From: Thermoguttaceae bacterium
GTDB lineage: Bacteria; Planctomycetota; Planctomycetia; Pirellulales; Thermoguttaceae
Length of the DNA: 64,000 nt
Assembly: GCA_025060325.1 (NCBI GenBank)
Contig: JANXBW010000011.1
Coordinates: 1 to 64,000 of the forward strand
Direction of reading: 5' to 3'
Numbering within the stretch: the first letter of the stretch is position 1; every line of letters begins with the position of its first letter. Positions 1 through 64,000 of the stretch are shown here, in pieces. The position numbers were made by a program, and so were the translations under genes. The notes beneath the pieces were generated by a model, which was given only the letters and a program-made list of their open reading frames with translations, ran no database searches and had not been told where the DNA came from.

Positions 1-38
1 ATTTCACTCAGGTGGGGGGATCAAGCGATAAATCTCCG

Positions 39-3000
39 CTAATAGACGGCCTTTTTCCAGTCGTCAACGATGTAGCGAACGATTTCGGTGACCTCTTTTG
101 GCTGGAGTTTGGCCGCGGGATTTTGCAGTGTAAATAGTTTCGGCTGGCTGGTGGCGTTTTCCACCACGTAAAGCCAGTAGTCGTTGCCTAGGCGCTGCGC
201 CATGAGCCATTCGTTGGGCGTAAGCACCACGGCACCCGTGGTGGCCCGGGCTTTGACTTCGATGTACCGCACTTGGCCGTCGGGCGCCTGGGAGCGGATA
301 TCGTAGCCGAGGTTTTCGCGGGAGACATCGGTGGGGGTACGGCCTTGGGCCCGCTCATAGTCGAGGGCGATTTGCATTCCCAGAGCCTCCACCTCAGCAT
401 CCGAGCGCAGAGCTGTATCGCCAGGCGGCTGGGGGATCACCCGGGCAACGCCCAGCACGCGGGGCGTGGACACTGAGAGAGTGGTCTGGGCCTGGATTTC
501 GTTTTCGAGAGCCCGTTTGCGGGCCTCCAATTCCTCACGGCGGCGCTTTTCGTTGCGGATTTCCGCCTCGGGAACGGGCTCTCCCTTGACCTGGCGGACT
601 GCGTAGTCGATGAGCTTGGCCTCCGACTCTAGGAGCATCTGTTCCAACGAGCGGATGCCGTACTTTTGTTTGATGGCTGCGTCGCGCTGTCGGAAGCCAA
701 GCAGCTCCGCCCGGTAGCCATCGAGCACCTGGTCCACCGCAAAAGCAAGGACAAGGTCATCGGACAGGTCGGCTTGATCCGGGGGATCGGACCAATCGGA
801 GGGCGAGGCGGGTACAAGGTCCCAAAGCACACTGCTATTAAGAAGGAGGAGCTGGCCGCCGTCCCGAGGCTGATACACCGCAAATAGCCGCCTGCCAGCG
901 ACGTGGTCGCTGCCATCGCACACCTGGCCTTCCAAAAACCACAGCCAGCCGTCGAGCCGGCCGTCCGGGTCGGTAAACACGGCACCGCGGCGCAAGTCGG
1001 CGGCGCAGTCGGCCAGGAGCCGCTCGATAAGCGCTTCCAGCAGGGGATGTCCCGGTGCGACAAACACGGCCTCCTGGCGGCGGGCGGTCTGCTTGTCGAA
1101 AGCTAGCTTGTGGTACTCCGGGAAGATCTCTCCGTACTGGTGTTTAAAGCTCTGGGGGACATTTCGCAGTTCGTAGGGCACTCTGGGGACGCGCCACAGT
1201 CCGTCCCGGCGCTGCTCGACAGTCATGCCCACAAATCGGCAGCCGCGGAGGAAAAACTTTTCGATATATTCCGGCACCAGCCGGTGTTCGCGTGCCCGCC
1301 GGTCCTCGCCGAGGACGCCAGTTAAGTCGATATGCCGCGTGGCCAGGGCCTCGAGGGCAGCTTGCCGGGCTTTGCGGACCGCTTCCGCATCGGGCACGGC
1401 TTCGATCTCGCTTACGATGTCCTCCAGCGTGCGGCGGCGAGCGATGGCTTCCACGATGAGGTCCTGGAGGGTGCGGCCGGGGATCACCTCGCCGATGACG
1501 TCGAAGACGCGGTCGCTGCCGTAGGCTTCGCGGATCCGGTCCAGTTTGTTAAACAGGGCCTGCATCACCTGGCCCTCGCGGGTATCGACGGCCACAAGGT
1601 TGTAGATGTGCACCTCCTTTTGCTGGCCATAACGGTGGAGGCGGCCCATGCGTTGTTCCAGCCGGTTGGGATTCCAGGGCAGGTCGTAGTTGACCATGAG
1701 GGAGCAAAACTGAAGGTTGATGCCCTCGCCGCCGGCCTCGGTGGAGACCATCACCTGGGCCTGTTCCCGAAAGGCATGTTCGGCGCGGATGCGGGCGTCG
1801 AGGTTCATGCCGCCGTGGAGCTGCACCACGTTGAAACCCCAGGCCTTCAGTTTTTCCACCAGGTACTCCAGCGTCTCACGGGACTCGGTAAAGATCAGGA
1901 GCTTTTCGCCTGTCTGCTGGATTTTTTCGTCGGTCATGACGCGGCGGAGCTCATTGAGCTTGGTTTCGATCTCGTGACGCTCGGCGTCGCGGGCCAGCCG
2001 GATCAGCTCGGCCAGCTGCTCAATCTCGTCCTGAAGTTCCTCGCGAGTCTCACTTGCGGTAAGGCGTTGCAGAAGTTCCTCCTCTTTGGCGAGTCGCTCG
2101 GTTTCGGGGGCATCTTCGAGCGCTTCTTCGTCCACGGTGCCACCCTCGGAGAGCCATCGACCAAGGAAAAGCAATTCCTCAAGACGGGTCTTGCGGCGCT
2201 CCAAAGAGCGACGGACAGCCCGGACGCTGGAGGCCAGACGGCGCTGAAGGATAAGTAAGGCGAAGGCGACGTTACGCTTTTCGCTAGCAAGGGCTTTGTT
2301 GTAGGAGCGCTCCACGTATTCGGTGACGGCGTTGTACAGCCGCTTTTCGTCGTCGTTGAGACGATAAGGCTTTGTGTACACATGTCGGGGCGGAAAGAGG
2401 GGGCGGCCTTCGAAGTTGCGCAGATCCTCCTTAAGCCGCCGCAGGAACAGGGGGTTGTCGCGGTTCTCAATCGACTCCAGCAGCAATTCGGTGTTGGCAA
2501 ACATCCCCGGCTGAAGCAGGTCAAGGAAAAGCCGGAAGTTTTCCGGGTCGCCCCGGTGCGGGGTGGCGGTCAAAAACAACAGGAACTGGCTGGTCCGCGA
2601 GAGTAGTTCGCCAAACCGGTAACGCTCCGTCTTGCTTGTCTTTTCGCCGTAGCGGTAGGCGGCCATCTTGTGGGCTTCGTCGACAACCACCAGATCCCAG
2701 CGGACCTCGGCCAAGGTCGCCATCACGTCCTCTTGCTTGCCAAAGTCCATGGAGGTGATTACCTGCGGTTGCTCTTGCCAGATGTTCCGCCCCCAACTGG
2801 CCTGCATCACGTTGCGATCTACCACGATGAACGACTCGTCGAAACGCTCCTTCATTTCCCGGAGCCATTGGTCTTTCAGGTGACCGGGCACGACAATGAG
2901 CGTCCGCCGGACCAAGCCGCGGTATTTGAGCTCCTTAAGCAGGAGGCCGGTCATAATGGTCTTGCCCGCGCCGGGGTCGTCGGCCAACAAGAAGCGGATG

Positions 3001-3359
3001 CGTGGACTGCGGAGGATGTAGTGGTAAATCGCCTCGATTTGGTGCGGCAGGGCGTCCACCTGTGAGATGTTGACGGCAAAAAGCGGGTCAAACTGATGGG
3101 CAAAGCGGACGCGATGGGCCTCGATGCCCAAAAAGAAGGCCTCGGCACGACCTTGGAAATCGCGGCGAGCAACTGGAGCACGCCGGATACGCTCAAGATC
3201 GGCCGCGCTTAAAATCCGGGAATAGAACCGCTGAGTAGTCAGGCCGACCCCTTCGAGCTGAGTACAGCCGCCAAGCTGCCTAACGCTAAGCACGCGGACC
3301 GATTCCGGCCAAAAAGGACCCTCCAGGATGTCATTCGGTTTGATGTGGGATTCACACAT
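39..3359 (-). CDS. SNF2-type helicase with C-terminal DUF3883-like domain (DrmD-like)
   Basis: Large superfamily 2 ATPase of about 1106 residues. The Walker A region reads LLADDPGAGKT, the Walker B box is VVDEAHK, motif III is TATPH, and the C-terminal helicase lobe has EGINLQF followed by RLEQRMGRLHRYGQ. A charged coiled-coil-like stretch lies between the lobes. The last ~100 residues (GYDIRS, then YIEVKAR and a WLMAQRLG helix) look like DUF3883, a nuclease-fold domain often attached to defence helicases. Helicases of this layout include DrmD of class 1 DISARM and relatives linked to DNA methylases. I chose the ATG at 3359 because GGAGG lies 8 nt upstream; an ATG at 3413 is also in frame but lacks such a site. 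The stop is 38 bp from the left edge, so any partners would lie outside the window. The family is clear; the DISARM assignment is a guess from architecture. Confidence 0.85.
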   Translation of the reverse strand: MCESHIKPNDILEGPFWPESVRVLSVRQLGGCTQLEGVGLTTQRFYSRILSAADLERIRRAPVARRDFQGRAEAFFLGIEAHRVRFAHQFDPLFAVNISQVDALPHQIEAIYHYILRSPRIRFLLADDPGAGKTIMTGLLLKELKYRGLVRRTLIVVPGHLKDQWLREMKERFDESFIVVDRNVMQASWGRNIWQEQPQVITSMDFGKQEDVMATLAEVRWDLVVVDEAHKMAAYRYGEKTSKTERYRFGELLSRTSQFLLFLTATPHRGDPENFRLFLDLLQPGMFANTELLLESIENRDNPLFLRRLKEDLRNFEGRPLFPPRHVYTKPYRLNDDEKRLYNAVTEYVERSYNKALASEKRNVAFALLILQRRLASSVRAVRRSLERRKTRLEELLFLGRWLSEGGTVDEEALEDAPETERLAKEEELLQRLTASETREELQDEIEQLAELIRLARDAERHEIETKLNELRRVMTDEKIQQTGEKLLIFTESRETLEYLVEKLKAWGFNVVQLHGGMNLDARIRAEHAFREQAQVMVSTEAGGEGINLQFCSLMVNYDLPWNPNRLEQRMGRLHRYGQQKEVHIYNLVAVDTREGQVMQALFNKLDRIREAYGSDRVFDVIGEVIPGRTLQDLIVEAIARRRTLEDIVSEIEAVPDAEAVRKARQAALEALATRHIDLTGVLGEDRRAREHRLVPEYIEKFFLRGCRFVGMTVEQRRDGLWRVPRVPYELRNVPQSFKHQYGEIFPEYHKLAFDKQTARRQEAVFVAPGHPLLEALIERLLADCAADLRRGAVFTDPDGRLDGWLWFLEGQVCDGSDHVAGRRLFAVYQPRDGGQLLLLNSSVLWDLVPASPSDWSDPPDQADLSDDLVLAFAVDQVLDGYRAELLGFRQRDAAIKQKYGIRSLEQMLLESEAKLIDYAVRQVKGEPVPEAEIRNEKRRREELEARKRALENEIQAQTTLSVSTPRVLGVARVIPQPPGDTALRSDAEVEALGMQIALDYERAQGRTPTDVSRENLGYDIRSQAPDGQVRYIEVKARATTGAVVLTPNEWLMAQRLGNDYWLYVVENATSQPKLFTLQNPAAKLQPKEVTEIVRYIVDDWKKAVY

Positions 3360-3421
3360 CAGAGCATCCTCCGCTTGGTTCCCAAGCGCCAGGTGAACGA
3401 TCCTCCGCCCCATCCTTTGCG

Positions 3422-3435
3422 CGAACTAATGTTCG
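3422..3435. promoter_or_regulatory. LexA-like palindrome CGAAC-N4-GTTCG upstream of the helicase
   Basis: The sequence CGAACTAATGTTCG is a perfect 5-bp inverted repeat with a 4-nt centre, 62 bp upstream of the chosen helicase start. It fits the GAAC-N4-GTTC form of the LexA (SOS) box known from Gram-positive bacteria. A specific 10-base pattern is expected about 0.06 times in 64 kb by simple counting. Whether this organism's LexA recognises this form is not known from the sequence. Confidence 0.4.
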
Positions 3436-4216
3436 AAATTTGGGCTAAACGTGTTCGTGTACGGCCCCGAGAGTGGGGAAGTGCTAGGGGATCCCGGCCG
3501 GGAATTGTTCCGTGGCCCCGATAAATCGTGGCGAAATGCACTGATCCCCTTTGTAGGCCCCCTCCGCGGGATATTATCCCCAAGTGGCTATCCGCCCGTG
3601 TTTGTTCGGGAGCTCCAGGCTCACCGATCTATTTACGAACCTTCGTCTGCGGATTTAACAGTCGGCAATACCGGCGGCCCATGGACGATACGCCGTTTGT
3701 TTGCCGCCGTGTGACAGTTTCAGTACAACCGACGACACCCGTTTTGACAAGAAGAGCCAGCTCCCGCGCACTGCCCAGGGGCTTTGGGCAGGCGGAGGAG
3801 CGGCATAAGAGGGTGGGGAGTGTCCGGTTGAGTGGCCCAGTTCCTCACCGCGGCGGGGGAGAATTATAGTTTCGGGCAACCGGGCCGAGCCTGTCCTCAC
3901 CAGTATCGCGGGAGATGGGCACAGACTCCGCAGAAGCTGTTTTCGACATGCTGCGGCAGGGAAGTGCGGAAAAGCTCGCGGGGGAAAAGCCACGAGGGAG
4001 GAATTGGGGGACTCTCAACGCGCGGGCTGTCGAAGGAGCTGCGGCAGGCGGTTGGCTCGTTATTTTTAAATCTGCCTTGGGCCGACCAGCGCAGGTGCGC
4101 TTGGCCAAAAAAGTTGGGGCCTTTGGTAGCGCCCGACATGTGCGGCCTTCTGGTGAAAGGGCACTTCAGGGAGTGGCTTTGGCGACACAAGTACTCGGAA
4201 GGCCTAATTGGCCGCA
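3436..4216. other. Intergenic, no recognisable gene
   Basis: About 0.8 kb between the helicase and the FlgI/HEAT lipoprotein gene, both on the minus strand. Open frames are present on both strands, but none has a recognisable domain or a convincing ribosome binding site. No terminator with a T-run is evident after the lipoprotein gene; only a weak GGCC-TAATT-GGCC inverted repeat lies near 4202-4214. Confidence 0.5.
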
Positions 4217-6229
4217 TCAATTTCGCCCGAAGAGTCGTTTGTACCAAGGTTGGGTAGGATCACCGCCGGGCTCGGTCGCGGAGAGATTGTTAAGCTCTGG
4301 GGAGCTAGTTGGAGATTGTTCCTCGTCCCCAGCCGGTGTGTTGTTAAAGAGGGGCAAAGCTTCTGCTTCCTCGGTGGAGTCGGTCGGCGCGCCTTCCGAC
4401 GGAGCCGGTTGGCCTGCCGCAGGTGTGCCTACCTGGGCTTCGGCCGCTTGACCGGCTTGGGGATTTGTTCGCGGACGCCGGCCAACTTGTGGCAATGCAT
4501 CGATTTCAAGCCGACCCTCAAGCGCCCCTGCTGCCTGGGCCTCCTGAAGCGCTTGAACCACGTCGGGGTAAGTCCCGCCTAGTTCGGCGATAGCGCGGAT
4601 GACCTCCTCTAAGCGGTCGGAGACCACGCGTCTTTGGTCCGGCTCGCCCACAGCGAATCGACTAACGGTAACTTCGCCAGGTTTTCGGCAGACGATGAGG
4701 ATGTCCTTTCCGGCCTCGAGGCTGACAGGGCCACGCAACCGTTGATTACGGCCGAAAAGGACAATCTCGGCCTGTCGACTGCGGGCAATGTGGACCATTG
4801 GCGGCCCGGAGGTATCAAGCACGTGAAAGCGGAACTGATCGTTGAGGACTTCTCCCTGGGCCACCGGGTGCCGGAAGGGCATCGCCGTCAGCGCTCGGAA
4901 AGCCCCATAGCGAGTTTCGGCACTGGGGCAATTGAGAAGTTCCACTAGCTCCTGAGCGGCGACGGCGTCGTCCATCGCGCTTAAGGCCGCCAAAGCTAGC
5001 GCACGAAATGCCGGTTCGTCTCGGGCGATTTGGGCAAGGGGCTTTGCGGCGTCGTTATCATCCAAGTAAGCAAGGGCCTCAGCCACCCGAAATCGCACGG
5101 TGATGTTGGGATGGTTGAGGTATTTCTTAAGAAGCGGGATGCATTCCCGTCCGATGGCCTCCAGTTGGAGTGCTGCCTCGGCCGACTGGTTGGGATCCTG
5201 CAGCTGAGTCTCCAGCTTTGCCAGCCGCTCCTGCCGAATGGTTTCGGAGTCGCGTAAGGCCACAGCACATAACACCCGGGCATAACGAGGAATATTGTTG
5301 CGATATCGTGGATGAATCCGCACTTCCAAGTATTCATCGGTTTTGGCTTTGGCCACGCCTAGCTTGTTACCCCGATCGTAAACGTGAAATCGCCGATTGA
5401 TGGCCGACTCGATGCGAGCACTGTTTGCCACCGATTGGTGCTGTGGGCGAAGGACTAGGAGCAGTGGCCGGCTGATCTTGGAAACACCCCCACCAAGGAT
5501 CCATCCGCGGACCGTCAACACCGAATCTTTTTTGGTATGGGCGAACGGATCGGTCATGATCGGCCCGCTCGCTTTGCCCATCACATGGCCACTGTGAACC
5601 TGGTTATCGGAGAGGACCGCAAACTCTTTTAGCTCGGTCTCCAGGAGCCAACCGCCGCGGAGACTTGTGACTTCATCCTGAGCGGGAACACGGACTTCTA
5701 CATCGAAGCGATCGCCTGCTTGAATGCCGGGGGGCAAAACCCCTCGAACAAGTACCAACGCTGTGTCCGGGGAAGCCAAAACTGATTCGGGATCCACAAC
5801 CCCCCGTGCCCGCATCTCTGCCAAAAGCGCTTGACGATAGCCGGACGGCCGCGGATCCCCGCCCATACCGCGAAGCCCCGTGACAAGTCCGATTCCCTCG
5901 ATCGTTACTGGGTGAAGCCCATACGGGACGGCAAAGTCGCCAACAAGGGGGATGGCTTTCGGCTCGAAGGAGGCCTGCGTGAGTTGTTCCCGTGAGATCT
6001 TGCCGAGAGGCAAATAACTACAACCGGCACCCAAAGCCCCGGAAAGGAGAATAAGTAATAGTAGCGCCGCGCGTGTTCCACATTTTTTGCGTGAGAAGGG
6101 GAGCGGATCTTTTTTTCGACCGGCAGCCGGCAGCCCACTTAAGGCTGCGCGATAACCCGAAACCCGCTCTGAGAAAAGAGACGGCTCAGGGAGTGCGGTA
6201 CTGAGTCGAATCGAGAATCGATGAGACAT
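4217..6229 (-). CDS. FlgI-domain lipoprotein with HEAT-like repeats
   Basis: A 670-residue envelope protein. A hydrophobic segment near residues 52-68 ends in LGAGC, a lipoprotein-like signal although Gly at -3 is atypical. Residues ~100-330 resemble the flagellar P-ring protein FlgI (IEGIGLVTGL, then RGMGGDPRPSGYRQ, VRVPAQDE). Residues ~335-450 form short alpha-helical HEAT-type repeats (ALQLEAIG, VRFRVAEALAYL, ALAALSAM, TRYGAFRAL). A further globular part follows, and the tail from ~570 is Pro/Ala/Glu-rich and probably disordered. No other flagellar gene is in the window, so a P-ring role is unlikely. I infer an outer-membrane-associated ring or scaffold protein. The N-terminus before the hydrophobic segment is long, so the true start may be further downstream. 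Confidence 0.75.
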   Translation of the reverse strand: MSHRFSIRLSTALPEPSLFSERVSGYRAALSGLPAAGRKKDPLPFSRKKCGTRAALLLLILLSGALGAGCSYLPLGKISREQLTQASFEPKAIPLVGDFAVPYGLHPVTIEGIGLVTGLRGMGGDPRPSGYRQALLAEMRARGVVDPESVLASPDTALVLVRGVLPPGIQAGDRFDVEVRVPAQDEVTSLRGGWLLETELKEFAVLSDNQVHSGHVMGKASGPIMTDPFAHTKKDSVLTVRGWILGGGVSKISRPLLLVLRPQHQSVANSARIESAINRRFHVYDRGNKLGVAKAKTDEYLEVRIHPRYRNNIPRYARVLCAVALRDSETIRQERLAKLETQLQDPNQSAEAALQLEAIGRECIPLLKKYLNHPNITVRFRVAEALAYLDDNDAAKPLAQIARDEPAFRALALAALSAMDDAVAAQELVELLNCPSAETRYGAFRALTAMPFRHPVAQGEVLNDQFRFHVLDTSGPPMVHIARSRQAEIVLFGRNQRLRGPVSLEAGKDILIVCRKPGEVTVSRFAVGEPDQRRVVSDRLEEVIRAIAELGGTYPDVVQALQEAQAAGALEGRLEIDALPQVGRRPRTNPQAGQAAEAQVGTPAAGQPAPSEGAPTDSTEEAEALPLFNNTPAGDEEQSPTSSPELNNLSATEPGGDPTQPWYKRLFGRN

Positions 6230-6579
6230 AGATCCGCCTTAAAGCCACCTTATTCTGAAGATGGGCAAACTGGAAAGTTTAGAAGATTTAGAAGATGTAT
6301 TGTCCTCCGAGGACCTATGTAGAACTAAAGGATGCTCGGAGGATTGGGCGCCGGAGCTATATGCCGGCTTTTCGAGTCCTGCCAATCATCGCGAGAGATT
6401 GCGCCGAGCTGAGTAAGACATACGGGAAGTCTTGCCCAAGCGACAGGCGCTCGACTTGGCGCTCTTTGCGGGGGAATATGATGCCCCTTCCCCTGAGGGA
6501 ATTTGCTGATTTTTGCGCACCACCCCCCCTTGGGAACTAGTGCGTGAGAACGTCTTGCCTTTCCGACTGCCAGAGGGTA
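6230..6579. other. Divergent intergenic region, first half
   Basis: Region between the divergently transcribed FlgI/HEAT gene and ribBA. It contains a short direct repeat of TAGAAGAT around 6279-6294 and otherwise nothing I recognise. The ribBA-proximal half is described separately. Confidence 0.4.
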
Positions 6580-6796
6580 CTAGGGGACCGGTGGCACTAA
6601 GCCCCTAGCGGGTGGCGCTGGAAAAGGCGCCCGCAAGAGGCCGGCGGCCCTTTCAGCGCCTTGGGCAGCAGATCGTCATTCTTGTCTTGCTTGCTCAGGT
6701 TTCCGCCGGGCAACAATAATGGCTAGGAAAAAACCCCGTCAATACAGCTTGCCAACACCCCGGCTGTAGGGGTGGGTTTTGCGCCCTGATGAGGGC
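6580..6796 (+). promoter_or_regulatory. Structured leader upstream of ribBA
   Basis: Four inverted repeats occur in order before ribBA. CTAGGGG/CCCCTAG pairs 6580-6586 with 6602-6608. GGCGCTG/CAGCGCC pairs 6614-6620 with 6654-6660 and encloses further complementary bases. CACCCC/GGGGTG pairs 6756-6761 with 6769-6774 and is followed by GGTTTT, like a weak intrinsic terminator. GCCCT/AGGGC pairs 6783-6787 with 6792-6796 and contains the GAGGG Shine-Dalgarno sequence of ribBA. The layout suggests an RNA that could control termination and translation. Only fragments resemble the FMN riboswitch (ACCGGTGG, AAGCCC); its conserved GAAATTCCC and GATTCCGG parts are missing. Confidence 0.4.
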
Positions 6797-6804
6797 ATGC
6801 CGGT

Positions 6805-8040
6805 ATGGGAGAAGTGACTAGGAAGCCGGAAGAATCGTTTGCGCTGGTCGAGGCGGCGATTGCGGCCATCCGGCGGGGGGAAATCGTCATCGTGATGGAC
6901 GATGAGACCCGCGAAAATGAGGGGGATTTTGTGTGCGCCGCCGAAAAGGTCACTCCGGAGATAATCAATTTCATGATTACCCACGGCCGCGGCCTCGTCT
7001 GTGCTCCGATTCTTCCGGAGGTTTGCCGCCGGCTGGAGTTGCACCCCATTGTCGAGCACAATTCTGCCCCGTTGGGGACAAACTTCACGGTCCCGGTGGA
7101 TCATCGCAGTTGCAGGACCGGCATTACTGCGGCGGAACGGGCCCGAACCATTCGGGCATTAGTCGATCCTGCAAGCAAACCTTCGGATTTTGTCCGACCC
7201 GGCCACGTCTTACCGCTTGAGGCGAAGGAGGGTGGAGTTCTCCGCCGGGCGGGCCACACGGAGTGCGCCGTCGACCTTGCCAGGCTTGCCGGCTTAACCC
7301 CCGCTGGGGTGGTGTGCGAGATCCTAAACGATAAGGGAGATCGCGCCAGCCGATCGGAACTTTACGACCTGGCAGCACAGTTTCGGCTGGTCATTCTGAC
7401 GATTGAGGACCTGATTCGCTACCGGCGGCGAATGGAGAAGTTGGTTTGCCGAATCGCTGAAGCTGCACTCCCCACGCGGTACGGCAAAGCAAAAATCATT
7501 ATTTACCAAGTTAAGTACGAATCTCAGCAGCCGCTAGCGATTGTATTTGGCGATCCGGCAGCTTGTCCTGCGCCACTGGTGCGGCTCCACTCTTCATGCT
7601 TCACGGGGGACTTGCTAGAGTCGCTGCGGTGCGATTGCGGCGACCAACTTCACTTGGCTTTAGACATGATTGGCCGGGAAGGCGTCGGGGTGCTTGTCTA
7701 CTTGCCGCAGGAAGGCCGCGGCATTGGCCTTGCAGAAAAGATCAAAGCCTATGCTCTCCAGGATCAAGGGCTGGACACGGTTGAAGCCAATTTGGCCCTG
7801 GGCCATCAGGCTGACGCCCGCGATTACGGTATTGGCATTCAGATCCTTAAAGACTTGGGACTTTCGCGAATTCGTTTGTTGACAAACAATCCTAAGAAAA
7901 CGGACGCCTGTGTGTACAGTGGCTTTGATTTAGAAGTTGTGGATCAAGTCCCAATCGTGGGGCCGATTCGGGACGAAAATGCGCGATACCTGGCAGCCAA
8001 GCGGGACAAGCTAGGGCATATGCTGCCGGGGAACTTTTAA
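6805..8040 (+). CDS. ribBA: Bifunctional DHBP synthase / GTP cyclohydrolase II
   Basis: Cytosolic enzyme of 411 residues that starts both branches of riboflavin synthesis. The N-terminal half makes 3,4-dihydroxy-2-butanone 4-phosphate from ribulose 5-phosphate; its acidic metal site is seen in DDETRENEGD, followed by HGRGLVCAP and RAGHTECAVDLARLAG. The C-terminal half opens GTP: the zinc ligands are in SSCFTGDLLESLRCDCG (Cys-x10-Cys-x-Cys), followed by PQEGRGIGL and LLTNNPKK. Length is normal for RibBA. The ATG at 6805 has GAGGG about 9 nt upstream, inside a small hairpin. It stands alone; no other rib gene is nearby. Confidence 0.96.
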   Translation: MGEVTRKPEESFALVEAAIAAIRRGEIVIVMDDETRENEGDFVCAAEKVTPEIINFMITHGRGLVCAPILPEVCRRLELHPIVEHNSAPLGTNFTVPVDHRSCRTGITAAERARTIRALVDPASKPSDFVRPGHVLPLEAKEGGVLRRAGHTECAVDLARLAGLTPAGVVCEILNDKGDRASRSELYDLAAQFRLVILTIEDLIRYRRRMEKLVCRIAEAALPTRYGKAKIIIYQVKYESQQPLAIVFGDPAACPAPLVRLHSSCFTGDLLESLRCDCGDQLHLALDMIGREGVGVLVYLPQEGRGIGLAEKIKAYALQDQGLDTVEANLALGHQADARDYGIGIQILKDLGLSRIRLLTNNPKKTDACVYSGFDLEVVDQVPIVGPIRDENARYLAAKRDKLGHMLPGNF

Positions 8041-8057
8041 GCCCTAAGCGGCCTGAC

Positions 8058-8107
8058 TTGACACGCGTAAACCAATGCCACGAAAAACCCCAATGGAGTT
8101 TACGCGT
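8058..8107. repeat. Perfect 10-bp inverted repeat after ribBA
   Basis: ACGCGTAAAC at 8063-8072 is repeated inverted as GTTTACGCGT at 8098-8107, with 25 nt between. A TTGACA hexamer at 8058-8063 overlaps the left arm, but no convincing -10 box follows at normal spacing. There is no T-run after the right arm. It could be a ribBA terminator without a U-tract or an operator for the ATP synthase genes. Confidence 0.5.
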
Positions 8108-8378
8108 TTGGGAAAAGTCTTCGTCGACGGGTAAGCCCTCCTACCTGGCCTTAGGCGAAGAATATTGGGTAACGTACAGTGGCTGCCGGCAGGGCACTTA
8201 GATCATCGATATCCCGACGGCACTGAGGGTGTTTACAGCGATTGGGATACAGGCATCTCATGAGCCCGTAAACGCTTGGCCGCCACGTTGACGAAGGGAA
8301 AACCCGGTGACAAAGTAAGGGAACGGTTGTCTCGGCGCCCTTCCGCGAGAAATCCTTCCCGTCCTACGAGGATAAGCC
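8108..8378. other. Spacer between ribBA and the ATP synthase cluster
   Basis: Together with the inverted repeat this makes a 338-bp gap. I see no gene and no clear promoter here, although the ATP synthase transcript should start in or near it. Confidence 0.4.
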
Positions 8379-8816
8379 ATGCTACGCATTTGGGAGGTGG
8401 CTATCGGATGGGCGTTTCGCGTGGCTGCGAGGGGGCATTTTTGGTTCGGGTTGGCCGGTCTTGCCCTCATTGCTTGGATAGTGGTCACTGTTGTCAAACT
8501 TTCCGAGGATGAGTTGGAGCGGACAGCCGGTTGGTGGGGATTGGCCCTAGCTTTGGGTGCAATGCTTGCGGGGCTTTTACCCGGGGCAGTATTGGGTGGA
8601 AGTCCTTGGTGGGTGATTTGGTTAAGCGGGATGTTCTTTCGCATGTTTGCGCCACTTGTGGCGATTGCGCTAATTCTCATGGAGCGCGCCGGCCAAGGGG
8701 CCGAAGCAATCGCCATTTACACAGCCGCCTTTTACTGCGCTATTTTTTGGGTGGGACTTATTCCAGAATGGCGGCGCTCTCAACGGGCGGGAAAGGAAAG
8801 CATCCACGGCAAATGA
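8379..8816 (+). CDS. AtpI-like membrane protein of the ATP synthase cluster
   Basis: Small protein of 145 residues with about four predicted membrane segments (around residues 21-40, 50-72, 74-98 and 104-124) and a short basic C-terminus. It lies 55 bp ahead of atpB, the place normally held by AtpI, which in other bacteria helps assemble the c-ring. Sequence identity to AtpI is not obvious by eye, so the call rests on position, size and topology. GAGGA lies upstream of the ATG. Confidence 0.6.
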   Translation: MLRIWEVAIGWAFRVAARGHFWFGLAGLALIAWIVVTVVKLSEDELERTAGWWGLALALGAMLAGLLPGAVLGGSPWWVIWLSGMFFRMFAPLVAIALILMERAGQGAEAIAIYTAAFYCAIFWVGLIPEWRRSQRAGKESIHGK

Positions 8817-8871
8817 TGATTTCTCGGTGATAAGCCCGGTTGATCCTTGTTTGCTCTAAGAAGCGAGAACG

Positions 8872-9741
8872 ATGCTCAACATCGGCGAGCTTGCAAACCA
8901 TGTCAAAGACGACGTAGCCTTCCACGTTCCGCAGATAGTGTGGTACTGGCTCCCGGAGGCCTGGCGAGCGGGGGAAACTCATCCGGGGCGGATTCCGTTG
9001 CCACGGATCGAGATGCTCGGGTTTTCCTTCCAGTTGACGAAATTTATGGTCCTGGAGGTGGTTGCCGGCCTGATCATGCTTTTGATTTTCGTGCCACTTG
9101 CTTGGCGACTAAGACGGATTGGTCCGCCCCGGGGCCGGTTTTGGAATGCGCTCGAGATTCTGCTTTTGTTTATTCGTGATGAAATCGTGCGACCAGCGAT
9201 CGGGGGAAAGGAAGCCGATCGGTTCCTGCCGTTTGTCTGGAACCTGTTCTTTTTCGTTCTGATCTGCAATTTGCTGGGGTTGGTGCCGTGGGCGGGTTCG
9301 CCCACTGGGGCTTTTGCAGTGACAGTGGCGCTGGCTACCTTGACTTTTGCTACGGTGGTCTTGACGGGGATCAGCGTCCATGGGCTGGGGGGATATTGGC
9401 TGGCTTTGGTGCCGCACATGGACGTCCCACTGGCAATCAAGGTCTTCCTTTTTCCGCTGATTTTGGTGCTGGAAGTGTGGGGGCTTTTCATTCGCCATGC
9501 GGTTCTTGCGGTGCGACTCCTTGCCAATATCTTCGCGGGACACTTTGTGTTGGCAGTGATTGTAGGGTTTATTGCAGCGGCAGCGCCGGCCAATTTGTTC
9601 CTGTGGGGGGGTGTGACAGTATTCAGCATCCTGGGCGCGGTGGCCGTCTCTTTGCTTGAATTGCTCGTCGCTTTCTTGCAGGCCTACGTGTTTGCTACGC
9701 TTTCCAGCATCTTTATTGGAATGGCCATCCACGCTCATTGA
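8872..9741 (+). CDS. atpB: F0F1 ATP synthase subunit a
   Basis: Integral membrane subunit (289 residues) that forms the ion half-channels against the c-ring. The key motif VRLLANIFAGHFVLAVI holds the essential arginine of transmembrane helix 4-5. Other typical parts are FLPFVWNLFFFVLICNLLGLVPW and the closing FLQAYVFATLSSIFI. Several long hydrophobic helices are present. An N-terminal ~60 residues precede the first helix. It follows the AtpI-like gene and is separated from atpE by an unusually long 552-bp gap. Confidence 0.96.
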   Translation: MLNIGELANHVKDDVAFHVPQIVWYWLPEAWRAGETHPGRIPLPRIEMLGFSFQLTKFMVLEVVAGLIMLLIFVPLAWRLRRIGPPRGRFWNALEILLLFIRDEIVRPAIGGKEADRFLPFVWNLFFFVLICNLLGLVPWAGSPTGAFAVTVALATLTFATVVLTGISVHGLGGYWLALVPHMDVPLAIKVFLFPLILVLEVWGLFIRHAVLAVRLLANIFAGHFVLAVIVGFIAAAAPANLFLWGGVTVFSILGAVAVSLLELLVAFLQAYVFATLSSIFIGMAIHAH

Positions 9742-10293
9742 CCGGCGAATTGCCTCGGTGTTCGTTCCGATCGGCCCCTCCGAGTTGATCCGCCTTTTGT
9801 AAAGGGTCCCTTCTTTCCCGTTTTCCGCGGGGAAGCGGATTTCGACCCAGGGGACTTTTAACTCGCAGCCCAACCCGTTGTTTGAAGGGACAAAGACTGC
9901 CCGTGAAAGGGCAAGATCTTATCCGCTCATCGGAGGGGATTAGAATCCTCGACTTGGGAGGATGCCGCCGGCGGTTGACAGTCGGCAGCAATCGAAACAT
10001 ACTTTTCAGATTTGAACTACCAATTCCGCCGAGACGCGTTGGGCTAAAGGAGGTGGCCCTCGCTGATTCCCGGCGTGCCGGGAGCATTCTGCTGCTCTGG
10101 CGGAGCATACTCGGCAGCTTTTTGCACTTCCCCCCGTTTGTGCCTTCCTCGACTTGCTGGATGATTTGGCCAAGAGTCCGGGGGATTATTGTTCCGCAGA
10201 GTCGACTTGCGAAATGAGAGCCATTCGGTAGGGATCCAGGAAGCAATCGGTTGTCGGAATTACTTGTTACACGGGGACAAGGAGCAAGAGACG
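9742..10293. other. Long spacer inside the ATP synthase cluster (atpB-atpE)
   Basis: A 552-bp gap where most bacteria have fewer than 100 bp. It includes one open frame (9882-10217) without any recognisable features, which I do not accept as a gene, and a promoter-like sequence listed separately. Confidence 0.6.
9975..10003 (+). promoter_or_regulatory. Internal sigma70-type promoter upstream of atpE
   Basis: A perfect -35 TTGACA (9975-9980), a 17-nt spacer and CATACT as -10 (9998-10003, 4 of 6 matches). It lies about 290 nt upstream of atpE. A separate promoter here would raise c-subunit supply, which the multi-copy c-ring needs. Prediction from sequence only. Confidence 0.4.
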
Positions 10294-10635
10294 GTGACTT
10301 GGGTTGGCAGACTGGCACTTGCATGTGCGGTTTTCCTTGCGGTGAGTTTGCTGCCGGTGAGTGCGTACGCTCAGCAAGAGGCCGCGGGAGGCGCCTCGGA
10401 GCTTTTGCCGGGGCGTAGCTGGATCCCCGTGGGGGCCGCCATAGGAGCGGGGGCGGTCATTGCCGGAGCCGCCTTCGGCATCGCCCGGATTGGACAAGCG
10501 GCGGTGGAAAGCATGGCTCGGCAACCGGAAGCCGCCGGGAACATCCAGACCGCCATGCTGGTGGCAGCTGCTTTGATCGAAGGTGTCACCTTTTTCGCCC
10601 TGATTGTGCTCCTTATTTCCCTTTTCCGGGTGTAG
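10294..10635 (+). CDS. atpE: F0F1 ATP synthase subunit c with signal-like N-terminus
   Basis: Proteolipid of the rotor ring. I chose the GTG at 10294 because AAGGAG lies 9 nt upstream; the open frame extends further upstream without such a site. This gives 113 residues, about 30 longer than usual, because a signal-peptide-like segment (ACAVFLAVSLLPVSAYA) precedes the two-helix hairpin. Helix 1 is glycine/alanine-rich (GAAIGAGAVIAGAAFG), the loop is ARQPEA, and helix 2 carries the ion-binding glutamate in ALIEGVTFFALI. The helix-1 glutamine and the serine after Glu of sodium-type rings are absent, so proton coupling is likely. Confidence 0.92.
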   Translation: MTWVGRLALACAVFLAVSLLPVSAYAQQEAAGGASELLPGRSWIPVGAAIGAGAVIAGAAFGIARIGQAAVESMARQPEAAGNIQTAMLVAAALIEGVTFFALIVLLISLFRV

Positions 10636-10760
10636 GGAGAATTATTGGTCGGGGCATGGACCGGGTTTGGCCGAATTGCCTTGGCCAAGAAGAAACCTAA
10701 GGAGACAACTGCCAACTCAGTGGGCCTCGGTGGCGCCGATTAAAACCCCCGTGAGAATCG

Positions 10761-11696
10761 ATGGTCTTTAAAACGGTGCTGGGTAGGATGAAAACGGGTT
10801 TAGGCTCCTGCTTAAGTTTTCCGCCGCTTATTCGGCCGCTCTGCGCCGTGCTCATAGTGTTGGGGGCGCTTGTGGCGGAAGCTTTGGCGGGACCGGAGAG
10901 CGATGCCGCCGTTGTCTTTCGGGGGGCCGGAGGTGGGGTCTTCCGCTGTGTATCCTCGGCCAAAGGGGCTTTGCTTGCCGGAGATATGCCCTCAAAAGCA
11001 CCCGGGCTTCCTCGTTTTGGGTTTGTGTTGGGGGCGCTAGATCAACCCGTCTATTTTGCGTTAACCGGTGCGATTGAGCGGCAGGTTGACGAGCATTCCT
11101 CCGGGAGGCATGGGGAAGGGGACGTCCCGCTTAATCCGCTTGAATTCCGCACCGACCTTGCTTTGTGGACAGGTGTGGTCTTTATCGTCCTTTTGGCGAT
11201 CTTAGGGCCACTGGCTTGGTCGCCCATCGCGCGGGCACTTGATCGCCGGGAGCGGCACCTGGCCGAGCAATTTGTTGAGGCCGAACGGCGTCTTCAGAAG
11301 GCCGAGGAGCTTCTTCGTGAACATCAAGCGCGATTGCAAGCTGCTGGTGAGGAAGCTCAGCGGATCCTGCAGCGGGCGGTTGACGAAGCGGAGCGTCGGG
11401 CAACGGAAATTCTTACCCAGGCACGTCTGGAAGCCGAAGCGGAGCATAAACGGCGGCTGGAGCAGCTGGAAAAGGCAGCCGACGAGGCCTCGCGGCAGCT
11501 TGTTCAATATGCGGCCAGTTTGGCGGTGGAAATCGCGGGTCGCTTGATGCGATCGCAACTGGATGCCTCAACGCATCGTCGCCTTCTTAGCGAGGCACTA
11601 GGTCAAATTGCTCAAGTTGCCAGCGCAAACTCGGAGGACGGAGTGCACGCGGGAATGGCCTCGGCGGGAGGAAAAGCGGGAGTAGGAGCCGGTTGA
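10761..11696 (+). CDS. atpF: F0F1 ATP synthase subunit b, long form with signal peptide
   Basis: Peripheral stalk subunit, 311 residues compared with about 160 in most bacteria. The N-terminus is signal-peptide-like (LCAVLIVLGALVAEALAG) and is followed by a ~85-residue low-complexity region. The membrane helix is near residues 134-153 (LWTGVVFIVLLAILGPLAW). A long charged, alanine-rich coiled coil follows (ERRLQKAEELLREHQ, EEAQRILQRAVDEAERRA), which is typical of b. The C-terminal ~25 residues are Gly/Ala-rich. It lies between atpE and atpH as expected. If the signal is cleaved, the true membrane anchor would be the internal helix and the segment before it would be periplasmic. Confidence 0.9.
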   Translation: MVFKTVLGRMKTGLGSCLSFPPLIRPLCAVLIVLGALVAEALAGPESDAAVVFRGAGGGVFRCVSSAKGALLAGDMPSKAPGLPRFGFVLGALDQPVYFALTGAIERQVDEHSSGRHGEGDVPLNPLEFRTDLALWTGVVFIVLLAILGPLAWSPIARALDRRERHLAEQFVEAERRLQKAEELLREHQARLQAAGEEAQRILQRAVDEAERRATEILTQARLEAEAEHKRRLEQLEKAADEASRQLVQYAASLAVEIAGRLMRSQLDASTHRRLLSEALGQIAQVASANSEDGVHAGMASAGGKAGVGAG

Positions 11697-11824
11697 GGCT
11701 ATTCCAGCGGGGCCGGCAGTTTACCGGGAAAATTTTCTCCGCCACCGATGAGCGGCGTACCTAGTCGCCCGGCTGATTTGGGCGAAAGTCTAGTTGGAAC
11801 AATTGAGGTTTTTCAAGCCAGAGA

Positions 11825-12478
11825 ATGGCAACGGATTATAGTTCAAGCCATGCCCGGTTTGCTGCGGCTTTTTGGGCACAGATTCAAGCGGAGCCGGTAG
11901 CCCGAGCCTATGCGAAAGCTCTCTTTGGGGCCGCCCAAAATGCCGGATTAGTCGACAAAGTACTTGAGCAATTTGACTCTCTTCTTCAAGAGGTTTTCAA
12001 AGAGTTTCCGCAGTTTGAACTCCTACTGGCTTCGGCTTTTATCCCGTTTGCGGAAAAAGAGGCGGTACTCGACCGAGTGCTGGGGCCTCAAGCTGTGCCG
12101 ATTTTTCTTAACTTTCTTAAGGTGGTGGTGCGTCGTGCCCGGGTACCCCTCCTGAGAGAGATCTACCGGGAGTTCCGCCTTCTTGTTGACGAAGCCGCTG
12201 GCCGGGTGGCCGCCGAGGTTACTACCGCCTTTCCCTTGGACGCTCAGGAGCAAGCTCTAGTGGTCCAAGCAGTGCGGGAAATGGTGGGGAAGGAGCCGAT
12301 ATTGACGTATCGAGTTGACCCGCAGCTTATCGGCGGAATTGTCGTTCGCATCGGCGACAAAGTGTACGATGCTTCCGTGGCAGGACAGCTGCGAAGTCTA
12401 GCCCAACAAATTGTGGATAGAGCGGTCCATGAGATTCAGAGTCGACGAGATCGCTTCCGTTCTTCAGCAGGAAATTGA
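11825..12478 (+). CDS. atpH: F1 ATP synthase subunit delta
   Basis: Protein of 217 residues linking the F1 head to the b stalk. The N-terminal helical part has [16 protein letters not shown], and the C-terminal part has the typical [32 protein letters not shown] close to the end. Its 3' end overlaps the start of atpA by 50 bp, which suggests translational coupling. About 25 extra residues precede the conserved core. Confidence 0.93.
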
Positions 12479-13973
12479 GCATTACCAGTCCCGAATCGAG
12501 GTTGCCGAGGTTGGTCGTGTCCTCGAGGTGGGCGACGGTATCGCCCGCGTGTATGGCTTGCCGGAGGTAATGTCCGGCGAAATGGTCCGCTTTGCGAGCG
12601 GGGCTATGGGACTGGCGTTTAACCTGGAAGAGCATTCTGTTGGCGTGATCATTTTGGGCGATTGGCTCTGCGTCCGCGAAGGCGAAGAGGTCCGGGCCAC
12701 CGGCGAGCTTCTGAGCGTGCCAGTCGGTGAGGCCCTCCTCGGCCGAGTGGTGGATCCACTGGGTAACCCCTTGGACGGGCGCGGACCGATCGAAACCACG
12801 CAGCGACGCCTGGTGGAATCGCCAGCACCTGGTGTGGCGGAGCGTCAGCCGGTCAACGAGCCGCTCCAGACGGGTATTAAGGCCATCGATTCAATGACAC
12901 CGATTGGACGCGGCCAGCGGGAGCTTATCATTGGCGATCGCAAAACCGGAAAGACCTCGATTTGTATTGATACCATCATTAATCAAAAGGGGACGGGTGT
13001 TAAGTGCTTCTATGTGGCCATTGGCCAGAAGGAATCGACCGTGGCTTATGTGGTGGATGTGCTCCGCCGCTACGGGGCCATGGATTACACAACGGTGGTG
13101 GTGGCCTGCGCGAGTGATCCAGCCCCGCTTCAGTACATTGCCCCCTATGCCGGCTGCGCGATGGCGGAGTACTTCATGTACAAAGGGGAGCACGCCCTTA
13201 TTGTTTACGATGATCTTCTCCGCCAGGCACAGGCCTATCGGCAGCTCTCGCTTTTGATGCGGCGTCCCCCGGGGCGGGAGGCCTACCCCGGCGACATCTT
13301 CTATTGCCATAGCCGACTGCTCGAGCGGGCGGCCAAGCTGAGCGACGAGTTAGGCGGTGGTTCGTTGACGGCTCTGCCTATTGTGGAGACATTGGAAGGT
13401 GAGGTCTCCGCCTATATTCCTACCAATTTGATTTCCATTACTGACGGGCAAATCTATTTGCAGACCGATTTATTTTTCGCCGGTCAACGGCCGGCAATGA
13501 ATGTCGGCATTTCCGTCAGCCGAGTGGGCGGGAAGGCACAAATCCCGGCGATGAAAAAAGTGGCAGGTGGTCTGCGACTGGACTTGGCCGCCTTCCGCGA
13601 GCTGGAGGCGTTTACCCAGCTGCGCACGGAGCTCGACCCGGCCACCCAAGCCAGGTTGGAACGCGGTTATCGTATGACCGAGCTCCTCAAACAGGGTCTT
13701 TTCCAGCCGATGCATGTCACCGACCAGGTTTTGGTGATTTACGCTGGCACTCACGGCTGGCTCGATAGGATACCGGTGGAAGAGGTGGGAACCTGGGAAC
13801 GAGAATTCCTCCGGTTTATCCACGAGAAAAAACGGCATATTTGGGAGCGTATCACCGAGACTAAGGACCTGGACTCCCGCACCGAGGATGAGCTGAAAGC
13901 CGCCTTGGCCGAGTTTGAAAAACAGTACCAAGAATCCAGAGGGCGGGCACGGCCAAGTTTGGTCCGGGCCTAA
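12429..13973 (+). CDS. atpA: F1 ATP synthase subunit alpha
   Basis: Non-catalytic nucleotide-binding subunit of F1 (514 residues). Walker A is GDRKTGKTS; other hallmarks are [13 protein letters not shown], the [13 protein letters not shown] segment, [25 protein letters not shown] and [23 protein letters not shown]. The ATG at 12429 gives the usual opening ([17 protein letters not shown]); an ATG 18 bp upstream would add six unlikely residues. The start lies inside atpH. Confidence 0.97.
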
Positions 13974-13996
13974 TGTGGTGTTGACAAAAAACGGGG

Positions 13997-14905
13997 ATGG
14001 GGTCCATGCTTAAAACACGTGCCCTGGCTAAACGTCGCCGCGCCGTTCGCAACATTTGGAAAATCACGCGAACGATGGGCCTCATTGCCACAGCGCGGTT
14101 CCGCCGCGCGGCTGACCGGGCGCTGGCTATGGCCGATTACACTGGTCATTTGGAGTCGATCCTGGAACATCTTCGCGTGGCCGACTGGGCACACAAGAGC
14201 CCATATTGGCGGGCACCGTCTGGACCCGAGGCTTGCCGTTACGTGCTTCTTATCGCTTCCAACCGCGGGCTATGCGGCGGCTATAACACCGCGCTTGTTC
14301 GCGTACTGGCTGCCTACTGGCAAAAACATAACTTGGCAGGGGATGGGAATCGGTGGCGGCTGGAAATAAGTGGTAAGCGTGCCGCTAGCATGCTCCGCTT
14401 TAGCGGAATTACTCCAGCGGAGATATACACCCATTTCGGGGAAAAACTACGGGCCGAAGATGTCGACGTGCTTGCCGGTCGATTTTGGGATCTGTATCTC
14501 ACGGGGGCGTTAGCCTCGCTTGATGTTGTTTACATGGCACTTGAGACGCTTAGCCGGCAAACGCCGCTTGTGGAACGGCTGCTGCCGCCGGCAGAGGCAG
14601 GCGGGCGGATACACAAGGAATCCGCTTGGGAATTGCCAACTTTTTTCCAGTTTGAGCTTTTGCCTGAGGCAATTCGAGCAACTAACTGGCTGATCCGCGA
14701 AGTGTTTTTTGCCCGGTTGAAGCGGGCTTTCTTTGATGCGGCAGCTTCCGAGCAAATTGCGCGAATGATTGCCATGCGAGCAGCCACGGAGAATGCGGAG
14801 AACATGTTGTCGCGGCTGGCCATGATGTACAACCGTGCTCGCCAGACGCAGATTACCTCAGAACTGGTGGAGCTGATGTCAGCCGCCGAGGCTCTACAGC
14901 GCTAG
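13997..14905 (+). CDS. atpG: F1 ATP synthase subunit gamma
   Basis: Central shaft subunit of 302 residues. The N-terminal helix reads RRRAVRNIWKITRTMGLIATARFRRA and the C-terminal helix ends in RQTQITSELVELMSAAEAL, both diagnostic of gamma. The middle Rossmann-like part contains LLIASNRGLCGGYN. A second ATG at 14006, with GGGG bases upstream, is an equally good start. It follows atpA by 23 bp and is followed by a 229-bp gap before atpD. Confidence 0.95.
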   Translation: MGSMLKTRALAKRRRAVRNIWKITRTMGLIATARFRRAADRALAMADYTGHLESILEHLRVADWAHKSPYWRAPSGPEACRYVLLIASNRGLCGGYNTALVRVLAAYWQKHNLAGDGNRWRLEISGKRAASMLRFSGITPAEIYTHFGEKLRAEDVDVLAGRFWDLYLTGALASLDVVYMALETLSRQTPLVERLLPPAEAGGRIHKESAWELPTFFQFELLPEAIRATNWLIREVFFARLKRAFFDAAASEQIARMIAMRAATENAENMLSRLAMMYNRARQTQITSELVELMSAAEALQR

Positions 14906-15107
14906 CGGCGGAGGAGGATCTTGCCCGAACTAGCGCTTTGGCCGGGCGTGAGTGCGACGGCATCATCGGTTGGCGGCGAAGACCTAGTTGCCAAGTCGGC
15001 CTGGGGAAATTTTTGGCCGCACAATGCGGGAAAGTCGGGGAGCTATTTAGTTTCTGTTGACGATAAGAACTGAGAACTCCGGAAACGGTTAGTTACCTTC
15101 CGGGTGA

Positions 15108-16604
<1,497 letters not shown>

Positions 16605-16705
16605 ACGAGAGGGCTAGCTATCGCGCGATGATTCGCCCTGGGCCTGCGCCAACGAGGTGGCCGCTTGATCGTGATTGGTGGAGACGTCCGGACACCTAAC
16701 TTGCG

Positions 16706-17104
16706 ATGACTGAACGCGTTTTGCAATGTGTTGTATTGACGCCGGATCGTGTGATTTTCTCCGGTCCGGCCGAGTTTGTCGTTGTGCCCTTAGAAGACGG
16801 GGAACTAGGTATTGCCCCAGGTCGGCAGGAATTGGTCGCCGAGCTTGCTCCTGGCGAATTGCGGATTCGCTCCGGAGGAGAGGTGGCCCGGTACTACATT
16901 GAAGAGGCCATAGCCGAAGTTATCCGCGACCGGGTGCGAATTTTAGGGCGGAAAATCCTCAGGCCGGAGGAGATCGACGGCGAAGCAGCTCAAGCGATGC
17001 TTGATCAGCTCCTTTCCACGCGATGCCGGTCGGACGAGGAGCTGGCCACTCGCGATGCGCAGATCCTCCGCTTAAGACGGCAACTTCGCATCTACCGAGC
17101 TTAG
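16706..17104 (+). CDS. atpC: F1 ATP synthase subunit epsilon
   Basis: Rotor-stalk and regulatory subunit of 132 residues. The N-terminal beta-sandwich has LTPDRVIFSGPAEFVVVPLEDGELGIAPGR, which matches the usual VxGxxGexGILPGH pattern in degenerate form. A short helical C-terminal part ends in RRQLRIYRA. It is the last gene of the ATP synthase cluster and converges on the next gene. Confidence 0.88.
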   Translation: MTERVLQCVVLTPDRVIFSGPAEFVVVPLEDGELGIAPGRQELVAELAPGELRIRSGGEVARYYIEEAIAEVIRDRVRILGRKILRPEEIDGEAAQAMLDQLLSTRCRSDEELATRDAQILRLRRQLRIYRA

Positions 17105-17441
17105 GCTGTTGCGGCCAATTGGTAAGGCGCTTGGATCCTTTACAAAGCCACCCTGTTCCCTTAACGCTGGCACCGCGCCGCAAGTTGCTAAACGCTTTGT
17201 CCCCTCAGTCTCGAAGTTCTCTCCCAGGCTTGACCTAGTCGGTTTCTTTTCTTGCAAGTCAACGGGCGGTTGCGCGAGGTGCTCTTACGGAGCAATTTCT
17301 TATCTACATTGCTGCCGGTCCGCGGCAATAACGGGGTTGCCGTCGTGCTGGTTTTGTGTTTCGCCGCGGAGGTTTGTTTAGCCTCTTCGAAAGCCAACAG
17401 GCGGCTGTTGACGCTTGGTTCTTGGCGTACACAGCTGTCAT
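17105..17441. other. Convergent spacer after atpC
   Basis: A 337-bp gap between two convergent genes. A hairpin ATTGCTGC/GCGGCAAT (17308-17315 with 17322-17329, one G-T pair, 6-nt loop) is the only structure I see. It has no T-run on either strand, so its role as terminator is uncertain. Confidence 0.4.
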
Positions 17442-20400
17442 CTAGAAAAAGCGAAGCCGCTTCGGCAGCCACTCCCACATCCGCATGAACGGACTTGGCG
17501 ACTGCTGGGTTTCTGGTGTGGAAGGAGTCGACGGCGGCACCTCGGCCACGGTGGGTACGGGCTGCGGCAGACTGATGCCCGCCGGGAGGATCACATACTT
17601 TTTCAAGAATCCTGACCACGGCGAATCAAGGAGCCGAAGCGGCTCGGCAAATTTGCCTTGAGCGACTTGTGCTTCCGCGGGGGCTACAAGCTTCATTAGT
17701 TCGACAAGTTCCACCCGGCTAAAAGCTACTTGCGACAGGAGGACATCGTCAAGCCACAGTTCGCCCGGGTCAAGAAGGTCAACGCGTAAACGGACAGCTT
17801 GTAAATCGGCGGTGGGGAGATCGGCTATTTCCAGGTCAACAAAATGGAATTCGCCACTTGCGGAGTTCATGCCTGCGGCAGGCCCGGCCAGGCTAATCGT
17901 CTCGCCAAGTACGGTAACCGCCCCCGCCGTGGTGCGGCCTTCTAGGGCGAGTCGAAGACGTGGCACGGCCGACCCGGCGCGACAGTACACGCGCACAGCA
18001 AGCCGACCGGTTACTGGCGGCTGGAATGGATGGCTGACCACTGTTGCTCCGGCCCGAGGGGAGCGTAAACGAAGGCTGAAATTTCCGCTCCGTTTGACTG
18101 CGGGGTCTAATTCGGCGGTGGCCTCGGGCGGACCAAGAAGTAGCCAACCGACCGGCGGGGAGCCAACTTGCGGGGGCTGCTCAAACCCGGGGTTTTGAAG
18201 AATGGGCCACAAGGGGGGGCTGCGGAGCATCGCTAAAGCGGTGGAGAGTTGCTGGATTTCCCGGGCCAGTTGCTCGCCGGTGCCTGGCGGCCATGTCACT
18301 TCCGCACTTAAAACGTTTACGTTTGTCTCGGGGAAGGCGAGGACCACCACCTGATAAGGTTCGACTGTCCCGGCAAGGATCGCCCCTTGTGGATGTGACC
18401 GGAAGGAAATGGTGGCGGCAGGGGGAAAGATAACATCTGGTGCCGCAGTCGCCCCAGCCAGCCGGACGGATATTCCGAGGGCAAATCTTGTAGGATTGAT
18501 CATCGAGAGGACGCTCCCCTGCCGGCTCGGTTGGGACCGGATGACCACCGGAATTGTGGATCCTTGGTCACTTGGCGTTTGAGAAATTGCCTGGGCGCTT
18601 GGCGCCATTTGGCCAATGGCTGCTAATGTCTCCGCCCAACAGTCTTCACGAGTTGTTGATGGCTGCCACGTGCCGTCGAAGATGACCTGCGGATCTAAAT
18701 CCGCAAGAGCCTCAACAAGCGGGCGACGAACTTGGCAGCCGGCCATCGACCACTCGAGAATGGCGGCCTGAGGGAGTGGGCTTTGGAGCACATGCTGGAA
18801 GGAGCCTAGCTGAGCGGTAACAGGACGACGGAAAAGAAGCGCACCCCGCCTCGGAAAGGCCGCCAATAGGCGGTCGTAGTCCGGCAGATGGGCAAGTCCG
18901 GGCAAGGGGAAGTCAACGCCGTCCCCCGATGGAAGGACGTAACATTGCGGCCGCAGGAGGACAACCGCTGTTTGCTGGGCAAGGATGTTGACATCAAGTC
19001 CCAGAAGCAGGTAGGCATCGGCCAAGGTGAGCTGCTGCGGCAACCTGGGCCGAAGGTGATGGCGAAGCTCGGGCGTGTCGAATACTTCCGGACCCACGAG
19101 GAATAGCGAGGCTGTGGACTTTCGCGAGGCAATCTTGGCGGCTAGCCGCCCATAGAACTGGGTGAGTTGCTTTGCCCGCCAGGTAAGCCACTCCTGGCGA
19201 AATTGCGTCGTCAAGAGCACTGCCGGAGGAGTGGCAGTAGCGCCGGTTCCTCCTAACTTTATCCCTGTTGCTTCTTGAAATTGTCGCAGCGTCGACCCAT
19301 CGAGCGGCCAGGATAATCCGGGAAAATGGGTAAACGTCTCTGGGGTCAGTTGGATCGCAATTCCGCAAAAGGACACGTGGTCCGCATAGCGGTCGAGTAG
19401 TTCGTCGACAGCCCGCTCAATGACCGCTTGAACTTGTGGATGAAGGGGATTGTACCGGGGATGAGGCCCACTGATACCGCGAGGGACCGATGGTTCGCCT
19501 ACAAGAAGGAGGCCTTCGCTTTCCGGGTGCTCATGCCGGAGGAGCCACTCAAGCTGCGGCAGGGGTGCTGCCAGCTCTAAAGCGGGGATAAAAGCAAGCC
19601 CTGTTCGGTCGCATAGGCGCGCAAAGAGTTCAACCACATCCTTGCGAACCGGATCGGTCCCGGCCTCGGCCAATGGGCCGGTGTCGTAACGACAATTTGG
19701 TTGAAGGACTTGGCTGGGGTAAAGGCCGCCGCCTTCGGCGTAGACAGGAAAGCACACCGCGTTATACCCCTGAAAGCGTAGATAATCCACAAAGTGAATT
19801 GCCCCTTCGTAAAAGGATAGCCAATCGCGAGCGGCCCAGTCCTCTGAGGTCCGGACGCTTGCTCCGAACATTTCGGGTGACCACGGCCGAGCGGAATACG
19901 CGGCAACTATCCGTCCTGTAGGGCGCCCCACGTCGATCTCGCTTGGCATGAGCCGCCCGAGCGTTGACATCAGTGCTATTTTCCCCCACCGGGCAGGCCG
20001 GGAGAAGCTCAGATTAGCAAAAAGGAGAAGCGGTTCCTTCGTCCGTGGCCAAAAAATGACTTGATGACGGCTTGCTTGCGCCGAGGTGGAAGCCTGGACA
20101 GGGTCTTCGGGAACCAAGATGGCGGAAGTTGCCACGGGCCAATAGCTTCCGGCAGCTGTCAGTTCAAGAATGTAAAGCGCTAAGATCTGTGGATGGTTGT
20201 CAGGGATTTCAACTTCCAGGAGGTGCGGGATCCCGGTTTTGTCGATAGGAAGGGTCACCAAGTAGTAGTTGGCCTCACCTTGGGGACTTGCTGGTTCAAG
20301 CTGGGTCCAGGTCGCATCACCTTGGCGAACAGTTTGAGCCCCTCGGGAGACAACGGTGGGCCGGGTAAACGGTAAAAGGCGGTGGGGCTGGGGGAGGCCG

Positions 20401-21476
20401 GCCAGCCGTTCTCGCCAGCGCGTAGCCCCGGGTTCAAGCTGGCCTATTTGGCGCCAGGTTGTGCCGGATGATGCTGGCTCCGATTCTACGTCAGCTAGCA
20501 CAATAAGCTGGACTCTCCGAGTGGCGAGGGGAGCTTTTGTCCAAGGCGGCTCGGGGAGAGATTGAAGCGGGGGAAGTGTGGGCAGAGTTGGCAGGCCTCT
20601 AAGCGTCGGTAGCGGTACCCGAGGGGTTGGTTCGACTGTGACGATAAGTTCGTAAACGCCTTCTTCATTTGGAAGTCGCACGGCAAAGGGTAGGGATTGC
20701 GTGGCCGGGGCCATCTCCGCGTCTTGTCGCCATTGTTCTTTTCCGCTTGGCAGATGAACAAGGCGAAGCTGAAGACGCAGCGGCTCCTGGCCGCTTTTAT
20801 GTTCCAACTGAGGCTCGATGCGGAAGGAAAATGTTTCCTGTGGCCTAAAGACAAGAGATGGCTTGTGCACGTGGATTTTCAGCTCATCGTCTGCCCGGCG
20901 TTTTGCAAGCAATCGCAAGCCGTATTGGGGGACTTCGAGCTCCTTCGGGTGGTCGGCCAGCTCGCTAAGAGCAAGAGTGAGCCAGGCACGTTCTACTGAC
21001 TCGTGTGGTCGAAGTCCAACGAAGAGTTTTGCATCTTTTGGAGCTTGAATTGTCAGTTCAACCCCATCGACCCGGCGGAGGAAAATTGGCTCGACCTTTA
21101 GGGATGTCGACGAAGCGGATAGTGTGGCCGACATTTCGGGCGGAAGATCGGCCACCGAGCCTAGCGGCTCAAGCCACACGGAGGCGGCAGCATCTGGCTC
21201 AAGGGCAAGAGGCTGAACGCTTTCGATTCTCCCGCGGTCAAGGAGAGCGATGGCATGCCATCGGCCGGGCTGATCCCCCCACCAGGTGATCCTTAGCGTC
21301 ATGGTGTGCTGCGGGTGGGTGACCGGGGGTTCAGGGCAAGCCTTTTTGCCCACGGCCCCAACAAGAGTTAACCCAAGCGGAAGGCTTAGCAAGAACAGAA
21401 AGCAAGCCCCTCGGTTTTGACCCCGAGGCAAAAAAGCTGTACGGCGGTACTGGCTCGGACCTCCGTGTCCGAACAT
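17442..21476 (-). CDS. Large secreted protein with family-10-like glycosidase region
   Basis: A 1344-residue protein with a signal-peptide-like N-terminus (FLFLLSLPLGLTLVGAVG). Residues ~60-480 look like beta-sandwich regions. Residues ~550-900 resemble the glycosyl-hydrolase-like 10 (DUF187-type) TIM barrels of planctomycetes: FVDYLRFQGYNAVCFPVYAEGG, then RLCDRTGLAFIPALEL, and HPRYNPLHPQVQAVIERAVDELLDRY. Around residue 1100, NPGFEQPP...GW followed by SGNFSLRL looks like a CBM4/9-type jelly-roll carbohydrate-binding module. The closing residues are Pro/Thr-rich, then WLPKRLRFF. I infer an envelope or extracellular polysaccharide-processing enzyme; catalytic residues cannot be assigned by eye. 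Confidence 0.75.
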   Translation of the reverse strand: MFGHGGPSQYRRTAFLPRGQNRGACFLFLLSLPLGLTLVGAVGKKACPEPPVTHPQHTMTLRITWWGDQPGRWHAIALLDRGRIESVQPLALEPDAAASVWLEPLGSVADLPPEMSATLSASSTSLKVEPIFLRRVDGVELTIQAPKDAKLFVGLRPHESVERAWLTLALSELADHPKELEVPQYGLRLLAKRRADDELKIHVHKPSLVFRPQETFSFRIEPQLEHKSGQEPLRLQLRLVHLPSGKEQWRQDAEMAPATQSLPFAVRLPNEEGVYELIVTVEPTPRVPLPTLRGLPTLPTLPPLQSLPEPPWTKAPLATRRVQLIVLADVESEPASSGTTWRQIGQLEPGATRWRERLAGLPQPHRLLPFTRPTVVSRGAQTVRQGDATWTQLEPASPQGEANYYLVTLPIDKTGIPHLLEVEIPDNHPQILALYILELTAAGSYWPVATSAILVPEDPVQASTSAQASRHQVIFWPRTKEPLLLFANLSFSRPARWGKIALMSTLGRLMPSEIDVGRPTGRIVAAYSARPWSPEMFGASVRTSEDWAARDWLSFYEGAIHFVDYLRFQGYNAVCFPVYAEGGGLYPSQVLQPNCRYDTGPLAEAGTDPVRKDVVELFARLCDRTGLAFIPALELAAPLPQLEWLLRHEHPESEGLLLVGEPSVPRGISGPHPRYNPLHPQVQAVIERAVDELLDRYADHVSFCGIAIQLTPETFTHFPGLSWPLDGSTLRQFQEATGIKLGGTGATATPPAVLLTTQFRQEWLTWRAKQLTQFYGRLAAKIASRKSTASLFLVGPEVFDTPELRHHLRPRLPQQLTLADAYLLLGLDVNILAQQTAVVLLRPQCYVLPSGDGVDFPLPGLAHLPDYDRLLAAFPRRGALLFRRPVTAQLGSFQHVLQSPLPQAAILEWSMAGCQVRRPLVEALADLDPQVIFDGTWQPSTTREDCWAETLAAIGQMAPSAQAISQTPSDQGSTIPVVIRSQPSRQGSVLSMINPTRFALGISVRLAGATAAPDVIFPPAATISFRSHPQGAILAGTVEPYQVVVLAFPETNVNVLSAEVTWPPGTGEQLAREIQQLSTALAMLRSPPLWPILQNPGFEQPPQVGSPPVGWLLLGPPEATAELDPAVKRSGNFSLRLRSPRAGATVVSHPFQPPVTGRLAVRVYCRAGSAVPRLRLALEGRTTAGAVTVLGETISLAGPAAGMNSASGEFHFVDLEIADLPTADLQAVRLRVDLLDPGELWLDDVLLSQVAFSRVELVELMKLVAPAEAQVAQGKFAEPLRLLDSPWSGFLKKYVILPAGISLPQPVPTVAEVPPSTPSTPETQQSPSPFMRMWEWLPKRLRFF

Positions 21477-22151
21477 GGAGAACGACCGATTTGTGATTTG
21501 CCCATCCAGCCTGGGAGAACGAGAGCTCGGATTCGTAAGGAATTGGCGGCAATTGTAGTGCCCTGCGACAACCAGGGCCTAGTCGAAAAACCGGCGGCAG
21601 GGAGTGAGTAAGGGGTTTTCCACAAAAACCTTCCCTTTTCAGGGGTAGGATCTCTGGCAGAGCGGAAAGAGATTCTGGGCCCCGGTTAAGTCTGTGGCCT
21701 TCCAGCGCGGGAAACGGGTAGCCCCTGGTAACAAGACAATTTATTTCGCATGAAAAACTTCCATCCGGGGAAACAGGGTGGCCATCGCGCCGCGTGAATT
21801 GCACCGTGATTACAGGAATCGCGACTCGGTTCCTGGCTTTTCCCGCGGGTTTGGACTTGGCACCCACCCGCCCGGTATCGGGTATAGTTGGCCTTCCACC
21901 GAAGTTAGGTGTCAAAATGGCAGATTTGGGCTGTTTAGGCTCCGATATGCACGACGCAAGTTTCGAAAATTACGGAATTTATTGTAAATCTGGTATTTAG
22001 CGATTCGTTCGGCACATGTGTTGCTGGTGGGTTCAGATGGACGATCTTGCGAAAGCGAGTGGGCAATCCCCCGCTCTTGAGTTCCTAATCTTTGGTAACC
22101 TGATTCGAGCGAATAGCTGATTTTTCCGTTTGGCGAGGGTCGGCGAGGAAG
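21477..22151. other. Divergent intergenic region
   Basis: A 675-bp gap between the divergent glycosidase-like and TPR genes. I see no gene, RNA or clear promoter in it. It becomes AT-richer near 21960-22000. Confidence 0.4.
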
Positions 22152-22667
22152 ATGACCCCCGGACTTGAAGATCCCAAAAAGAAGGAACACCAGAGCCCTG
22201 CAGCCGGGAGCGCCTGCCCTGCCGGTCAGCCGGAGCTGTCGCCGCCTGCGGACGAGCAGCTCAAATGGATGCGAGTAGCTCGCCGGCTTAATGAGGCAGC
22301 GGGGTATCTGGAATTAGGGCTTCCGGAGCGGACTTTGCAGATCATTGATGAAATTGGTGATCTTGGTCCGTTTGCTCCGGGCGCGGCGCTTTTGCGGGGG
22401 GAAGCGCTCCGGCTACAGGAGCGATTCGCGGAGGCCGGTGCGTCATTCGAATGGGCAGCCCGGTTTATACCGCCTCCGTTCGACCGGCCGGCTTACCTTG
22501 CCTCCAGCATGTGCTATAGGCAGGCCGGGGAGTTACATCGGGCGATCAATTTACTTGGTTTTGCCCGCGGGGCATTGCCGCCCTATAAAAAGATCGTCAT
22601 CTTGCGTACCGCGCAAAACCAGCGGTCTGAACCGTTTGAGGGAGGGCAGAAATCCCCGGCAAACTAA
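22152..22667 (+). CDS. Small TPR-repeat protein
   Basis: Protein of 171 residues with no signal peptide. After a Pro/Ala-rich start, residues ~38-145 form helical pairs typical of tetratricopeptide repeats (AAGYLELGLPERTLQIIDEIG, GEALRLQERFAEAGASFEWAARF, SSMCYRQAGELHRAINLLGFA), that is about three repeats with conserved small residues at the usual places. TPR proteins act as binding scaffolds. The partner cannot be inferred; neighbours are unrelated. A GAGGAAG sequence directly precedes the ATG. Confidence 0.7.
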   Translation: MTPGLEDPKKKEHQSPAAGSACPAGQPELSPPADEQLKWMRVARRLNEAAGYLELGLPERTLQIIDEIGDLGPFAPGAALLRGEALRLQERFAEAGASFEWAARFIPPPFDRPAYLASSMCYRQAGELHRAINLLGFARGALPPYKKIVILRTAQNQRSEPFEGGQKSPAN

Positions 22668-22917
22668 ATCGCTATCGCGGCCTTTTGTCAACGGAAGATT
22701 TGGGAACCTTCGATTTTTCCAGCTTTGACCGCCGGAGGGACTGAGGCGGCAAGGGGAGCACACTTTTCTTGGCCGCCAGAGTTGAGGACGACGGATCGTA
22801 TCTTGGACGTACGCCGCTAGTCGCCGCCCCGCAGAAACAGTGAAGGTTGTTTACGGGAAAAGCGCCGCACAGACCCCGGCAATATGCTCGGTAGGTCCCC
22901 ACCCCACGGCGGGGGCG

Positions 22918-24207
22918 CTAGGTGGCGGAGCCAACCGCGGTCCGTTGATCCGAGAAAACAACTTCGCGGAGCACAATTTCTGGAATCGGGTTCTCGTCTG
23001 AGGCTTCCTGGAGGCCTACCACTAGGAAGTTCGGAGGCTCTCCTTCCCGAAGCCAGTCCTCACTAAGTCCAAGGAGTGTGGCCGGATTTTTGCTTGCCAT
23101 GGCGAAGGCCACTGCCCAATCAACCCCCACGTAAGCCCGCGCAATGGCCACTCCACGCAAAAGGGGCGCGGAGGCTCCGGCCAGGTATTCCCGTTGTCCA
23201 GGCACCACTAGCCGACCGTCAGGCAGAATCTCCACGTCACAAAACGGGCTCCGATAGACGCCGGGGGGTTGCCCCGCCTGACCGGAAAGATCGCTAATCA
23301 ACACGGAGCGGCTCGGCCCCTTTGCCCGGATCATACTTTTCAGAACCGGGGCCGGAAGATGATGTCCGTCGGCAATAAAACTTGCGATGAGCCGGTCTTC
23401 TGCCAGCTGAGGCCATATGGGATTGTGATGCCGGTGCATCTGGGCAGGACAACCGTTACCAAGGTGTGTGCTCAGGCGAGCACCGGCCTCGACTGCGGCG
23501 CGAATCTGTTGACTATTTGCCATCGTGTGGCCAATTCCGACTATCACCCCGCGCGCGGCCACCTTTTCAATGAAGTCGGTTGCTCCCGGTAACTCGGGTG
23601 CCAGAGTGACAAGTCGAATTCGTCCACCGGCTTTCTCCTGCCAGCGGCAGAAAAGCTCCCAGTCTGGCGGCTGGCACCATTCGCGAGGATGGGCCCCGCG
23701 AGCGCCGTCCTCAGGAGATAAAAATGGTCCTTCCAAGTGGATGCCGACAATCGCTTGACGAAGCCATGGATCGCTTTCGCAAGCGCGGGCAATCACGGAC
23801 AGAGCTTTGTCGAACACTTCGGGGGGCTGGGTCGTCAAGGTCGGGCAAAATCGCGTCACACCAAAGTGGAGGAGCTGTTCGGCGATCGTGCGAACTTTTT
23901 CCTCTGTTAGATCAGCCGATGCAAACTCTTGGCCTCCATATCCGTTGACTTGAATGTCCAGCAAACCGGGGACAAGCCAGGGAAGTCGTGTTGCCAAGGT
24001 TGTCTCCGGAACACGAGCGGCTACAAACCGCACCCGTCCTTGTTCAATGGTCACTCGAGCCGGCTGACCCGTGTCGTAGCGGATGCCCTGAACGATCACG
24101 GCTCTAAGCCCTTCGTACAAAGTGTGTTCGACCAGGAGAGATTGCTGACAATCCGACCGCTGAGCCGAAGTTGGGTTGCCTTGGCCACGCCGCCCAAATG
24201 TGCACAT
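22918..24207 (-). CDS. nagA: N-acetylglucosamine-6-phosphate deacetylase-like amidohydrolase
   Basis: Amidohydrolase of 429 residues expected to remove acetate from N-acetylglucosamine 6-phosphate in amino-sugar recycling. NagA hallmarks in order: PGLLDIQVNGYGG; the metal-binding glutamate in HLEGPFLSPEDGARGAH; histidines in GIGHT and STHLGNG (NagA usually has THLFNA); DGHHLP; and the catalytic aspartate in LISDLSG. The C-terminus has NPATLLGL. The first ~25 residues are not conserved and the true start may be later. No nagB or transporter is adjacent. Substrate could differ slightly given the THLGNG change. Confidence 0.82.
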   Translation of the reverse strand: MCTFGRRGQGNPTSAQRSDCQQSLLVEHTLYEGLRAVIVQGIRYDTGQPARVTIEQGRVRFVAARVPETTLATRLPWLVPGLLDIQVNGYGGQEFASADLTEEKVRTIAEQLLHFGVTRFCPTLTTQPPEVFDKALSVIARACESDPWLRQAIVGIHLEGPFLSPEDGARGAHPREWCQPPDWELFCRWQEKAGGRIRLVTLAPELPGATDFIEKVAARGVIVGIGHTMANSQQIRAAVEAGARLSTHLGNGCPAQMHRHHNPIWPQLAEDRLIASFIADGHHLPAPVLKSMIRAKGPSRSVLISDLSGQAGQPPGVYRSPFCDVEILPDGRLVVPGQREYLAGASAPLLRGVAIARAYVGVDWAVAFAMASKNPATLLGLSEDWLREGEPPNFLVVGLQEASDENPIPEIVLREVVFSDQRTAVGSAT

Positions 24208-24346
24208 TCCTCAATCCGGTGGTCAGATTTTAATAACTGACAGCTGGCTATTCGAGAGTGGCGATGACAGAAAGTCGAAAGAGCGGCGGGAAGATCCGAA
24301 AAACTCCGGGGACGCCGGTGTTCGGCGGCCCATGGGATAGGCAAGT

Positions 24347-27300
24347 CTAACGGAACAGAAGGCCTGCATAGCCAACCACGGCTCGGCGGTCGCCACTAAC
24401 CTCCCCGCTTGTGGTATACGCCACCCGGTAGCACTCACTCAGTCGCCCGAGACTTCGAAGGGTGAAGAGAGCCGCCACAGTGGGAATTAGCCCACAAATT
24501 GAGATCTGTTTTTGGCGCACAATCTCGAAAAGTTCCTCCGGCTGACATCTTTCCATGGCCTCGATGGCTAGCTTGTCCAGCCGGCGGGCTTCATCCTCGG
24601 GCACATAATGGCTGAAATCGGTCGAAATAACAATCAGGGGAATAGTGGCCTCCTTGCTCAGTACGGCGGCAGCCTGTGCGCCAAAACTTTCCAACTCCTC
24701 GATATCACCTCCTCGCATCACAATGGCCACCACTCGGACGTCCGGCTTTAGAAAACGGAGCATCGGAAGAATAACCTCGACGGCATGCTCCTGAGCGTGG
24801 GCAGCGGCGTCCAAAGCCAGCCCGGCTACTTCCTCCGCGAGCTTCTTCGCCAAACGAACATCACCGCTCACCTCTCCATCCGGCAGGAGCCACCGTTCAT
24901 AGGGTGCGACCGCCCACGAGGCACCTTCCGGCCGATGCTTTGTAGCGAAGATGAGGACAGTGCCCGGGATCTCCACGTGGCGCAGTGTTTCGAAGGCGAG
25001 CCTGCCGGAATACATCCAGCCGGCGTGAGGGACAAGCGCCCCGGCCCAATTTTCTGGGACGACCGGTCGGGTGGCCCAGCTGGAAAGTTGACTTGTGATG
25101 GATTCGGCAGTGGCCGGGTAAAATCGCCCAGCCACCACCGGTTGCCGCACCGTTGTCACTTGCCTTTCCGGTTGCCGGCGGATTTCCCACTCCTTGCGAG
25201 TGCTTGCCACCCGGAACGAATAAACGAAAGCTTCCTGTGGACGTCGCAAAGGAAGACCGTGCATAACCGTCGCAAGGATCTGGTCTGGTGCTCGGCCCGG
25301 TGAGTAGGCAAGCCCCCAGGCATTTTCCGCGATGACCATCATCGCCCGGCGGCCAGAGTCGAAGCCTGCCCAATCCGGCCCGGCGACCGTTCGGTGGGGC
25401 AGCACATCCCACAGCACCGCAACGTCCACACGCAGTTGGGGAAATACCGTCGGGGTCAACTGCCGGGCGAGCAACGCCCGGCTTAAGGCTTGGGTGAGAT
25501 CGTAAAGCGTAGACTGAAGTGGTACATCCGGCCGGAGGTGAAGCCTAAGTTCTTGAACCGGCTCTTTCCAACCCGGCAACTCGGCCCACAGGACAAGCCC
25601 GCACACCTGGCCGTCAAACAGTTGCGGATGGTAAAACGTGGGGGTGGCTCCGGTGAGAAGTGCCCACACATTCTGCCGAACCACCGCCGCAAGCTGATGA
25701 AGCTCGTGATCTGTCGGGCCGGGCAAGAGGGTGTCTTCTGGTAGGGGGCTAACCAGCTCGGCTAGCCGCCCGTGGAGAGCATAACCTTCGAATGTGTACA
25801 CCTGAACATCTTCAGCCTTCCACGCCTGAGCCGGCAGCCCCGCCTTGAGGCACGTGTGTTCAAGAAAGCTCACGGGATCTAAGGCGTACTCCACAGCCAC
25901 ACCCGGCAAAAGGAGTCCCCGTGCCGGCCCGCGGGCGACCAGCAGACCATGGCGGCCGATTTCCACCTCGTTTGCACGTGCTTCGCCTCGAGAAGACATC
26001 GGGCGATAATTCCACAGCACCCACACTTCGATGTCCAAGTACTTCAATTCCGCGGGGGAAATTGGGGGGAAACGGTAATCTTCTTTGGCCGCCCGATAAG
26101 CAGCCTGGTCCACAGCCATCGCCAAGCTAATTGGTTCTCCCAGCGCTCCACAACAACTGCGGAGTTGCCCATGCCGTTTGAGACTTACGAATACCCCGTA
26201 AACAGGTAACTGACCTGCCGCCCCAAGAACGCCAGCGGCAGTGGGCAAAGTCCCACCGCAGACGGCCGCCGCCACGCGTTCGGCAGCCACGCGGAGAAGT
26301 TTACTTTCTTCCTCCGCCGAAAGTCGTGGTCGCTCCGGCACGACTGCGGATTTTGGGTTCCCGAAGGCTCGTGGTCCCGCCGGAGGAGCCGTGCCGCACC
26401 CTTGTGTGCCTGGGTTTCCGGAGGGCCAAGGTTCACTGGCCCCGCAGTGGGAGCTCCCGCTATCTTTTGCCCCCGGCCCAGTGGAGCCGCCGGGCGTTCC
26501 GGTGCCGGCTTCCTTCATCTCCGACGAACCGTCCGAACTACTCCCGTTACCCCCTTTCTCTTTCGTTGCGGAGAGGGAGTCATTCGAACGATCAGAGGTC
26601 CGGGACGTGGCAGCTGCCGAGGCCACTTCCGCACAACCTGGATGAGAGCTTTGCGTTGATGGCCGCTGCGGCGGATTAGACCGAGGACGCCGGGGGATCC
26701 GGATCGGTTGTCGACGTCCGCCCCAAGCGCCGACTTCATCAGCGTAATGACCGGCGATTACCGTCTCGCAAAAGGCGCAGCGGTTGCCACGGAGATGATA
26801 GCCGCCAATGTGGTAGCCCTGACGCTCGATAACAGCCTTGCCGCAGCCAGGACAATAAGTAGCTTGAGTGCGGGGATCAAGGATATTCCCGGTGTACACG
26901 TAGTGGAGACCCTCTTGGCGAGCAATGTCGTAAGCCATCAGAAGCGTCCGCGCCGGCGTGGGGGGATGATCGAGCATCTGAAAGTCGGGGTGAAAAGCCG
27001 TAAAGTGCAGCGGCACGTCCGGCCGGAGTTCCTCCCGAATCCACCGGCACATTGCCCGAATCTCGTCGGGAGAATCGTTAGCCCCCGGGATGAGCAGGTT
27101 TGTGATTTCTACCCACACACTGCTTTCATGTACAAGCCATTTGAGCGTATCCAAGACCGGCTGCAAGTGCCCTAGACAGTACTTGCGGTAGAACTCCTCT
27201 GTGAAACCCTTTAAATCCACGTTGGCAGCGTCCATTAGGTCGAAGAAAGGCTTGCGGGCCTCCGATTCGATGTAACCGTTGGTTACTGCAACTGTTTTGA

Positions 27301-27802
27301 TGCCTAGGCGCCGGCAAGCCTCAGCCGTATCCATGGCATACTCGGCCCAGATGATTGGCTCGTTGTAAGTGAAAGCTACGCTTGTACACCCGTGGGCAAG
27401 GGCTGCTTCGGCGATGGCTTCGGGCGAGGCTTCCTCGCACCACAGGTCGGTTTGCTGCGACTTTGTGGTGGTCCAATTCTGGCAGAACTTGCAGCCGAGA
27501 TTACATCCACCGGTACCGAACGAAAGAACCGCCGAGCCGGGATAGAACTGGTTAAGTGGCTTCTTCTCAATCGGATCGATGCAAAAGCCGGTGCTTCGTC
27601 CGTATGTTGTCAAGACAATTTGTCCGCCCCGGTTTTGTCGCACAAAACAAAATCCGCGGGCACCTTCTTTGAGGCTGCAATGGCGGGGGCACAGGTCGCA
27701 CACCACCCGGTCGCGTTTGTCGTCTTTGTGCCACCATCCCCCCACTTTGCTGCCATCGGCAAGAAGAGGCACATTGGGCGGAAGGATCACTTTCTCGGCC
27801 AT
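24347..27802 (-). CDS. Single-chain AmmeMemoRadiSam protein (radical SAM + AMMECR1 + MEMO)
   Basis: A 1151-residue fusion of three families usually encoded separately in the AmmeMemoRadiSam system, whose function is unknown. Residues ~1-355 are radical SAM: CDLCPRHCSLKEGARGFC, then the cluster motif CNLGCKFCQNW (Cys-x3-Cys-x2-Cys), and a C-terminal CPGCG/CAFC pair. Residues ~365-490 are a Ser/Gly/Pro-rich linker. Residues ~500-690 are AMMECR1-like (GVFVSLKRHGQLRSCCGALGEP, ELKYLDIEVWVL). Residues ~700-880 are a less clear second domain. Residues ~885-1151 are MEMO-like (VAGRFYP, LVPHAGWMYSG, STDFSHYVPEDEARRLD, CGLIPTVAAL). The ATG at 27802 has AGAGG 8 nt upstream; an ATG 15 bp earlier lacks one. 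The linker differs sharply in composition from the domains. Confidence 0.9.
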   Translation of the reverse strand: MAEKVILPPNVPLLADGSKVGGWWHKDDKRDRVVCDLCPRHCSLKEGARGFCFVRQNRGGQIVLTTYGRSTGFCIDPIEKKPLNQFYPGSAVLSFGTGGCNLGCKFCQNWTTTKSQQTDLWCEEASPEAIAEAALAHGCTSVAFTYNEPIIWAEYAMDTAEACRRLGIKTVAVTNGYIESEARKPFFDLMDAANVDLKGFTEEFYRKYCLGHLQPVLDTLKWLVHESSVWVEITNLLIPGANDSPDEIRAMCRWIREELRPDVPLHFTAFHPDFQMLDHPPTPARTLLMAYDIARQEGLHYVYTGNILDPRTQATYCPGCGKAVIERQGYHIGGYHLRGNRCAFCETVIAGHYADEVGAWGGRRQPIRIPRRPRSNPPQRPSTQSSHPGCAEVASAAATSRTSDRSNDSLSATKEKGGNGSSSDGSSEMKEAGTGTPGGSTGPGAKDSGSSHCGASEPWPSGNPGTQGCGTAPPAGPRAFGNPKSAVVPERPRLSAEEESKLLRVAAERVAAAVCGGTLPTAAGVLGAAGQLPVYGVFVSLKRHGQLRSCCGALGEPISLAMAVDQAAYRAAKEDYRFPPISPAELKYLDIEVWVLWNYRPMSSRGEARANEVEIGRHGLLVARGPARGLLLPGVAVEYALDPVSFLEHTCLKAGLPAQAWKAEDVQVYTFEGYALHGRLAELVSPLPEDTLLPGPTDHELHQLAAVVRQNVWALLTGATPTFYHPQLFDGQVCGLVLWAELPGWKEPVQELRLHLRPDVPLQSTLYDLTQALSRALLARQLTPTVFPQLRVDVAVLWDVLPHRTVAGPDWAGFDSGRRAMMVIAENAWGLAYSPGRAPDQILATVMHGLPLRRPQEAFVYSFRVASTRKEWEIRRQPERQVTTVRQPVVAGRFYPATAESITSQLSSWATRPVVPENWAGALVPHAGWMYSGRLAFETLRHVEIPGTVLIFATKHRPEGASWAVAPYERWLLPDGEVSGDVRLAKKLAEEVAGLALDAAAHAQEHAVEVILPMLRFLKPDVRVVAIVMRGGDIEELESFGAQAAAVLSKEATIPLIVISTDFSHYVPEDEARRLDKLAIEAMERCQPEELFEIVRQKQISICGLIPTVAALFTLRSLGRLSECYRVAYTTSGEVSGDRRAVVGYAGLLFR

Positions 27803-27817
27803 GGACAAACCTCTCAT

Positions 27818-28474
27818 CCGCTACGAGAGCCAAAGATCAACACGGCTGCCCACTCCCATGCGCCGCTGGCCCCTCCGGCGTCGTGGCCACCCGCACGCGA
27901 GGATTAGCTGCCGTGGCGAAAGGCAAGTAATAAACCTCCCTGCATGACTAGTATCCCAGCCGCGTATGTGTCGCTGGCCTATCACAGCATGGTTACGCTA
28001 GTTGCATGCGACGGCAACCCAGGCCTATAGGCGGTAAGGCATCATTGCTTTAAGGATCCCGGGCCTCCCCGGCGCTGTTACCCGCGCAAACTCCCCTTCG
28101 TCTACGGCACGGCTCTTTTACTGTCATTTCGTTGCGATTGCTATGTCAGTGGGCTTTCGCGAGAATGCTTCCGCCACCCACTACCGCATGTTTTGCCGGG
28201 AGCACTCACGCATGAGCTTTCGCAGATACGGCCCGGCACAAGGATGTTACGTGCAACCTTGTATGGGCCAGCTCCGCGGGGACTGGTTTGGTGAGGCCGG
28301 CGTTCTCGTCCGGAGGTGCGGCTGTTCCCCCCTTCGCAGGCCAAATATGTGATCAAGAAAACTGCGGATAACGAGTTTCGGGTTCTTACTAACTCCAAGG
28401 AAAACCTTTTCCACCTCCTGTGTGCCGAGGCGCCCACCGGGTGCCATTCTGGCTTCAGCTTACAAAGCTAGCCG
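27818..28474. other. Intergenic, no recognisable gene
   Basis: Part of a gap of about 0.87 kb between divergent AmmeMemoRadiSam and mutY genes. Short open frames exist on both strands but lack recognisable domains. I see no structured RNA. Confidence 0.4.
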
Positions 28475-28502
28475 TTGAGCGAAAGAGCCCCTGCGATAAA
28501 TT
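28475..28502 (+). promoter_or_regulatory. Possible promoter of mutY
   Basis: TTGAGC (28475-28480), a 16-nt spacer and TAAATT (28497-28502), each with 4 of 6 consensus matches. Transcription would begin near 28509. Confidence 0.3.
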
Positions 28503-28688
28503 TTAGCAGTTTTCGAGCGTTTTTTCCGCATAGCGTATCCGGTGGGGAGAGAAGGGGTGCGTGCCAAAGGCAAACCTCATGACCCGTCCCAGGGCGAGGA
28601 TTCGTCAAAACCCTTTATCAGAACATGTAAGGCTGCTGTCTCAATGGGTGGACACAAGCTCTCGAAAACTCTCCTAGGGGCGAAGGCG

Positions 28689-30008
28689 ATGGATTGCCCT
28701 TCGGAGGCAGATTGGCTCGAAGGACGGCTCAACGAATTTCGGCGGCGGCTTGTCCACTGGTTTCGAAAAAATGCCCGCGATCTGCCGTGGCGCCGCGATC
28801 CCACGCCCTACTCCGTCTGGGTTAGCGAGGTGATGCTTCAGCAGACGCAAGTCGAGAAGGTGGTGGGTTATTATCAACGCTTCCTGGAGCGATTTCCCCG
28901 GGTAGAGGTGCTCGCAGCGGCACCGCTTGAGGAGGTGCTCCGGTTATGGGAGGGTTTGGGGTACTACCGGCGGGCTGTCAACTTGTGGAAAGCAGCCCAA
29001 ATTGTAGCGAAAGATTTCGCCGGCCAGATTCCAGCTGATCTCACACTCCTTTGCCGACTGCCGGGAATCGGTCACTATACCGCGGGGGCGATCCTCTCCA
29101 TCGGGTTTGGCAAACCGGCGCCTATTGTGGAGGCAAATTCCCGGCGGGTGTTAACGCGCCTAACGGGCCTTGGTAAACCTTCCGCCGGCAAGGATCTGGA
29201 CCGGAAGCTGTGGACGATCGCCGCGCAACTGCTCCCCCGGCGCCATCCGGGGGAATTTAATCAGGCTTTAATGGAACTTGGCGCCCTGGTGTGTTTGCCG
29301 GAAAAGCCCTTGTGCTTGATTTGTCCTGTGCGACAGTTTTGCCGTGCGTACCAGACGGGCCAATTTGATCTGCCCGCGGCAAACGGCGCTCGGCCTGTGG
29401 AGCACCAATCGGTCGTGGTGCCCGTCGTTATTTGGGGGCGTAAGCTTCTTTTGCGGCGTTGCGGTCCGGAGGAACGATGGGCATTCCTGTGGGACTTTCC
29501 GCGACTATCGGACGTAAGCGCGGAAGACCCTGCGCAACTTATCCACAAACATCTGGCAGAACCATTGGGCTTAAAAATTCGGAAAGTGACCGACGCTGGT
29601 TCACTTGTCCACTTTGTCACGCGCTACCGGATCAAGGCACGAATAATCATCGTCGAGGTTTCTCCACAAAGTAGGCCAAGTGCTGGTCAATTAGGGAAAA
29701 GGGCAGCTGGACTTAAAACCGCGACCGGTTCGGCGAACCTGGCAGCGGGGTCAACAACCGACGGCAGCATACCTGCTTTGGACACAAAAGCGAAAGCGGA
29801 GGCTCCGCAAGCGGGGCCAGTTGCGTCCGAACGACAGGCCCTGCCTCGGGACAGCCAGTGGCAGTGGATAAATGCCGAAGAGCTGCACAAGTTGCCCCTC
29901 CCAGCCCCTTCGCGAAAGATATCGCAGATTGCATTAGATTTCCGTTTCGGGCATGGCCAGCCCCAGCGAAAGATCTGGCATGATCAGACGCGAGGTAGCC
30001 CGAAATAA
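28689..30008 (+). CDS. mutY: A/G-specific adenine glycosylase with Glu at the catalytic Asp position
   Basis: Base-excision repair enzyme (439 residues) that removes adenine opposite 8-oxoguanine. The glutamate motif is VSEVMLQQTQV and the helix-hairpin-helix is LPGIGHYTAGAI. The iron-sulfur cysteines are C-LPEKPL-C-LI-C-PVRQF-C (x6, x2, x5). Where E. coli has LDGNVKRV with catalytic Asp138, this protein has VEANSRRV, i.e. Asp to Glu. The C-terminal Nudix-like recognition domain (VVVPVVIWGRKLLLRRC) is interrupted near residues 325-385 by a Gly/Ala/Ser-rich insert. The frame is open from a GTG at 28542, and a GTG at 28557 has purine-rich bases before it; I prefer the ATG at 28689 because conserved sequence starts just after it. 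Confidence 0.9.
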   Translation: MDCPSEADWLEGRLNEFRRRLVHWFRKNARDLPWRRDPTPYSVWVSEVMLQQTQVEKVVGYYQRFLERFPRVEVLAAAPLEEVLRLWEGLGYYRRAVNLWKAAQIVAKDFAGQIPADLTLLCRLPGIGHYTAGAILSIGFGKPAPIVEANSRRVLTRLTGLGKPSAGKDLDRKLWTIAAQLLPRRHPGEFNQALMELGALVCLPEKPLCLICPVRQFCRAYQTGQFDLPAANGARPVEHQSVVVPVVIWGRKLLLRRCGPEERWAFLWDFPRLSDVSAEDPAQLIHKHLAEPLGLKIRKVTDAGSLVHFVTRYRIKARIIIVEVSPQSRPSAGQLGKRAAGLKTATGSANLAAGSTTDGSIPALDTKAKAEAPQAGPVASERQALPRDSQWQWINAEELHKLPLPAPSRKISQIALDFRFGHGQPQRKIWHDQTRGSPK

Positions 30009-30158
30009 GCCTCCGACCGCATGCTCCCGGGCCTTAGCGCGGGCGAAACCTCGCGTAAACCTGTTGACGGAGCTTTCGACAAAGGCACGCTCAAACCGTA
30101 TTTAGTAGGTTCAGAGGGGTGGCACCCGCTACTTCGGTTGCCCCGGAATTCCAGAGGA

Positions 30159-30989
30159 TTAACTTGCCGCAGGTGGCTGAGGATTGTCGTCGAAGCCTAA
30201 GAGGTGGCGGACTGCCTGGCCGATATCCGGGGCGGTCATAAGGGTTTCGCCCACAAGCACCGCGTTAATGCCGGCTTGGGCCAACCGTTCGATGTCTTGC
30301 CGCCTGCGAATGCCGCTTTCTGCGACCACGACGACCTCCGGGGGAATCTTCTCGCGGAGGCGGATCGCATGGTCAAGATCCACGGAGAACGTGTGCAAAT
30401 TCCTGTTGTTAATTCCGATAAGTGGTGGCTTCAGATCGAGAACCCTCGGCAGATGGGCAGGGTCATGGAGTTCCACCAATGGGATCATCCCCAACCGGAG
30501 GGCGGCTTCGAACAAAGTTTTCAGCGCGCGTTGATCGAGGCAATCGGCAATAAGAAGCACTGAATCCGCTCCTGCCGCCCGGGCTTCGTAAATCTGATAA
30601 ACGTCCACAATAAAATCTTTGCACAAAAGCGGCAGGTCAACTCTCCGCCGAATCTGTCGGAGGTGATCGAGGTGGCCCTGAAAGTACTTTTCATCGGCTA
30701 GGACGCTGATGGCTGTTGCTCCTTCGGCGGCATAAATCTGCGCAATTGCCACAGGGTCGAAATCTGCCCGGAGCACACCCTTGGAGGGACTTGCTCTTTT
30801 CACCTCGGCGATCAGATGAATTTGTCCGTGATCGCAAAGTCGCTCCAGGAACGGCCTCAGCCGGGGGCCGTGACGTATCTGTTCCTCCAACTCTGAAAGC
30901 GGGACGGCGGCCTTTCGCTTGGCTACCTCTTCGCGCTTGTGGGCAAGGATTTCGGTGAGAATCGAGGGTGTAGCAGCTGGGACAGTCAT
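30159..30989 (-). CDS. trpC: Indole-3-glycerol phosphate synthase
   Basis: TIM-barrel enzyme of tryptophan synthesis (276 residues) that closes the indole ring from CdRP. The catalytic lysine lies in LIAEVKRASPSKG, the second lysine in LLCKDFIVD; other family motifs are YAAEGATAISVLADEKYFQG, LIGINNRNLHTFSVDL and VVVAESGI, ending with VLVGETLM. Full length. No other trp gene is adjacent. A CTGTTT-CCC-AAACAG inverted repeat (31002-31016) lies just upstream of the start and could be an operator. Confidence 0.96.
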   Translation of the reverse strand: MTVPAATPSILTEILAHKREEVAKRKAAVPLSELEEQIRHGPRLRPFLERLCDHGQIHLIAEVKRASPSKGVLRADFDPVAIAQIYAAEGATAISVLADEKYFQGHLDHLRQIRRRVDLPLLCKDFIVDVYQIYEARAAGADSVLLIADCLDQRALKTLFEAALRLGMIPLVELHDPAHLPRVLDLKPPLIGINNRNLHTFSVDLDHAIRLREKIPPEVVVVAESGIRRRQDIERLAQAGINAVLVGETLMTAPDIGQAVRHLLGFDDNPQPPAAS

Positions 30990-32406
30990 ACGCGTGCCTG
31001 TCTGTTTCCCAAACAGTTCGGAAAGTAACGCCTTAACCTCACTGCCTCCGTTGCGCCGTTCGATAGCGATCTAACTTTTCCCAAAACAGTGGCAAGGCAA
31101 GTGCCATGTTAAGCTTAACCTTACCCACGGGCCCGCACGCGGCGGTTAGGAAGTTCCCTCTTTTCCGAAAGATGTCGGCTACAAGGACTCATTCGCCGAA
31201 TCCAAGGTTGGTCTTGTTTTCTTGGAAGCTCTGGCGTCAAAAGGGCGGCAGCCTGTTCCTCTTGAGCCGCCGGCTAGGGAGGCGCTTTCCACCGCTCAAC
31301 AAATTCGCGCCGGCCAGCTGTCGCGGTTTTTTCACACTGTGTCCAGCATTTATGTCTCAGTCGGCGGGGAGACACCCCGTGCCAACTTTTCTTTCAAAGC
31401 GGGCCCTTAAGGAAAGGCGGGTGAGAGGATGCGCTTTACTCACCCGGCCCCCACAATTAGCGTAGAACTATGACCATGTTTACCGGGGTTGTGGCTGTAG
31501 GCAAGCAATTGCCGGCGAGAAGTTTTTTGCGGGGATTTCGCGCCTAGCCGCTGCCGACCCCGGCTGATTGGGCAGGGGGAGGCGGGGAGGTGCAAATCCT
31601 TATCCGCAGGTTTCCGGCTTAAGCGATGTCCATCATTCGCCCGGACAGGGAAATGCGCCTCGGTTAGCAAGAATAGGTAGATTTGTTGATCGCTGGAGTA
31701 AGGTTTATTTTCCCGCCCTTAAATGTGACCCCGGAAACCCCCTTAGATTCCCTTACTTGCTCGCAAGACGAAACGCATTTCGGAGGTATGCGGTTAGCTT
31801 TCCACCCGTCTGAGGGGTTACGTTGCCGCGCTGCACTGCCACCGGAAACATTAAGTGGGCACCAAGGGAAGCCGGTTTTGCGTTTTGGGTAGACCAGGCC
31901 AGCTTGAATGGGGTCCCCGGGCAAGAGGGCAAGGGGAGCGAATTCCGGCGGTCATCTGGAAGGGGTCCTCAAAAGTTCCGGCATCCGTGAGATGGCCACA
32001 CAATGTGGGGGTCTCCCCCGAGAGGCAACCGCCCGGTTAGGAGGGTGCCAAGCCTCGCTCCTAGGCAGATCCCGTAACACCAGCTTTCGTTGGGACATCT
32101 TTGGCCGAGTCTGGGGGCGAAAGAAATCCTTAGAAACGCCCTCATACTCGGGAGGAAGTTATCTGCTTGGGAGGTGGTTTACCGCAAGGCCGGCAGCAGC
32201 TTTCTGAACGATGGGCTTAGCAAACTCCGGTCCCTAGGAGTCCCGCCATTAGTCAAAGCTCCTTTAGCTCCAAAAAAGTGCTGATGCCCGTAACGATGGC
32301 TTGGGTGAGTTTCCGCTTGTCATTCCCTTGCCTTTTGCGGCGGTCAAGAAGCATGTTGCCCTGCCGGAATTCCCTGAGATCCGTCATCCGGAAAGGAGAC
32401 GGGACC
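30990..32406. other. 1.4-kb region with no recognisable gene
   Basis: Longest gene-free stretch in the window, between trpC and the giant secretin-N protein gene. Several short frames occur, for example a + strand frame with stop at about 31410, but none has a known domain or a ribosome site. An 8-bp hairpin CGGGTGAG/CTCACCCG (31418-31425 with 31439-31446) is visible. The promoter of the giant gene must lie here or within its open frame upstream of 32407; I could not pick one. Confidence 0.5.
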
Positions 32407-35400
32407 ATGCTCGAGCGTCTACGGAAAGATAATCCCGGGAAAAGAACCCATCTGGTCCCACTGATGAGGGGCCTTCGGTATGCGGCGATTATGAGCGTTT
32501 TGGTGGCTGGGGGGCTTTGGGCCGCCGCGCAACAGGCTTCAGCGCCCCCAGCTCCTGGGGGGGAAGCCAAAACCGAAGCCACCCCGGCTCCTGCCCCTCA
32601 AGGGTCCCAACCCGCTGCCGCTCCTCAGCCGGATCAGAGTCCTCCGCCGCCTGCGCAGGTGCCCAGCGAGGTAGCTCGACTAGAAGAGTTTGGCCGGCCT
32701 GAGACGGCAGACCGGCTTAAGCTAAGCGGGCGGCAGCAGGTGGAAATTCGGCGGCTTTTAGGCGAATTCCGCTCAAAAGTTGAAGGAGCTGATACTGCCG
32801 CACAGGTCCAGCTTGCGAGGGAGTTCCTGCCGCGGGTGCTTGCCGTTTTGACTCCCGAGCAGCGGCGGGCTTACGAGGAAGGTCGGCCAGTGCCGAGACT
32901 GCGCTTTCAATTTCGTTTCCAACGCTGGGAGCATGTGCTGGAATGGTTGGCTGAGCAGGCTGGTCTGTCCTTAGTGCTTGATGCCCCACCGCCGGGAACT
33001 TTCAATTACACGGACACGCGCGAATATACCCCCACTGAGGCCATCGATCTTGTCAACAGTGTCTTGTTGACGAAAGGTTATGCCCTCATTCGTCGCGACC
33101 AAATGTTGATCCTTGTTTCGCTTAAAGGGGGGATCCCCGAGGGGCTGGTTCCCTGGGTTACGGCGGAGGAAGCCCAGCGGATGGGGGCATACGACTTGGT
33201 GACGGTAAGTTTCAGCGTAGGAAGACGAGATGCCTCGCAGGTGGCCGAGGCGATTCGGCCGCTCCTTGGGCCTTATGGTCGGGTCCTTCCCATCCCGGCC
33301 ACACGGCAGGTGGTGGTAACGGATCGAGCAGGGCTGATGGCCACCGTTGATAAAGTGATCCAGGCACTTCCCGAACCAAGCCCCCCGCGACAGGAGCCAC
33401 CGCCCCGAGAGCCAGAGCGCCAGGAGCTAAGAATTTATCCTCTTGGCAAAGTGGATCCTAGTGCGCTCCTTAACATTCTGAGAGAGCTTTATCCGGCAGC
33501 GCGAATCGTCCACGACACAAAGCTTAATCAGCTCAATGTGCTCGCTACCCCAAGTCAACATAATGGTATTGAGACTGTCATTAAGAAGCTGGAGTCCCCG
33601 GAAGCCCCGGAACGGATGCCCCGACTCGAGGTCTATCCGCTTCCTCAGGGAACAAACGTGAGCGATTTGGTCAACAACTTGCAGTTTGTTGCTCCCGGGG
33701 CAAAAATCCGTGGCGATGAGGATGCCCAGCGAGTTATCGTGTGGGGAACGCCGGCCGAACAGGCGCTTATTGCCGAGGCTTTGCAGAAACTCCAAGAGCA
33801 ACCTGGCGCTCTGGGCACACCTCAGGTGGAGACCTATCGGCTCCGGCGAAGCGACGCCCGCATGGTGGCGTACATTTTGGAAAAATTGGTGCCCAAAGCG
33901 CGGGTGAGTTACGACTACTACGGGCGGAACCTCGTTGTTTACGCAACGGCGGAAGATCAGGCCGTTGTGCGAAGCATCATCGAAGAGATCGAGCCCCAGG
34001 CCGTCCAATCCGGCGACATCGAGGTCCGGGTATATACACTTCGGCGAGTAAAGCCGAGTAGCTTGGTGGAGATGTTGCAGGAGACGCTCCCGGCTGCCAA
34101 GTTTGCCGCTGACGATGCCAGCCGGCGGCTGACGGTGGTAGCTCCTGCTTCGCTGCAAGCACAGGTGGAAAAGGCGGTAAAGGAGGCAGATGCCCCGGCA
34201 GAGGGCGAAGCCGAAGCGAAACTTCGCACCTACTCCCTGCCGCAGGCTTTTGGGGATAGTGCGTCCACTCAGGTGTTGATCAATTTTCTCCAGCAGCTTT
34301 TCCCCCAGGCAAAGTTTACGCCGGATACGCGGCGGGGACAGCTTGTCGTTTACGCCACGGATGAGGAGCAAAAAAGCATCGAGGAAATCCTTGCCGAGTG
34401 GACGCAAGGCGCCCGGCCGATGGAAGGGAGCCTGGAGGTGTACTCAGTCACGCCGGAGGAAAGATCGCGCCTGCAGGCCTTGTTGACTAATCTTGCTAGC
34501 GAGTTGCCGAGCCTCCGCGTGTTGCCCGACGGAGCTCCGGGAACGATTGCCGTGTGGGCTCGGCCCCACGAACATGAGCTGGTTCGGCAGATTCTAGCGC
34601 AGCTTCGGGAGGCCGAAGGCATAATCGGTTCGCGGAGCTTGCGGGCTTATCCGCTCAGTGTGATCGAACTTTCCGCCGCGCAAGAGACCGTGCAGAAGCT
34701 TTTCCCGCAGGTGCAGGTGGTCGTCGATCAAGCTGGTCGGCGGCTGCTCGTGTGGGCTTTGCCAGAAGAGCACGAGGCAATAGCTCGGACACTCAAAGAG
34801 GTCGACGCTCCGGCGCCTCAGGAGACGCAGCCGCGTTTTGAAATTTATCCCATCCGTGGAACAAACGCGGCATCGGTGCTCAGTACTTTGCAACAACTTG
34901 TCCCGGGCGCTCGGCTGGTGGTTGACGCCAGCGGGCGGAAGATCATCGCGTGGGCCAGTCCGGCCGAGCATGCCAAAATCCAGGCCGCCCTGGCTGAGCT
35001 AAGTCAGGGGCAAACTGCCGAGACGGCTCCGTATTTGGTGGTTTATCCCCTGGGAGGCCTTAACGCAACGCAAGTGTTGACGCTTCTTCAATCTCTTGTG
35101 CCGGATGCCCAGCTTAGCGTGGACAATCAATCCGGCAGTATCCTGGCGGTTGCCGTTGCGACCGATCACGAGACTATTCGAGCCGTCTTGGATCGTCTGA
35201 CGGAAGCCCGCCGCAGTCTGGGCGGGACGGAAATTCGCTATTACCCCTATCAAGTGCCCCCCTCCAGTGGGTTGCTTGAGATACTTGCTAAACTTGCTCC
35301 CACCGCCCAGGTGACTGTGGACAAAGAAAACCGCCGACTCATTGTCGTGGCCAGCCCAGACGATCATAGACTGATCGAGCAGACGCTCCGCGATTATGAG

Positions 35401-38400
35401 CAAAAGACGCCGGCGGTCAGCGACCGCCAGCTTGTGGTTTATCAATTGTCGCCGGTGGAGCGCAAACGCTTGGAGGCGTTATTGCCGCAACTTCAAAAGC
35501 AGCTGCCGGATCTGCAGCTTTTGCCGGAGACTGTCCCCGGAGAGGTTGCCGTCTGGGCTCGACCGGAAGAACATCGCCTCCTGTCCGAGATAGTAGCGCA
35601 GCTACGTAAGCCGGCGGAACTTGATCGGCCATTTGTGCTGATCGCTCATGGCGTCCGATCGGCCGATCCTAAAAGCGTTGTGGAAATGCTCCAGAAACTT
35701 TTCCCCGACGCCCAGGTCGTGCTGGATGCGCGGGCACGCCGTGTGCTCATTTGGGCGCCCGCTTCGGCAGAACAGCAAATTCGTCAGATCCTTGAGGAGC
35801 TGGACACCGGGGCACCCGGCCAGTGGCAGGAGCAGCTGCGCGTCTATCCGGTGATTAAGAGCGATCTCCAAGTTGCCCTGCAGGTCCTTCGCGAGCGTTT
35901 ACCGGATCTTCGCATTACGCCGGATTCGCGAGCCAATACCCTGCTTGTCTGGGGCACCGAGCAAGATCATCAGGAGGTAGCCAAACTCTTGGAACAGCTC
36001 GACAGTGCTGTGGACGAGAAACATCGTCCACGGTTGGAGATCTACCCAGCCGGGGGATACGACATGACGGCACTCAGCACGCTTTTGCGCACGCTTGTGC
36101 CGGATGCCCGGTTGGCGGTCGATCCCAAGACCGGTGGACTGGCTGTGCTTGCCAGACCCGAAGATCACGAGCTTGTTCGTAAGACGCTGGAGGAACTTAG
36201 TCGCAAAGACCTGGGCGGGACACCGGAGGCCCGAACGTACACCGTAGCCGGCGGCGGAAGTGTTTGGGGTGTGATCAATATTTTGTCCACGGTTTTTCCC
36301 ACCATTCGCGTCACCATCGGCACGCAGCCTAACCAGATCCTTGTTTGGGCCCGTCCGGAAGAACACGAACAGGTGGCCAAAGTGGTCGCGGAACTTGGGA
36401 AGGAGGAGCCCCCGGAGACGGCCCCGCGGCTTGAAGTTTACACATTGGTGGGGACAAACGCCGCTGAGGCAGGGCGAATCCTCCGGTTCTTTGCCCCAGA
36501 AGCTGTTTTCACCACCGGCCCTGACCCGCAGCAGCTTCTCGTCTGGGCCAGGCCGGCCGATCACCAGAAAATTCGCGAGGCACTTGCGCAGTGGGCAGAG
36601 GCTGTCCGCAAGCCGGAAACCCTTCCCGAATTAGCTGTTTTCAATCTCAAGTACCTGTCGGCCTATTCGGCCGTTCAGGCCCTCCGCGGTGTGGTCCCGG
36701 AGGCTCAGCTCTCCGTGGGGGCAAGCGACAGGCAGCTTATTGTGCTGGCCCGCTCTGGTCAGCTGGAACGAGTCCAGGCAGCCCTGGAAAAGCTGGATGT
36801 GCCCACTCAGACCCCAGGAGAACTACGAGTCTATACCCTGGAAGGGATGAGCACCATGCGGGCGTTTTACGCTACCCGCCTTCTGCGGGAAGCAGTCCCG
36901 GAGGCGACATTCGCCCTTGGCGCTGATCCCAGTCAACTTTTGGTCTGGGCAACGCCCGAGATACACGAAAAAGTCCGAGCGCTTGTTGACACACTGTTTC
37001 AGCGACCGCCCCCCGAAAAGGCTCCCCGTGTGGAAGTTTATCGGCTAAAAGCGGTTACAGCTACTACCGCCTCGCAAGTTCTTCGAGCCGCCGTTCCCGA
37101 GGCCAATTTGACGGTGGATTCGGCAGACCCGTATAAACTTACCGTTTGGGCCGCCCCGCAGGAGCATGAGCTGATCGCCCGCATATTGGAACAAATTGAT
37201 CTTCCTGACCAGGCCGCGGAAGAGTATGTGGCTCGTTCGTACACAGTGGAGGGAGTATCCTCTTACTACGCAATCCAACTTTTGGGGCGGATGTTTCCAG
37301 CAGCTCAGTTTGTTCCCACGATGGATCCGCAACAAGTGATCGCCTGGGCCAAGCCCGAGGAGCATGAGAAGATTCGCCAAGCTCTTGCCGAGCTTGCCCC
37401 TTCCGGTGAGGAAAAGCCATCCCTCGTCACTTACGATTTGCAAACACTTGATGCTCGCACCGCTAGCAGTCTCATTCAGACGGTTGCCCCTGGGGCAAAG
37501 GTCACCGCAAGTTCCGACGGACGCAAGCTCCTCGTTTACGCCCGGCCCGGAGAACATGGACGAATCGCGGAAGTGCTCAAGGCAGCCGACGTCCCGGGCG
37601 AGGGGCCGGCTCTCCGGATGGAAGTCTATCCCGTCCGGGGGGTGGGAAATGCTTACACGGTGATGATGTTATTGCGAGAGGTGTTTCCGCAGGCAAAGTT
37701 TAGCATTGGGGCGAACTTGCAACAACTTGTTGTTTATGCCTCCCCAGCCGATCATGCCCAGATTGCCCAAGCGTTGGAGCGGTTGGCGGAACTGACTCGT
37801 GGTGAGCAACCGGAAGTTGTTGTTTACGATGTCGGGACCGCTGATGCCACCAGGCTGGCCAGCATGTTGGAGACGGCCTTTCCGGGCAGCCGATTTGTTG
37901 CCGGCAGTGAGCCTGGCAAACTCATCGCTTGGGCACCACGAAGCGATCATCAACTTATTGCCCAAGCAATTGAAAAGCTCAGGGCGGAAACCTGGGGAGC
38001 GGAAAACCGTATCCTCAGCGTCTATCCCCTCCGGCGGACCGACGCCCAAACACTTCTGCAGGTCCTAACACCCGTCCTTCAGGGCAATGCGCAGTTTGTT
38101 GTTGACAGTAGTCGTAACAGTCTCGTCGTGTGGGCCGATCGCCGCTATCATGAGGCCATCCGCCAAGCGATCGAGCAATATCTCTCGGCCACTGACAGGG
38201 TTGGAGAGCTTGAGCCCCGCGTTTACCGCTTCCGCTATGCCGATCCGAGTGCGGCCATGACCGTCGTTCGTTCGCTTGCTCCGGATGCCCAAGTGGCTTA
38301 CGACTGGGCTAACCAAGCGCTCGTAATTAGTGCCTTGCCGGAGGATCACCGCAAAATCGAGCTAGCGCTTCTGCAACTTGATCGATCCGATGTGGGCGGT

Positions 38401-40557
38401 ACGCGTCCAGTTTTGCGGGCCTATTCTGTTGAAGGAGTGGATCCTTCCCAAGCTTATAGCAACCTCCGCCAAATGTTCCGCTACGATCCGAGCGTTCAGC
38501 TGTCGCTGGATGACAGTAGCGGTTCGGTATTCGCGCTGGCTCCGGAAGGTAAACACGAACAAATTGCCCGTGTCTTGGAAGAAATGCAGCTCGTGGCCAG
38601 GCAAGGCGGCGGGGTCGTAGTGCAGACGTATTCCTTGCGGAATACCGATCCTCAGGCCGCTTTGAGCCTAGTACGGAATTTGGCCCAGCAACGCGGTTTC
38701 CGCGCTGATGCATCGCTCGATTCCCGAAGTAACTCGCTTGTTGTCATTGCTCGGGCGGAGCACCACCGGGTCATCGCCGAAGCACTTGAGCAAATCCGCG
38801 GCGAAGAAAGGCAGCTGGAAATCCTGCAGCTAGAGGAGCTTGATCCATATTCAGCCCAATCAGCGATTCGTCAACTGTTCGCTGATGAAGCTCACCCACC
38901 CCAAGTGGACATTGACTATTCGGCCCAGCAGCTGATCATTCAGGCCACGGCTGAGCAGCACCGGCGCATTCGCGAACTCTTGGGGAAGATGGGTGAAACT
39001 CGCCTGGCTGTGGTAAGTGCCTTAAGCGGCGGTAGCCCGCGTGTGATTCCCTTTGAAGGCAATCCGGCAGAGGCGCTGCGGGAAATCGAACGGGTTTGGT
39101 CCCAGCTTCGCCCCAATCCGTTGCGAATCATCGTCACCCAGCCCGGTGGTCGGTCACAGGCCCCGCAGACAGAAAGAATTGGGGCGCCTCCTGAAGATAA
39201 CCCGGCGCCTAAACCTTCAACTTCAAACCAAGCGGCACCTCCGGGAGGCAATTCATCCACTGGTGCCCCACAAAATAACTCAAGCCAAGACACCCGGGAC
39301 AAAACCGCTGCCAAAGAAGGCTGTGGTCCCCTCCGATCAAACGCCGGTAGCCGCCTAGGCAAAGACGTGGTTGTATGTACACAAGGGACAGGCGGGGGAG
39401 GCCGATTCTTCTGGCAGCTGGCCGTTATCCCGTGGGTGGGTGAAGGGACAAGCGCGGAGGCGTCGGCCCCTTCGAATGATTCCGGGGACAATTCCCCGGC
39501 AACTCCGCTCCAGACGCCAGCGCCAAAAGATGATGTCTCTGGCGGGGCCGACGATCGTTCCACCGCAGGATCGGGTCCACAGGAAGCTACTTCCGGCAGA
39601 AGCGCGGAGCAATCGCTGGGTAGGTCTTTAGAGGTTCCGGACACCGGAGGCACTCAGCAACAATCGGCCACAGCACCGACAGCCTCGCAGGCGGGAGGAC
39701 GCACCGACGCTGCAAGCATACGGGGAGAGGAGGGCAATTCCGCAAAACCGGCCGCCGCCGAGGTCCAGGAGGAAAAGCCTGTAGATCGTTCACAAGTGGC
39801 GACTGCCCCAGGAGGACAACCACCTTCTCCCCCTCCTGTTTATGTGCTCGTGCAGGATGGTGCGGTCACCGTCGTGTCCGAGGATCCTGAGGCAGCTGCC
39901 GAGCTTGAATCTCTTTTGCGTACTTTTTCCGCCCGGGCCACCCCCTCGCCGCGGACGATCACCGTCTACGAATTGCGCCATGCTAACGCGTCAACCGTGG
40001 CCGAGATAATCGAGGATTTCTTGCGGCGATCTAACTGGGGCTTCCGTCGGGCGCTGGGAGGGCTTGTCATCATCCCGGATGACCGACAAAACACGCTACT
40101 GGTCCAGGGGACCCGATCGGATCGAGCGGTAATTGAGGATCTTTTGCGTGTGTTGGACACGCCGCAACTCCCGGAGGCAGTGCGGGCTAATCAGCCGCGG
40201 ATTATTCCCCTGCGGAATATGGACGCATCGCGCGCTGAAGAAGTAGTGCGGAATGTATTTCGGGTGGTGTTTACGCCGCCGCAACCGCGATATACTCCAT
40301 GGGGGACACAGCGACAGCCGACGCCCGGTGTGCTTACACCTCAATTGGCTATCGATCAAACCACCAATAGCCTTATCATCACCGGCCCGGTGGCCGTGGT
40401 TGAGCAAATCGCCGAATTTGTGGAACGATTGGACAAGCTGGCAGCCGAGGATCCCTCCCGGCAGTTGATGATCATCCCGCTGAAAAAACTCAACGCCGCG
40501 GAAGTGGAGCGTGCTGTTCGCGAACTTGTGCCTCGCTCTTATTGGCGACGCTACTAG
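32407..40557 (+). CDS. Giant exported protein of about 31 secretin-N-like modules, no secretin barrel
   Basis: A 2716-residue protein. The frame is open from a GTG at 32278, but the ATG at 32407 is preceded by AAAGGAG and opens a clear signal peptide (residues ~22-46). After a Pro/Ala-rich part and a helical segment come an N0-like domain (~165-240, from FRFQRWEHVLEWL) and an N1-like domain (~263-325). Residues 340-2201 hold 28 tandem modules of 64-70 residues with the pattern VYPL, then LVPxAxxxVD, then LLVWAxPEEHxxI: the secretin/NolW N-domain fold. Residues 2202-2516 are a low-complexity linker, followed by two longer modules (from 2517 and 2597) and a half module (2686-2716) at which the chain ends. 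There is no secretin beta-barrel. It sits where gspD would be, 1.7 kb ahead of a type II secretion operon. I infer a periplasmic part of that machine. Confidence 0.88.
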   Translation: MLERLRKDNPGKRTHLVPLMRGLRYAAIMSVLVAGGLWAAAQQASAPPAPGGEAKTEATPAPAPQGSQPAAAPQPDQSPPPPAQVPSEVARLEEFGRPETADRLKLSGRQQVEIRRLLGEFRSKVEGADTAAQVQLAREFLPRVLAVLTPEQRRAYEEGRPVPRLRFQFRFQRWEHVLEWLAEQAGLSLVLDAPPPGTFNYTDTREYTPTEAIDLVNSVLLTKGYALIRRDQMLILVSLKGGIPEGLVPWVTAEEAQRMGAYDLVTVSFSVGRRDASQVAEAIRPLLGPYGRVLPIPATRQVVVTDRAGLMATVDKVIQALPEPSPPRQEPPPREPERQELRIYPLGKVDPSALLNILRELYPAARIVHDTKLNQLNVLATPSQHNGIETVIKKLESPEAPERMPRLEVYPLPQGTNVSDLVNNLQFVAPGAKIRGDEDAQRVIVWGTPAEQALIAEALQKLQEQPGALGTPQVETYRLRRSDARMVAYILEKLVPKARVSYDYYGRNLVVYATAEDQAVVRSIIEEIEPQAVQSGDIEVRVYTLRRVKPSSLVEMLQETLPAAKFAADDASRRLTVVAPASLQAQVEKAVKEADAPAEGEAEAKLRTYSLPQAFGDSASTQVLINFLQQLFPQAKFTPDTRRGQLVVYATDEEQKSIEEILAEWTQGARPMEGSLEVYSVTPEERSRLQALLTNLASELPSLRVLPDGAPGTIAVWARPHEHELVRQILAQLREAEGIIGSRSLRAYPLSVIELSAAQETVQKLFPQVQVVVDQAGRRLLVWALPEEHEAIARTLKEVDAPAPQETQPRFEIYPIRGTNAASVLSTLQQLVPGARLVVDASGRKIIAWASPAEHAKIQAALAELSQGQTAETAPYLVVYPLGGLNATQVLTLLQSLVPDAQLSVDNQSGSILAVAVATDHETIRAVLDRLTEARRSLGGTEIRYYPYQVPPSSGLLEILAKLAPTAQVTVDKENRRLIVVASPDDHRLIEQTLRDYEQKTPAVSDRQLVVYQLSPVERKRLEALLPQLQKQLPDLQLLPETVPGEVAVWARPEEHRLLSEIVAQLRKPAELDRPFVLIAHGVRSADPKSVVEMLQKLFPDAQVVLDARARRVLIWAPASAEQQIRQILEELDTGAPGQWQEQLRVYPVIKSDLQVALQVLRERLPDLRITPDSRANTLLVWGTEQDHQEVAKLLEQLDSAVDEKHRPRLEIYPAGGYDMTALSTLLRTLVPDARLAVDPKTGGLAVLARPEDHELVRKTLEELSRKDLGGTPEARTYTVAGGGSVWGVINILSTVFPTIRVTIGTQPNQILVWARPEEHEQVAKVVAELGKEEPPETAPRLEVYTLVGTNAAEAGRILRFFAPEAVFTTGPDPQQLLVWARPADHQKIREALAQWAEAVRKPETLPELAVFNLKYLSAYSAVQALRGVVPEAQLSVGASDRQLIVLARSGQLERVQAALEKLDVPTQTPGELRVYTLEGMSTMRAFYATRLLREAVPEATFALGADPSQLLVWATPEIHEKVRALVDTLFQRPPPEKAPRVEVYRLKAVTATTASQVLRAAVPEANLTVDSADPYKLTVWAAPQEHELIARILEQIDLPDQAAEEYVARSYTVEGVSSYYAIQLLGRMFPAAQFVPTMDPQQVIAWAKPEEHEKIRQALAELAPSGEEKPSLVTYDLQTLDARTASSLIQTVAPGAKVTASSDGRKLLVYARPGEHGRIAEVLKAADVPGEGPALRMEVYPVRGVGNAYTVMMLLREVFPQAKFSIGANLQQLVVYASPADHAQIAQALERLAELTRGEQPEVVVYDVGTADATRLASMLETAFPGSRFVAGSEPGKLIAWAPRSDHQLIAQAIEKLRAETWGAENRILSVYPLRRTDAQTLLQVLTPVLQGNAQFVVDSSRNSLVVWADRRYHEAIRQAIEQYLSATDRVGELEPRVYRFRYADPSAAMTVVRSLAPDAQVAYDWANQALVISALPEDHRKIELALLQLDRSDVGGTRPVLRAYSVEGVDPSQAYSNLRQMFRYDPSVQLSLDDSSGSVFALAPEGKHEQIARVLEEMQLVARQGGGVVVQTYSLRNTDPQAALSLVRNLAQQRGFRADASLDSRSNSLVVIARAEHHRVIAEALEQIRGEERQLEILQLEELDPYSAQSAIRQLFADEAHPPQVDIDYSAQQLIIQATAEQHRRIRELLGKMGETRLAVVSALSGGSPRVIPFEGNPAEALREIERVWSQLRPNPLRIIVTQPGGRSQAPQTERIGAPPEDNPAPKPSTSNQAAPPGGNSSTGAPQNNSSQDTRDKTAAKEGCGPLRSNAGSRLGKDVVVCTQGTGGGGRFFWQLAVIPWVGEGTSAEASAPSNDSGDNSPATPLQTPAPKDDVSGGADDRSTAGSGPQEATSGRSAEQSLGRSLEVPDTGGTQQQSATAPTASQAGGRTDAASIRGEEGNSAKPAAAEVQEEKPVDRSQVATAPGGQPPSPPPVYVLVQDGAVTVVSEDPEAAAELESLLRTFSARATPSPRTITVYELRHANASTVAEIIEDFLRRSNWGFRRALGGLVIIPDDRQNTLLVQGTRSDRAVIEDLLRVLDTPQLPEAVRANQPRIIPLRNMDASRAEEVVRNVFRVVFTPPQPRYTPWGTQRQPTPGVLTPQLAIDQTTNSLIITGPVAVVEQIAEFVERLDKLAAEDPSRQLMIIPLKKLNAAEVERAVRELVPRSYWRRY
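33424..39009 (+). repeat. 28 tandem secretin-N-type coding repeats of about 200 bp
   Basis: Diverged tandem repeats within the giant gene, average 199.5 bp (66.5 codons). At protein level the modules fall into higher-order sets: modules 6-10 resemble modules 11-15 one for one, and from module 15 to 23 two types alternate. DNA identity between repeats is low, so the array is old rather than freshly expanded. Confidence 0.85.
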
Positions 40558-40618
40558 GAACGGGATGGGCGGTGACTTATGCGGTATTCTGTTGACTTCT
40601 TCTTCCGGCAAGACTGAC

Positions 40619-41626
40619 CTAACGAGTTTGCCGCTCTGAAGGAGCGGCGGTTTCGGAGGCTCTTTCGCCAGGGGCAGAAGCCGATCCTTGTGCGCTTTTT
40701 GGACCGGCGAGCACTTCCTGGGGTGTCAGCACTCCGTCCCCGTCGAGATCGTAGCGGCTGAATTCCTCGATTCGTTGCGGACCACCTTCGGCCAGGAATT
40801 CTGCCGTCGTCAGTTGGCCATCGCCATCGCTATCAAGCGAGGCGAACCAACGCGGCAAGGCCGAGGGAAGACTCTCGGGCGGGACATAAAACTTAGGCGT
40901 TTTCACTCGCTGACTTCCGACGGCACTTGGCGCCGGTTTTCCGGCTTGGGTAAGGGGCGGTACCAGGACCGGCGATCCCTCCGGGCTTTGCGTCGGCAAG
41001 GGACTGGAGGGTCCGGGGGGAGTTTGCTTCGCCTCCGGAGGCGCGATGAGGCTACTGAGAGATCCGGTAGGAAGCTTGAGCCGAATTCGCCGACCGGCGG
41101 CGTACCGAGCAAGCCAGTCAAGATACTCCTCCCGGTCTACCGTCCCATCCTGGTTTCGGTCAATCTCAGACCACACCTCCTTTGCCTCAGGCCACTCCGA
41201 CTGAGACAACTTGCCATCCCGGTTGGTATCCCGCTGGGAGAACCGCAAACTCGCCAGGCGAACCAGTTTGAACGGAATTGCCTTTACGACGAGGGGTGAT
41301 TCGTTACCCACCTCATCGGTGGAATCGCCCCCTCCCGATTGATGGAATTCTGGGTCAGAGGCACTTGCCGATGCCCCACGGTCCAGAAAAGCCAAAAGAT
41401 CAGTAAGTCGACAAATAAAATGATTTTGGTCTTGGGGACAGGTTAAGCCTGGAGTCCGGGTAAGGGAGGCGGGGCTCGGTGGTTGTCCCAGAATCACTGC
41501 ACACCCAAAAGAGGCCGGAATGGCGGCAACGGCGGCCAGGGTAATGCGGCCCAAAGCGATTCCTAATTTCGGGGCGAAAAGTCGTTCAAAAAGGTCAGAT
41601 GTTTCGTGGCGGGAAGTCCGAGGCAT
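40619..41626 (-). CDS. Secreted or membrane-anchored EF-hand protein
   Basis: Protein of 335 residues with an N-terminal hydrophobic stretch (ALGRITLAAVAAIPASFGCAV). Four EF-hand calcium loops are visible: DTNRDGKLSQSE and DRNQDGTVDREE as a first pair, DSDGDGQLTTAE and DLDGDGVLTPQE as a second, separated by a ~90-residue Pro/Ser-rich linker. It is convergent with the giant secretin-N gene (61-bp gap) and divergent from the secretion operon. EF-hand proteins are common in planctomycete envelopes. A role in calcium-dependent assembly of the neighbouring machine is only a possibility. Confidence 0.82.
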   Translation of the reverse strand: MPRTSRHETSDLFERLFAPKLGIALGRITLAAVAAIPASFGCAVILGQPPSPASLTRTPGLTCPQDQNHFICRLTDLLAFLDRGASASASDPEFHQSGGGDSTDEVGNESPLVVKAIPFKLVRLASLRFSQRDTNRDGKLSQSEWPEAKEVWSEIDRNQDGTVDREEYLDWLARYAAGRRIRLKLPTGSLSSLIAPPEAKQTPPGPSSPLPTQSPEGSPVLVPPLTQAGKPAPSAVGSQRVKTPKFYVPPESLPSALPRWFASLDSDGDGQLTTAEFLAEGGPQRIEEFSRYDLDGDGVLTPQEVLAGPKSAQGSASAPGERASETAAPSERQTR

Positions 41627-42010
41627 ATCCGAGTCCTAACGAAATCTGAATTAGTCAACAAGCAGGAAACACTCCGCCCTTCATATTTGCCCCAATTTAC
41701 CATCTTACACTAGCCGGTCCTGTCTTGCCCAAGCTTGTCATTTGCCTGTCTTGGGTGAAAACAGTTCCTCGGAAGTTCAACAGGTGTTTTTCCGTACCGT
41801 TAGGGCGGAAACACTGTCCCAGCCCCCAGGAAGTTGATGAGATGCACCGTTTGCAAAGCCAACCCTTGCGACACACACAGTGCGGCCGTTTTGCCCCGGC
41901 GTGGAGGAACGGGCCTCGTTAGAGCATAATTCGCTAGATTCAACGGCTAGAGATTCCCAAGAAAAGTGTATTGTAAGGTAATATTTATGTCAGTTTTGTC
42001 ACTTTTCGGC
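41627..42010. other. Divergent intergenic region upstream of the secretion operon
   Basis: Part of a 588-bp gap. No gene recognised. The region becomes AT-rich near 41930-42000 just before the predicted promoter. Confidence 0.4.
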
Positions 42011-42038
42011 TTGACCGGGGGGCTGGGACGGATAAAAT
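42011..42038 (+). promoter_or_regulatory. Predicted promoter of the type II secretion operon
   Basis: TTGACC (42011-42016), a 16-nt spacer and TAAAAT (42033-42038), each with 5 of 6 consensus matches. Transcription would start near 42045, giving a leader of about 170 nt before gspE. Confidence 0.5.
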
Positions 42039-42214
42039 CACGGGTGGAAGAATGTTCTCACTCTGATAAAGATTAGTCGCAATCCCTCCGGCGCAAACGA
42101 AGTCCGCGAGCCCGCCTTTTGCCACAACGATATATCCTGCCTGAACCTTGCCTTCCTTGGGCTGAGGAAGTCTTTAAGGACGTGTGAATTAGTTCACGGA
42201 GGAACGGAGACCGG

Positions 42215-43963
42215 ATGTCCGTCTCAGGACGCTTGGGGGACGAACTTCCTCACGACATCGCGCAGGGACCTCCTATGATCACCACCAAGACGTTGCAGCG
42301 CAGTTGGACACTTTCCGCCGAACAGCTGGCTCGCGCGCGGGAGTGCCTTGAGCGGGAAGGGAATTTGGAATCGTTTGCCATCGAGTGCGGAATGGCAAGC
42401 GAAGAGGAAGCGTGGCGGGTAGTCGGCGATGCGCTCGGCATGGATTTTGTCGATTTAAGTTCCGCCAGAATTGACCTTTCGCTCCTTCAGGATTTCCCGG
42501 TTCGTCTTATCCACCGGTACAACGTTTTTCCCATCGCTTTGTCCGGTGGCGCGCTGGTGGTGGCTACCTCCAACCCATTTGATCTCCACGGCATCGACGC
42601 GGTAGGTGCTGCCGTTGGGCGCAGCGTCCTTCCGGTCCTGGTGACGACAAAGGAACTGCAAAAGCTTATTAAAAGCCGGCTGGGCGTAGGCGCAGAGACA
42701 ATCAACAATCTGCTTGCTCAGGAAGAGGAGGCTTCCAGCGTTGAGTTATTAGATGAGCCGGAGTGGGACGCGGCGGAGGCGGCTGAGGCTCAAGAGGCGT
42801 CGGTCGTTCGGCTTGTTAACGAAATCCTGGTGGAAGCGATCGAGGCTCGGGCAAGCGACATCCACTTGGAGTGCCAAGCCTCGGGAATAAAGATTCGCTA
42901 CCGCATTGATGGTGTTTTGCAAACACAGCCGACGCCGCCTCAGATTAATCGCTTCAAGAATGCGATTATCAGCCGGCTGAAGATTATGGCCCGGCTGAAT
43001 ATTGCCGAAAAGCGCTTGCCCCAAGACGGGCGCATCAAACTGAAAGTCAACGGTCGGGAGGTCGACATCCGTGTCTCCGTTATCCCCATGCTCCATGGCG
43101 AAGGTATTGTGATGCGAATCCTCGATAAGGATCGCATGGAGTTTAACCTTCGCGGCCTGGGGATGGAAGAAGATGTTTACGAGCAATTCCAACAGCTTAT
43201 TCGGCTGCCGCACGGCATTATTCTTGTCACCGGGCCGACCGGCTCCGGCAAGACCACAACACTTTATAGTGCGCTCAACGAGATTAAGAGCGAAGCCACC
43301 AAGATCATTACCACGGAAGATCCTATCGAGTATCATTTGGAAGGGATCAACCAAATCCAAGTGCATCCCAAGGTAGGGCTAACATTTGCCGCCAGTTTAC
43401 GAAGTATCCTCCGCCATGACCCGGATGTTATCTTGGTCGGGGAAATTCGCGATCTGGAAACGGCAGAAAATGCTGTACAGGCATCGCTGACTGGGCACCT
43501 GGTCTTCAGTACACTGCACACAAATGACGCGGCCAGTGCGTTTATGCGGCTAACGGACATGGGTGTGGAGCCATTCTTGGTCTCCAGCACCGTGGAAGGC
43601 GTAATGGCGCAGCGACTTGTGCGGACGTTGTGCAAGGAGTGTCGCGAGCCCTATTATCCCTCCGAGGACGAGTTGCCGGATGATTTCCCCCGGCCAACGG
43701 GCCGGCGCCTGCCGGTGCTTTATCGGGCGGTTGGATGTCGGCACTGCCGCAACACAGGCTACCGGGGCCGAATTGGTATCTTTGAACTCTTGGTCACCAC
43801 CGACGAGATTCGCCGATTGGTCGGTGAGCGAACACCCACCCACGTCATCAAAAAAGTGGCCATGGAGGCCGGCATGCGGACCCTGCGTCAGGACGGTTGG
43901 CTCAAAGTCCTCCGTGGTCAGACAACGATCGAGGAAGTTCTTCGGGTCACCAAGTGCGACTAA
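42215..43963 (+). CDS. gspE: Type II secretion / type IV pilus assembly ATPase GspE
   Basis: Cytoplasmic hexameric ATPase (582 residues) that powers pseudopilus assembly. The N-terminal ~150 residues form the GspE/PilB N-domain. The core has Walker A GPTGSGKTTTLYSALNEI, the aspartate box RIDGVLQT, and Walker B ILVGEIRDLETAENA with the histidine box TGHLVFSTLHTNDA. A zinc-type tetracysteine lies near residues 472-515 (CKEC...CRHC). GGAGGA sits 11 nt before the ATG; an ATG 60 bp downstream is a second candidate. First gene of the operon. Confidence 0.95.
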   Translation: MSVSGRLGDELPHDIAQGPPMITTKTLQRSWTLSAEQLARARECLEREGNLESFAIECGMASEEEAWRVVGDALGMDFVDLSSARIDLSLLQDFPVRLIHRYNVFPIALSGGALVVATSNPFDLHGIDAVGAAVGRSVLPVLVTTKELQKLIKSRLGVGAETINNLLAQEEEASSVELLDEPEWDAAEAAEAQEASVVRLVNEILVEAIEARASDIHLECQASGIKIRYRIDGVLQTQPTPPQINRFKNAIISRLKIMARLNIAEKRLPQDGRIKLKVNGREVDIRVSVIPMLHGEGIVMRILDKDRMEFNLRGLGMEEDVYEQFQQLIRLPHGIILVTGPTGSGKTTTLYSALNEIKSEATKIITTEDPIEYHLEGINQIQVHPKVGLTFAASLRSILRHDPDVILVGEIRDLETAENAVQASLTGHLVFSTLHTNDAASAFMRLTDMGVEPFLVSSTVEGVMAQRLVRTLCKECREPYYPSEDELPDDFPRPTGRRLPVLYRAVGCRHCRNTGYRGRIGIFELLVTTDEIRRLVGERTPTHVIKKVAMEAGMRTLRQDGWLKVLRGQTTIEEVLRVTKCD

Positions 43964-44090
43964 AGTTGCCGTCCCGGCTTGTTCTGACCGACGTGGGGAA
44001 CCCGTCGGTGTACCCCTTTAACTGGTAGTCGAGATCCCAACCTCTACGCACCACCGGGGAAAATTGCCGGCACTACCTTGCTAACCGGTC

Positions 44091-45296
44091 ATGCCTGAAT
44101 TTGCGTACATTGCTCGCTCCGCTGACGGTCGGGATGTCTCTGGGACATTGGTGGCAAATAGTTTGCGCGAAGCACTCGCCGCTTTAGCCGACCGGTCCCT
44201 CTATCCGCTAAAGGTGGAACCTCTTCGGGAGCGACTAGGCTTTTGGGTTCCGCGGCGTGTGACCTCTGCCCAGTTGGCCACCACGCTAGCTCAGCTTGCC
44301 GACCTGCTTCAAAACGGCGTTCCCCTGCTTGGTTCGCTTTCGGTCCTAGCCGAGCAGGCTATCCATCCAGAGCTAAGACGTGTTCTGGCCGACGTTCGCG
44401 ACAAGGTGGCTCAAGGTACGGCAATTGATCAGGCTTTGGCCGCCCATCCACATGTTTTTGGCGAGCTTGTGGTGAGCATGGTGCGAGCCGGCAGCGAAGG
44501 CGCCTTTCTGGAGGATGCTCTCAAGCGGACGGCCAACTTCCTGGAACTGCAGGAAGAGATTCGCTCCCGCGTCAAAGGCGCGATGTTTTATCCGGCTTTC
44601 CTTGCTTTTGTGGGCACCGTGATCACCACGGCGCTTATAGTATTTTTCGTGCCGCGGTTTGCAGAGCTGTTTGAGAAGCTTGAGCGCGAGGGAGGCGGAC
44701 TTCCCTTTGCGACCGTGATGCTTTTGGGTTTGAGCGATTTCCTGGCACAGTACGGCGTTTTAGTTGCGATCGCTTTAACGGCGGTTGTTTTGATAATTCG
44801 GCAGTTGACGAAGTCACCACGCGGTCGCGAGTGGGTGGATCGGGTCAAGCTAAGGATGCCCGTTCTTGGACCGATTTTCCTTCACTATGCGGTGTCGCGC
44901 TTCTGCCGGGTGCTGGGCACACTCCTTCGTAACGGTGTGCCGTTGTTAAAAGCGCTTGAAATTAGCAGTCAATCGGCTGGTAACCGTGTCCTAGAGAAGG
45001 CCATCCGCCAGTCGGCAGAGAATGTGTCGTCCGGCGAAACACTTTCCCGACCACTTGCGCAGTGCGGTGTCATTCCTAAGCCCATTATGGCAATGATTAC
45101 GGTGGCTGAGCAAGCTAACAACTTGGATGATGTCCTTGTGCAGATTGCCGAGACAGTCGAGCGGCGGATGGCCCGGCAGATCGACCTAATGGTCCGCATG
45201 GTCGAGCCGGTGATGCTTTTAGTTATGGGCACATTGATCATGTTCGTGCTCGTGGCGTTGCTCCTGCCAATAATCGAAATGAGCACGTCTCTATAA
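44091..45296 (+). CDS. gspF: Type II secretion inner-membrane platform protein GspF
   Basis: Polytopic platform protein of 401 residues linking the ATPase to the growing pseudopilus. It has the duplicated helical domain (LADLLQNGVPLLGSLSVLAEQ and LGTLLRNGVPLLKALEISSQ), three membrane helices (near 167-189, 218-240, 375-399) and the typical MVRAGSEGAFLEDAL and MITVAEQANNLDDVL. Follows gspE by 127 bp. Confidence 0.95.
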   Translation: MPEFAYIARSADGRDVSGTLVANSLREALAALADRSLYPLKVEPLRERLGFWVPRRVTSAQLATTLAQLADLLQNGVPLLGSLSVLAEQAIHPELRRVLADVRDKVAQGTAIDQALAAHPHVFGELVVSMVRAGSEGAFLEDALKRTANFLELQEEIRSRVKGAMFYPAFLAFVGTVITTALIVFFVPRFAELFEKLEREGGGLPFATVMLLGLSDFLAQYGVLVAIALTAVVLIIRQLTKSPRGREWVDRVKLRMPVLGPIFLHYAVSRFCRVLGTLLRNGVPLLKALEISSQSAGNRVLEKAIRQSAENVSSGETLSRPLAQCGVIPKPIMAMITVAEQANNLDDVLVQIAETVERRMARQIDLMVRMVEPVMLLVMGTLIMFVLVALLLPIIEMSTSL

Positions 45297-45626
45297 ATTG
45301 GAAACAGGGATCGTCCACATTGCGCAAGAGGTTTCTTGGTGTTGACCGGTGAAGCTTGGTGCGGCATCGACCGTGGGCCGGTGGTAAAGAGATAGTGTTC
45401 AGTCGCGACTTGCTTCGGGCTAGGCTTTGCAAGTGCCCGGAGGGATGAAGGCCGAAATTGGGCTAGCTTGGTTGCAGTTCGGGTATTCTTGGACAGCCGG
45501 TTTTGGCATGAGATCTCGGTCGCCAGGTTGGAAGAAAGGCGGAGGAAGTCAACGCTCGGAAACCGAGGGTGAAACACCTAGAACTTTCTTGAGTAAAGGA
45601 TTTTATAACGAAAGGAGGCCGGAACC
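45297..45626. other. Spacer between gspF and gspG
   Basis: A 330-bp gap inside the secretion operon with no gene recognised. It ends with a strong ribosome site, AAAGGAGG, before gspG, consistent with high expression of the major pseudopilin. Confidence 0.5.
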
Positions 45627-46274
45627 ATGACAAATCAACGCAAAGCGCACAACTTTATCCGCCGGCCAAGGTGGCGCGGCTTTACCCTGATGGAAATGCT
45701 CATTGTTCTAGGGATCTTGGTGATGCTGATTGCGCTGGCGGCACCGAGGTTCTTGGGCGCGCAAAAGAAAGCGGACATCCAAACCGCCAAGACCCAAATT
45801 GGGCTTTTCCGGGGGGCCTTGGAACGGTATGCGCTTGACATGAAGACTTTCCCCACGACCGAGCAGGGGCTGGAGGCGCTCATCACCCCACCGGCCACCG
45901 CGGAGGCAAGTGTCCCGGAAGGGACGGGGGCTACGCCGGCTGCTCCTGCTAGCAAGTGGGATGGGCCGTATCTCAATGTCAGCCAAATTCCGCTTGATCC
46001 TTGGGGAAATCCTTACCAGTACCGCTATCCCCCCGAGCGAGGGACCACCGACTTCCCGGACATTTGGTCATACGGACCGGATGGCCAGGACAACACGGAA
46101 GATGACATCTGTAGCTGGGGGGCACCGGGGCAAGGCCAAGCAAGTCGCGAACCGGGCGCTGGGACGTTCGACCGGCCGACTGCACCCACCTCGCCTGCTG
46201 GCCCACCGGGTGGTCCGGTAACCCCACCCCCTGGTCCGCCACCCATGCCGCCCTCCCGACCGGCCAATATTTAA
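45627..46274 (+). CDS. gspG: Major pseudopilin GspG with Pro/Gly-rich tail
   Basis: Major pseudopilin (215 residues). The prepilin cleavage site is RWRG|FTLMEMLIVLGILVMLIALAAP, and the GspG core follows: FRGALERYALDMKTFPTTEQGLEAL, DPWGNPYQYRYP and the calcium-loop region WSYGPDGQDNTEDDI. Typical GspG is ~140 residues and ends shortly after this loop. Here a further ~45 residues are Pro/Gly-rich and probably disordered. AAAGGAGG lies 10 nt before the ATG. Confidence 0.93.
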   Translation: MTNQRKAHNFIRRPRWRGFTLMEMLIVLGILVMLIALAAPRFLGAQKKADIQTAKTQIGLFRGALERYALDMKTFPTTEQGLEALITPPATAEASVPEGTGATPAAPASKWDGPYLNVSQIPLDPWGNPYQYRYPPERGTTDFPDIWSYGPDGQDNTEDDICSWGAPGQGQASREPGAGTFDRPTAPTSPAGPPGGPVTPPPGPPPMPPSRPANI

Positions 46275-46495
46275 GGGTTAGCAAGCTTTCCCGATCGGGT
46301 GAATTCTCGCTACCCCAAGGTGCGGCAGAAGCCGGCTTTCGATGGCGGCTCTCCGGCGGGATTGTTCCGCATGGGCCGTTACGTTTTATCAGGAAGGGGC
46401 CTTCCGCCGATTTACTCCCCCGCTAGAGTGCTTTTTGCCAACGTCGCGTTAAAGAAGTACCTGGACACCGACCGGTATTGTCTACCAAGTTCCAC

Positions 46496-47266
46496 ATGTC
46501 CGAGCGGCCTTGTGGCAACCGCCGAGCTTACACGCTGACCGAGATGGTCATCGTGCTGGCCGTGGTTGCCGCTCTCATGGCGCTTGCCTGGCCCTCCCTC
46601 AGCCGGCCGTCTTCGAGATCTCAGCTTCGCTACGCTGCCAAGTACCTACGTGCGGAGCTTGCTCAAGCTCGGCTCGAGGCTATTCGGACCAACAAGCCCT
46701 GGCAGTTCTGCTACGCTCCGGGCACCGGGCAGTACATGATCGGCCCGGTGGAGAAAGCAAATTCCGGCGATTCTTTTTCCGAACTTGGGAACAATTTGGG
46801 CAGTTTGGAAAACGCCGCATCGGCACAGTCTTTGGGACAACCTCGGGCTCCGGGGAAAAGAGAACTTCCCGGCGATGTGATATTCGAGTTCCCGGAGCCG
46901 ATCGTATCGGCTTCGCGGACGGGCCGTCAGGCTGAAGTCACATCCGGGACATTCGACGCACCCGCAGGCGATTTTTCGGCCGAGACTGTTTCGCCTCCTG
47001 AAGATGGGGTGGCAAATTCGCCGGAATCACCAGCGGTTGATGCTGGTGCTCAGAGTTGGGAGCGAATTGTTTTTTTGCCCTCTGGGAGGTGTATGCGGAA
47101 CTATCTTCTGATGCTTCGTGGCCCGCACGGGTTTCAGTTACCGATCGTGGTTCGCGCCGTGACAGGGACCGCTTTGGTAGGCGAGGTGATGGCACCTTCC
47201 CGACCTCCGGCTGATGGCTCCTCGATGGGTCAGACACGGCAACTTGCGACGGTGGCGGGTCCGTAA
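46496..47266 (+). CDS. Minor pseudopilin, GspH-like
   Basis: Protein of 256 residues with a type IV prepilin N-terminus: a short leader, then A|YTLTEMVIVLAVVAALMALAWP with Ala instead of the usual Gly before the cleavage point. The following helix LRYAAKYLRAELAQARLEAIRTNK and the position after gspG indicate GspH. The middle (residues ~95-185) is a low-complexity insert. The frame is open from a TTG at 46478; I prefer the ATG at 46496. The stop is 2 bp before the next start. Confidence 0.8.
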   Translation: MSERPCGNRRAYTLTEMVIVLAVVAALMALAWPSLSRPSSRSQLRYAAKYLRAELAQARLEAIRTNKPWQFCYAPGTGQYMIGPVEKANSGDSFSELGNNLGSLENAASAQSLGQPRAPGKRELPGDVIFEFPEPIVSASRTGRQAEVTSGTFDAPAGDFSAETVSPPEDGVANSPESPAVDAGAQSWERIVFLPSGRCMRNYLLMLRGPHGFQLPIVVRAVTGTALVGEVMAPSRPPADGSSMGQTRQLATVAGP

Positions 47267-47268
47267 AG

Positions 47269-47847
47269 ATGCCTCCGGCAAATACCCGCGGCTTTTCGCT
47301 GTTTGAGGTTTTAGTGGCCGTAGCAGTTCTGGCCGGCTGCGCTGTCATTCTTGCCCAAATCGCAAGCTTTTCGAGGCAGGGGATTGAGAAACTGCAGTAC
47401 CGCACGCAAGCGCAAATTTTTTGCCAAAGCAAGCTGGCGGAAATTCTCTCTGGGGCCGAGCCATTGGAAGCAGTAAGTAAGCGGGAGCTGCCCGACCAGC
47501 CAGGATGGTTCTATTCCGTACAGGTGGAGCGGCGCGAGTCTGACGGCTTGGTGGCTGTAAGCGTCCGGACCTGGTTGGAACGCGGCGATACCACAACGGG
47601 GACAGAAGGCTCCGGGACCGTTTTGGCTGAATCGACCCTTGTAAGGTGGGTGCGAGACCCCCAACGACCGGCTGTCACTCGGCAAGATAGGCAAGTGCTT
47701 GATGAGGGCGGCGGAATGGTTCGGTCCAGCGCTCCATCCCAGGGCCGGATATCCGGAGGGCGGTCCCGGCAGGGAGGCTTTTCCAGGAGATTTGGCACCG
47801 GCCTTTATGGCGAGCGCCGCTTTCGCGGGTCGCCGTCGGAGGAATAA
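47269..47847 (+). CDS. Minor pseudopilin, GspI-like
   Basis: Protein of 192 residues with the prepilin signature TRG|FSLFEVLVAVAVLAGCAVI directly at the N-terminus and a GspI-like core (QIFCQSKLAEILSGAEPLEAV, PGWFYSVQVERRES). The tail is Ser/Arg/Gly-rich. It is tightly linked to the preceding gene, so translational coupling is likely. In type II systems GspI nucleates the tip complex with GspJ and GspK. Confidence 0.8.
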   Translation: MPPANTRGFSLFEVLVAVAVLAGCAVILAQIASFSRQGIEKLQYRTQAQIFCQSKLAEILSGAEPLEAVSKRELPDQPGWFYSVQVERRESDGLVAVSVRTWLERGDTTTGTEGSGTVLAESTLVRWVRDPQRPAVTRQDRQVLDEGGGMVRSSAPSQGRISGGRSRQGGFSRRFGTGLYGERRFRGSPSEE

Positions 47848-48031
47848 AGGCTCGAGTATCCTCCCGCTGCCTCTTTGGGTCGCAGCGGAAGATTCGGCCG
47901 GCCTGCTCAACCAGGTAGTCATCCTTCGTGTAAACGAAACTGTCTAGGCAGCGTTGGTGTATGCGATTTTGCTTGTGTTTGTACGAGCGTTGAGAATCTC
48001 TAAGGTCCTTCCCCCCAGGATACCGCGGTAT

Positions 48032-49222
48032 GTGATTGGCGGGCTTTTCGCCCGAGCCAACCGGTCCGCCCCTAAAGTGTACAAGCCCTTTTTCGGATTT
48101 ACCCTCCTTGAGCTCCTGATTGCCTCCTTCCTGATCTCCGTTGTGGTTCTTGCCCTTTGGGGGTTGTTTTCTGTTTACGCTGGGCTAATGGATGCGGGTT
48201 TTCGACGCGTGGAGCAAACCCAAGTGGTCCGCGCGCTGGCTGAACAGCTCCGCTCGGACCTCCGCCACGCCATCCAGGATCCCGTCGGTGGACTGCGAAC
48301 GCCGCGAACGGGTGCGGCACCTGTTCGGCGATTTGGCTTATGGGGAACGTCAACGGAATTACGCTTCGATGTCCTGCAACCGCCACCGAGTTTTGACCTA
48401 GCCGGAACCTCGGGCCAGAAGGAGGCCGGCTTTGAGGGAGACACGGCGGAGCGCCTTCCCGAATTAAGGACCGTATACTATCGATTCTCCCCTCCCCAAG
48501 CCCCGCAGCTTGAACCGAGATCAGCCCAGTTCAGCCAGGAGACTGACCTGGGAACCGACCAAGACCGCGCGATAAATCTTGATCGGGTGAATCTTCCGGG
48601 ACTCCTTCGCTGGGAAAAGGACTTCGAGACACCGGAGGGCAAAGCAAGTTTGGAAGAGAGCATTACAGGTGGGAGCGCTACCGGCGAAACGTCCCTCGTC
48701 GGCGTTTCTAGATCGCTCACCCAGTCAGGGGAGCAGGCCACACTGCCTGCACTTCATGCACAGCTTCAATCTCTTTATGGCCCGCAGGTTTTGTATATTC
48801 CGGAGGTTGTAGAGCTAGAATTCCGATATTTCGACGGACGGAGCTGGTCCTCTAGCTGGGATAGTCTTTCCCGGCAAGCGCTGCCCGTGGCAGTCGAGGT
48901 GCGATTCCGCATCGACCCGGATTTTCGCGCAGAAGGAGCTGCGGGTCCGCAAGATGGGGCAACTCAGTTGCTGCAAGCCGGGGAGAATGAGATGCCGGCA
49001 GAACGGCCGCCAACTGCCGGCGAGAGCTTCCGGGTAGTGATTGACATTCCTGGATCACCCCGATTCGAAGGACCGCGATCCCCTGCACCCGCGGAAAGTC
49101 CACAAAGCCCACCCCTTGTCACTCGCCCAGTTATTCCACCGCGGCCCTTGCCGCTTGCCCGACCGGTGGAACCACGGCCACAACTTTTGCCTTCTGATCA
49201 GTGGATGAGGGTTTCTCCGTGA
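48032..49222 (+). CDS. Minor pseudopilin, GspJ-like
   Basis: Prepilin of about 396 residues, longer than usual GspJ (~200). The cleavage motif is FFG|FTLLELLIASFLISVVVLALWGLF, followed by a helix and LRSDLRHAIQDP. The later YIPEVVELEFRYFDGRSWSSSWDS segment is the typical GspJ region. The C-terminal ~90 residues are Pro-rich. No ATG precedes the cleavage site: the frame is open from a TTG at 47954, and I chose the GTG at 48032, which gives a 22-residue leader. Its stop overlaps the start of the next gene. Confidence 0.78.
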   Translation: MIGGLFARANRSAPKVYKPFFGFTLLELLIASFLISVVVLALWGLFSVYAGLMDAGFRRVEQTQVVRALAEQLRSDLRHAIQDPVGGLRTPRTGAAPVRRFGLWGTSTELRFDVLQPPPSFDLAGTSGQKEAGFEGDTAERLPELRTVYYRFSPPQAPQLEPRSAQFSQETDLGTDQDRAINLDRVNLPGLLRWEKDFETPEGKASLEESITGGSATGETSLVGVSRSLTQSGEQATLPALHAQLQSLYGPQVLYIPEVVELEFRYFDGRSWSSSWDSLSRQALPVAVEVRFRIDPDFRAEGAAGPQDGATQLLQAGENEMPAERPPTAGESFRVVIDIPGSPRFEGPRSPAPAESPQSPPLVTRPVIPPRPLPLARPVEPRPQLLPSDQWMRVSP

Positions 49223-50799
49223 ACCGTGTCGCCCGGCGGAAAAAAAGGTTGCCTGCGGTAACGAGCCATGACGGAAGGCTCCCTGAAGCCATGGTCCCGG
49301 GGCCTGTCAGCCAAGGGCGCCGGGGGGAGGCATCGTCGGGGATGATCCTGCTTGTCGTGCTTGTTGTTCTGAGCATGCTCACCTTCGCCGGCCTGGCGAT
49401 TGTCATCAATATTTCAACAGAGACACGGGCCTTTGTTTACGAAAGTAATCGGCTGCAACTGGAGCAGGTTCTTCTATCCGGCGTGGAGTATCTCAAGGCT
49501 TTTTGTGAAAAGACCCCGGCAGAGCAGTTTGCCGCGGGCGGTCCGGACGATAACCCGGCTCGCTTTTCCCGAGTGCCCGTGGCCGCTCCGGGTGGGAGTG
49601 CTCCCCTGGGCTATTTCAGCGTGCTTGCGCCGCGGCAGGAAGCCGATCCGAGCACTCCCGGCGGACGTTTCGGTCTGCAAAGCGAAAACGCCAAACTCAA
49701 CTTGCGGACGCTTCTTTTGTGGGAGGAAACAGGTATTGCGCGGGCCCGGGATGCGCTTATGCTCCTTCCGGGCATGACCGAGTCGGTAGCCGATAGCATC
49801 CTGGACTGGGTCGATGCGGACGAAAGCCGTCGCCCTTACGGTGCCGAGGCCGATTACTATGCCACTCAGCGACTGCCCTATCGGCCCCGAAACGATGTCC
49901 CCGTGGCCATCGAAGAGCTTCTCCTAGTTCGGGGGGTCGAGCGGTATCTGCTGATTGGTGCGACATTCGGCCAACCGAGTTCGGCGGGGCTATCCTTAGT
50001 TACTGGTGGGGGAGGCCAATCTGAGGCCACGGCTTGGGTCAACTATATCACGCCCTATAGCGGCGAGCGGAACGTCAGTAGCGACGGTCTGCCCCGAATC
50101 AACCTTAACGATCCAGAGCTTGCTCGGCTCCATCAACGGATTGCCCAAGCGTTTACAGAAGAAATCGCGGACTTTGTGGTCTTTTATCGGCAGTTTGGTC
50201 CGGCTACTGAGGAGGTGGACAGTCTTTCCGATGCTCAGGCAGCCCCGGGGGATCTTGCCCCCGACTTTAGCCGATCGGCCGCACATGCTTTTCGAAGTGT
50301 TTTTGACATTTTGGACGCCTCTGTCGAGGTGGAAGTAGCCGGGCGGGACCGGGTGGTAGTTCGCTCACCACTGTCGGCGGATCCTGAGCTTGTCCGTCAA
50401 CATTTGTCCAACTGGATCGACCGCACAACTACCACTGCCGACCGAGTCCTTTATGGCCGGATCGATATTACCCGGGCCCCGCGGGAAGTTCTGTTGGCAA
50501 TACCGGGAATGGATAGCACAGTTGCCGAACGCATACTTGCCCTTCGTCAGCAGGGGACATCAGGCGGGGAGGAATCGCCGCTTGCCCGGCTGTATTTTGA
50601 GGGGGCAATCTCGGCGGAACAACTTCGGCAACTTGGTCCCTTTGTCACCACTCGCACTGACGTGTGGACAGCGGAGATCGTGGCCGAGGATGCGGGCAAT
50701 CCGAATCTTCGCCTTCGGGCGGTGGTGACCGTGGATGCTACCGCGGTACCAGCTCGGCAAGTATACTGGAAGCATATGGGCAGTGGCCCCAGTACCTAA
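49219..50799 (+). CDS. gspK: Tip pseudopilin, GspK-like
   Basis: Large minor pseudopilin (526 residues). The hydrophobic segment is SSGMILLVVLVVLSMLTFAGLAI. The GspK-specific parts are LPGMTESVADSILDWVDADESRRPYGAEADYY and a later helix-hairpin-helix, INLNDPELARL and ITRAPREVLLAIPGMDSTVAERILALR. The GTG at 49219 overlaps the gspJ stop as GTGA, with GAGGG 7 nt upstream, a classic coupled start. A GTG at 49201 is also in frame. About 45 residues precede the hydrophobic segment, long for a prepilin leader. Confidence 0.87.
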   Translation: MNRVARRKKRLPAVTSHDGRLPEAMVPGPVSQGRRGEASSGMILLVVLVVLSMLTFAGLAIVINISTETRAFVYESNRLQLEQVLLSGVEYLKAFCEKTPAEQFAAGGPDDNPARFSRVPVAAPGGSAPLGYFSVLAPRQEADPSTPGGRFGLQSENAKLNLRTLLLWEETGIARARDALMLLPGMTESVADSILDWVDADESRRPYGAEADYYATQRLPYRPRNDVPVAIEELLLVRGVERYLLIGATFGQPSSAGLSLVTGGGGQSEATAWVNYITPYSGERNVSSDGLPRINLNDPELARLHQRIAQAFTEEIADFVVFYRQFGPATEEVDSLSDAQAAPGDLAPDFSRSAAHAFRSVFDILDASVEVEVAGRDRVVVRSPLSADPELVRQHLSNWIDRTTTTADRVLYGRIDITRAPREVLLAIPGMDSTVAERILALRQQGTSGGEESPLARLYFEGAISAEQLRQLGPFVTTRTDVWTAEIVAEDAGNPNLRLRAVVTVDATAVPARQVYWKHMGSGPST

Positions 50800-50842
50800 T
50801 GGCTTAACCGACCGTTCGGCGCACCGGTCTGCGAGGTAGTCG

Positions 50843-52453
50843 ATGTCGCGGATCTTAGCCCTCGATTGGGATGAGCATGAGATTCGGTACCTTTTGGCGA
50901 CAGCTCGCCGAGGCAGGGTGAGCGTTCAAGCTTTTGGATCGCAGCCACTTGTCGACATAAGCGAGGGGGGTGAAAAACCCCGGCCGGATTGGGAAGGCTC
51001 CCTCCGAGCACTCTTAAGTGATCGGCAGTTCAGTGGTGCTCGAGTGGTGGTGGGGATAGAATCCGCCCGAGTGGAACTCTTAACGCTTGATCTGCCGCCG
51101 GCCGAAGATCATGAGCTTCCCGAGCTGGTGCTCCTGCAGGTTGTGCGTCAGTTACAGCAACCCCCGGAGAACCTGGCTGTGGACTTTATCCCCTTGGAAG
51201 GGGATCCTCGTTCGCGGCGGAAGGTTTTGGCCGCCGTCTTAAACCGGGAAGAACTGGATCGCATCTCCTCGCTCTTTAAGCGGATGAAACTTAAGCCGGC
51301 ACGAGTGGTGTTTCGTCCACTGGCTGTAGCCTCCCTTTTGAAACGCCTCGTCCCCCGGCTTCCCAGTCCGTGCCTTGTCATCAACAGGATTGGCTTGCAG
51401 GCGGATCTGACTTTACTGGTTGATGGCCGGGCAATTCTTTTCCGCAGTATTCGGCTTCCGGAAGCCCCCTTGGCTAGCCAGCTTAGCCGGCTTGTTTTGG
51501 AGGCCGAAAGAACGGTAATGGTCGCCGCAACCTCATCTTTGGCCGGCGAAAAGCTTGCGTACTGCTATGTGTTTGGCTCAGGCGAGGAACACGGGGATTT
51601 GGCGGAGCGGCTGGCCGAGCATTTGTCAACGCCAGCCGAGGTGATCGATCCGCTGGGGGCCGTCGACGTTCGCCAGGTGGAAATCCCCCAGAATTTGGGT
51701 CGTTTTTCCGCGCATATCGGTATGGTAGTGGACGAAGCGACCGGTGCCCGGCCGGAAGTGGACTTTCTCCACGTCCGCCGACCCCCGGCGAAGATCAAGA
51801 GGGCCCATGTGGTGGCAGCGGTCTTAGGGGCAGTAGCGGTCATCGCAGGAATTGGCCTTTGGAGCTTTTGGAGCCAGTACTCGGAAATTGCCTCAGAAAA
51901 CGCCGCGCTTGAGGCGGAACTGCGGGAATTAAACGAAGCGGTCAAGAAGGCCGCCCGGACCGGTCAATTGGTTCGAGCCGTGGCCGATTGGGTGGGGACC
52001 GAAATTGTTTGGCTGGACGAATTGGCGGATTTGTCTCTTAAACTCCCTGGAGCCCGCCACCTGGTCATTTTGCGTCTCACCGCGACAACCACCGGAAAAG
52101 GAAGTGGCAGTATTTTTCTCCAGGGTGTTGTGCGGGATCCCCGAATCCTTCAGCAAATGGAGTCGGGCATTCGCGACAGTCTCCGCCGCGTGGAGACGCC
52201 CCGGATTTATGAGCGCGAGCTAGGGGGTGAAGCCACTTGGAGCTTTGAATCCTCCGTTGTCGTCAACAGGCGCGAGCCGAGCCAGTACCTCCTGGCCTCG
52301 CTGGGTGGGGAACAGCCGGCTGAGATGCCTCAGAGGGAAGCTCGCGCGGCGGAAAAACCGGAGGTAGCTTCAAGCAAGTTGCCAAACCCGCAGAGGGTGG
52401 GCGCAAACCCGGCGATGGCCGCCCAGCAAACTCCTCAGCCAAAGGCGCCTTAA
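50843..52453 (+). CDS. gspL: GspL-like protein (PilM-type domain + membrane helix + PilN-type domain)
   Basis: Inner-membrane protein of 536 residues. The N-terminal ~300 residues have the actin-like fold seen in PilM and the GspL cytoplasmic domain (ILALDWDEHEIRYLL, VVVGIESARVELLTLDLP, LVINRIGLQADLTLLVDG). One membrane helix lies near residues 320-342. A PilN/GspL-type coiled coil and ferredoxin-like domain follow. The last ~70 residues are low-complexity. It recruits the ATPase to the membrane in type II systems. The stop is 4 bp before the next gene. Confidence 0.85.
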   Translation: MSRILALDWDEHEIRYLLATARRGRVSVQAFGSQPLVDISEGGEKPRPDWEGSLRALLSDRQFSGARVVVGIESARVELLTLDLPPAEDHELPELVLLQVVRQLQQPPENLAVDFIPLEGDPRSRRKVLAAVLNREELDRISSLFKRMKLKPARVVFRPLAVASLLKRLVPRLPSPCLVINRIGLQADLTLLVDGRAILFRSIRLPEAPLASQLSRLVLEAERTVMVAATSSLAGEKLAYCYVFGSGEEHGDLAERLAEHLSTPAEVIDPLGAVDVRQVEIPQNLGRFSAHIGMVVDEATGARPEVDFLHVRRPPAKIKRAHVVAAVLGAVAVIAGIGLWSFWSQYSEIASENAALEAELRELNEAVKKAARTGQLVRAVADWVGTEIVWLDELADLSLKLPGARHLVILRLTATTTGKGSGSIFLQGVVRDPRILQQMESGIRDSLRRVETPRIYERELGGEATWSFESSVVVNRREPSQYLLASLGGEQPAEMPQREARAAEKPEVASSKLPNPQRVGANPAMAAQQTPQPKAP

Positions 52454-52457
52454 GGCC

Positions 52458-53381
52458 ATGAACCCGAAAGTTCGTCAATATATCCTGGCGGGCATCTTCG
52501 GCCTGATGGTGCTCTACTACCTGGGGGGAATGCTGTTTGAACAGCTCGTCCAGGGGCCCCTTCAGGCTGCCCGGGGTCGCACCACACAGCTTCAGCAAAA
52601 CCTGGAGCGACGCCGCAAAGAGCTTGCTGCTGCCCGCCAGGCAGCTGAGTGGCTTGCCTATTGGCAGCAACAGGCCTTGCCGCCCAATCGGGAACTAGCC
52701 CAATCTCTCTATCAGGCCTGGCTTGTGCAACTTTGTGACGAGGCAAAACTGTCCAATCGCAGCATTAACGTTGGCGCACCACGGTCTCCAGGGGGTCAAT
52801 TTCAGGTGTTGACATTTTCCCTCCGCGCACGGGCTAGTTTAGAACAACTTGTAGACTTTTTGTTCGGTTTTTACCGCACGGATTTACTCCATCAGATCAG
52901 AACGTTGACAGTGACACCCCTCGGCAGTGCGGAGGAATTTGATATCTCCATGAGTATCGAGGCTGCCATGCTACCGGAGGCCTTTGGGACTTTAACAGAC
53001 ACCGAGCAAATCCTCCGCGAGTTTACTGCCCGCACGTGGCGTCCCTCACGGAAGTTGGCCGGCCCAAGCGCCGAGGCCTACCGCCAGGTGGTGGTCGGTC
53101 GCAATATCTTTCGCTTAGATCCCGCGCCAGACCCGCTGGATTATACGTTTCTTACCTCGATTGTCGAATCCAATGGTCAACGAGAAGTCTCGTTTGAGGT
53201 ACGATTGACGGATACCCGTCTTCGCCTAAAGAAAGGAGAGATTTTGGAGCTGGGACAGTTTCGGGCCATTGTGTGGGAAATCTTCGATTCCGATGTCCTT
53301 CTCCAAGCAGATGATGGGCTGTGGTTAGTCTCTTTAGGTGAGTCAATTTCGCAGGCGGCGGCAATTCCCCCACAGTTTTAG
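52458..53381 (+). CDS. GspM/PilO-like protein fused to a GspC/PilP-type HR domain
   Basis: Protein of 307 residues. An N-terminal membrane helix (LAGIFGLMVLYYLGGMLF) is followed by a coiled coil and a PilO/GspM-type ferredoxin-like domain (residues ~30-185). After ~200, the sequence YRQVVVGRNIFRLDP opens a small beta domain like the HR domain of GspC or PilP (FEVRLTDTRLRLKKGEILELGQFRAIVWEI). In type II systems the HR domain binds the N0 domain of the secretin, so this one chain may contact the N0 domain of the giant protein. No separate gspC is in the cluster, which fits. Confidence 0.75.
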   Translation: MNPKVRQYILAGIFGLMVLYYLGGMLFEQLVQGPLQAARGRTTQLQQNLERRRKELAAARQAAEWLAYWQQQALPPNRELAQSLYQAWLVQLCDEAKLSNRSINVGAPRSPGGQFQVLTFSLRARASLEQLVDFLFGFYRTDLLHQIRTLTVTPLGSAEEFDISMSIEAAMLPEAFGTLTDTEQILREFTARTWRPSRKLAGPSAEAYRQVVVGRNIFRLDPAPDPLDYTFLTSIVESNGQREVSFEVRLTDTRLRLKKGEILELGQFRAIVWEIFDSDVLLQADDGLWLVSLGESISQAAAIPPQF

Positions 53382-53401
53382 GAGGATGAAATCTTCGGCC
53401 G

Positions 53402-53929
53402 ATGGTGCTGCTTGTTGAGGATCCACTCCCTATCCTTTTCGTGGGCGTGCTGGCGGAGGCTTTGCTTGGCCTTGCCCTGCTTCATACAGGACGCATGTAC
53501 ATCGTTCCCGGCATGATCGCCGTGGCAATTCTGACGGGCGGGGCGATTATTGCCGAGGCACTTATCGTCACTGACCGGGAAGCTATCGAGGCGCAACTAG
53601 AAAGAGGGGCTGCCGCTTTCGTCCAGCGTGACTGGGCGACCATTGATGCCCTTATTGCCCCGGATGCTCAGACGACGCGGAGTCGTGCTTCGTTTGTGCT
53701 TGAGCACCTTAAGTTCCATTGGATTAAAATCCGGCAATTGGAGATAACGGTCAATCGGCTTACGAGCCCTCCGACGGCGGAAGCGAAGTTTCGGGTGGCT
53801 TTCCGCTTTGAGGAAACGACGGGCCAATATCCTTATCGGTATGACGAAGTGGGGCTTTTGGTGGAATTGATGTTGACAAATCAAGGTTGGCTTGTCACCG
53901 ACCACATCGAGGCGTATGAAATTCGTTAG
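53402..53929 (+). CDS. Small membrane protein with NTF2-like domain, end of the secretion operon
   Basis: Protein of 175 residues with two membrane helices (near 11-29 and 36-55) and a C-terminal domain of about 110 residues. That domain begins with a helix (AIEAQLERGAAAFVQRDWATIDALI) and continues with beta strands, as in NTF2/SnoaL-like folds. The family is not recognised with certainty. It starts 20 bp after the GspM-like gene, so it belongs to the same transcript; a link to secretion is inferred from position only. AGGAGG at 53380-53385 is somewhat far from the ATG. Confidence 0.65.
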   Translation: MVLLVEDPLPILFVGVLAEALLGLALLHTGRMYIVPGMIAVAILTGGAIIAEALIVTDREAIEAQLERGAAAFVQRDWATIDALIAPDAQTTRSRASFVLEHLKFHWIKIRQLEITVNRLTSPPTAEAKFRVAFRFEETTGQYPYRYDEVGLLVELMLTNQGWLVTDHIEAYEIR

Positions 53930-54146
53930 ACAAGCGGGCACCCGGTCGCCCCGGTAGACGATATAAGAAAACCTTCTCCGTACTGCTACTCCGGCATTTA
54001 TTGTCAACCCCTCTTCCTGGTCACGTTGACCATCCGCCGGCAGAGGGCAAAAACCATCGGTGCTTCCCGATTAGTAGCCGATCTCCTCTCGCGGCGCAGC
54101 CGCCGTAATCAAACGAGTTATCGGTAATAAGCTTATCGGCGGCCGT

Positions 54147-54180
54147 GAAAATATAGGCGTCCCTGCGGAGCGATATTTTC
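54147..54180. terminator. Bidirectional hairpin between convergent genes
   Basis: GAAAATAT (54147-54154) is repeated inverted as ATATTTTC (54173-54180), with further pairing in the GC-rich interior. Either strand gives a hairpin ending in a T-rich arm. It lies between the secretion operon and the convergent CPBP protease gene, a fitting place for a two-way terminator. The rest of this 305-bp gap also has a small palindrome, ATAAGCTTAT, but no gene. Confidence 0.5.
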
Positions 54181-54234
54181 CTCGCGTGCATCTTATCAAC
54201 AACATCCAGAAGGAAATGGCAGTAACGAGTCGAT

Positions 54235-54843
54235 CTATCGCGATCGCCGGAGAAGGTAGAGACAGGCCAGGAAGTCGTAAACGCCGTGGGCGATCACTGC
54301 GGTTAAGAGGTTCCCAGTAAAGAAATAAAGCCCGCCGAGGTAAATTCCCATAGCTGTGGCAAAGAGAAGGTAGCCCGGCGAAACGGCGTGAAAAAGCCCA
54401 AAGAGGATTCCCGCCCCGATTATCCCAAGCCACCGGTCGACGGCTGCATCGCCCGGCCCCTGAAGCACATGCTGCATTACCCCGCGAAAAAAGACCTCCT
54501 CGCCAAATCCTGCAAGCGCAGACAAAAGGGCGATTTGCCCTAAGCTCCAATGGCGTAAGAGTGGAACGAAAAAGGTCTCTATGATGCTAATAATCTCCCG
54601 CAAGAATCGCAACGGAATCCGAAAGAACAGTGCCAATAGCGCAAGCGGCGGAATTGCCCCGAGAATACCCCAAACCACGGCTGTGGACGTCAATGTCATT
54701 GCGGCGATCGGGTGCGGAAGAGAGAATAACTGAGCCAATACGATTCCCACAAGCACCAGGCCGCCCTCGAGGGCAACTCCCAGGAGAAAAGCCCGCTGCG
54801 CATGCCGGGCGTCAAGACGCCGACTGTCGTGATTTTCGCTCAT
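54235..54843 (-). CDS. CPBP-family intramembrane metalloprotease
   Basis: Membrane protein of 202 residues with about six hydrophobic segments. The CPBP (CAAX protease/Abi) motifs are in order: GFGEEVFFRG (EExxxR), FGLFHAV (FxxxH) and HGVYDF (HxxxD-type). Family members are intramembrane proteases acting in protein processing or bacteriocin tolerance; the substrate here is unknown. A TTGACACTGTCAA palindrome (54865-54877) lies 22 bp upstream of the start and might be an operator. Confidence 0.85.
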   Translation of the reverse strand: MSENHDSRRLDARHAQRAFLLGVALEGGLVLVGIVLAQLFSLPHPIAAMTLTSTAVVWGILGAIPPLALLALFFRIPLRFLREIISIIETFFVPLLRHWSLGQIALLSALAGFGEEVFFRGVMQHVLQGPGDAAVDRWLGIIGAGILFGLFHAVSPGYLLFATAMGIYLGGLYFFTGNLLTAVIAHGVYDFLACLYLLRRSR

Positions 54844-54864
54844 ACCCGGGGGGAATCAACCGAC

Positions 54865-54877
54865 TTGACACTGTCAA
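54865..54877. repeat. 13-bp palindrome upstream of the CPBP gene
   Basis: TTGACA-C-TGTCAA, a perfect 6-bp inverted repeat with one central base. Both arms read as a -35 hexamer, one on each strand. Possible operator. Confidence 0.4.
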
Positions 54878-54955
54878 CTCGGGAACTGCTTGTTGTTAGG
54901 TTTGTGTCTTTCGCGACCTACCGGTGCCGTTTGAATGGCGCCATGGTCAAAACGT

Positions 54956-56299
54956 CTATCCGCCGTTTCCGTCTTCCGCGCGAGAGGTATTTTGTAAACT
55001 TACGGCTTCTGGCCCTACGACATACGTCACACCTGGCCCAAGCGAAAGTCGGAGACGACCGTCCGCTGCGGCATGCTCCTTGGGATTGCCAAGATGGTCA
55101 ACTACTCGGGAGACTGCCCCGCGTGTGGTAAAGGACACCTCTTGACTTTCCCCGGGACACCACAACGCCCAAATCCGAGTTCCTTGCGGATCGTCCCAGC
55201 TGCGACAAAAAACGCCTCGTTCCTCCCAACCTGCCACAATTTTCGAGCCGGTGGGCCGCAAACTCGTCAGTGTCCTATACGCCACGTATGCTGGTTTCGG
55301 GCGCAGGTCTCGATGCACAATCCCAAAGTGGTCCTCATTGTAGTCCGGTTTTCCTTCGGGAGCTTGGAACTCGTACCAAATCACTCGTTCCACACCCTCA
55401 TGAAGGGCAAGCAGGTATGCCCGGGGTAACATCTGAGCCTGCACCTCTTCGGAAACCCCTCGCGGTCCGACGTGGGTAGGCCAGCCGATTTCCGTGATCC
55501 AAATCGGCTTTTGCCCATCCCCATACTGGCTCATCAATTGGCGAAGCCGCTGCAAATCCTCAACAAGCCGTCCTTCTTCGGGTGCCCGCGGATACCGGTA
55601 GGGATGAACGTTCATTACATCAAAGAAATCTTTGCCCCCAGCTTTGTAAACACCTTCCAAATACTCCCACGGTATTCCTGCCATGCCCCCGAGGACAACC
55701 ACCAGATTTGGATCAATACGCTTAATTTCCTGATAAGTTGCTCGGAGCAAACTCACATAGTTGGCTGGATCCGGCTTGTCGCGCCAGAAGCCCTCCAAAT
55801 TCGGCTCATTCCAAACCTCCCAGTAGCGCAGGCGGCCTTTGTATCGCGAGACAACCCGGCGAACGTACTCCAGCCAAGCATCCAGATGTTTGTAAGCTGG
55901 CCTTGCCCAGGGGACATCGTAGTCTAAGATAGGGAGTAAACAAATGCCGGCTTTCTCCGCCCAACTGACCACGACATCCAGGTGATCAAAAGTCCAGTTG
56001 CCCCGGGGTCTTTCCACACCGGACCAGTCAAAGTCGGTCCGCACCCAGGCAATGCCAGCCTCACTCATTAACGCAAATTCCTTCTGGGCAACCGGGCGTT
56101 CGTCCCCTCGGGAAACATGCGCGCAAACTCCGTAAGGACTTTCACACGCTTCGCTTGCTAGCATTAGTCCGGAGGTTGGGAGGGCATTAACGTAAGAACA
56201 GAAAAGATATGCAAGCAGAATGTGCCAAAAGCCACTCAGCCTGTTGACGAATCGGCCAAAGCGACAGCTTGCAGGTCCAGTGGATGTTCTTCCGTTCAT
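54956..56299 (-). CDS. Secreted clan GH-A glycoside hydrolase
   Basis: Protein of 447 residues with a signal-peptide-like N-terminus (FWHILLAYLFCSYVNALPTSG). The TIM-barrel shows the two glutamates of clan GH-A retaining enzymes: acid/base in RYWEVWNEPNLEGFW (~residue 169) and nucleophile in IWITEIGWPT (~residue 271). Other supports are WVRTDFDWSGVE and VMNVHPYRYP. The pattern is closest to GH39/GH5-like families; the substrate, perhaps a xylan or glucan, cannot be told. A C-terminal beta domain follows. It is the gene upstream of the CPBP gene on the same strand. Confidence 0.85.
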   Translation of the reverse strand: MNGRTSTGPASCRFGRFVNRLSGFWHILLAYLFCSYVNALPTSGLMLASEACESPYGVCAHVSRGDERPVAQKEFALMSEAGIAWVRTDFDWSGVERPRGNWTFDHLDVVVSWAEKAGICLLPILDYDVPWARPAYKHLDAWLEYVRRVVSRYKGRLRYWEVWNEPNLEGFWRDKPDPANYVSLLRATYQEIKRIDPNLVVVLGGMAGIPWEYLEGVYKAGGKDFFDVMNVHPYRYPRAPEEGRLVEDLQRLRQLMSQYGDGQKPIWITEIGWPTHVGPRGVSEEVQAQMLPRAYLLALHEGVERVIWYEFQAPEGKPDYNEDHFGIVHRDLRPKPAYVAYRTLTSLRPTGSKIVAGWEERGVFCRSWDDPQGTRIWALWCPGESQEVSFTTRGAVSRVVDHLGNPKEHAAADGRLRLSLGPGVTYVVGPEAVSLQNTSRAEDGNGG

Positions 56300-56740
56300 G
56301 CTTTAATCTCCACAGCCGGCAATTGTTCAAGCTGGTCCTGCGAACCAATTTTCGAGCGTTAACTACGCACCTATTTGCCGCCACAAGGGGATTGAGCTTA
56401 CCACCGGGGAAGTCAAGCCTGGCGCGAAACCCCCAATATTAGACCCTTCCCGGGAAGGGCACAATGGCGAGCCGAAGTGAGGCAACTTCAGCGGCGGGCT
56501 AAAAAAAGCAAGGGTCGGCGCGGCTTCAAGAACCGAGGCCACCCCAATCTGTGGCTTATGGGCTGGGAAGATCCCGCATAACGCACCACGTTTTAGTCCT
56601 GTTGCGCGTATTGCTTGCCCAGTCGGAATTACAGACTGTGTGTGCGTGGCGGGCAAGCGGGGCAGACTGGAGACGGGAATTCCGACGGTAGGGGCGATTA
56701 GGCCGGCTTTCGCCTATCACGGCTAGCGGATCGGGCGGGT
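56300..56740. other. Divergent intergenic region
   Basis: Part of a 603-bp gap between the divergent glycoside hydrolase and tatA-like genes. No gene recognised; the tatA promoter lies at its right end. Confidence 0.4.
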
Positions 56741-56768
56741 TTGACTGGCCCCGGCAAAGAGCTACAAT
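56741..56768 (+). promoter_or_regulatory. Predicted strong promoter of the tatA-like pair
   Basis: TTGACT (56741-56746), 16-nt spacer, TACAAT (56763-56768); both boxes match the sigma70 consensus at 5 of 6 positions. The start of transcription would be near 56775, about 130 nt before the first tatA-like gene. Confidence 0.55.
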
Positions 56769-56902
56769 AAGTTTCGTGGATGTTCGTTGCTTGGGCAGGC
56801 GGTTCGATCGCCGCTTGTGCCGGCCGACGGCAGAGTCTTCGCCCACGTTGCCCGCCTTTTTGCTCCGCGAATAGGCATTTCCTTTACGTGAGGACCTAAC
56901 TC

Positions 56903-57130
56903 ATGGGATGCGTGCATAACCTGGCATACCTATTTGGGTCGCCTGGCCCAATGGAGCTATTGATTCTAGCGATTGTGATTTTAATCTTGTTCGGCAACCG
57001 ACTGCCGAGCGTGATGCGATCGCTCGGTCGAGGGGTTGTCGAATTCAAGAAGGGTCTCCAGGGTATCGACGACGAGACCTCGACCACTGAAAAACCGCAG
57101 AAGACCGAAAGCTCGAAAGAGAGCGCTTAG
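56903..57130 (+). CDS. tatA: Twin-arginine translocase subunit TatA-like (first copy)
   Basis: Protein of 75 residues: one membrane helix (PMELLILAIVILILFG), the hinge FGNRLP, an amphipathic helix (SVMRSLGRGVVEFKKGLQG) and an acidic/charged tail. This is the TatA/E layout for the pore-forming subunit that exports folded proteins. The ten or so residues before GPMEL are unusual. A second copy follows 199 bp later; tatC is not in the window. Confidence 0.9.
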   Translation: MGCVHNLAYLFGSPGPMELLILAIVILILFGNRLPSVMRSLGRGVVEFKKGLQGIDDETSTTEKPQKTESSKESA

Positions 57131-57329
57131 TCGGCCGGCCGGTATTTGGGGCCGGGAGGGGGTCGAGGGCTCGCGCACCGCTGCCCGCTAGAAAGGAGTG
57201 GCGGCAATTAATTAGCGTGATACGACCGAAAGTGGGGTGAGCGGCGACCTGAGAACACTTGCCAAAGCCCATAGCGAATCGGGGTGACGTCCGAGTAAGC
57301 CCCGCGTTGTTAGAAAGGATTGTCGAGCC

Positions 57330-57587
57330 ATGTTCTCCCCAAGTCCAGGCGAGATGATCATCATCTTGATCATCGCCATATTACTTTTCGGGGAGAAACT
57401 GCCCCAGGTGGCAAGGTCTGTGGGCAAAACCTTCATGGAATTTCAGAAAGGTCTTCGAGGCCTAGAGCGGGAGTTCCAAGAATCGTTCAGGGAAGCATCG
57501 GAACCCCCGAAGCCGAAGGTGGAAAAAATTGATAATCTTGATCAGGAAGAAGCTACCGCCCCGAAATTTGAACCGCCGCCGGCGTAG
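57330..57587 (+). CDS. Twin-arginine translocase subunit TatA/TatB-like (second copy)
   Basis: Protein of 85 residues with a membrane helix (GEMIIILIIAILLFGEKLP), then an amphipathic helix (QVARSVGKTFMEFQKGLRGLEREFQESF) and a Pro/Glu-rich tail. The Glu near the start of the helix and the longer amphipathic helix are compatible with TatB, so the pair may divide A and B roles. AAAGGA lies upstream of the ATG. Confidence 0.88.
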   Translation: MFSPSPGEMIIILIIAILLFGEKLPQVARSVGKTFMEFQKGLRGLEREFQESFREASEPPKPKVEKIDNLDQEEATAPKFEPPPA

Positions 57588-58158
57588 CTGGGTGAACGGT
57601 TTCGGCTGGAAGAGATTTGCGTTTTCTTTCCGCGGCTTTGGGCGGCCGTTGAATAAGGGAAAAGGGGTTTCAAACTTCGCGGGTCAAGGGGTGGGTCCTT
57701 TCGGCGGCGCTGGTGGAGTCGGAAATTGCTATCGCGATGGCAGGGAGGTGAATTGGCCGACTTGCCTCCGGTGGTGAGGTGGATTCACAGAGAACGGGGT
57801 CGGGCCGCATGCCGGAGAGGCAGATCGGGAGGCTCCGCTGGAAAATTCCTAAATGGTCGCATTTGCTAAAGGCGGTGGTTCAGTCGGGTCAACCAGTAGG
57901 CTAAATAGCTCCACATGGGAGAGATATCGCAAGTACCTGAACTTGATCTCGCCAGATGAGAAGGTTCGGCTTTCTTTACGACCTATGCTAGCAATCTGCC
58001 AAGCGCTGCAGTCCCGGTGTGGAGCTATTCAGTCCTAAGCGGGGTTCACCGAGCCCAAATCAGGTAAAATAGGTCGGAAGGTCACGAGCTTTCTCGTCTG
58101 TAGTAAGGCCGAAGGAACGGCCCACGAGGTGTCTCCCGGAGCGTGCGGGGCAGTCATT
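57588..58158. other. Intergenic region before tRNA-Val
   Basis: A 571-bp gap without a recognisable gene. TAAAAT at 58065-58070, about 90 nt before the tRNA, could be its -10 box, though the -35 region is poor. Confidence 0.4.
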
Positions 58159-58232
58159 GGGCGGCTAGCTCAGTTGGTTAGAGCGCTACCCTCACACGGT
58201 AGAGGTCACTGGTTCGAGTCCAGTGCCGCCCA
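58159..58232 (+). tRNA. tRNA-Val (anticodon CAC)
   Basis: A 74-nt cloverleaf read directly: acceptor stem GGGCGGC/GCCGCCC with discriminator A, D-arm GCTC/GAGC, anticodon stem CTACC/GGTAG around loop CTCACAC (anticodon CAC, valine GTG), variable loop AGGTC, and T-arm ACTGG-TTCGAGT-CCAGT. The 3' CCA is not encoded. Confidence 0.97.
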
Positions 58233-58841
58233 CTTCGCGAGACTTCACTCATCAGCCCCTGTTGGTTGTGTCGACGGAGAACTCTTCGAACAAAGCAACC
58301 GCATGGTTCGTGTGCTAGCCGGTGCTTTTCTAAGCACCCCATTTTTCACCGGTTTTTACCGGATTCTGTGCCCAGACCGTGCCGGCTAACGTGCCCAAAT
58401 TTTGCTTTTAAGTAGCTCCACAACGGAAGTTTAGCGCCCGGCGGCTTACTGGTAAGAACTCACACAAGAACCCAGTCTGCCGCGAGAGTCGGGCCCGGGA
58501 GCTGCCCCCCATGAAAACGAATACACAAGTGGATTAACGACCAGGAGTAGTCCGAAAGGATTAGGTGCGTTGGTCTCTTGCTGCCTTCCCGTTTGGACGC
58601 CGGGGAAATTGTTCGCCAGAGTCCGCGACCAATGATCGCGGGTGAGTTCCTGAAAGCCAAGCTGGCGGTTTCGGTTTTGAAGAGGATCTTTTGAGAATGT
58701 GAATCGGTGATTGAAACGGGACCGCGGCGGGGAACGCCACCGCAAGCGCGGACCAGTAGTTCGAAATATTCGCGGTACCCTCCGTGGCTACGCTTGTCAA
58801 CGCAAGCCCAGCCGGCTCTTTCCGGATAAAGGACCCAATCG
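58233..58841. other. Intergenic, no recognisable gene
   Basis: A 609-bp gap between tRNA-Val and the convergent rpsI. Short frames on the minus strand lack any recognisable feature. I found no integrase or duplicated tRNA 3' end, so there is no sign of an integrated element at this tRNA. Confidence 0.4.
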
Positions 58842-59330
58842 TTAACGCTTGGAGAACTGAGTGCCCCGGCGAGCGCCGTGGAGACCGTATTTCTTACGTT
58901 CTTTCTTGCGGGCGTCTCGGGTGAGGAACCCTGCTTCTCGGAGGACCGAGTACAGCGAGGGATCGTAAAGCTTAAGCGCTCGGGCCACGCCCAAGGTACA
59001 GGCCTCGGCTTGGCCAGTCAGTCCTCCGCCGTCCACCCGGATAACCAGGTCAAAAAGCTGCCGGCGACCGACTAAGTCCAGTGGCTTGGTCACCGCAATC
59101 TGGTGGTATCGGGAAGGGAAGTAATCTTCGAGAGGCCGGCCGTTAATGGTGACATTCCCTGAACCAGGGCGCATTCGGACCCGGGCTACGGCCGTCTTAC
59201 GCCGGCCTGTTGCCACGTATTCGCCTGTCGGGAGAGGCACTTGCGGCTCTTGGACCGAGGGCTGTGCCTCAGGGGTAGTTTGTTGTTGTGCTTCCTGAGC
59301 AACAACGGCTTCTTGGACCATACCCACCAT
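58842..59330 (-). CDS. rpsI: 30S ribosomal protein S9
   Basis: Protein of 162 residues. The core is [34 protein letters not shown], then [22 protein letters not shown], and the C-terminal [29 protein letters not shown] that reaches the P-site tRNA. The first ~35 residues are a Gln/Glu/Pro-rich extension missing from most S9 proteins. Second gene of the usual rplM-rpsI pair, 126 bp after rplM. Confidence 0.97.
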
Positions 59331-59456
59331 ATAAGAAACTTTTTCCTGTCGGTTTGAAAGGTCACTTAGATCTTGTTAAGTACCCCAGTCGCCGGAATGT
59401 AAAGCGATATCCTAAATTTGCGGGCCGTTCTGAGCGCCCAGGCCTCGAATTAGGCG

Positions 59457-59912
59457 TCAAAGCTCGACAATGGTTAAGGTTTCCGGTTTCTGGGCCTGGT
59501 GTTTGACAGCCGGGTCGATACGAGTCTTACTCGAATAAATTTTTAGCCGGGCAAGCATCCTCCGGCCTAACTTGTTTTTCGGAAGCATCCGGCGGACGGC
59601 TTCTTGGATGATCAGCTCGGGATGGCGCTCGAGCCGACGCCGGGCGGTTTCAACTTTCTGGCCCGGATAACCGGTGTACCAGCGGTACTCTTTCTGGTCC
59701 CACTTTTTGCCGGTAAAGACCACCTTATCCGCGTTTTTCACGATAACGTAATCGCCGCAAAGCACATGGGGGGTGTACTGCGGTCGATGTTTTCCCATCA
59801 AAATCCGGGCGATCCTGGCGGCCAGACGCCCCACAACTTTTCCATCCGCGTCGATGATCCACCACTTTGGTTGGATTTCACCCGGTTTTGCCATGTAACT
59901 CTTGCGCAACAT
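59457..59912 (-). CDS. rplM: 50S ribosomal protein L13
   Basis: Protein of 151 residues with the L13 signature: KWWIIDADGKVVGRLAARIARILMGKH, then DYVIVKNADKVVFTGKKWDQKEY and HPELIIQEAVRRMLPKNKLGRRMLARLKIY. An ATG at 59894 could also serve, but the six extra residues match the normal L13 start. Heads the rplM-rpsI operon on the minus strand. Confidence 0.97.
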   Translation of the reverse strand: MLRKSYMAKPGEIQPKWWIIDADGKVVGRLAARIARILMGKHRPQYTPHVLCGDYVIVKNADKVVFTGKKWDQKEYRWYTGYPGQKVETARRRLERHPELIIQEAVRRMLPKNKLGRRMLARLKIYSSKTRIDPAVKHQAQKPETLTIVEL

Positions 59913-60180
59913 TTGCTAAGGTTCCCAATCTTCCTAAATCACCAGATATTTCCGAAGTTTCCCGCGCATATTGATCTCTTGCAAAACTAAGCCCCATTTG
60001 GCCCCACGCTATGGGACAGTGATTTCCCGCCTCGCCCTCCCGCCGAGACTTTCTGGCCCGCGATCTCGACCAAGTAGACCCGGTCCGAACTGTCCCCCGC
60101 CCCGATGGCCCACGACCGCCAAGTTTTAAGGCGACTATGAATCGGCCGGATGCGACCCGCAAGGACCTCTTAAGCGCGGG
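59913..60180. other. Leader region of rplM-rpsI
   Basis: About 270 bp between the predicted promoter and rplM. No gene or clear structured RNA recognised. Confidence 0.4.
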
Positions 60181-60209
60181 ACTATATTATTAACCCCAAA
60201 ATTCGGCAA
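60181..60209 (-). promoter_or_regulatory. Predicted promoter of rplM-rpsI
   Basis: On the minus strand, TTGCCG (60209-60204), a 17-nt spacer and TATAGT (60186-60181). The -10 box matches 5 of 6 positions. It would give a leader of about 265 nt, room for autoregulation. Confidence 0.45.
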
Positions 60210-60845
60210 TTATGTAAGCTCCGCCAACTCGCGAGACGGGAAGTCCCCGCCAATCCGGGGGCTCAGCGTCGCTGAAGGCTGCAAATCATAGATGCTAGCC
60301 GCCTCGCGGATAAGGGGCAAGACCCAACGGCGGAGCTTATCTGGCGCCGCCAGGCTCACCCTAATCTAAAGATTGTCTATCGATTTACCGCTGGTTGCTC
60401 TTGCTCTGCTCTAGAATCACACGAGTCCCGTGAAGGCTTGGAACAAGCCCGCCGGGAAAGGGCTGGCTCGAAGGCACACAGCCGGATAAGCGGACTGCCG
60501 AACAGCTCTCCCCTCTAATGTCCCAAATTAAACCCTCCCCCGGGGGTTACCGCTTGGGAATGGCGTTAAAGTCTGCCAGCAGCTTTGCCGATCTGGAGTG
60601 AGGCCTATTCCGCCGCCGGCTTTTATCCGATCTCGGTGGATCAGCTTTTTGATGTCCCTAGTCGGTGAGGTTCCGTCAAGGCCGCATTTGGCCCTGAGCT
60701 CAACCGCTTTTCAAACCAGGCTCCTGTCGGAGCGCCGCCCGATGCGCCGTGTTATTCGGCGCCTGCAAAACAGCGACTGACTAGCTGGATTCGGCTTCGG
60801 GTGTGCGCTCCTTGGCGTTGACGAATTTCAAGGAGATCTCTGATC
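60210..60845. other. Divergent intergenic region before the TolC-family gene
   Basis: About 640 bp without a recognisable gene. AAGGAG at 60830-60835 is the ribosome site of the next gene. Confidence 0.45.
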
Positions 60846-63800
60846 GTGCACGGGTTGTCGCTCCGGGTAGGAAAAGGGTCCACGTCGGGGTGGGTCTGTC
60901 GGCAGGTTGTGCGAAGTGTCCGTCTCGGACTCACGGGGGAACCGGCGGTTCTTCGGTTACTGAAAGTGGGTACCGCGGCGGTGCTTGCCCTCTCGGGTTG
61001 TAGCCGGGCGCACTACCGCCAGCGGGCGGACATGGACGTGTATGCCACGGTGCGGGAGCATGCACAAGATCCCCGCTGGGAACTCAAGAATTTCACGATT
61101 GAGCCATCGCCGGCATCGCGTTTTTATGACCCCCATTCGCCAGACATGCCTCCCATGCCCCCGGATGACCCTGCCTCGCATCAACTCATGCATCAGGTTT
61201 TTGGCAAACGCGGTGCGCCGTACGAAGCGCGATATGGCTGCACGCGACAGGTTGAGAATCCGGATTGGTTGGACTTCCTTCCGTGGGGGAGCGACGGGAC
61301 GATTCGGCTTGATCGGAAGACTGCCATTCAGCTTGCGCTTCTGCATTCGCCGGTATATCAACAAGAGCTAGAGGACATTTATCTTTCGGCGCTTCAGGTC
61401 AGTTTGGAACGGTTCCGGTTCCAGGTGCAATTTTTTGGGGGCAACGACACATTCTTTACGCGAAGGGGCCCGCTCGGTGGCCGAGGGGCGGATGCAAGCA
61501 CCCTCCAGACGTCTACACCGATTTCCGCCCGGCGGCTGATGGCCACGGGAACACAACTTTTGATCGAGGTGGCCAACTCGGTCACGTGGCAGTTTTCCGG
61601 CCGAGATGGCTACACCGCTGTCACTCCGATCAGCTTATCACTTGTTCAGCCGTTGCTGCGGGGTGCCGGACGAGCTGTTATTTTAGAGAGCCTCACGCAG
61701 GCGGAAAGGAACCTTTTGGCCAACCTCCGCCAATTTGAACGGTTCCGGCAGGGCTTCTATCTGAACGTGGTGGCTGGACTAAGTGCCGGGCCAGGACCTT
61801 CTCCTGGGGGGATTGCCTTAGGCGGTGCATCGCCTGGTCTGACCGCAGGGGTGGGTGGCTATTTGTCGCTCGTTGAGCAGGAGCTGCAGATCCGTAACCA
61901 GCGGGCCAACGTTGCCTCCTTGCGGGATAGCCTCGAGCGGATCGATGCCTTTTACGCTGCGGGGAGGATTAGTCGCCGACAAGTGGACGAAATCCGGCAG
62001 AACCTCTACTCGTCTCAGCTTCAACTTATCGGCCGGCAGAACACTTACGCTAATCAGCTAGATGCCTACAAGATCGCGCTGGGGCTGCCGCCGCATCTTC
62101 CGGTTCGGATTGAGGATCCCTTACTTGAGCCGTTTGACCTTTTAGACCCAGTGTTGACGGATCGCCAGGAGGAAGTCTCGCGGCTTTTAAATCCGGTAAG
62201 AGATATCTGGGCAGGGATCCGCGACGCCTTGGCGGCTGCTCGGGCGGTTGGCGAAGCCCGAAGCCAGCTTAAGGATATTGCCAACGCGCAGGCAGCAGGG
62301 GACTGGCGATTGGCGACCCAAGCGTTGATCCAAACGGGGGAAGCAATCTTACGGGCCGCCTACGCGCTACGTGACAAAGCCTTAGCTAGCTCGGCTCAGG
62401 GGTTTCTGAAAGAGGCTGAGGCGGCACTTCTTCTCCCGGTGGCGGAAGTTGGTCAGCTTGTAGACAAACTGGTTCCCCAGGCTACGGATCTGACAACAGA
62501 AACGGAGCGGAAGGCCCAGACATTTGCCGAGACCACCTTGCCCCATGCTGCCGGCTTGTTGACCAAAGTAGCAAGCGTTCTACCGCCGCTAGCTGATCAG
62601 TTGGAAGTCCACCTAGCTAAAGTCGACCGGGACCTGGAACGCCTCGTAGCGGCGGTGCCGGCGCGTCAGGAATGGCTTGCGCGGCTTGCTTCGCGACGGG
62701 AGTTTCAGGCCGGCGATGTCGACCCCAGGATTGTTGACCAATCGGCCTTCCGGCGCCGCGTGGTCGAACTTCATGCCGAGTACTTGGGCAATACCGCCCC
62801 GGAAGTGGTCAAAGTGGCAAATACCCTTCTTGTTGACGAACAGGAAAAGCAGTGGTTTGCTAACTTGCGAGAGATGCCCGGCCTGCGCCATCAGCTTGAA
62901 GCTTTGGCCGATTCGCTTCGCAAGCGGGCCAAGGAATTGGAACAACAGCGGCAGGCTGCCGGAAGCGATCTTGGCAAGTGGAACGACATCTTTCAGGAGC
63001 TCGAAAACGAACTTAACACGCTTGCTTCCGGGTTGATGAGTCTCTCGCTGCTTCAGGCGCGGGTGCGGCTGGAAATCCCCGTGCTTACCCCGATCGAGCT
63101 TGACTCGGAGGAAGCATTCCGGATCGCTCGAGAAAATCGCCTTGACTGGATGAATATGCGGGCGGCTTTAGTCGATCAGTGGCGACAAGTAGAGATTGCG
63201 GCCAACCGGCTCAAAAGCGACCTGAGCCTGGTCTTTGACGGAAATGTAACCACAACAAGCGATACCGTTGGCTCGGTGCACAACACGATGGGCACTGCGC
63301 GGGTGGGCGTTCAGTTTGATGCGCCTCTTACCCGTCGAACGGAGCGAAATCAGTACCGTCAGGCCTTAATCCAGTATCAACGTGCCCGCCGGGAATATTA
63401 CCTGTTTGAAGACCGTGTACGCCAAATCTTGCGGGAGAACCTTCGGGCGATCGAATTGGCTCAGGTGCAATTCGAACTCCAACGAGCCGGCGTGTTGACG
63501 GCAATTGGCCGGGTGGAACAACAACGGCTGGAGCTGATGCGGCCACCTAGGCCCGGCCAAGAAGAATTTACGTTGGGGGCTACGACGGCTCGCGACTTGG
63601 TCACCGCTCTTGACGCTTTACTGCGAGCACAAAACGAATTCCTCGACGGCTGGGTGCGGTACGAAGTGCAGCGCATGGTTCTTGACTACAACCTAGGGAC
63701 CATGCAATTAGATGAGCAAGGGATGTGGATCGACCCGGGTCCCATCCGCGGCTCTCGATCGTCCAAGCCCGGTCCCGACCAAGAAGGCAAACCGCCTGCG

Positions 63801-63968
63801 CCGGCTGAGGAAGACCTACCGCCTGAGATTAGCGCCGCCCCCGAGCTCCTTCTTCCTTCGGAGCTTGAATGGGTGCTCCCTGAGGAATTGCCGACCGGAG
63901 AACCGCAGAGCGACGACCGGCCCCCGCTATCCAGTCCTACCGCCCGCCGAGAAGACTCGTCGCCTTAG
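60846..63968 (+). CDS. Very long TolC-family outer-membrane lipoprotein
   Basis: Protein of 1040 residues; the GTG start at 60846 has AAGGAG 10 nt upstream. The lipobox LSGC puts the lipidated cysteine at residue 52. Two outer-membrane efflux (TolC) repeats are visible: residues ~150-425 (RLDRKTAIQLALLHSPVYQQ, ISLSLVQPLLRGAG, EIRQNLYSSQLQLIGRQN) and ~750-960 (ELDSEEAFRIARENRLDWMNMRAALVDQW, VGVQFDAPLTRRTERNQYRQALIQYQRARREYY). Ordinary TolC proteins have ~450 residues. Here ~320 mostly helical residues (about 430-745) are inserted between the repeats, and a Pro/Glu-rich tail of ~80 residues follows. Likely role: outer-membrane channel of an efflux or type I export pump; no inner-membrane partner is in the window. 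Confidence 0.88.
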   Translation: MHGLSLRVGKGSTSGWVCRQVVRSVRLGLTGEPAVLRLLKVGTAAVLALSGCSRAHYRQRADMDVYATVREHAQDPRWELKNFTIEPSPASRFYDPHSPDMPPMPPDDPASHQLMHQVFGKRGAPYEARYGCTRQVENPDWLDFLPWGSDGTIRLDRKTAIQLALLHSPVYQQELEDIYLSALQVSLERFRFQVQFFGGNDTFFTRRGPLGGRGADASTLQTSTPISARRLMATGTQLLIEVANSVTWQFSGRDGYTAVTPISLSLVQPLLRGAGRAVILESLTQAERNLLANLRQFERFRQGFYLNVVAGLSAGPGPSPGGIALGGASPGLTAGVGGYLSLVEQELQIRNQRANVASLRDSLERIDAFYAAGRISRRQVDEIRQNLYSSQLQLIGRQNTYANQLDAYKIALGLPPHLPVRIEDPLLEPFDLLDPVLTDRQEEVSRLLNPVRDIWAGIRDALAAARAVGEARSQLKDIANAQAAGDWRLATQALIQTGEAILRAAYALRDKALASSAQGFLKEAEAALLLPVAEVGQLVDKLVPQATDLTTETERKAQTFAETTLPHAAGLLTKVASVLPPLADQLEVHLAKVDRDLERLVAAVPARQEWLARLASRREFQAGDVDPRIVDQSAFRRRVVELHAEYLGNTAPEVVKVANTLLVDEQEKQWFANLREMPGLRHQLEALADSLRKRAKELEQQRQAAGSDLGKWNDIFQELENELNTLASGLMSLSLLQARVRLEIPVLTPIELDSEEAFRIARENRLDWMNMRAALVDQWRQVEIAANRLKSDLSLVFDGNVTTTSDTVGSVHNTMGTARVGVQFDAPLTRRTERNQYRQALIQYQRARREYYLFEDRVRQILRENLRAIELAQVQFELQRAGVLTAIGRVEQQRLELMRPPRPGQEEFTLGATTARDLVTALDALLRAQNEFLDGWVRYEVQRMVLDYNLGTMQLDEQGMWIDPGPIRGSRSSKPGPDQEGKPPAPAEEDLPPEISAAPELLLPSELEWVLPEELPTGEPQSDDRPPLSSPTARREDSSP

Positions 63969-64000
63969 AAACTTTCTTCCAAAATCTCAGACGCTAGCCG

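Follow-up and report, generated by a model that had tools for sequence, protein, structure and literature searches.

A giant barrel-less array of Secretin_N modules at the gspD position of a planctomycete type II secretion locus, probably part of a split secretin

We analysed a window of 64,000 nucleotides from a Thermoguttaceae bacterium and found that it encodes, at the gspD position of a type II secretion system (T2SS) locus, a giant protein with an N0 domain and about 31 Secretin_N-type modules that ends without a secretin barrel (Table 1). In an ordinary GspD, one chain comprises the N0 domain, a small number of N domains and, in the outer membrane, the secretin barrel, and the subunits build 12-15-fold stacked rings in the envelope. 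The domain make-up of the protein, the absence of the barrel, the synteny with T2SS genes, a matching clade of separate secretins and the existence of versions in which array and barrel share one chain were observed directly. The giant is probably one part of a split and hugely elongated GspD, which would pair with a separate secretin and whose modules would stack on each other.

Table 1. Features of the giant array protein and of the genes downstream of it (positions in the window)
Feature	Position	Strand	Basis
Giant secretin-less GspD-like array protein, 2716 aa	32407..40557	+	ORF; Secretin_N 544.9 bits; TIGR02517 336.1 bits
Apparent signal peptide, hydrophobic stretch at about residues 25-41	32407..32541	+	Translation judged by eye
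Charged helical-looking region preceding N0	32677..32877	+	Translation; alignable in 8/9 A1 orthologues (the ninth starts later)
N0 domain	32893..33123	+	Model residues 8-84 match ETEC GspD N0 4jtm
N1-type module, residues 267-321	33205..33369	+	Module HMM 36.6 bits; Pfam Secretin_N 44 bits
28 tandem Secretin_N modules, residues 341-2195	33427..38991	+	Module HMM; beta-alpha-beta-beta-alpha in four-module model
Linker, 322 residues, Pro/Ala/Ser/Gly-rich	38992..39957	+	Gap between module HMM matches
C-terminal two modules and half module	39958..40539	+	Module HMM; Secretin_N 87.8 bits
EF-hand protein, antisense, between giant and gspE	40619..41626	-	Pfam EF-hand; also in several relatives
gspE ATPase	42215..43963	+	TIGR02533 631.9 bits, above cut-off 630.25
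gspF	44091..45296	+	T2SSF
gspG major pseudopilin	45627..46274	+	T2SSG
gspH-like minor pseudopilin	46478..47266	+	GspH 23.4 bits, N_methyl
gspI-position minor pseudopilin	47269..47847	+	N_methyl only, slightly below cut-off; position
gspJ-like minor pseudopilin	47954..49222	+	N_methyl; T2SSJ below cut-off
gspK	49201..50799	+	NF037980 60.7 bits, below cut-off 130
gspL / PilM-like	50843..52453	+	Amuc_1101 family 36.8 bits, PilM 21.9 bits, both below cut-off
gspM	52458..53381	+	NF040576 21.7 bits, below cut-off; position

A count of about 31 modules had been proposed in an earlier note written from the DNA letters and their translations, and the module HMM, iterated from one module, arrived at the same number: an N1-type module, 28 tandem copies and two and a half more after the linker (residues 2518-2583, 2598-2675 and, for the half copy, 2687-2711). 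Within the 28-copy array this HMM places exactly 11 residues in 17 of the 27 gaps. The Pfam Secretin_N model (PF03958) matches the protein far beyond chance (E 1.1e-167 at the score in Table 1), with 16 stretches significant singly. The N0-like and N1-like domains claimed in the same note were both recovered, N1 by the module HMM and N0 by its predicted fold, its Pfam match being weak (PF21305, 15 bits, below the cut-off of 27). The NCBI GspD model (type_II_gspD, TIGR02517) falls slightly below its cut-off of 351.35, and the Pfam search did not find the secretin barrel (PF00263) in the 2716-residue chain. The region that precedes N0 may resemble repeats of the LTXXQ/Spy type.

The modules of the window protein have diverged from each other, with a mean pairwise identity of 27%, a maximum of 51% and no pair at or above 60%. 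A co-linear orthologue in a genome of the same genus shares 70% identity across residues 40-2716. A chance repeat or an artefact is ruled out by the Pfam score, the orthologues and the divergence of the modules. To the eye, the linker looks like an insertion within one further module, and its downstream part weakly matches residues 497-630 of a secretin encoded elsewhere in the genome (locus L016).

In general, structure prediction of module blocks, which the earlier note had proposed as a check, agreed with its claim of a secretin N fold: the modules match N1-N3 of GspD and N0 matches the N0 of GspD. We folded four-module blocks with AlphaFold, with an input alignment of 100 blocks drawn from the window and from related loci, because five- and six-module alignments slipped out of register. 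In the resulting model (mean pLDDT 92.8, pTM 0.47) each module is a beta-alpha-beta-beta-alpha unit. For this model Foldseek gave 37 matches at E <= 0.001, every one of them a T2SS or T3SS secretin or needle-complex entry, and three successive modules superimpose on GspD N1-N3 at 5.3-6.2 A over 179-185 residues (6i1x, 6hcg, 5wq7, 5wq8, 5wq9). In a model of the N-terminal part (pLDDT 86.7, pTM 0.48), N0 aligns with the N0 of ETEC GspD (4jtm) with a Z score of 11.9 and an rmsd of 2.1 A over 80 residues, and three modules align with GspD N1-N3 only at 13-15 A. Because of these pTM values the placement of modules relative to each other is not confidently predicted, and the two single-chain models disagree on it. 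Thus, the predicted folds of single modules are firm and the geometry between them is not.

Downstream of the giant lies a gspE-F-G-H-I-J-K-L-M series, and the order of giant and then gspE recurs in relatives, which is in line with the gspD position claimed earlier. The identities of gspE, gspF and gspG are clear; those of the H, I, J, K, L and M genes rest on weak or sub-cut-off model matches and on gene order. One detail of the earlier picture had to be amended, as the antisense EF-hand gene separates the giant from gspE. This gene is equally placed in several related loci (L028/L048, L029/L049, L032, L033, L037, L050, L062 and L069) and also occurs beside short arrays in L095 and L097. Calcium is relevant to T2SS cargo. 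A GspC partner for N0 (PF11356, T2SSC) had no match at E <= 1 in the bacterium's own genome, and 3 of 14 control genomes matched; it is possible that the genome encodes a diverged one. Additionally, the same genome holds a second complete gspE-M operon (L163, G000:C77, 3044-14751) without an adjacent N-module protein. The likely partners of that T2SS are a short array on contig C11 and the secretin on contig C10.

A survey of orthologues and their module counts, also proposed in the earlier note, recovered relatives with widely varying numbers of modules. Scanning named genomes yielded 69 loci, which belong to Planctomycetes wherever a taxon was named, with the nearest relatives in uncultured Thermoguttaceae and Thermogutta MAGs. 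We called an ORF giant when it had 12 or more modules (n=43), and none of the 43 carries a Secretin domain. Complete giants have 15-36 modules and contig-cut ones up to at least 49 (L055); L070, with 12 modules, is a fragment interrupted by masked bases and was set apart from the complete ones. Fourteen giants have an intact 3' end and at least 4 kb of visible sequence, and in 10 of these a co-directional gspE follows within 4 kb (the exceptions are L059, L064, L066 and L099); the same holds for 7 of 13 short relatives. At E <= 1e-10 the N0-N1 unit was found in 56 of 294 sampled genomes of the phylum.

In a tree of 94 N0-N1 sequences, 43 giants fall inside one set of 48 rows (support 90/94), the other rows being four contig-cut ones and L067, which is interrupted by masked bases. 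The giant label needs three changes in this tree because three one-chain giants lie apart. Secretin-less N0 arrays, which range from 15 to at least 49 modules, make up a single group within Planctomycetia. Where an ORF has 12 modules or more, the intervals between modules were measured, and 808 of 1246 are 9-11 residues long (a few contigs are counted twice); such short and uniform linkers would fit a regular stack and are no proof of one.

Several of the relatives have features of their own. In the module-identity comparison, which covered 16 proteins other than L122 and L123, arrays L051, L055, L056 and L075 contain near-identical modules (up to 96% identity). In L055 and L075 the similarity is stronger at distances of two and four modules, as if these arrays had recently grown by the doubling of blocks. 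Short tandem peptide repeats (TPAETTPAE..., QPSQG...) precede N0 at the 5' end of L030 and L031, and the contigs break there. A deep third N0 type, with proteins of about 900-1100 aa and 4-5 modules, forms its own branch (98/100; L046, L047, L128 and L130) and was found in genomes with a single T2SS.

The pore appears to be supplied by a separate protein elsewhere in the genome, and this split is common to many relatives; both points lay beyond the view of the earlier note. A PF00263 search of the whole genome found five secretins, on contigs C33, C10, C13, C19 and C6 only, and a barrel hidden beyond the stop codon of the giant was rejected on these grounds. Two of the five combine several Secretin_N modules with a barrel, namely those on C33 (1319 aa, locus L016) and C10 (1277 aa). 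We also considered that the secretin might begin with the missing half of the giant's terminal half module, and set this aside because, judged by eye, the C33 protein opens with a whole module.

For related loci, the conclusions of the barrel searches rest on the C33 and C10 secretins as queries. In one genome (G013) the giant, gspE-F-G-H-I-J-K-L-M and a 1290-aa secretin, 22 bp past gspM, follow each other on one strand. In L059, L060 and L064 a secretin gene precedes the giant by about 2 kb, in the same orientation, and in family f10 (G067, G310) the cluster opens with a short N0 array and closes with a secretin after gspM. Seventeen split-type genomes were searched for both gspK loci and multi-N secretins. 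The two counts agree in 15 of them, among these the genome studied here with two of each, and differ in G007 and G010, whose completeness is 78% and 87%. In G186 and G140, N0 proteins outnumber gspK loci.

In a 33-row secretin tree one branch (support 99/96, present in each of 200 bootstrap trees) separates six giant-tied secretins, which either adjoin a giant or are alone in a giant-only genome, from ten that are tied to short arrays. Each of the eight two-copy genomes (G000, G001, G002, G007, G009, G010, G011 and G012) has one copy inside the giant clade and one outside, and the giant-clade copy of the genome studied here is the C33 secretin. A tree built from the barrel only leaves the split unresolved, as the labels need two changes and 4% of the bootstraps give one; in it, C33 groups with the giant-adjacent L060 secretin (98/96). 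N0 was detected in none of 14 giant-clade secretins. It is present in 3 of 30 distinct secretins with the N-terminus in view, all three short-linked members of family f10, so array proteins are not the only carriers of N0.

Homologous proteins adjoin multi-N secretins in four loci: L059 (7639-8763), L064 (7397-8617), L016 (5000-6796, minus strand) and L014 (6293-7426, minus strand). The L059 and L064 proteins match the C33 and C10 neighbours at 117-140 bits, and the one in L059 has, by eye, a lipobox-like start. They are candidates for a pilotin or an accessory lipoprotein.

Three loci (L121, L122 and L123, families f12, f72 and f94) encode N0, 43-52 modules and a barrel in single frames of 4213-5073 aa; the true start of L121 is uncertain, and its protein is nearer 4550 aa. 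Pfam, applied to the other two, gives Secretin_N scores of 1367.5 and 1396.7 bits and Secretin scores of 159.5 and 170 bits. T2SS genes lie upstream in all three, clearly in L123 and L122 and weakly in L121 (a 28-bit GspK match). One-chain frames occur in 6 of 294 sampled genomes and have the barrel in frame in all six (five among the PF00263 matches listed, L122 by Pfam); the PF00263 search covered 118 genomes, and its giant frames are a lower bound. In these proteins the modules run into the barrel without a long break. It is worth stressing that, of our arguments for a joint function of array and barrel, the existence of such natural fusions is the strongest.

We propose that the giant would be that portion of a split type II secretin which lies closest to the inner membrane, contributing N0 and about 31 N modules, and that the 1319-aa C33 protein would add several N modules and the barrel as the second chain. 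N0 would face the GspE-M platform, subunits side by side would turn each module into one ring of a stack, and the last modules of the giant may attach to the N modules that the barrel protein carries. The resulting conduit, very roughly 100 nm long if each ring adds an estimated 2.5-4 nm, could house a long GspG pseudopilus together with cargo. The partnership of the giant with a separate secretin seems very likely; for the stacking of modules into a tube the chances look about even. More tentatively, and with the balance slightly against it, type II secretion in planctomycetes may proceed through a periplasmic tube of about 100 nm with roughly 35-50 N rings, made in some lineages by one chain and in others by an array docked on a separate secretin; module duplication would adjust the ring number to how wide the enlarged periplasm is.

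A split elongated GspD, and with it the role alongside the neighbouring T2SS that the earlier note had suggested, draws support from the folds of N0 and the N modules, the gspE synteny, the matching clade in the secretin tree and the one-chain versions. The equal numbers of gspK loci and secretins, the giant-clade secretins without N0 and the N part of XcpQ, which self-assembles into rings without the C domain (PMC5646246), argue for it too. The reading is weakened by the low pTM, the 13-15 A alignment, the linker that interrupts the array and the variable module number, as well as by the giants without gspE, the barrel-only tree, the N0 of f10 secretins and the excess N0 proteins of G186 and G140. 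The conduit of the earlier note is the best reading here too, but its stacked rings are something we infer, given the low pTM of both models and their disagreement.

The same features that speak against regular rings, namely the low pTM, the conflicting module-to-module geometry and the widely varying module number, together with the long Pro/Ala/Ser-rich linker, would suit a flexible tether or ruler, in which singly folded modules are strung as beads between an N0-bound platform and the secretin or cell wall and provide spacing without rings. We consider such a tether unlikely, as the linkers between modules are short and uniform and the modules of one-chain versions continue into a barrel at which the flanking N domains are known as rings. 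That the array is a decayed or misassembled gspD, which lost its barrel and merely accumulates repeats, can hardly be true. The chain does stop in a half module without a barrel, but this ending, read by eye, is common to relatives, the frame is kept open and N0 is conserved in many species, the co-linear orthologue is 70% identical, and the diverged modules include no near-identical copies.

It is also quite improbable that the protein belongs to another envelope structure, such as a crateriform complex, a fibre base or a general scaffold, that merely lies beside the T2SS operon. Craters, fibres and an enlarged periplasm are described as real planctomycete features (PMC5394234), but the gspE-M neighbourhood is recurrent, the secretin clade is matched, and the one-chain versions stand next to T2SS genes. 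Moreover, the same source reports the craters of Planctopirus limnophila where two membranes come close, a position that does not favour a very long tube at craters. With these alternatives weighed, a split, elongated GspD made of two proteins, one of them with about 31 modules, would, together with one-chain forms of 43-52, extend the known range several-fold. It would make the crossing of a greatly enlarged periplasm by secretion machines directly testable, and module number is a readable trait that can be compared with periplasm width in cultured planctomycetes. If the tube is real, it would be an exceptionally long export channel across a wide planctomycete cell envelope.

A literature search, in which subscription journals and preprints were thinly covered, found no title or abstract describing a giant array or a split bacterial secretin, and the bacterial T2SS pore is stated in PMC10128026 to be an oligomer of a single polypeptide. 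Like GspD, PulD and XcpQ, the giant has N0 and Secretin_N modules whose predicted fold is the same, and its gene stands at the gspD position of a T2SS operon, together with gspE-F-G and the genes of minor pseudopilins. It differs from them in its barrel-less chain (no PF00263, and TIGR02517 short of its cut-off) and in its roughly 31 modules, whereas the bacterial GspD described in PMC8134430 has N0-N3. The earlier statement that ordinary secretins have two to four N units is nearly right, but PilQ of Thermus thermophilus is reported to have six N rings, a number termed unusual, in a 350 A complex that spans a wide periplasm (PMC5745081). PilQ thus resembles the giant in that extra N rings let a secretin cross a wide periplasm, and differs in being a single chain with a barrel and six rings that serves a type IV pilus system. 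In the mitochondrial T2SS the GspD barrel protein is described as separate from the Secretin_N proteins GspDN1-3, with a GspD-GspDN1 contact reported by yeast two-hybrid (PMC8134430). The likeness lies in a secretin split between a barrel and separate Secretin_N proteins, here on co-occurring chains (15/17 genomes, matched clade); GspDN1-3, in contrast, are single or half domains rather than arrays and lack N0. The one-chain proteins of L121, L122 and L123 share N0, the long Secretin_N array and the adjoining T2SS genes with the giant and differ from it in the C-terminally fused barrel and the larger number of modules in each chain.
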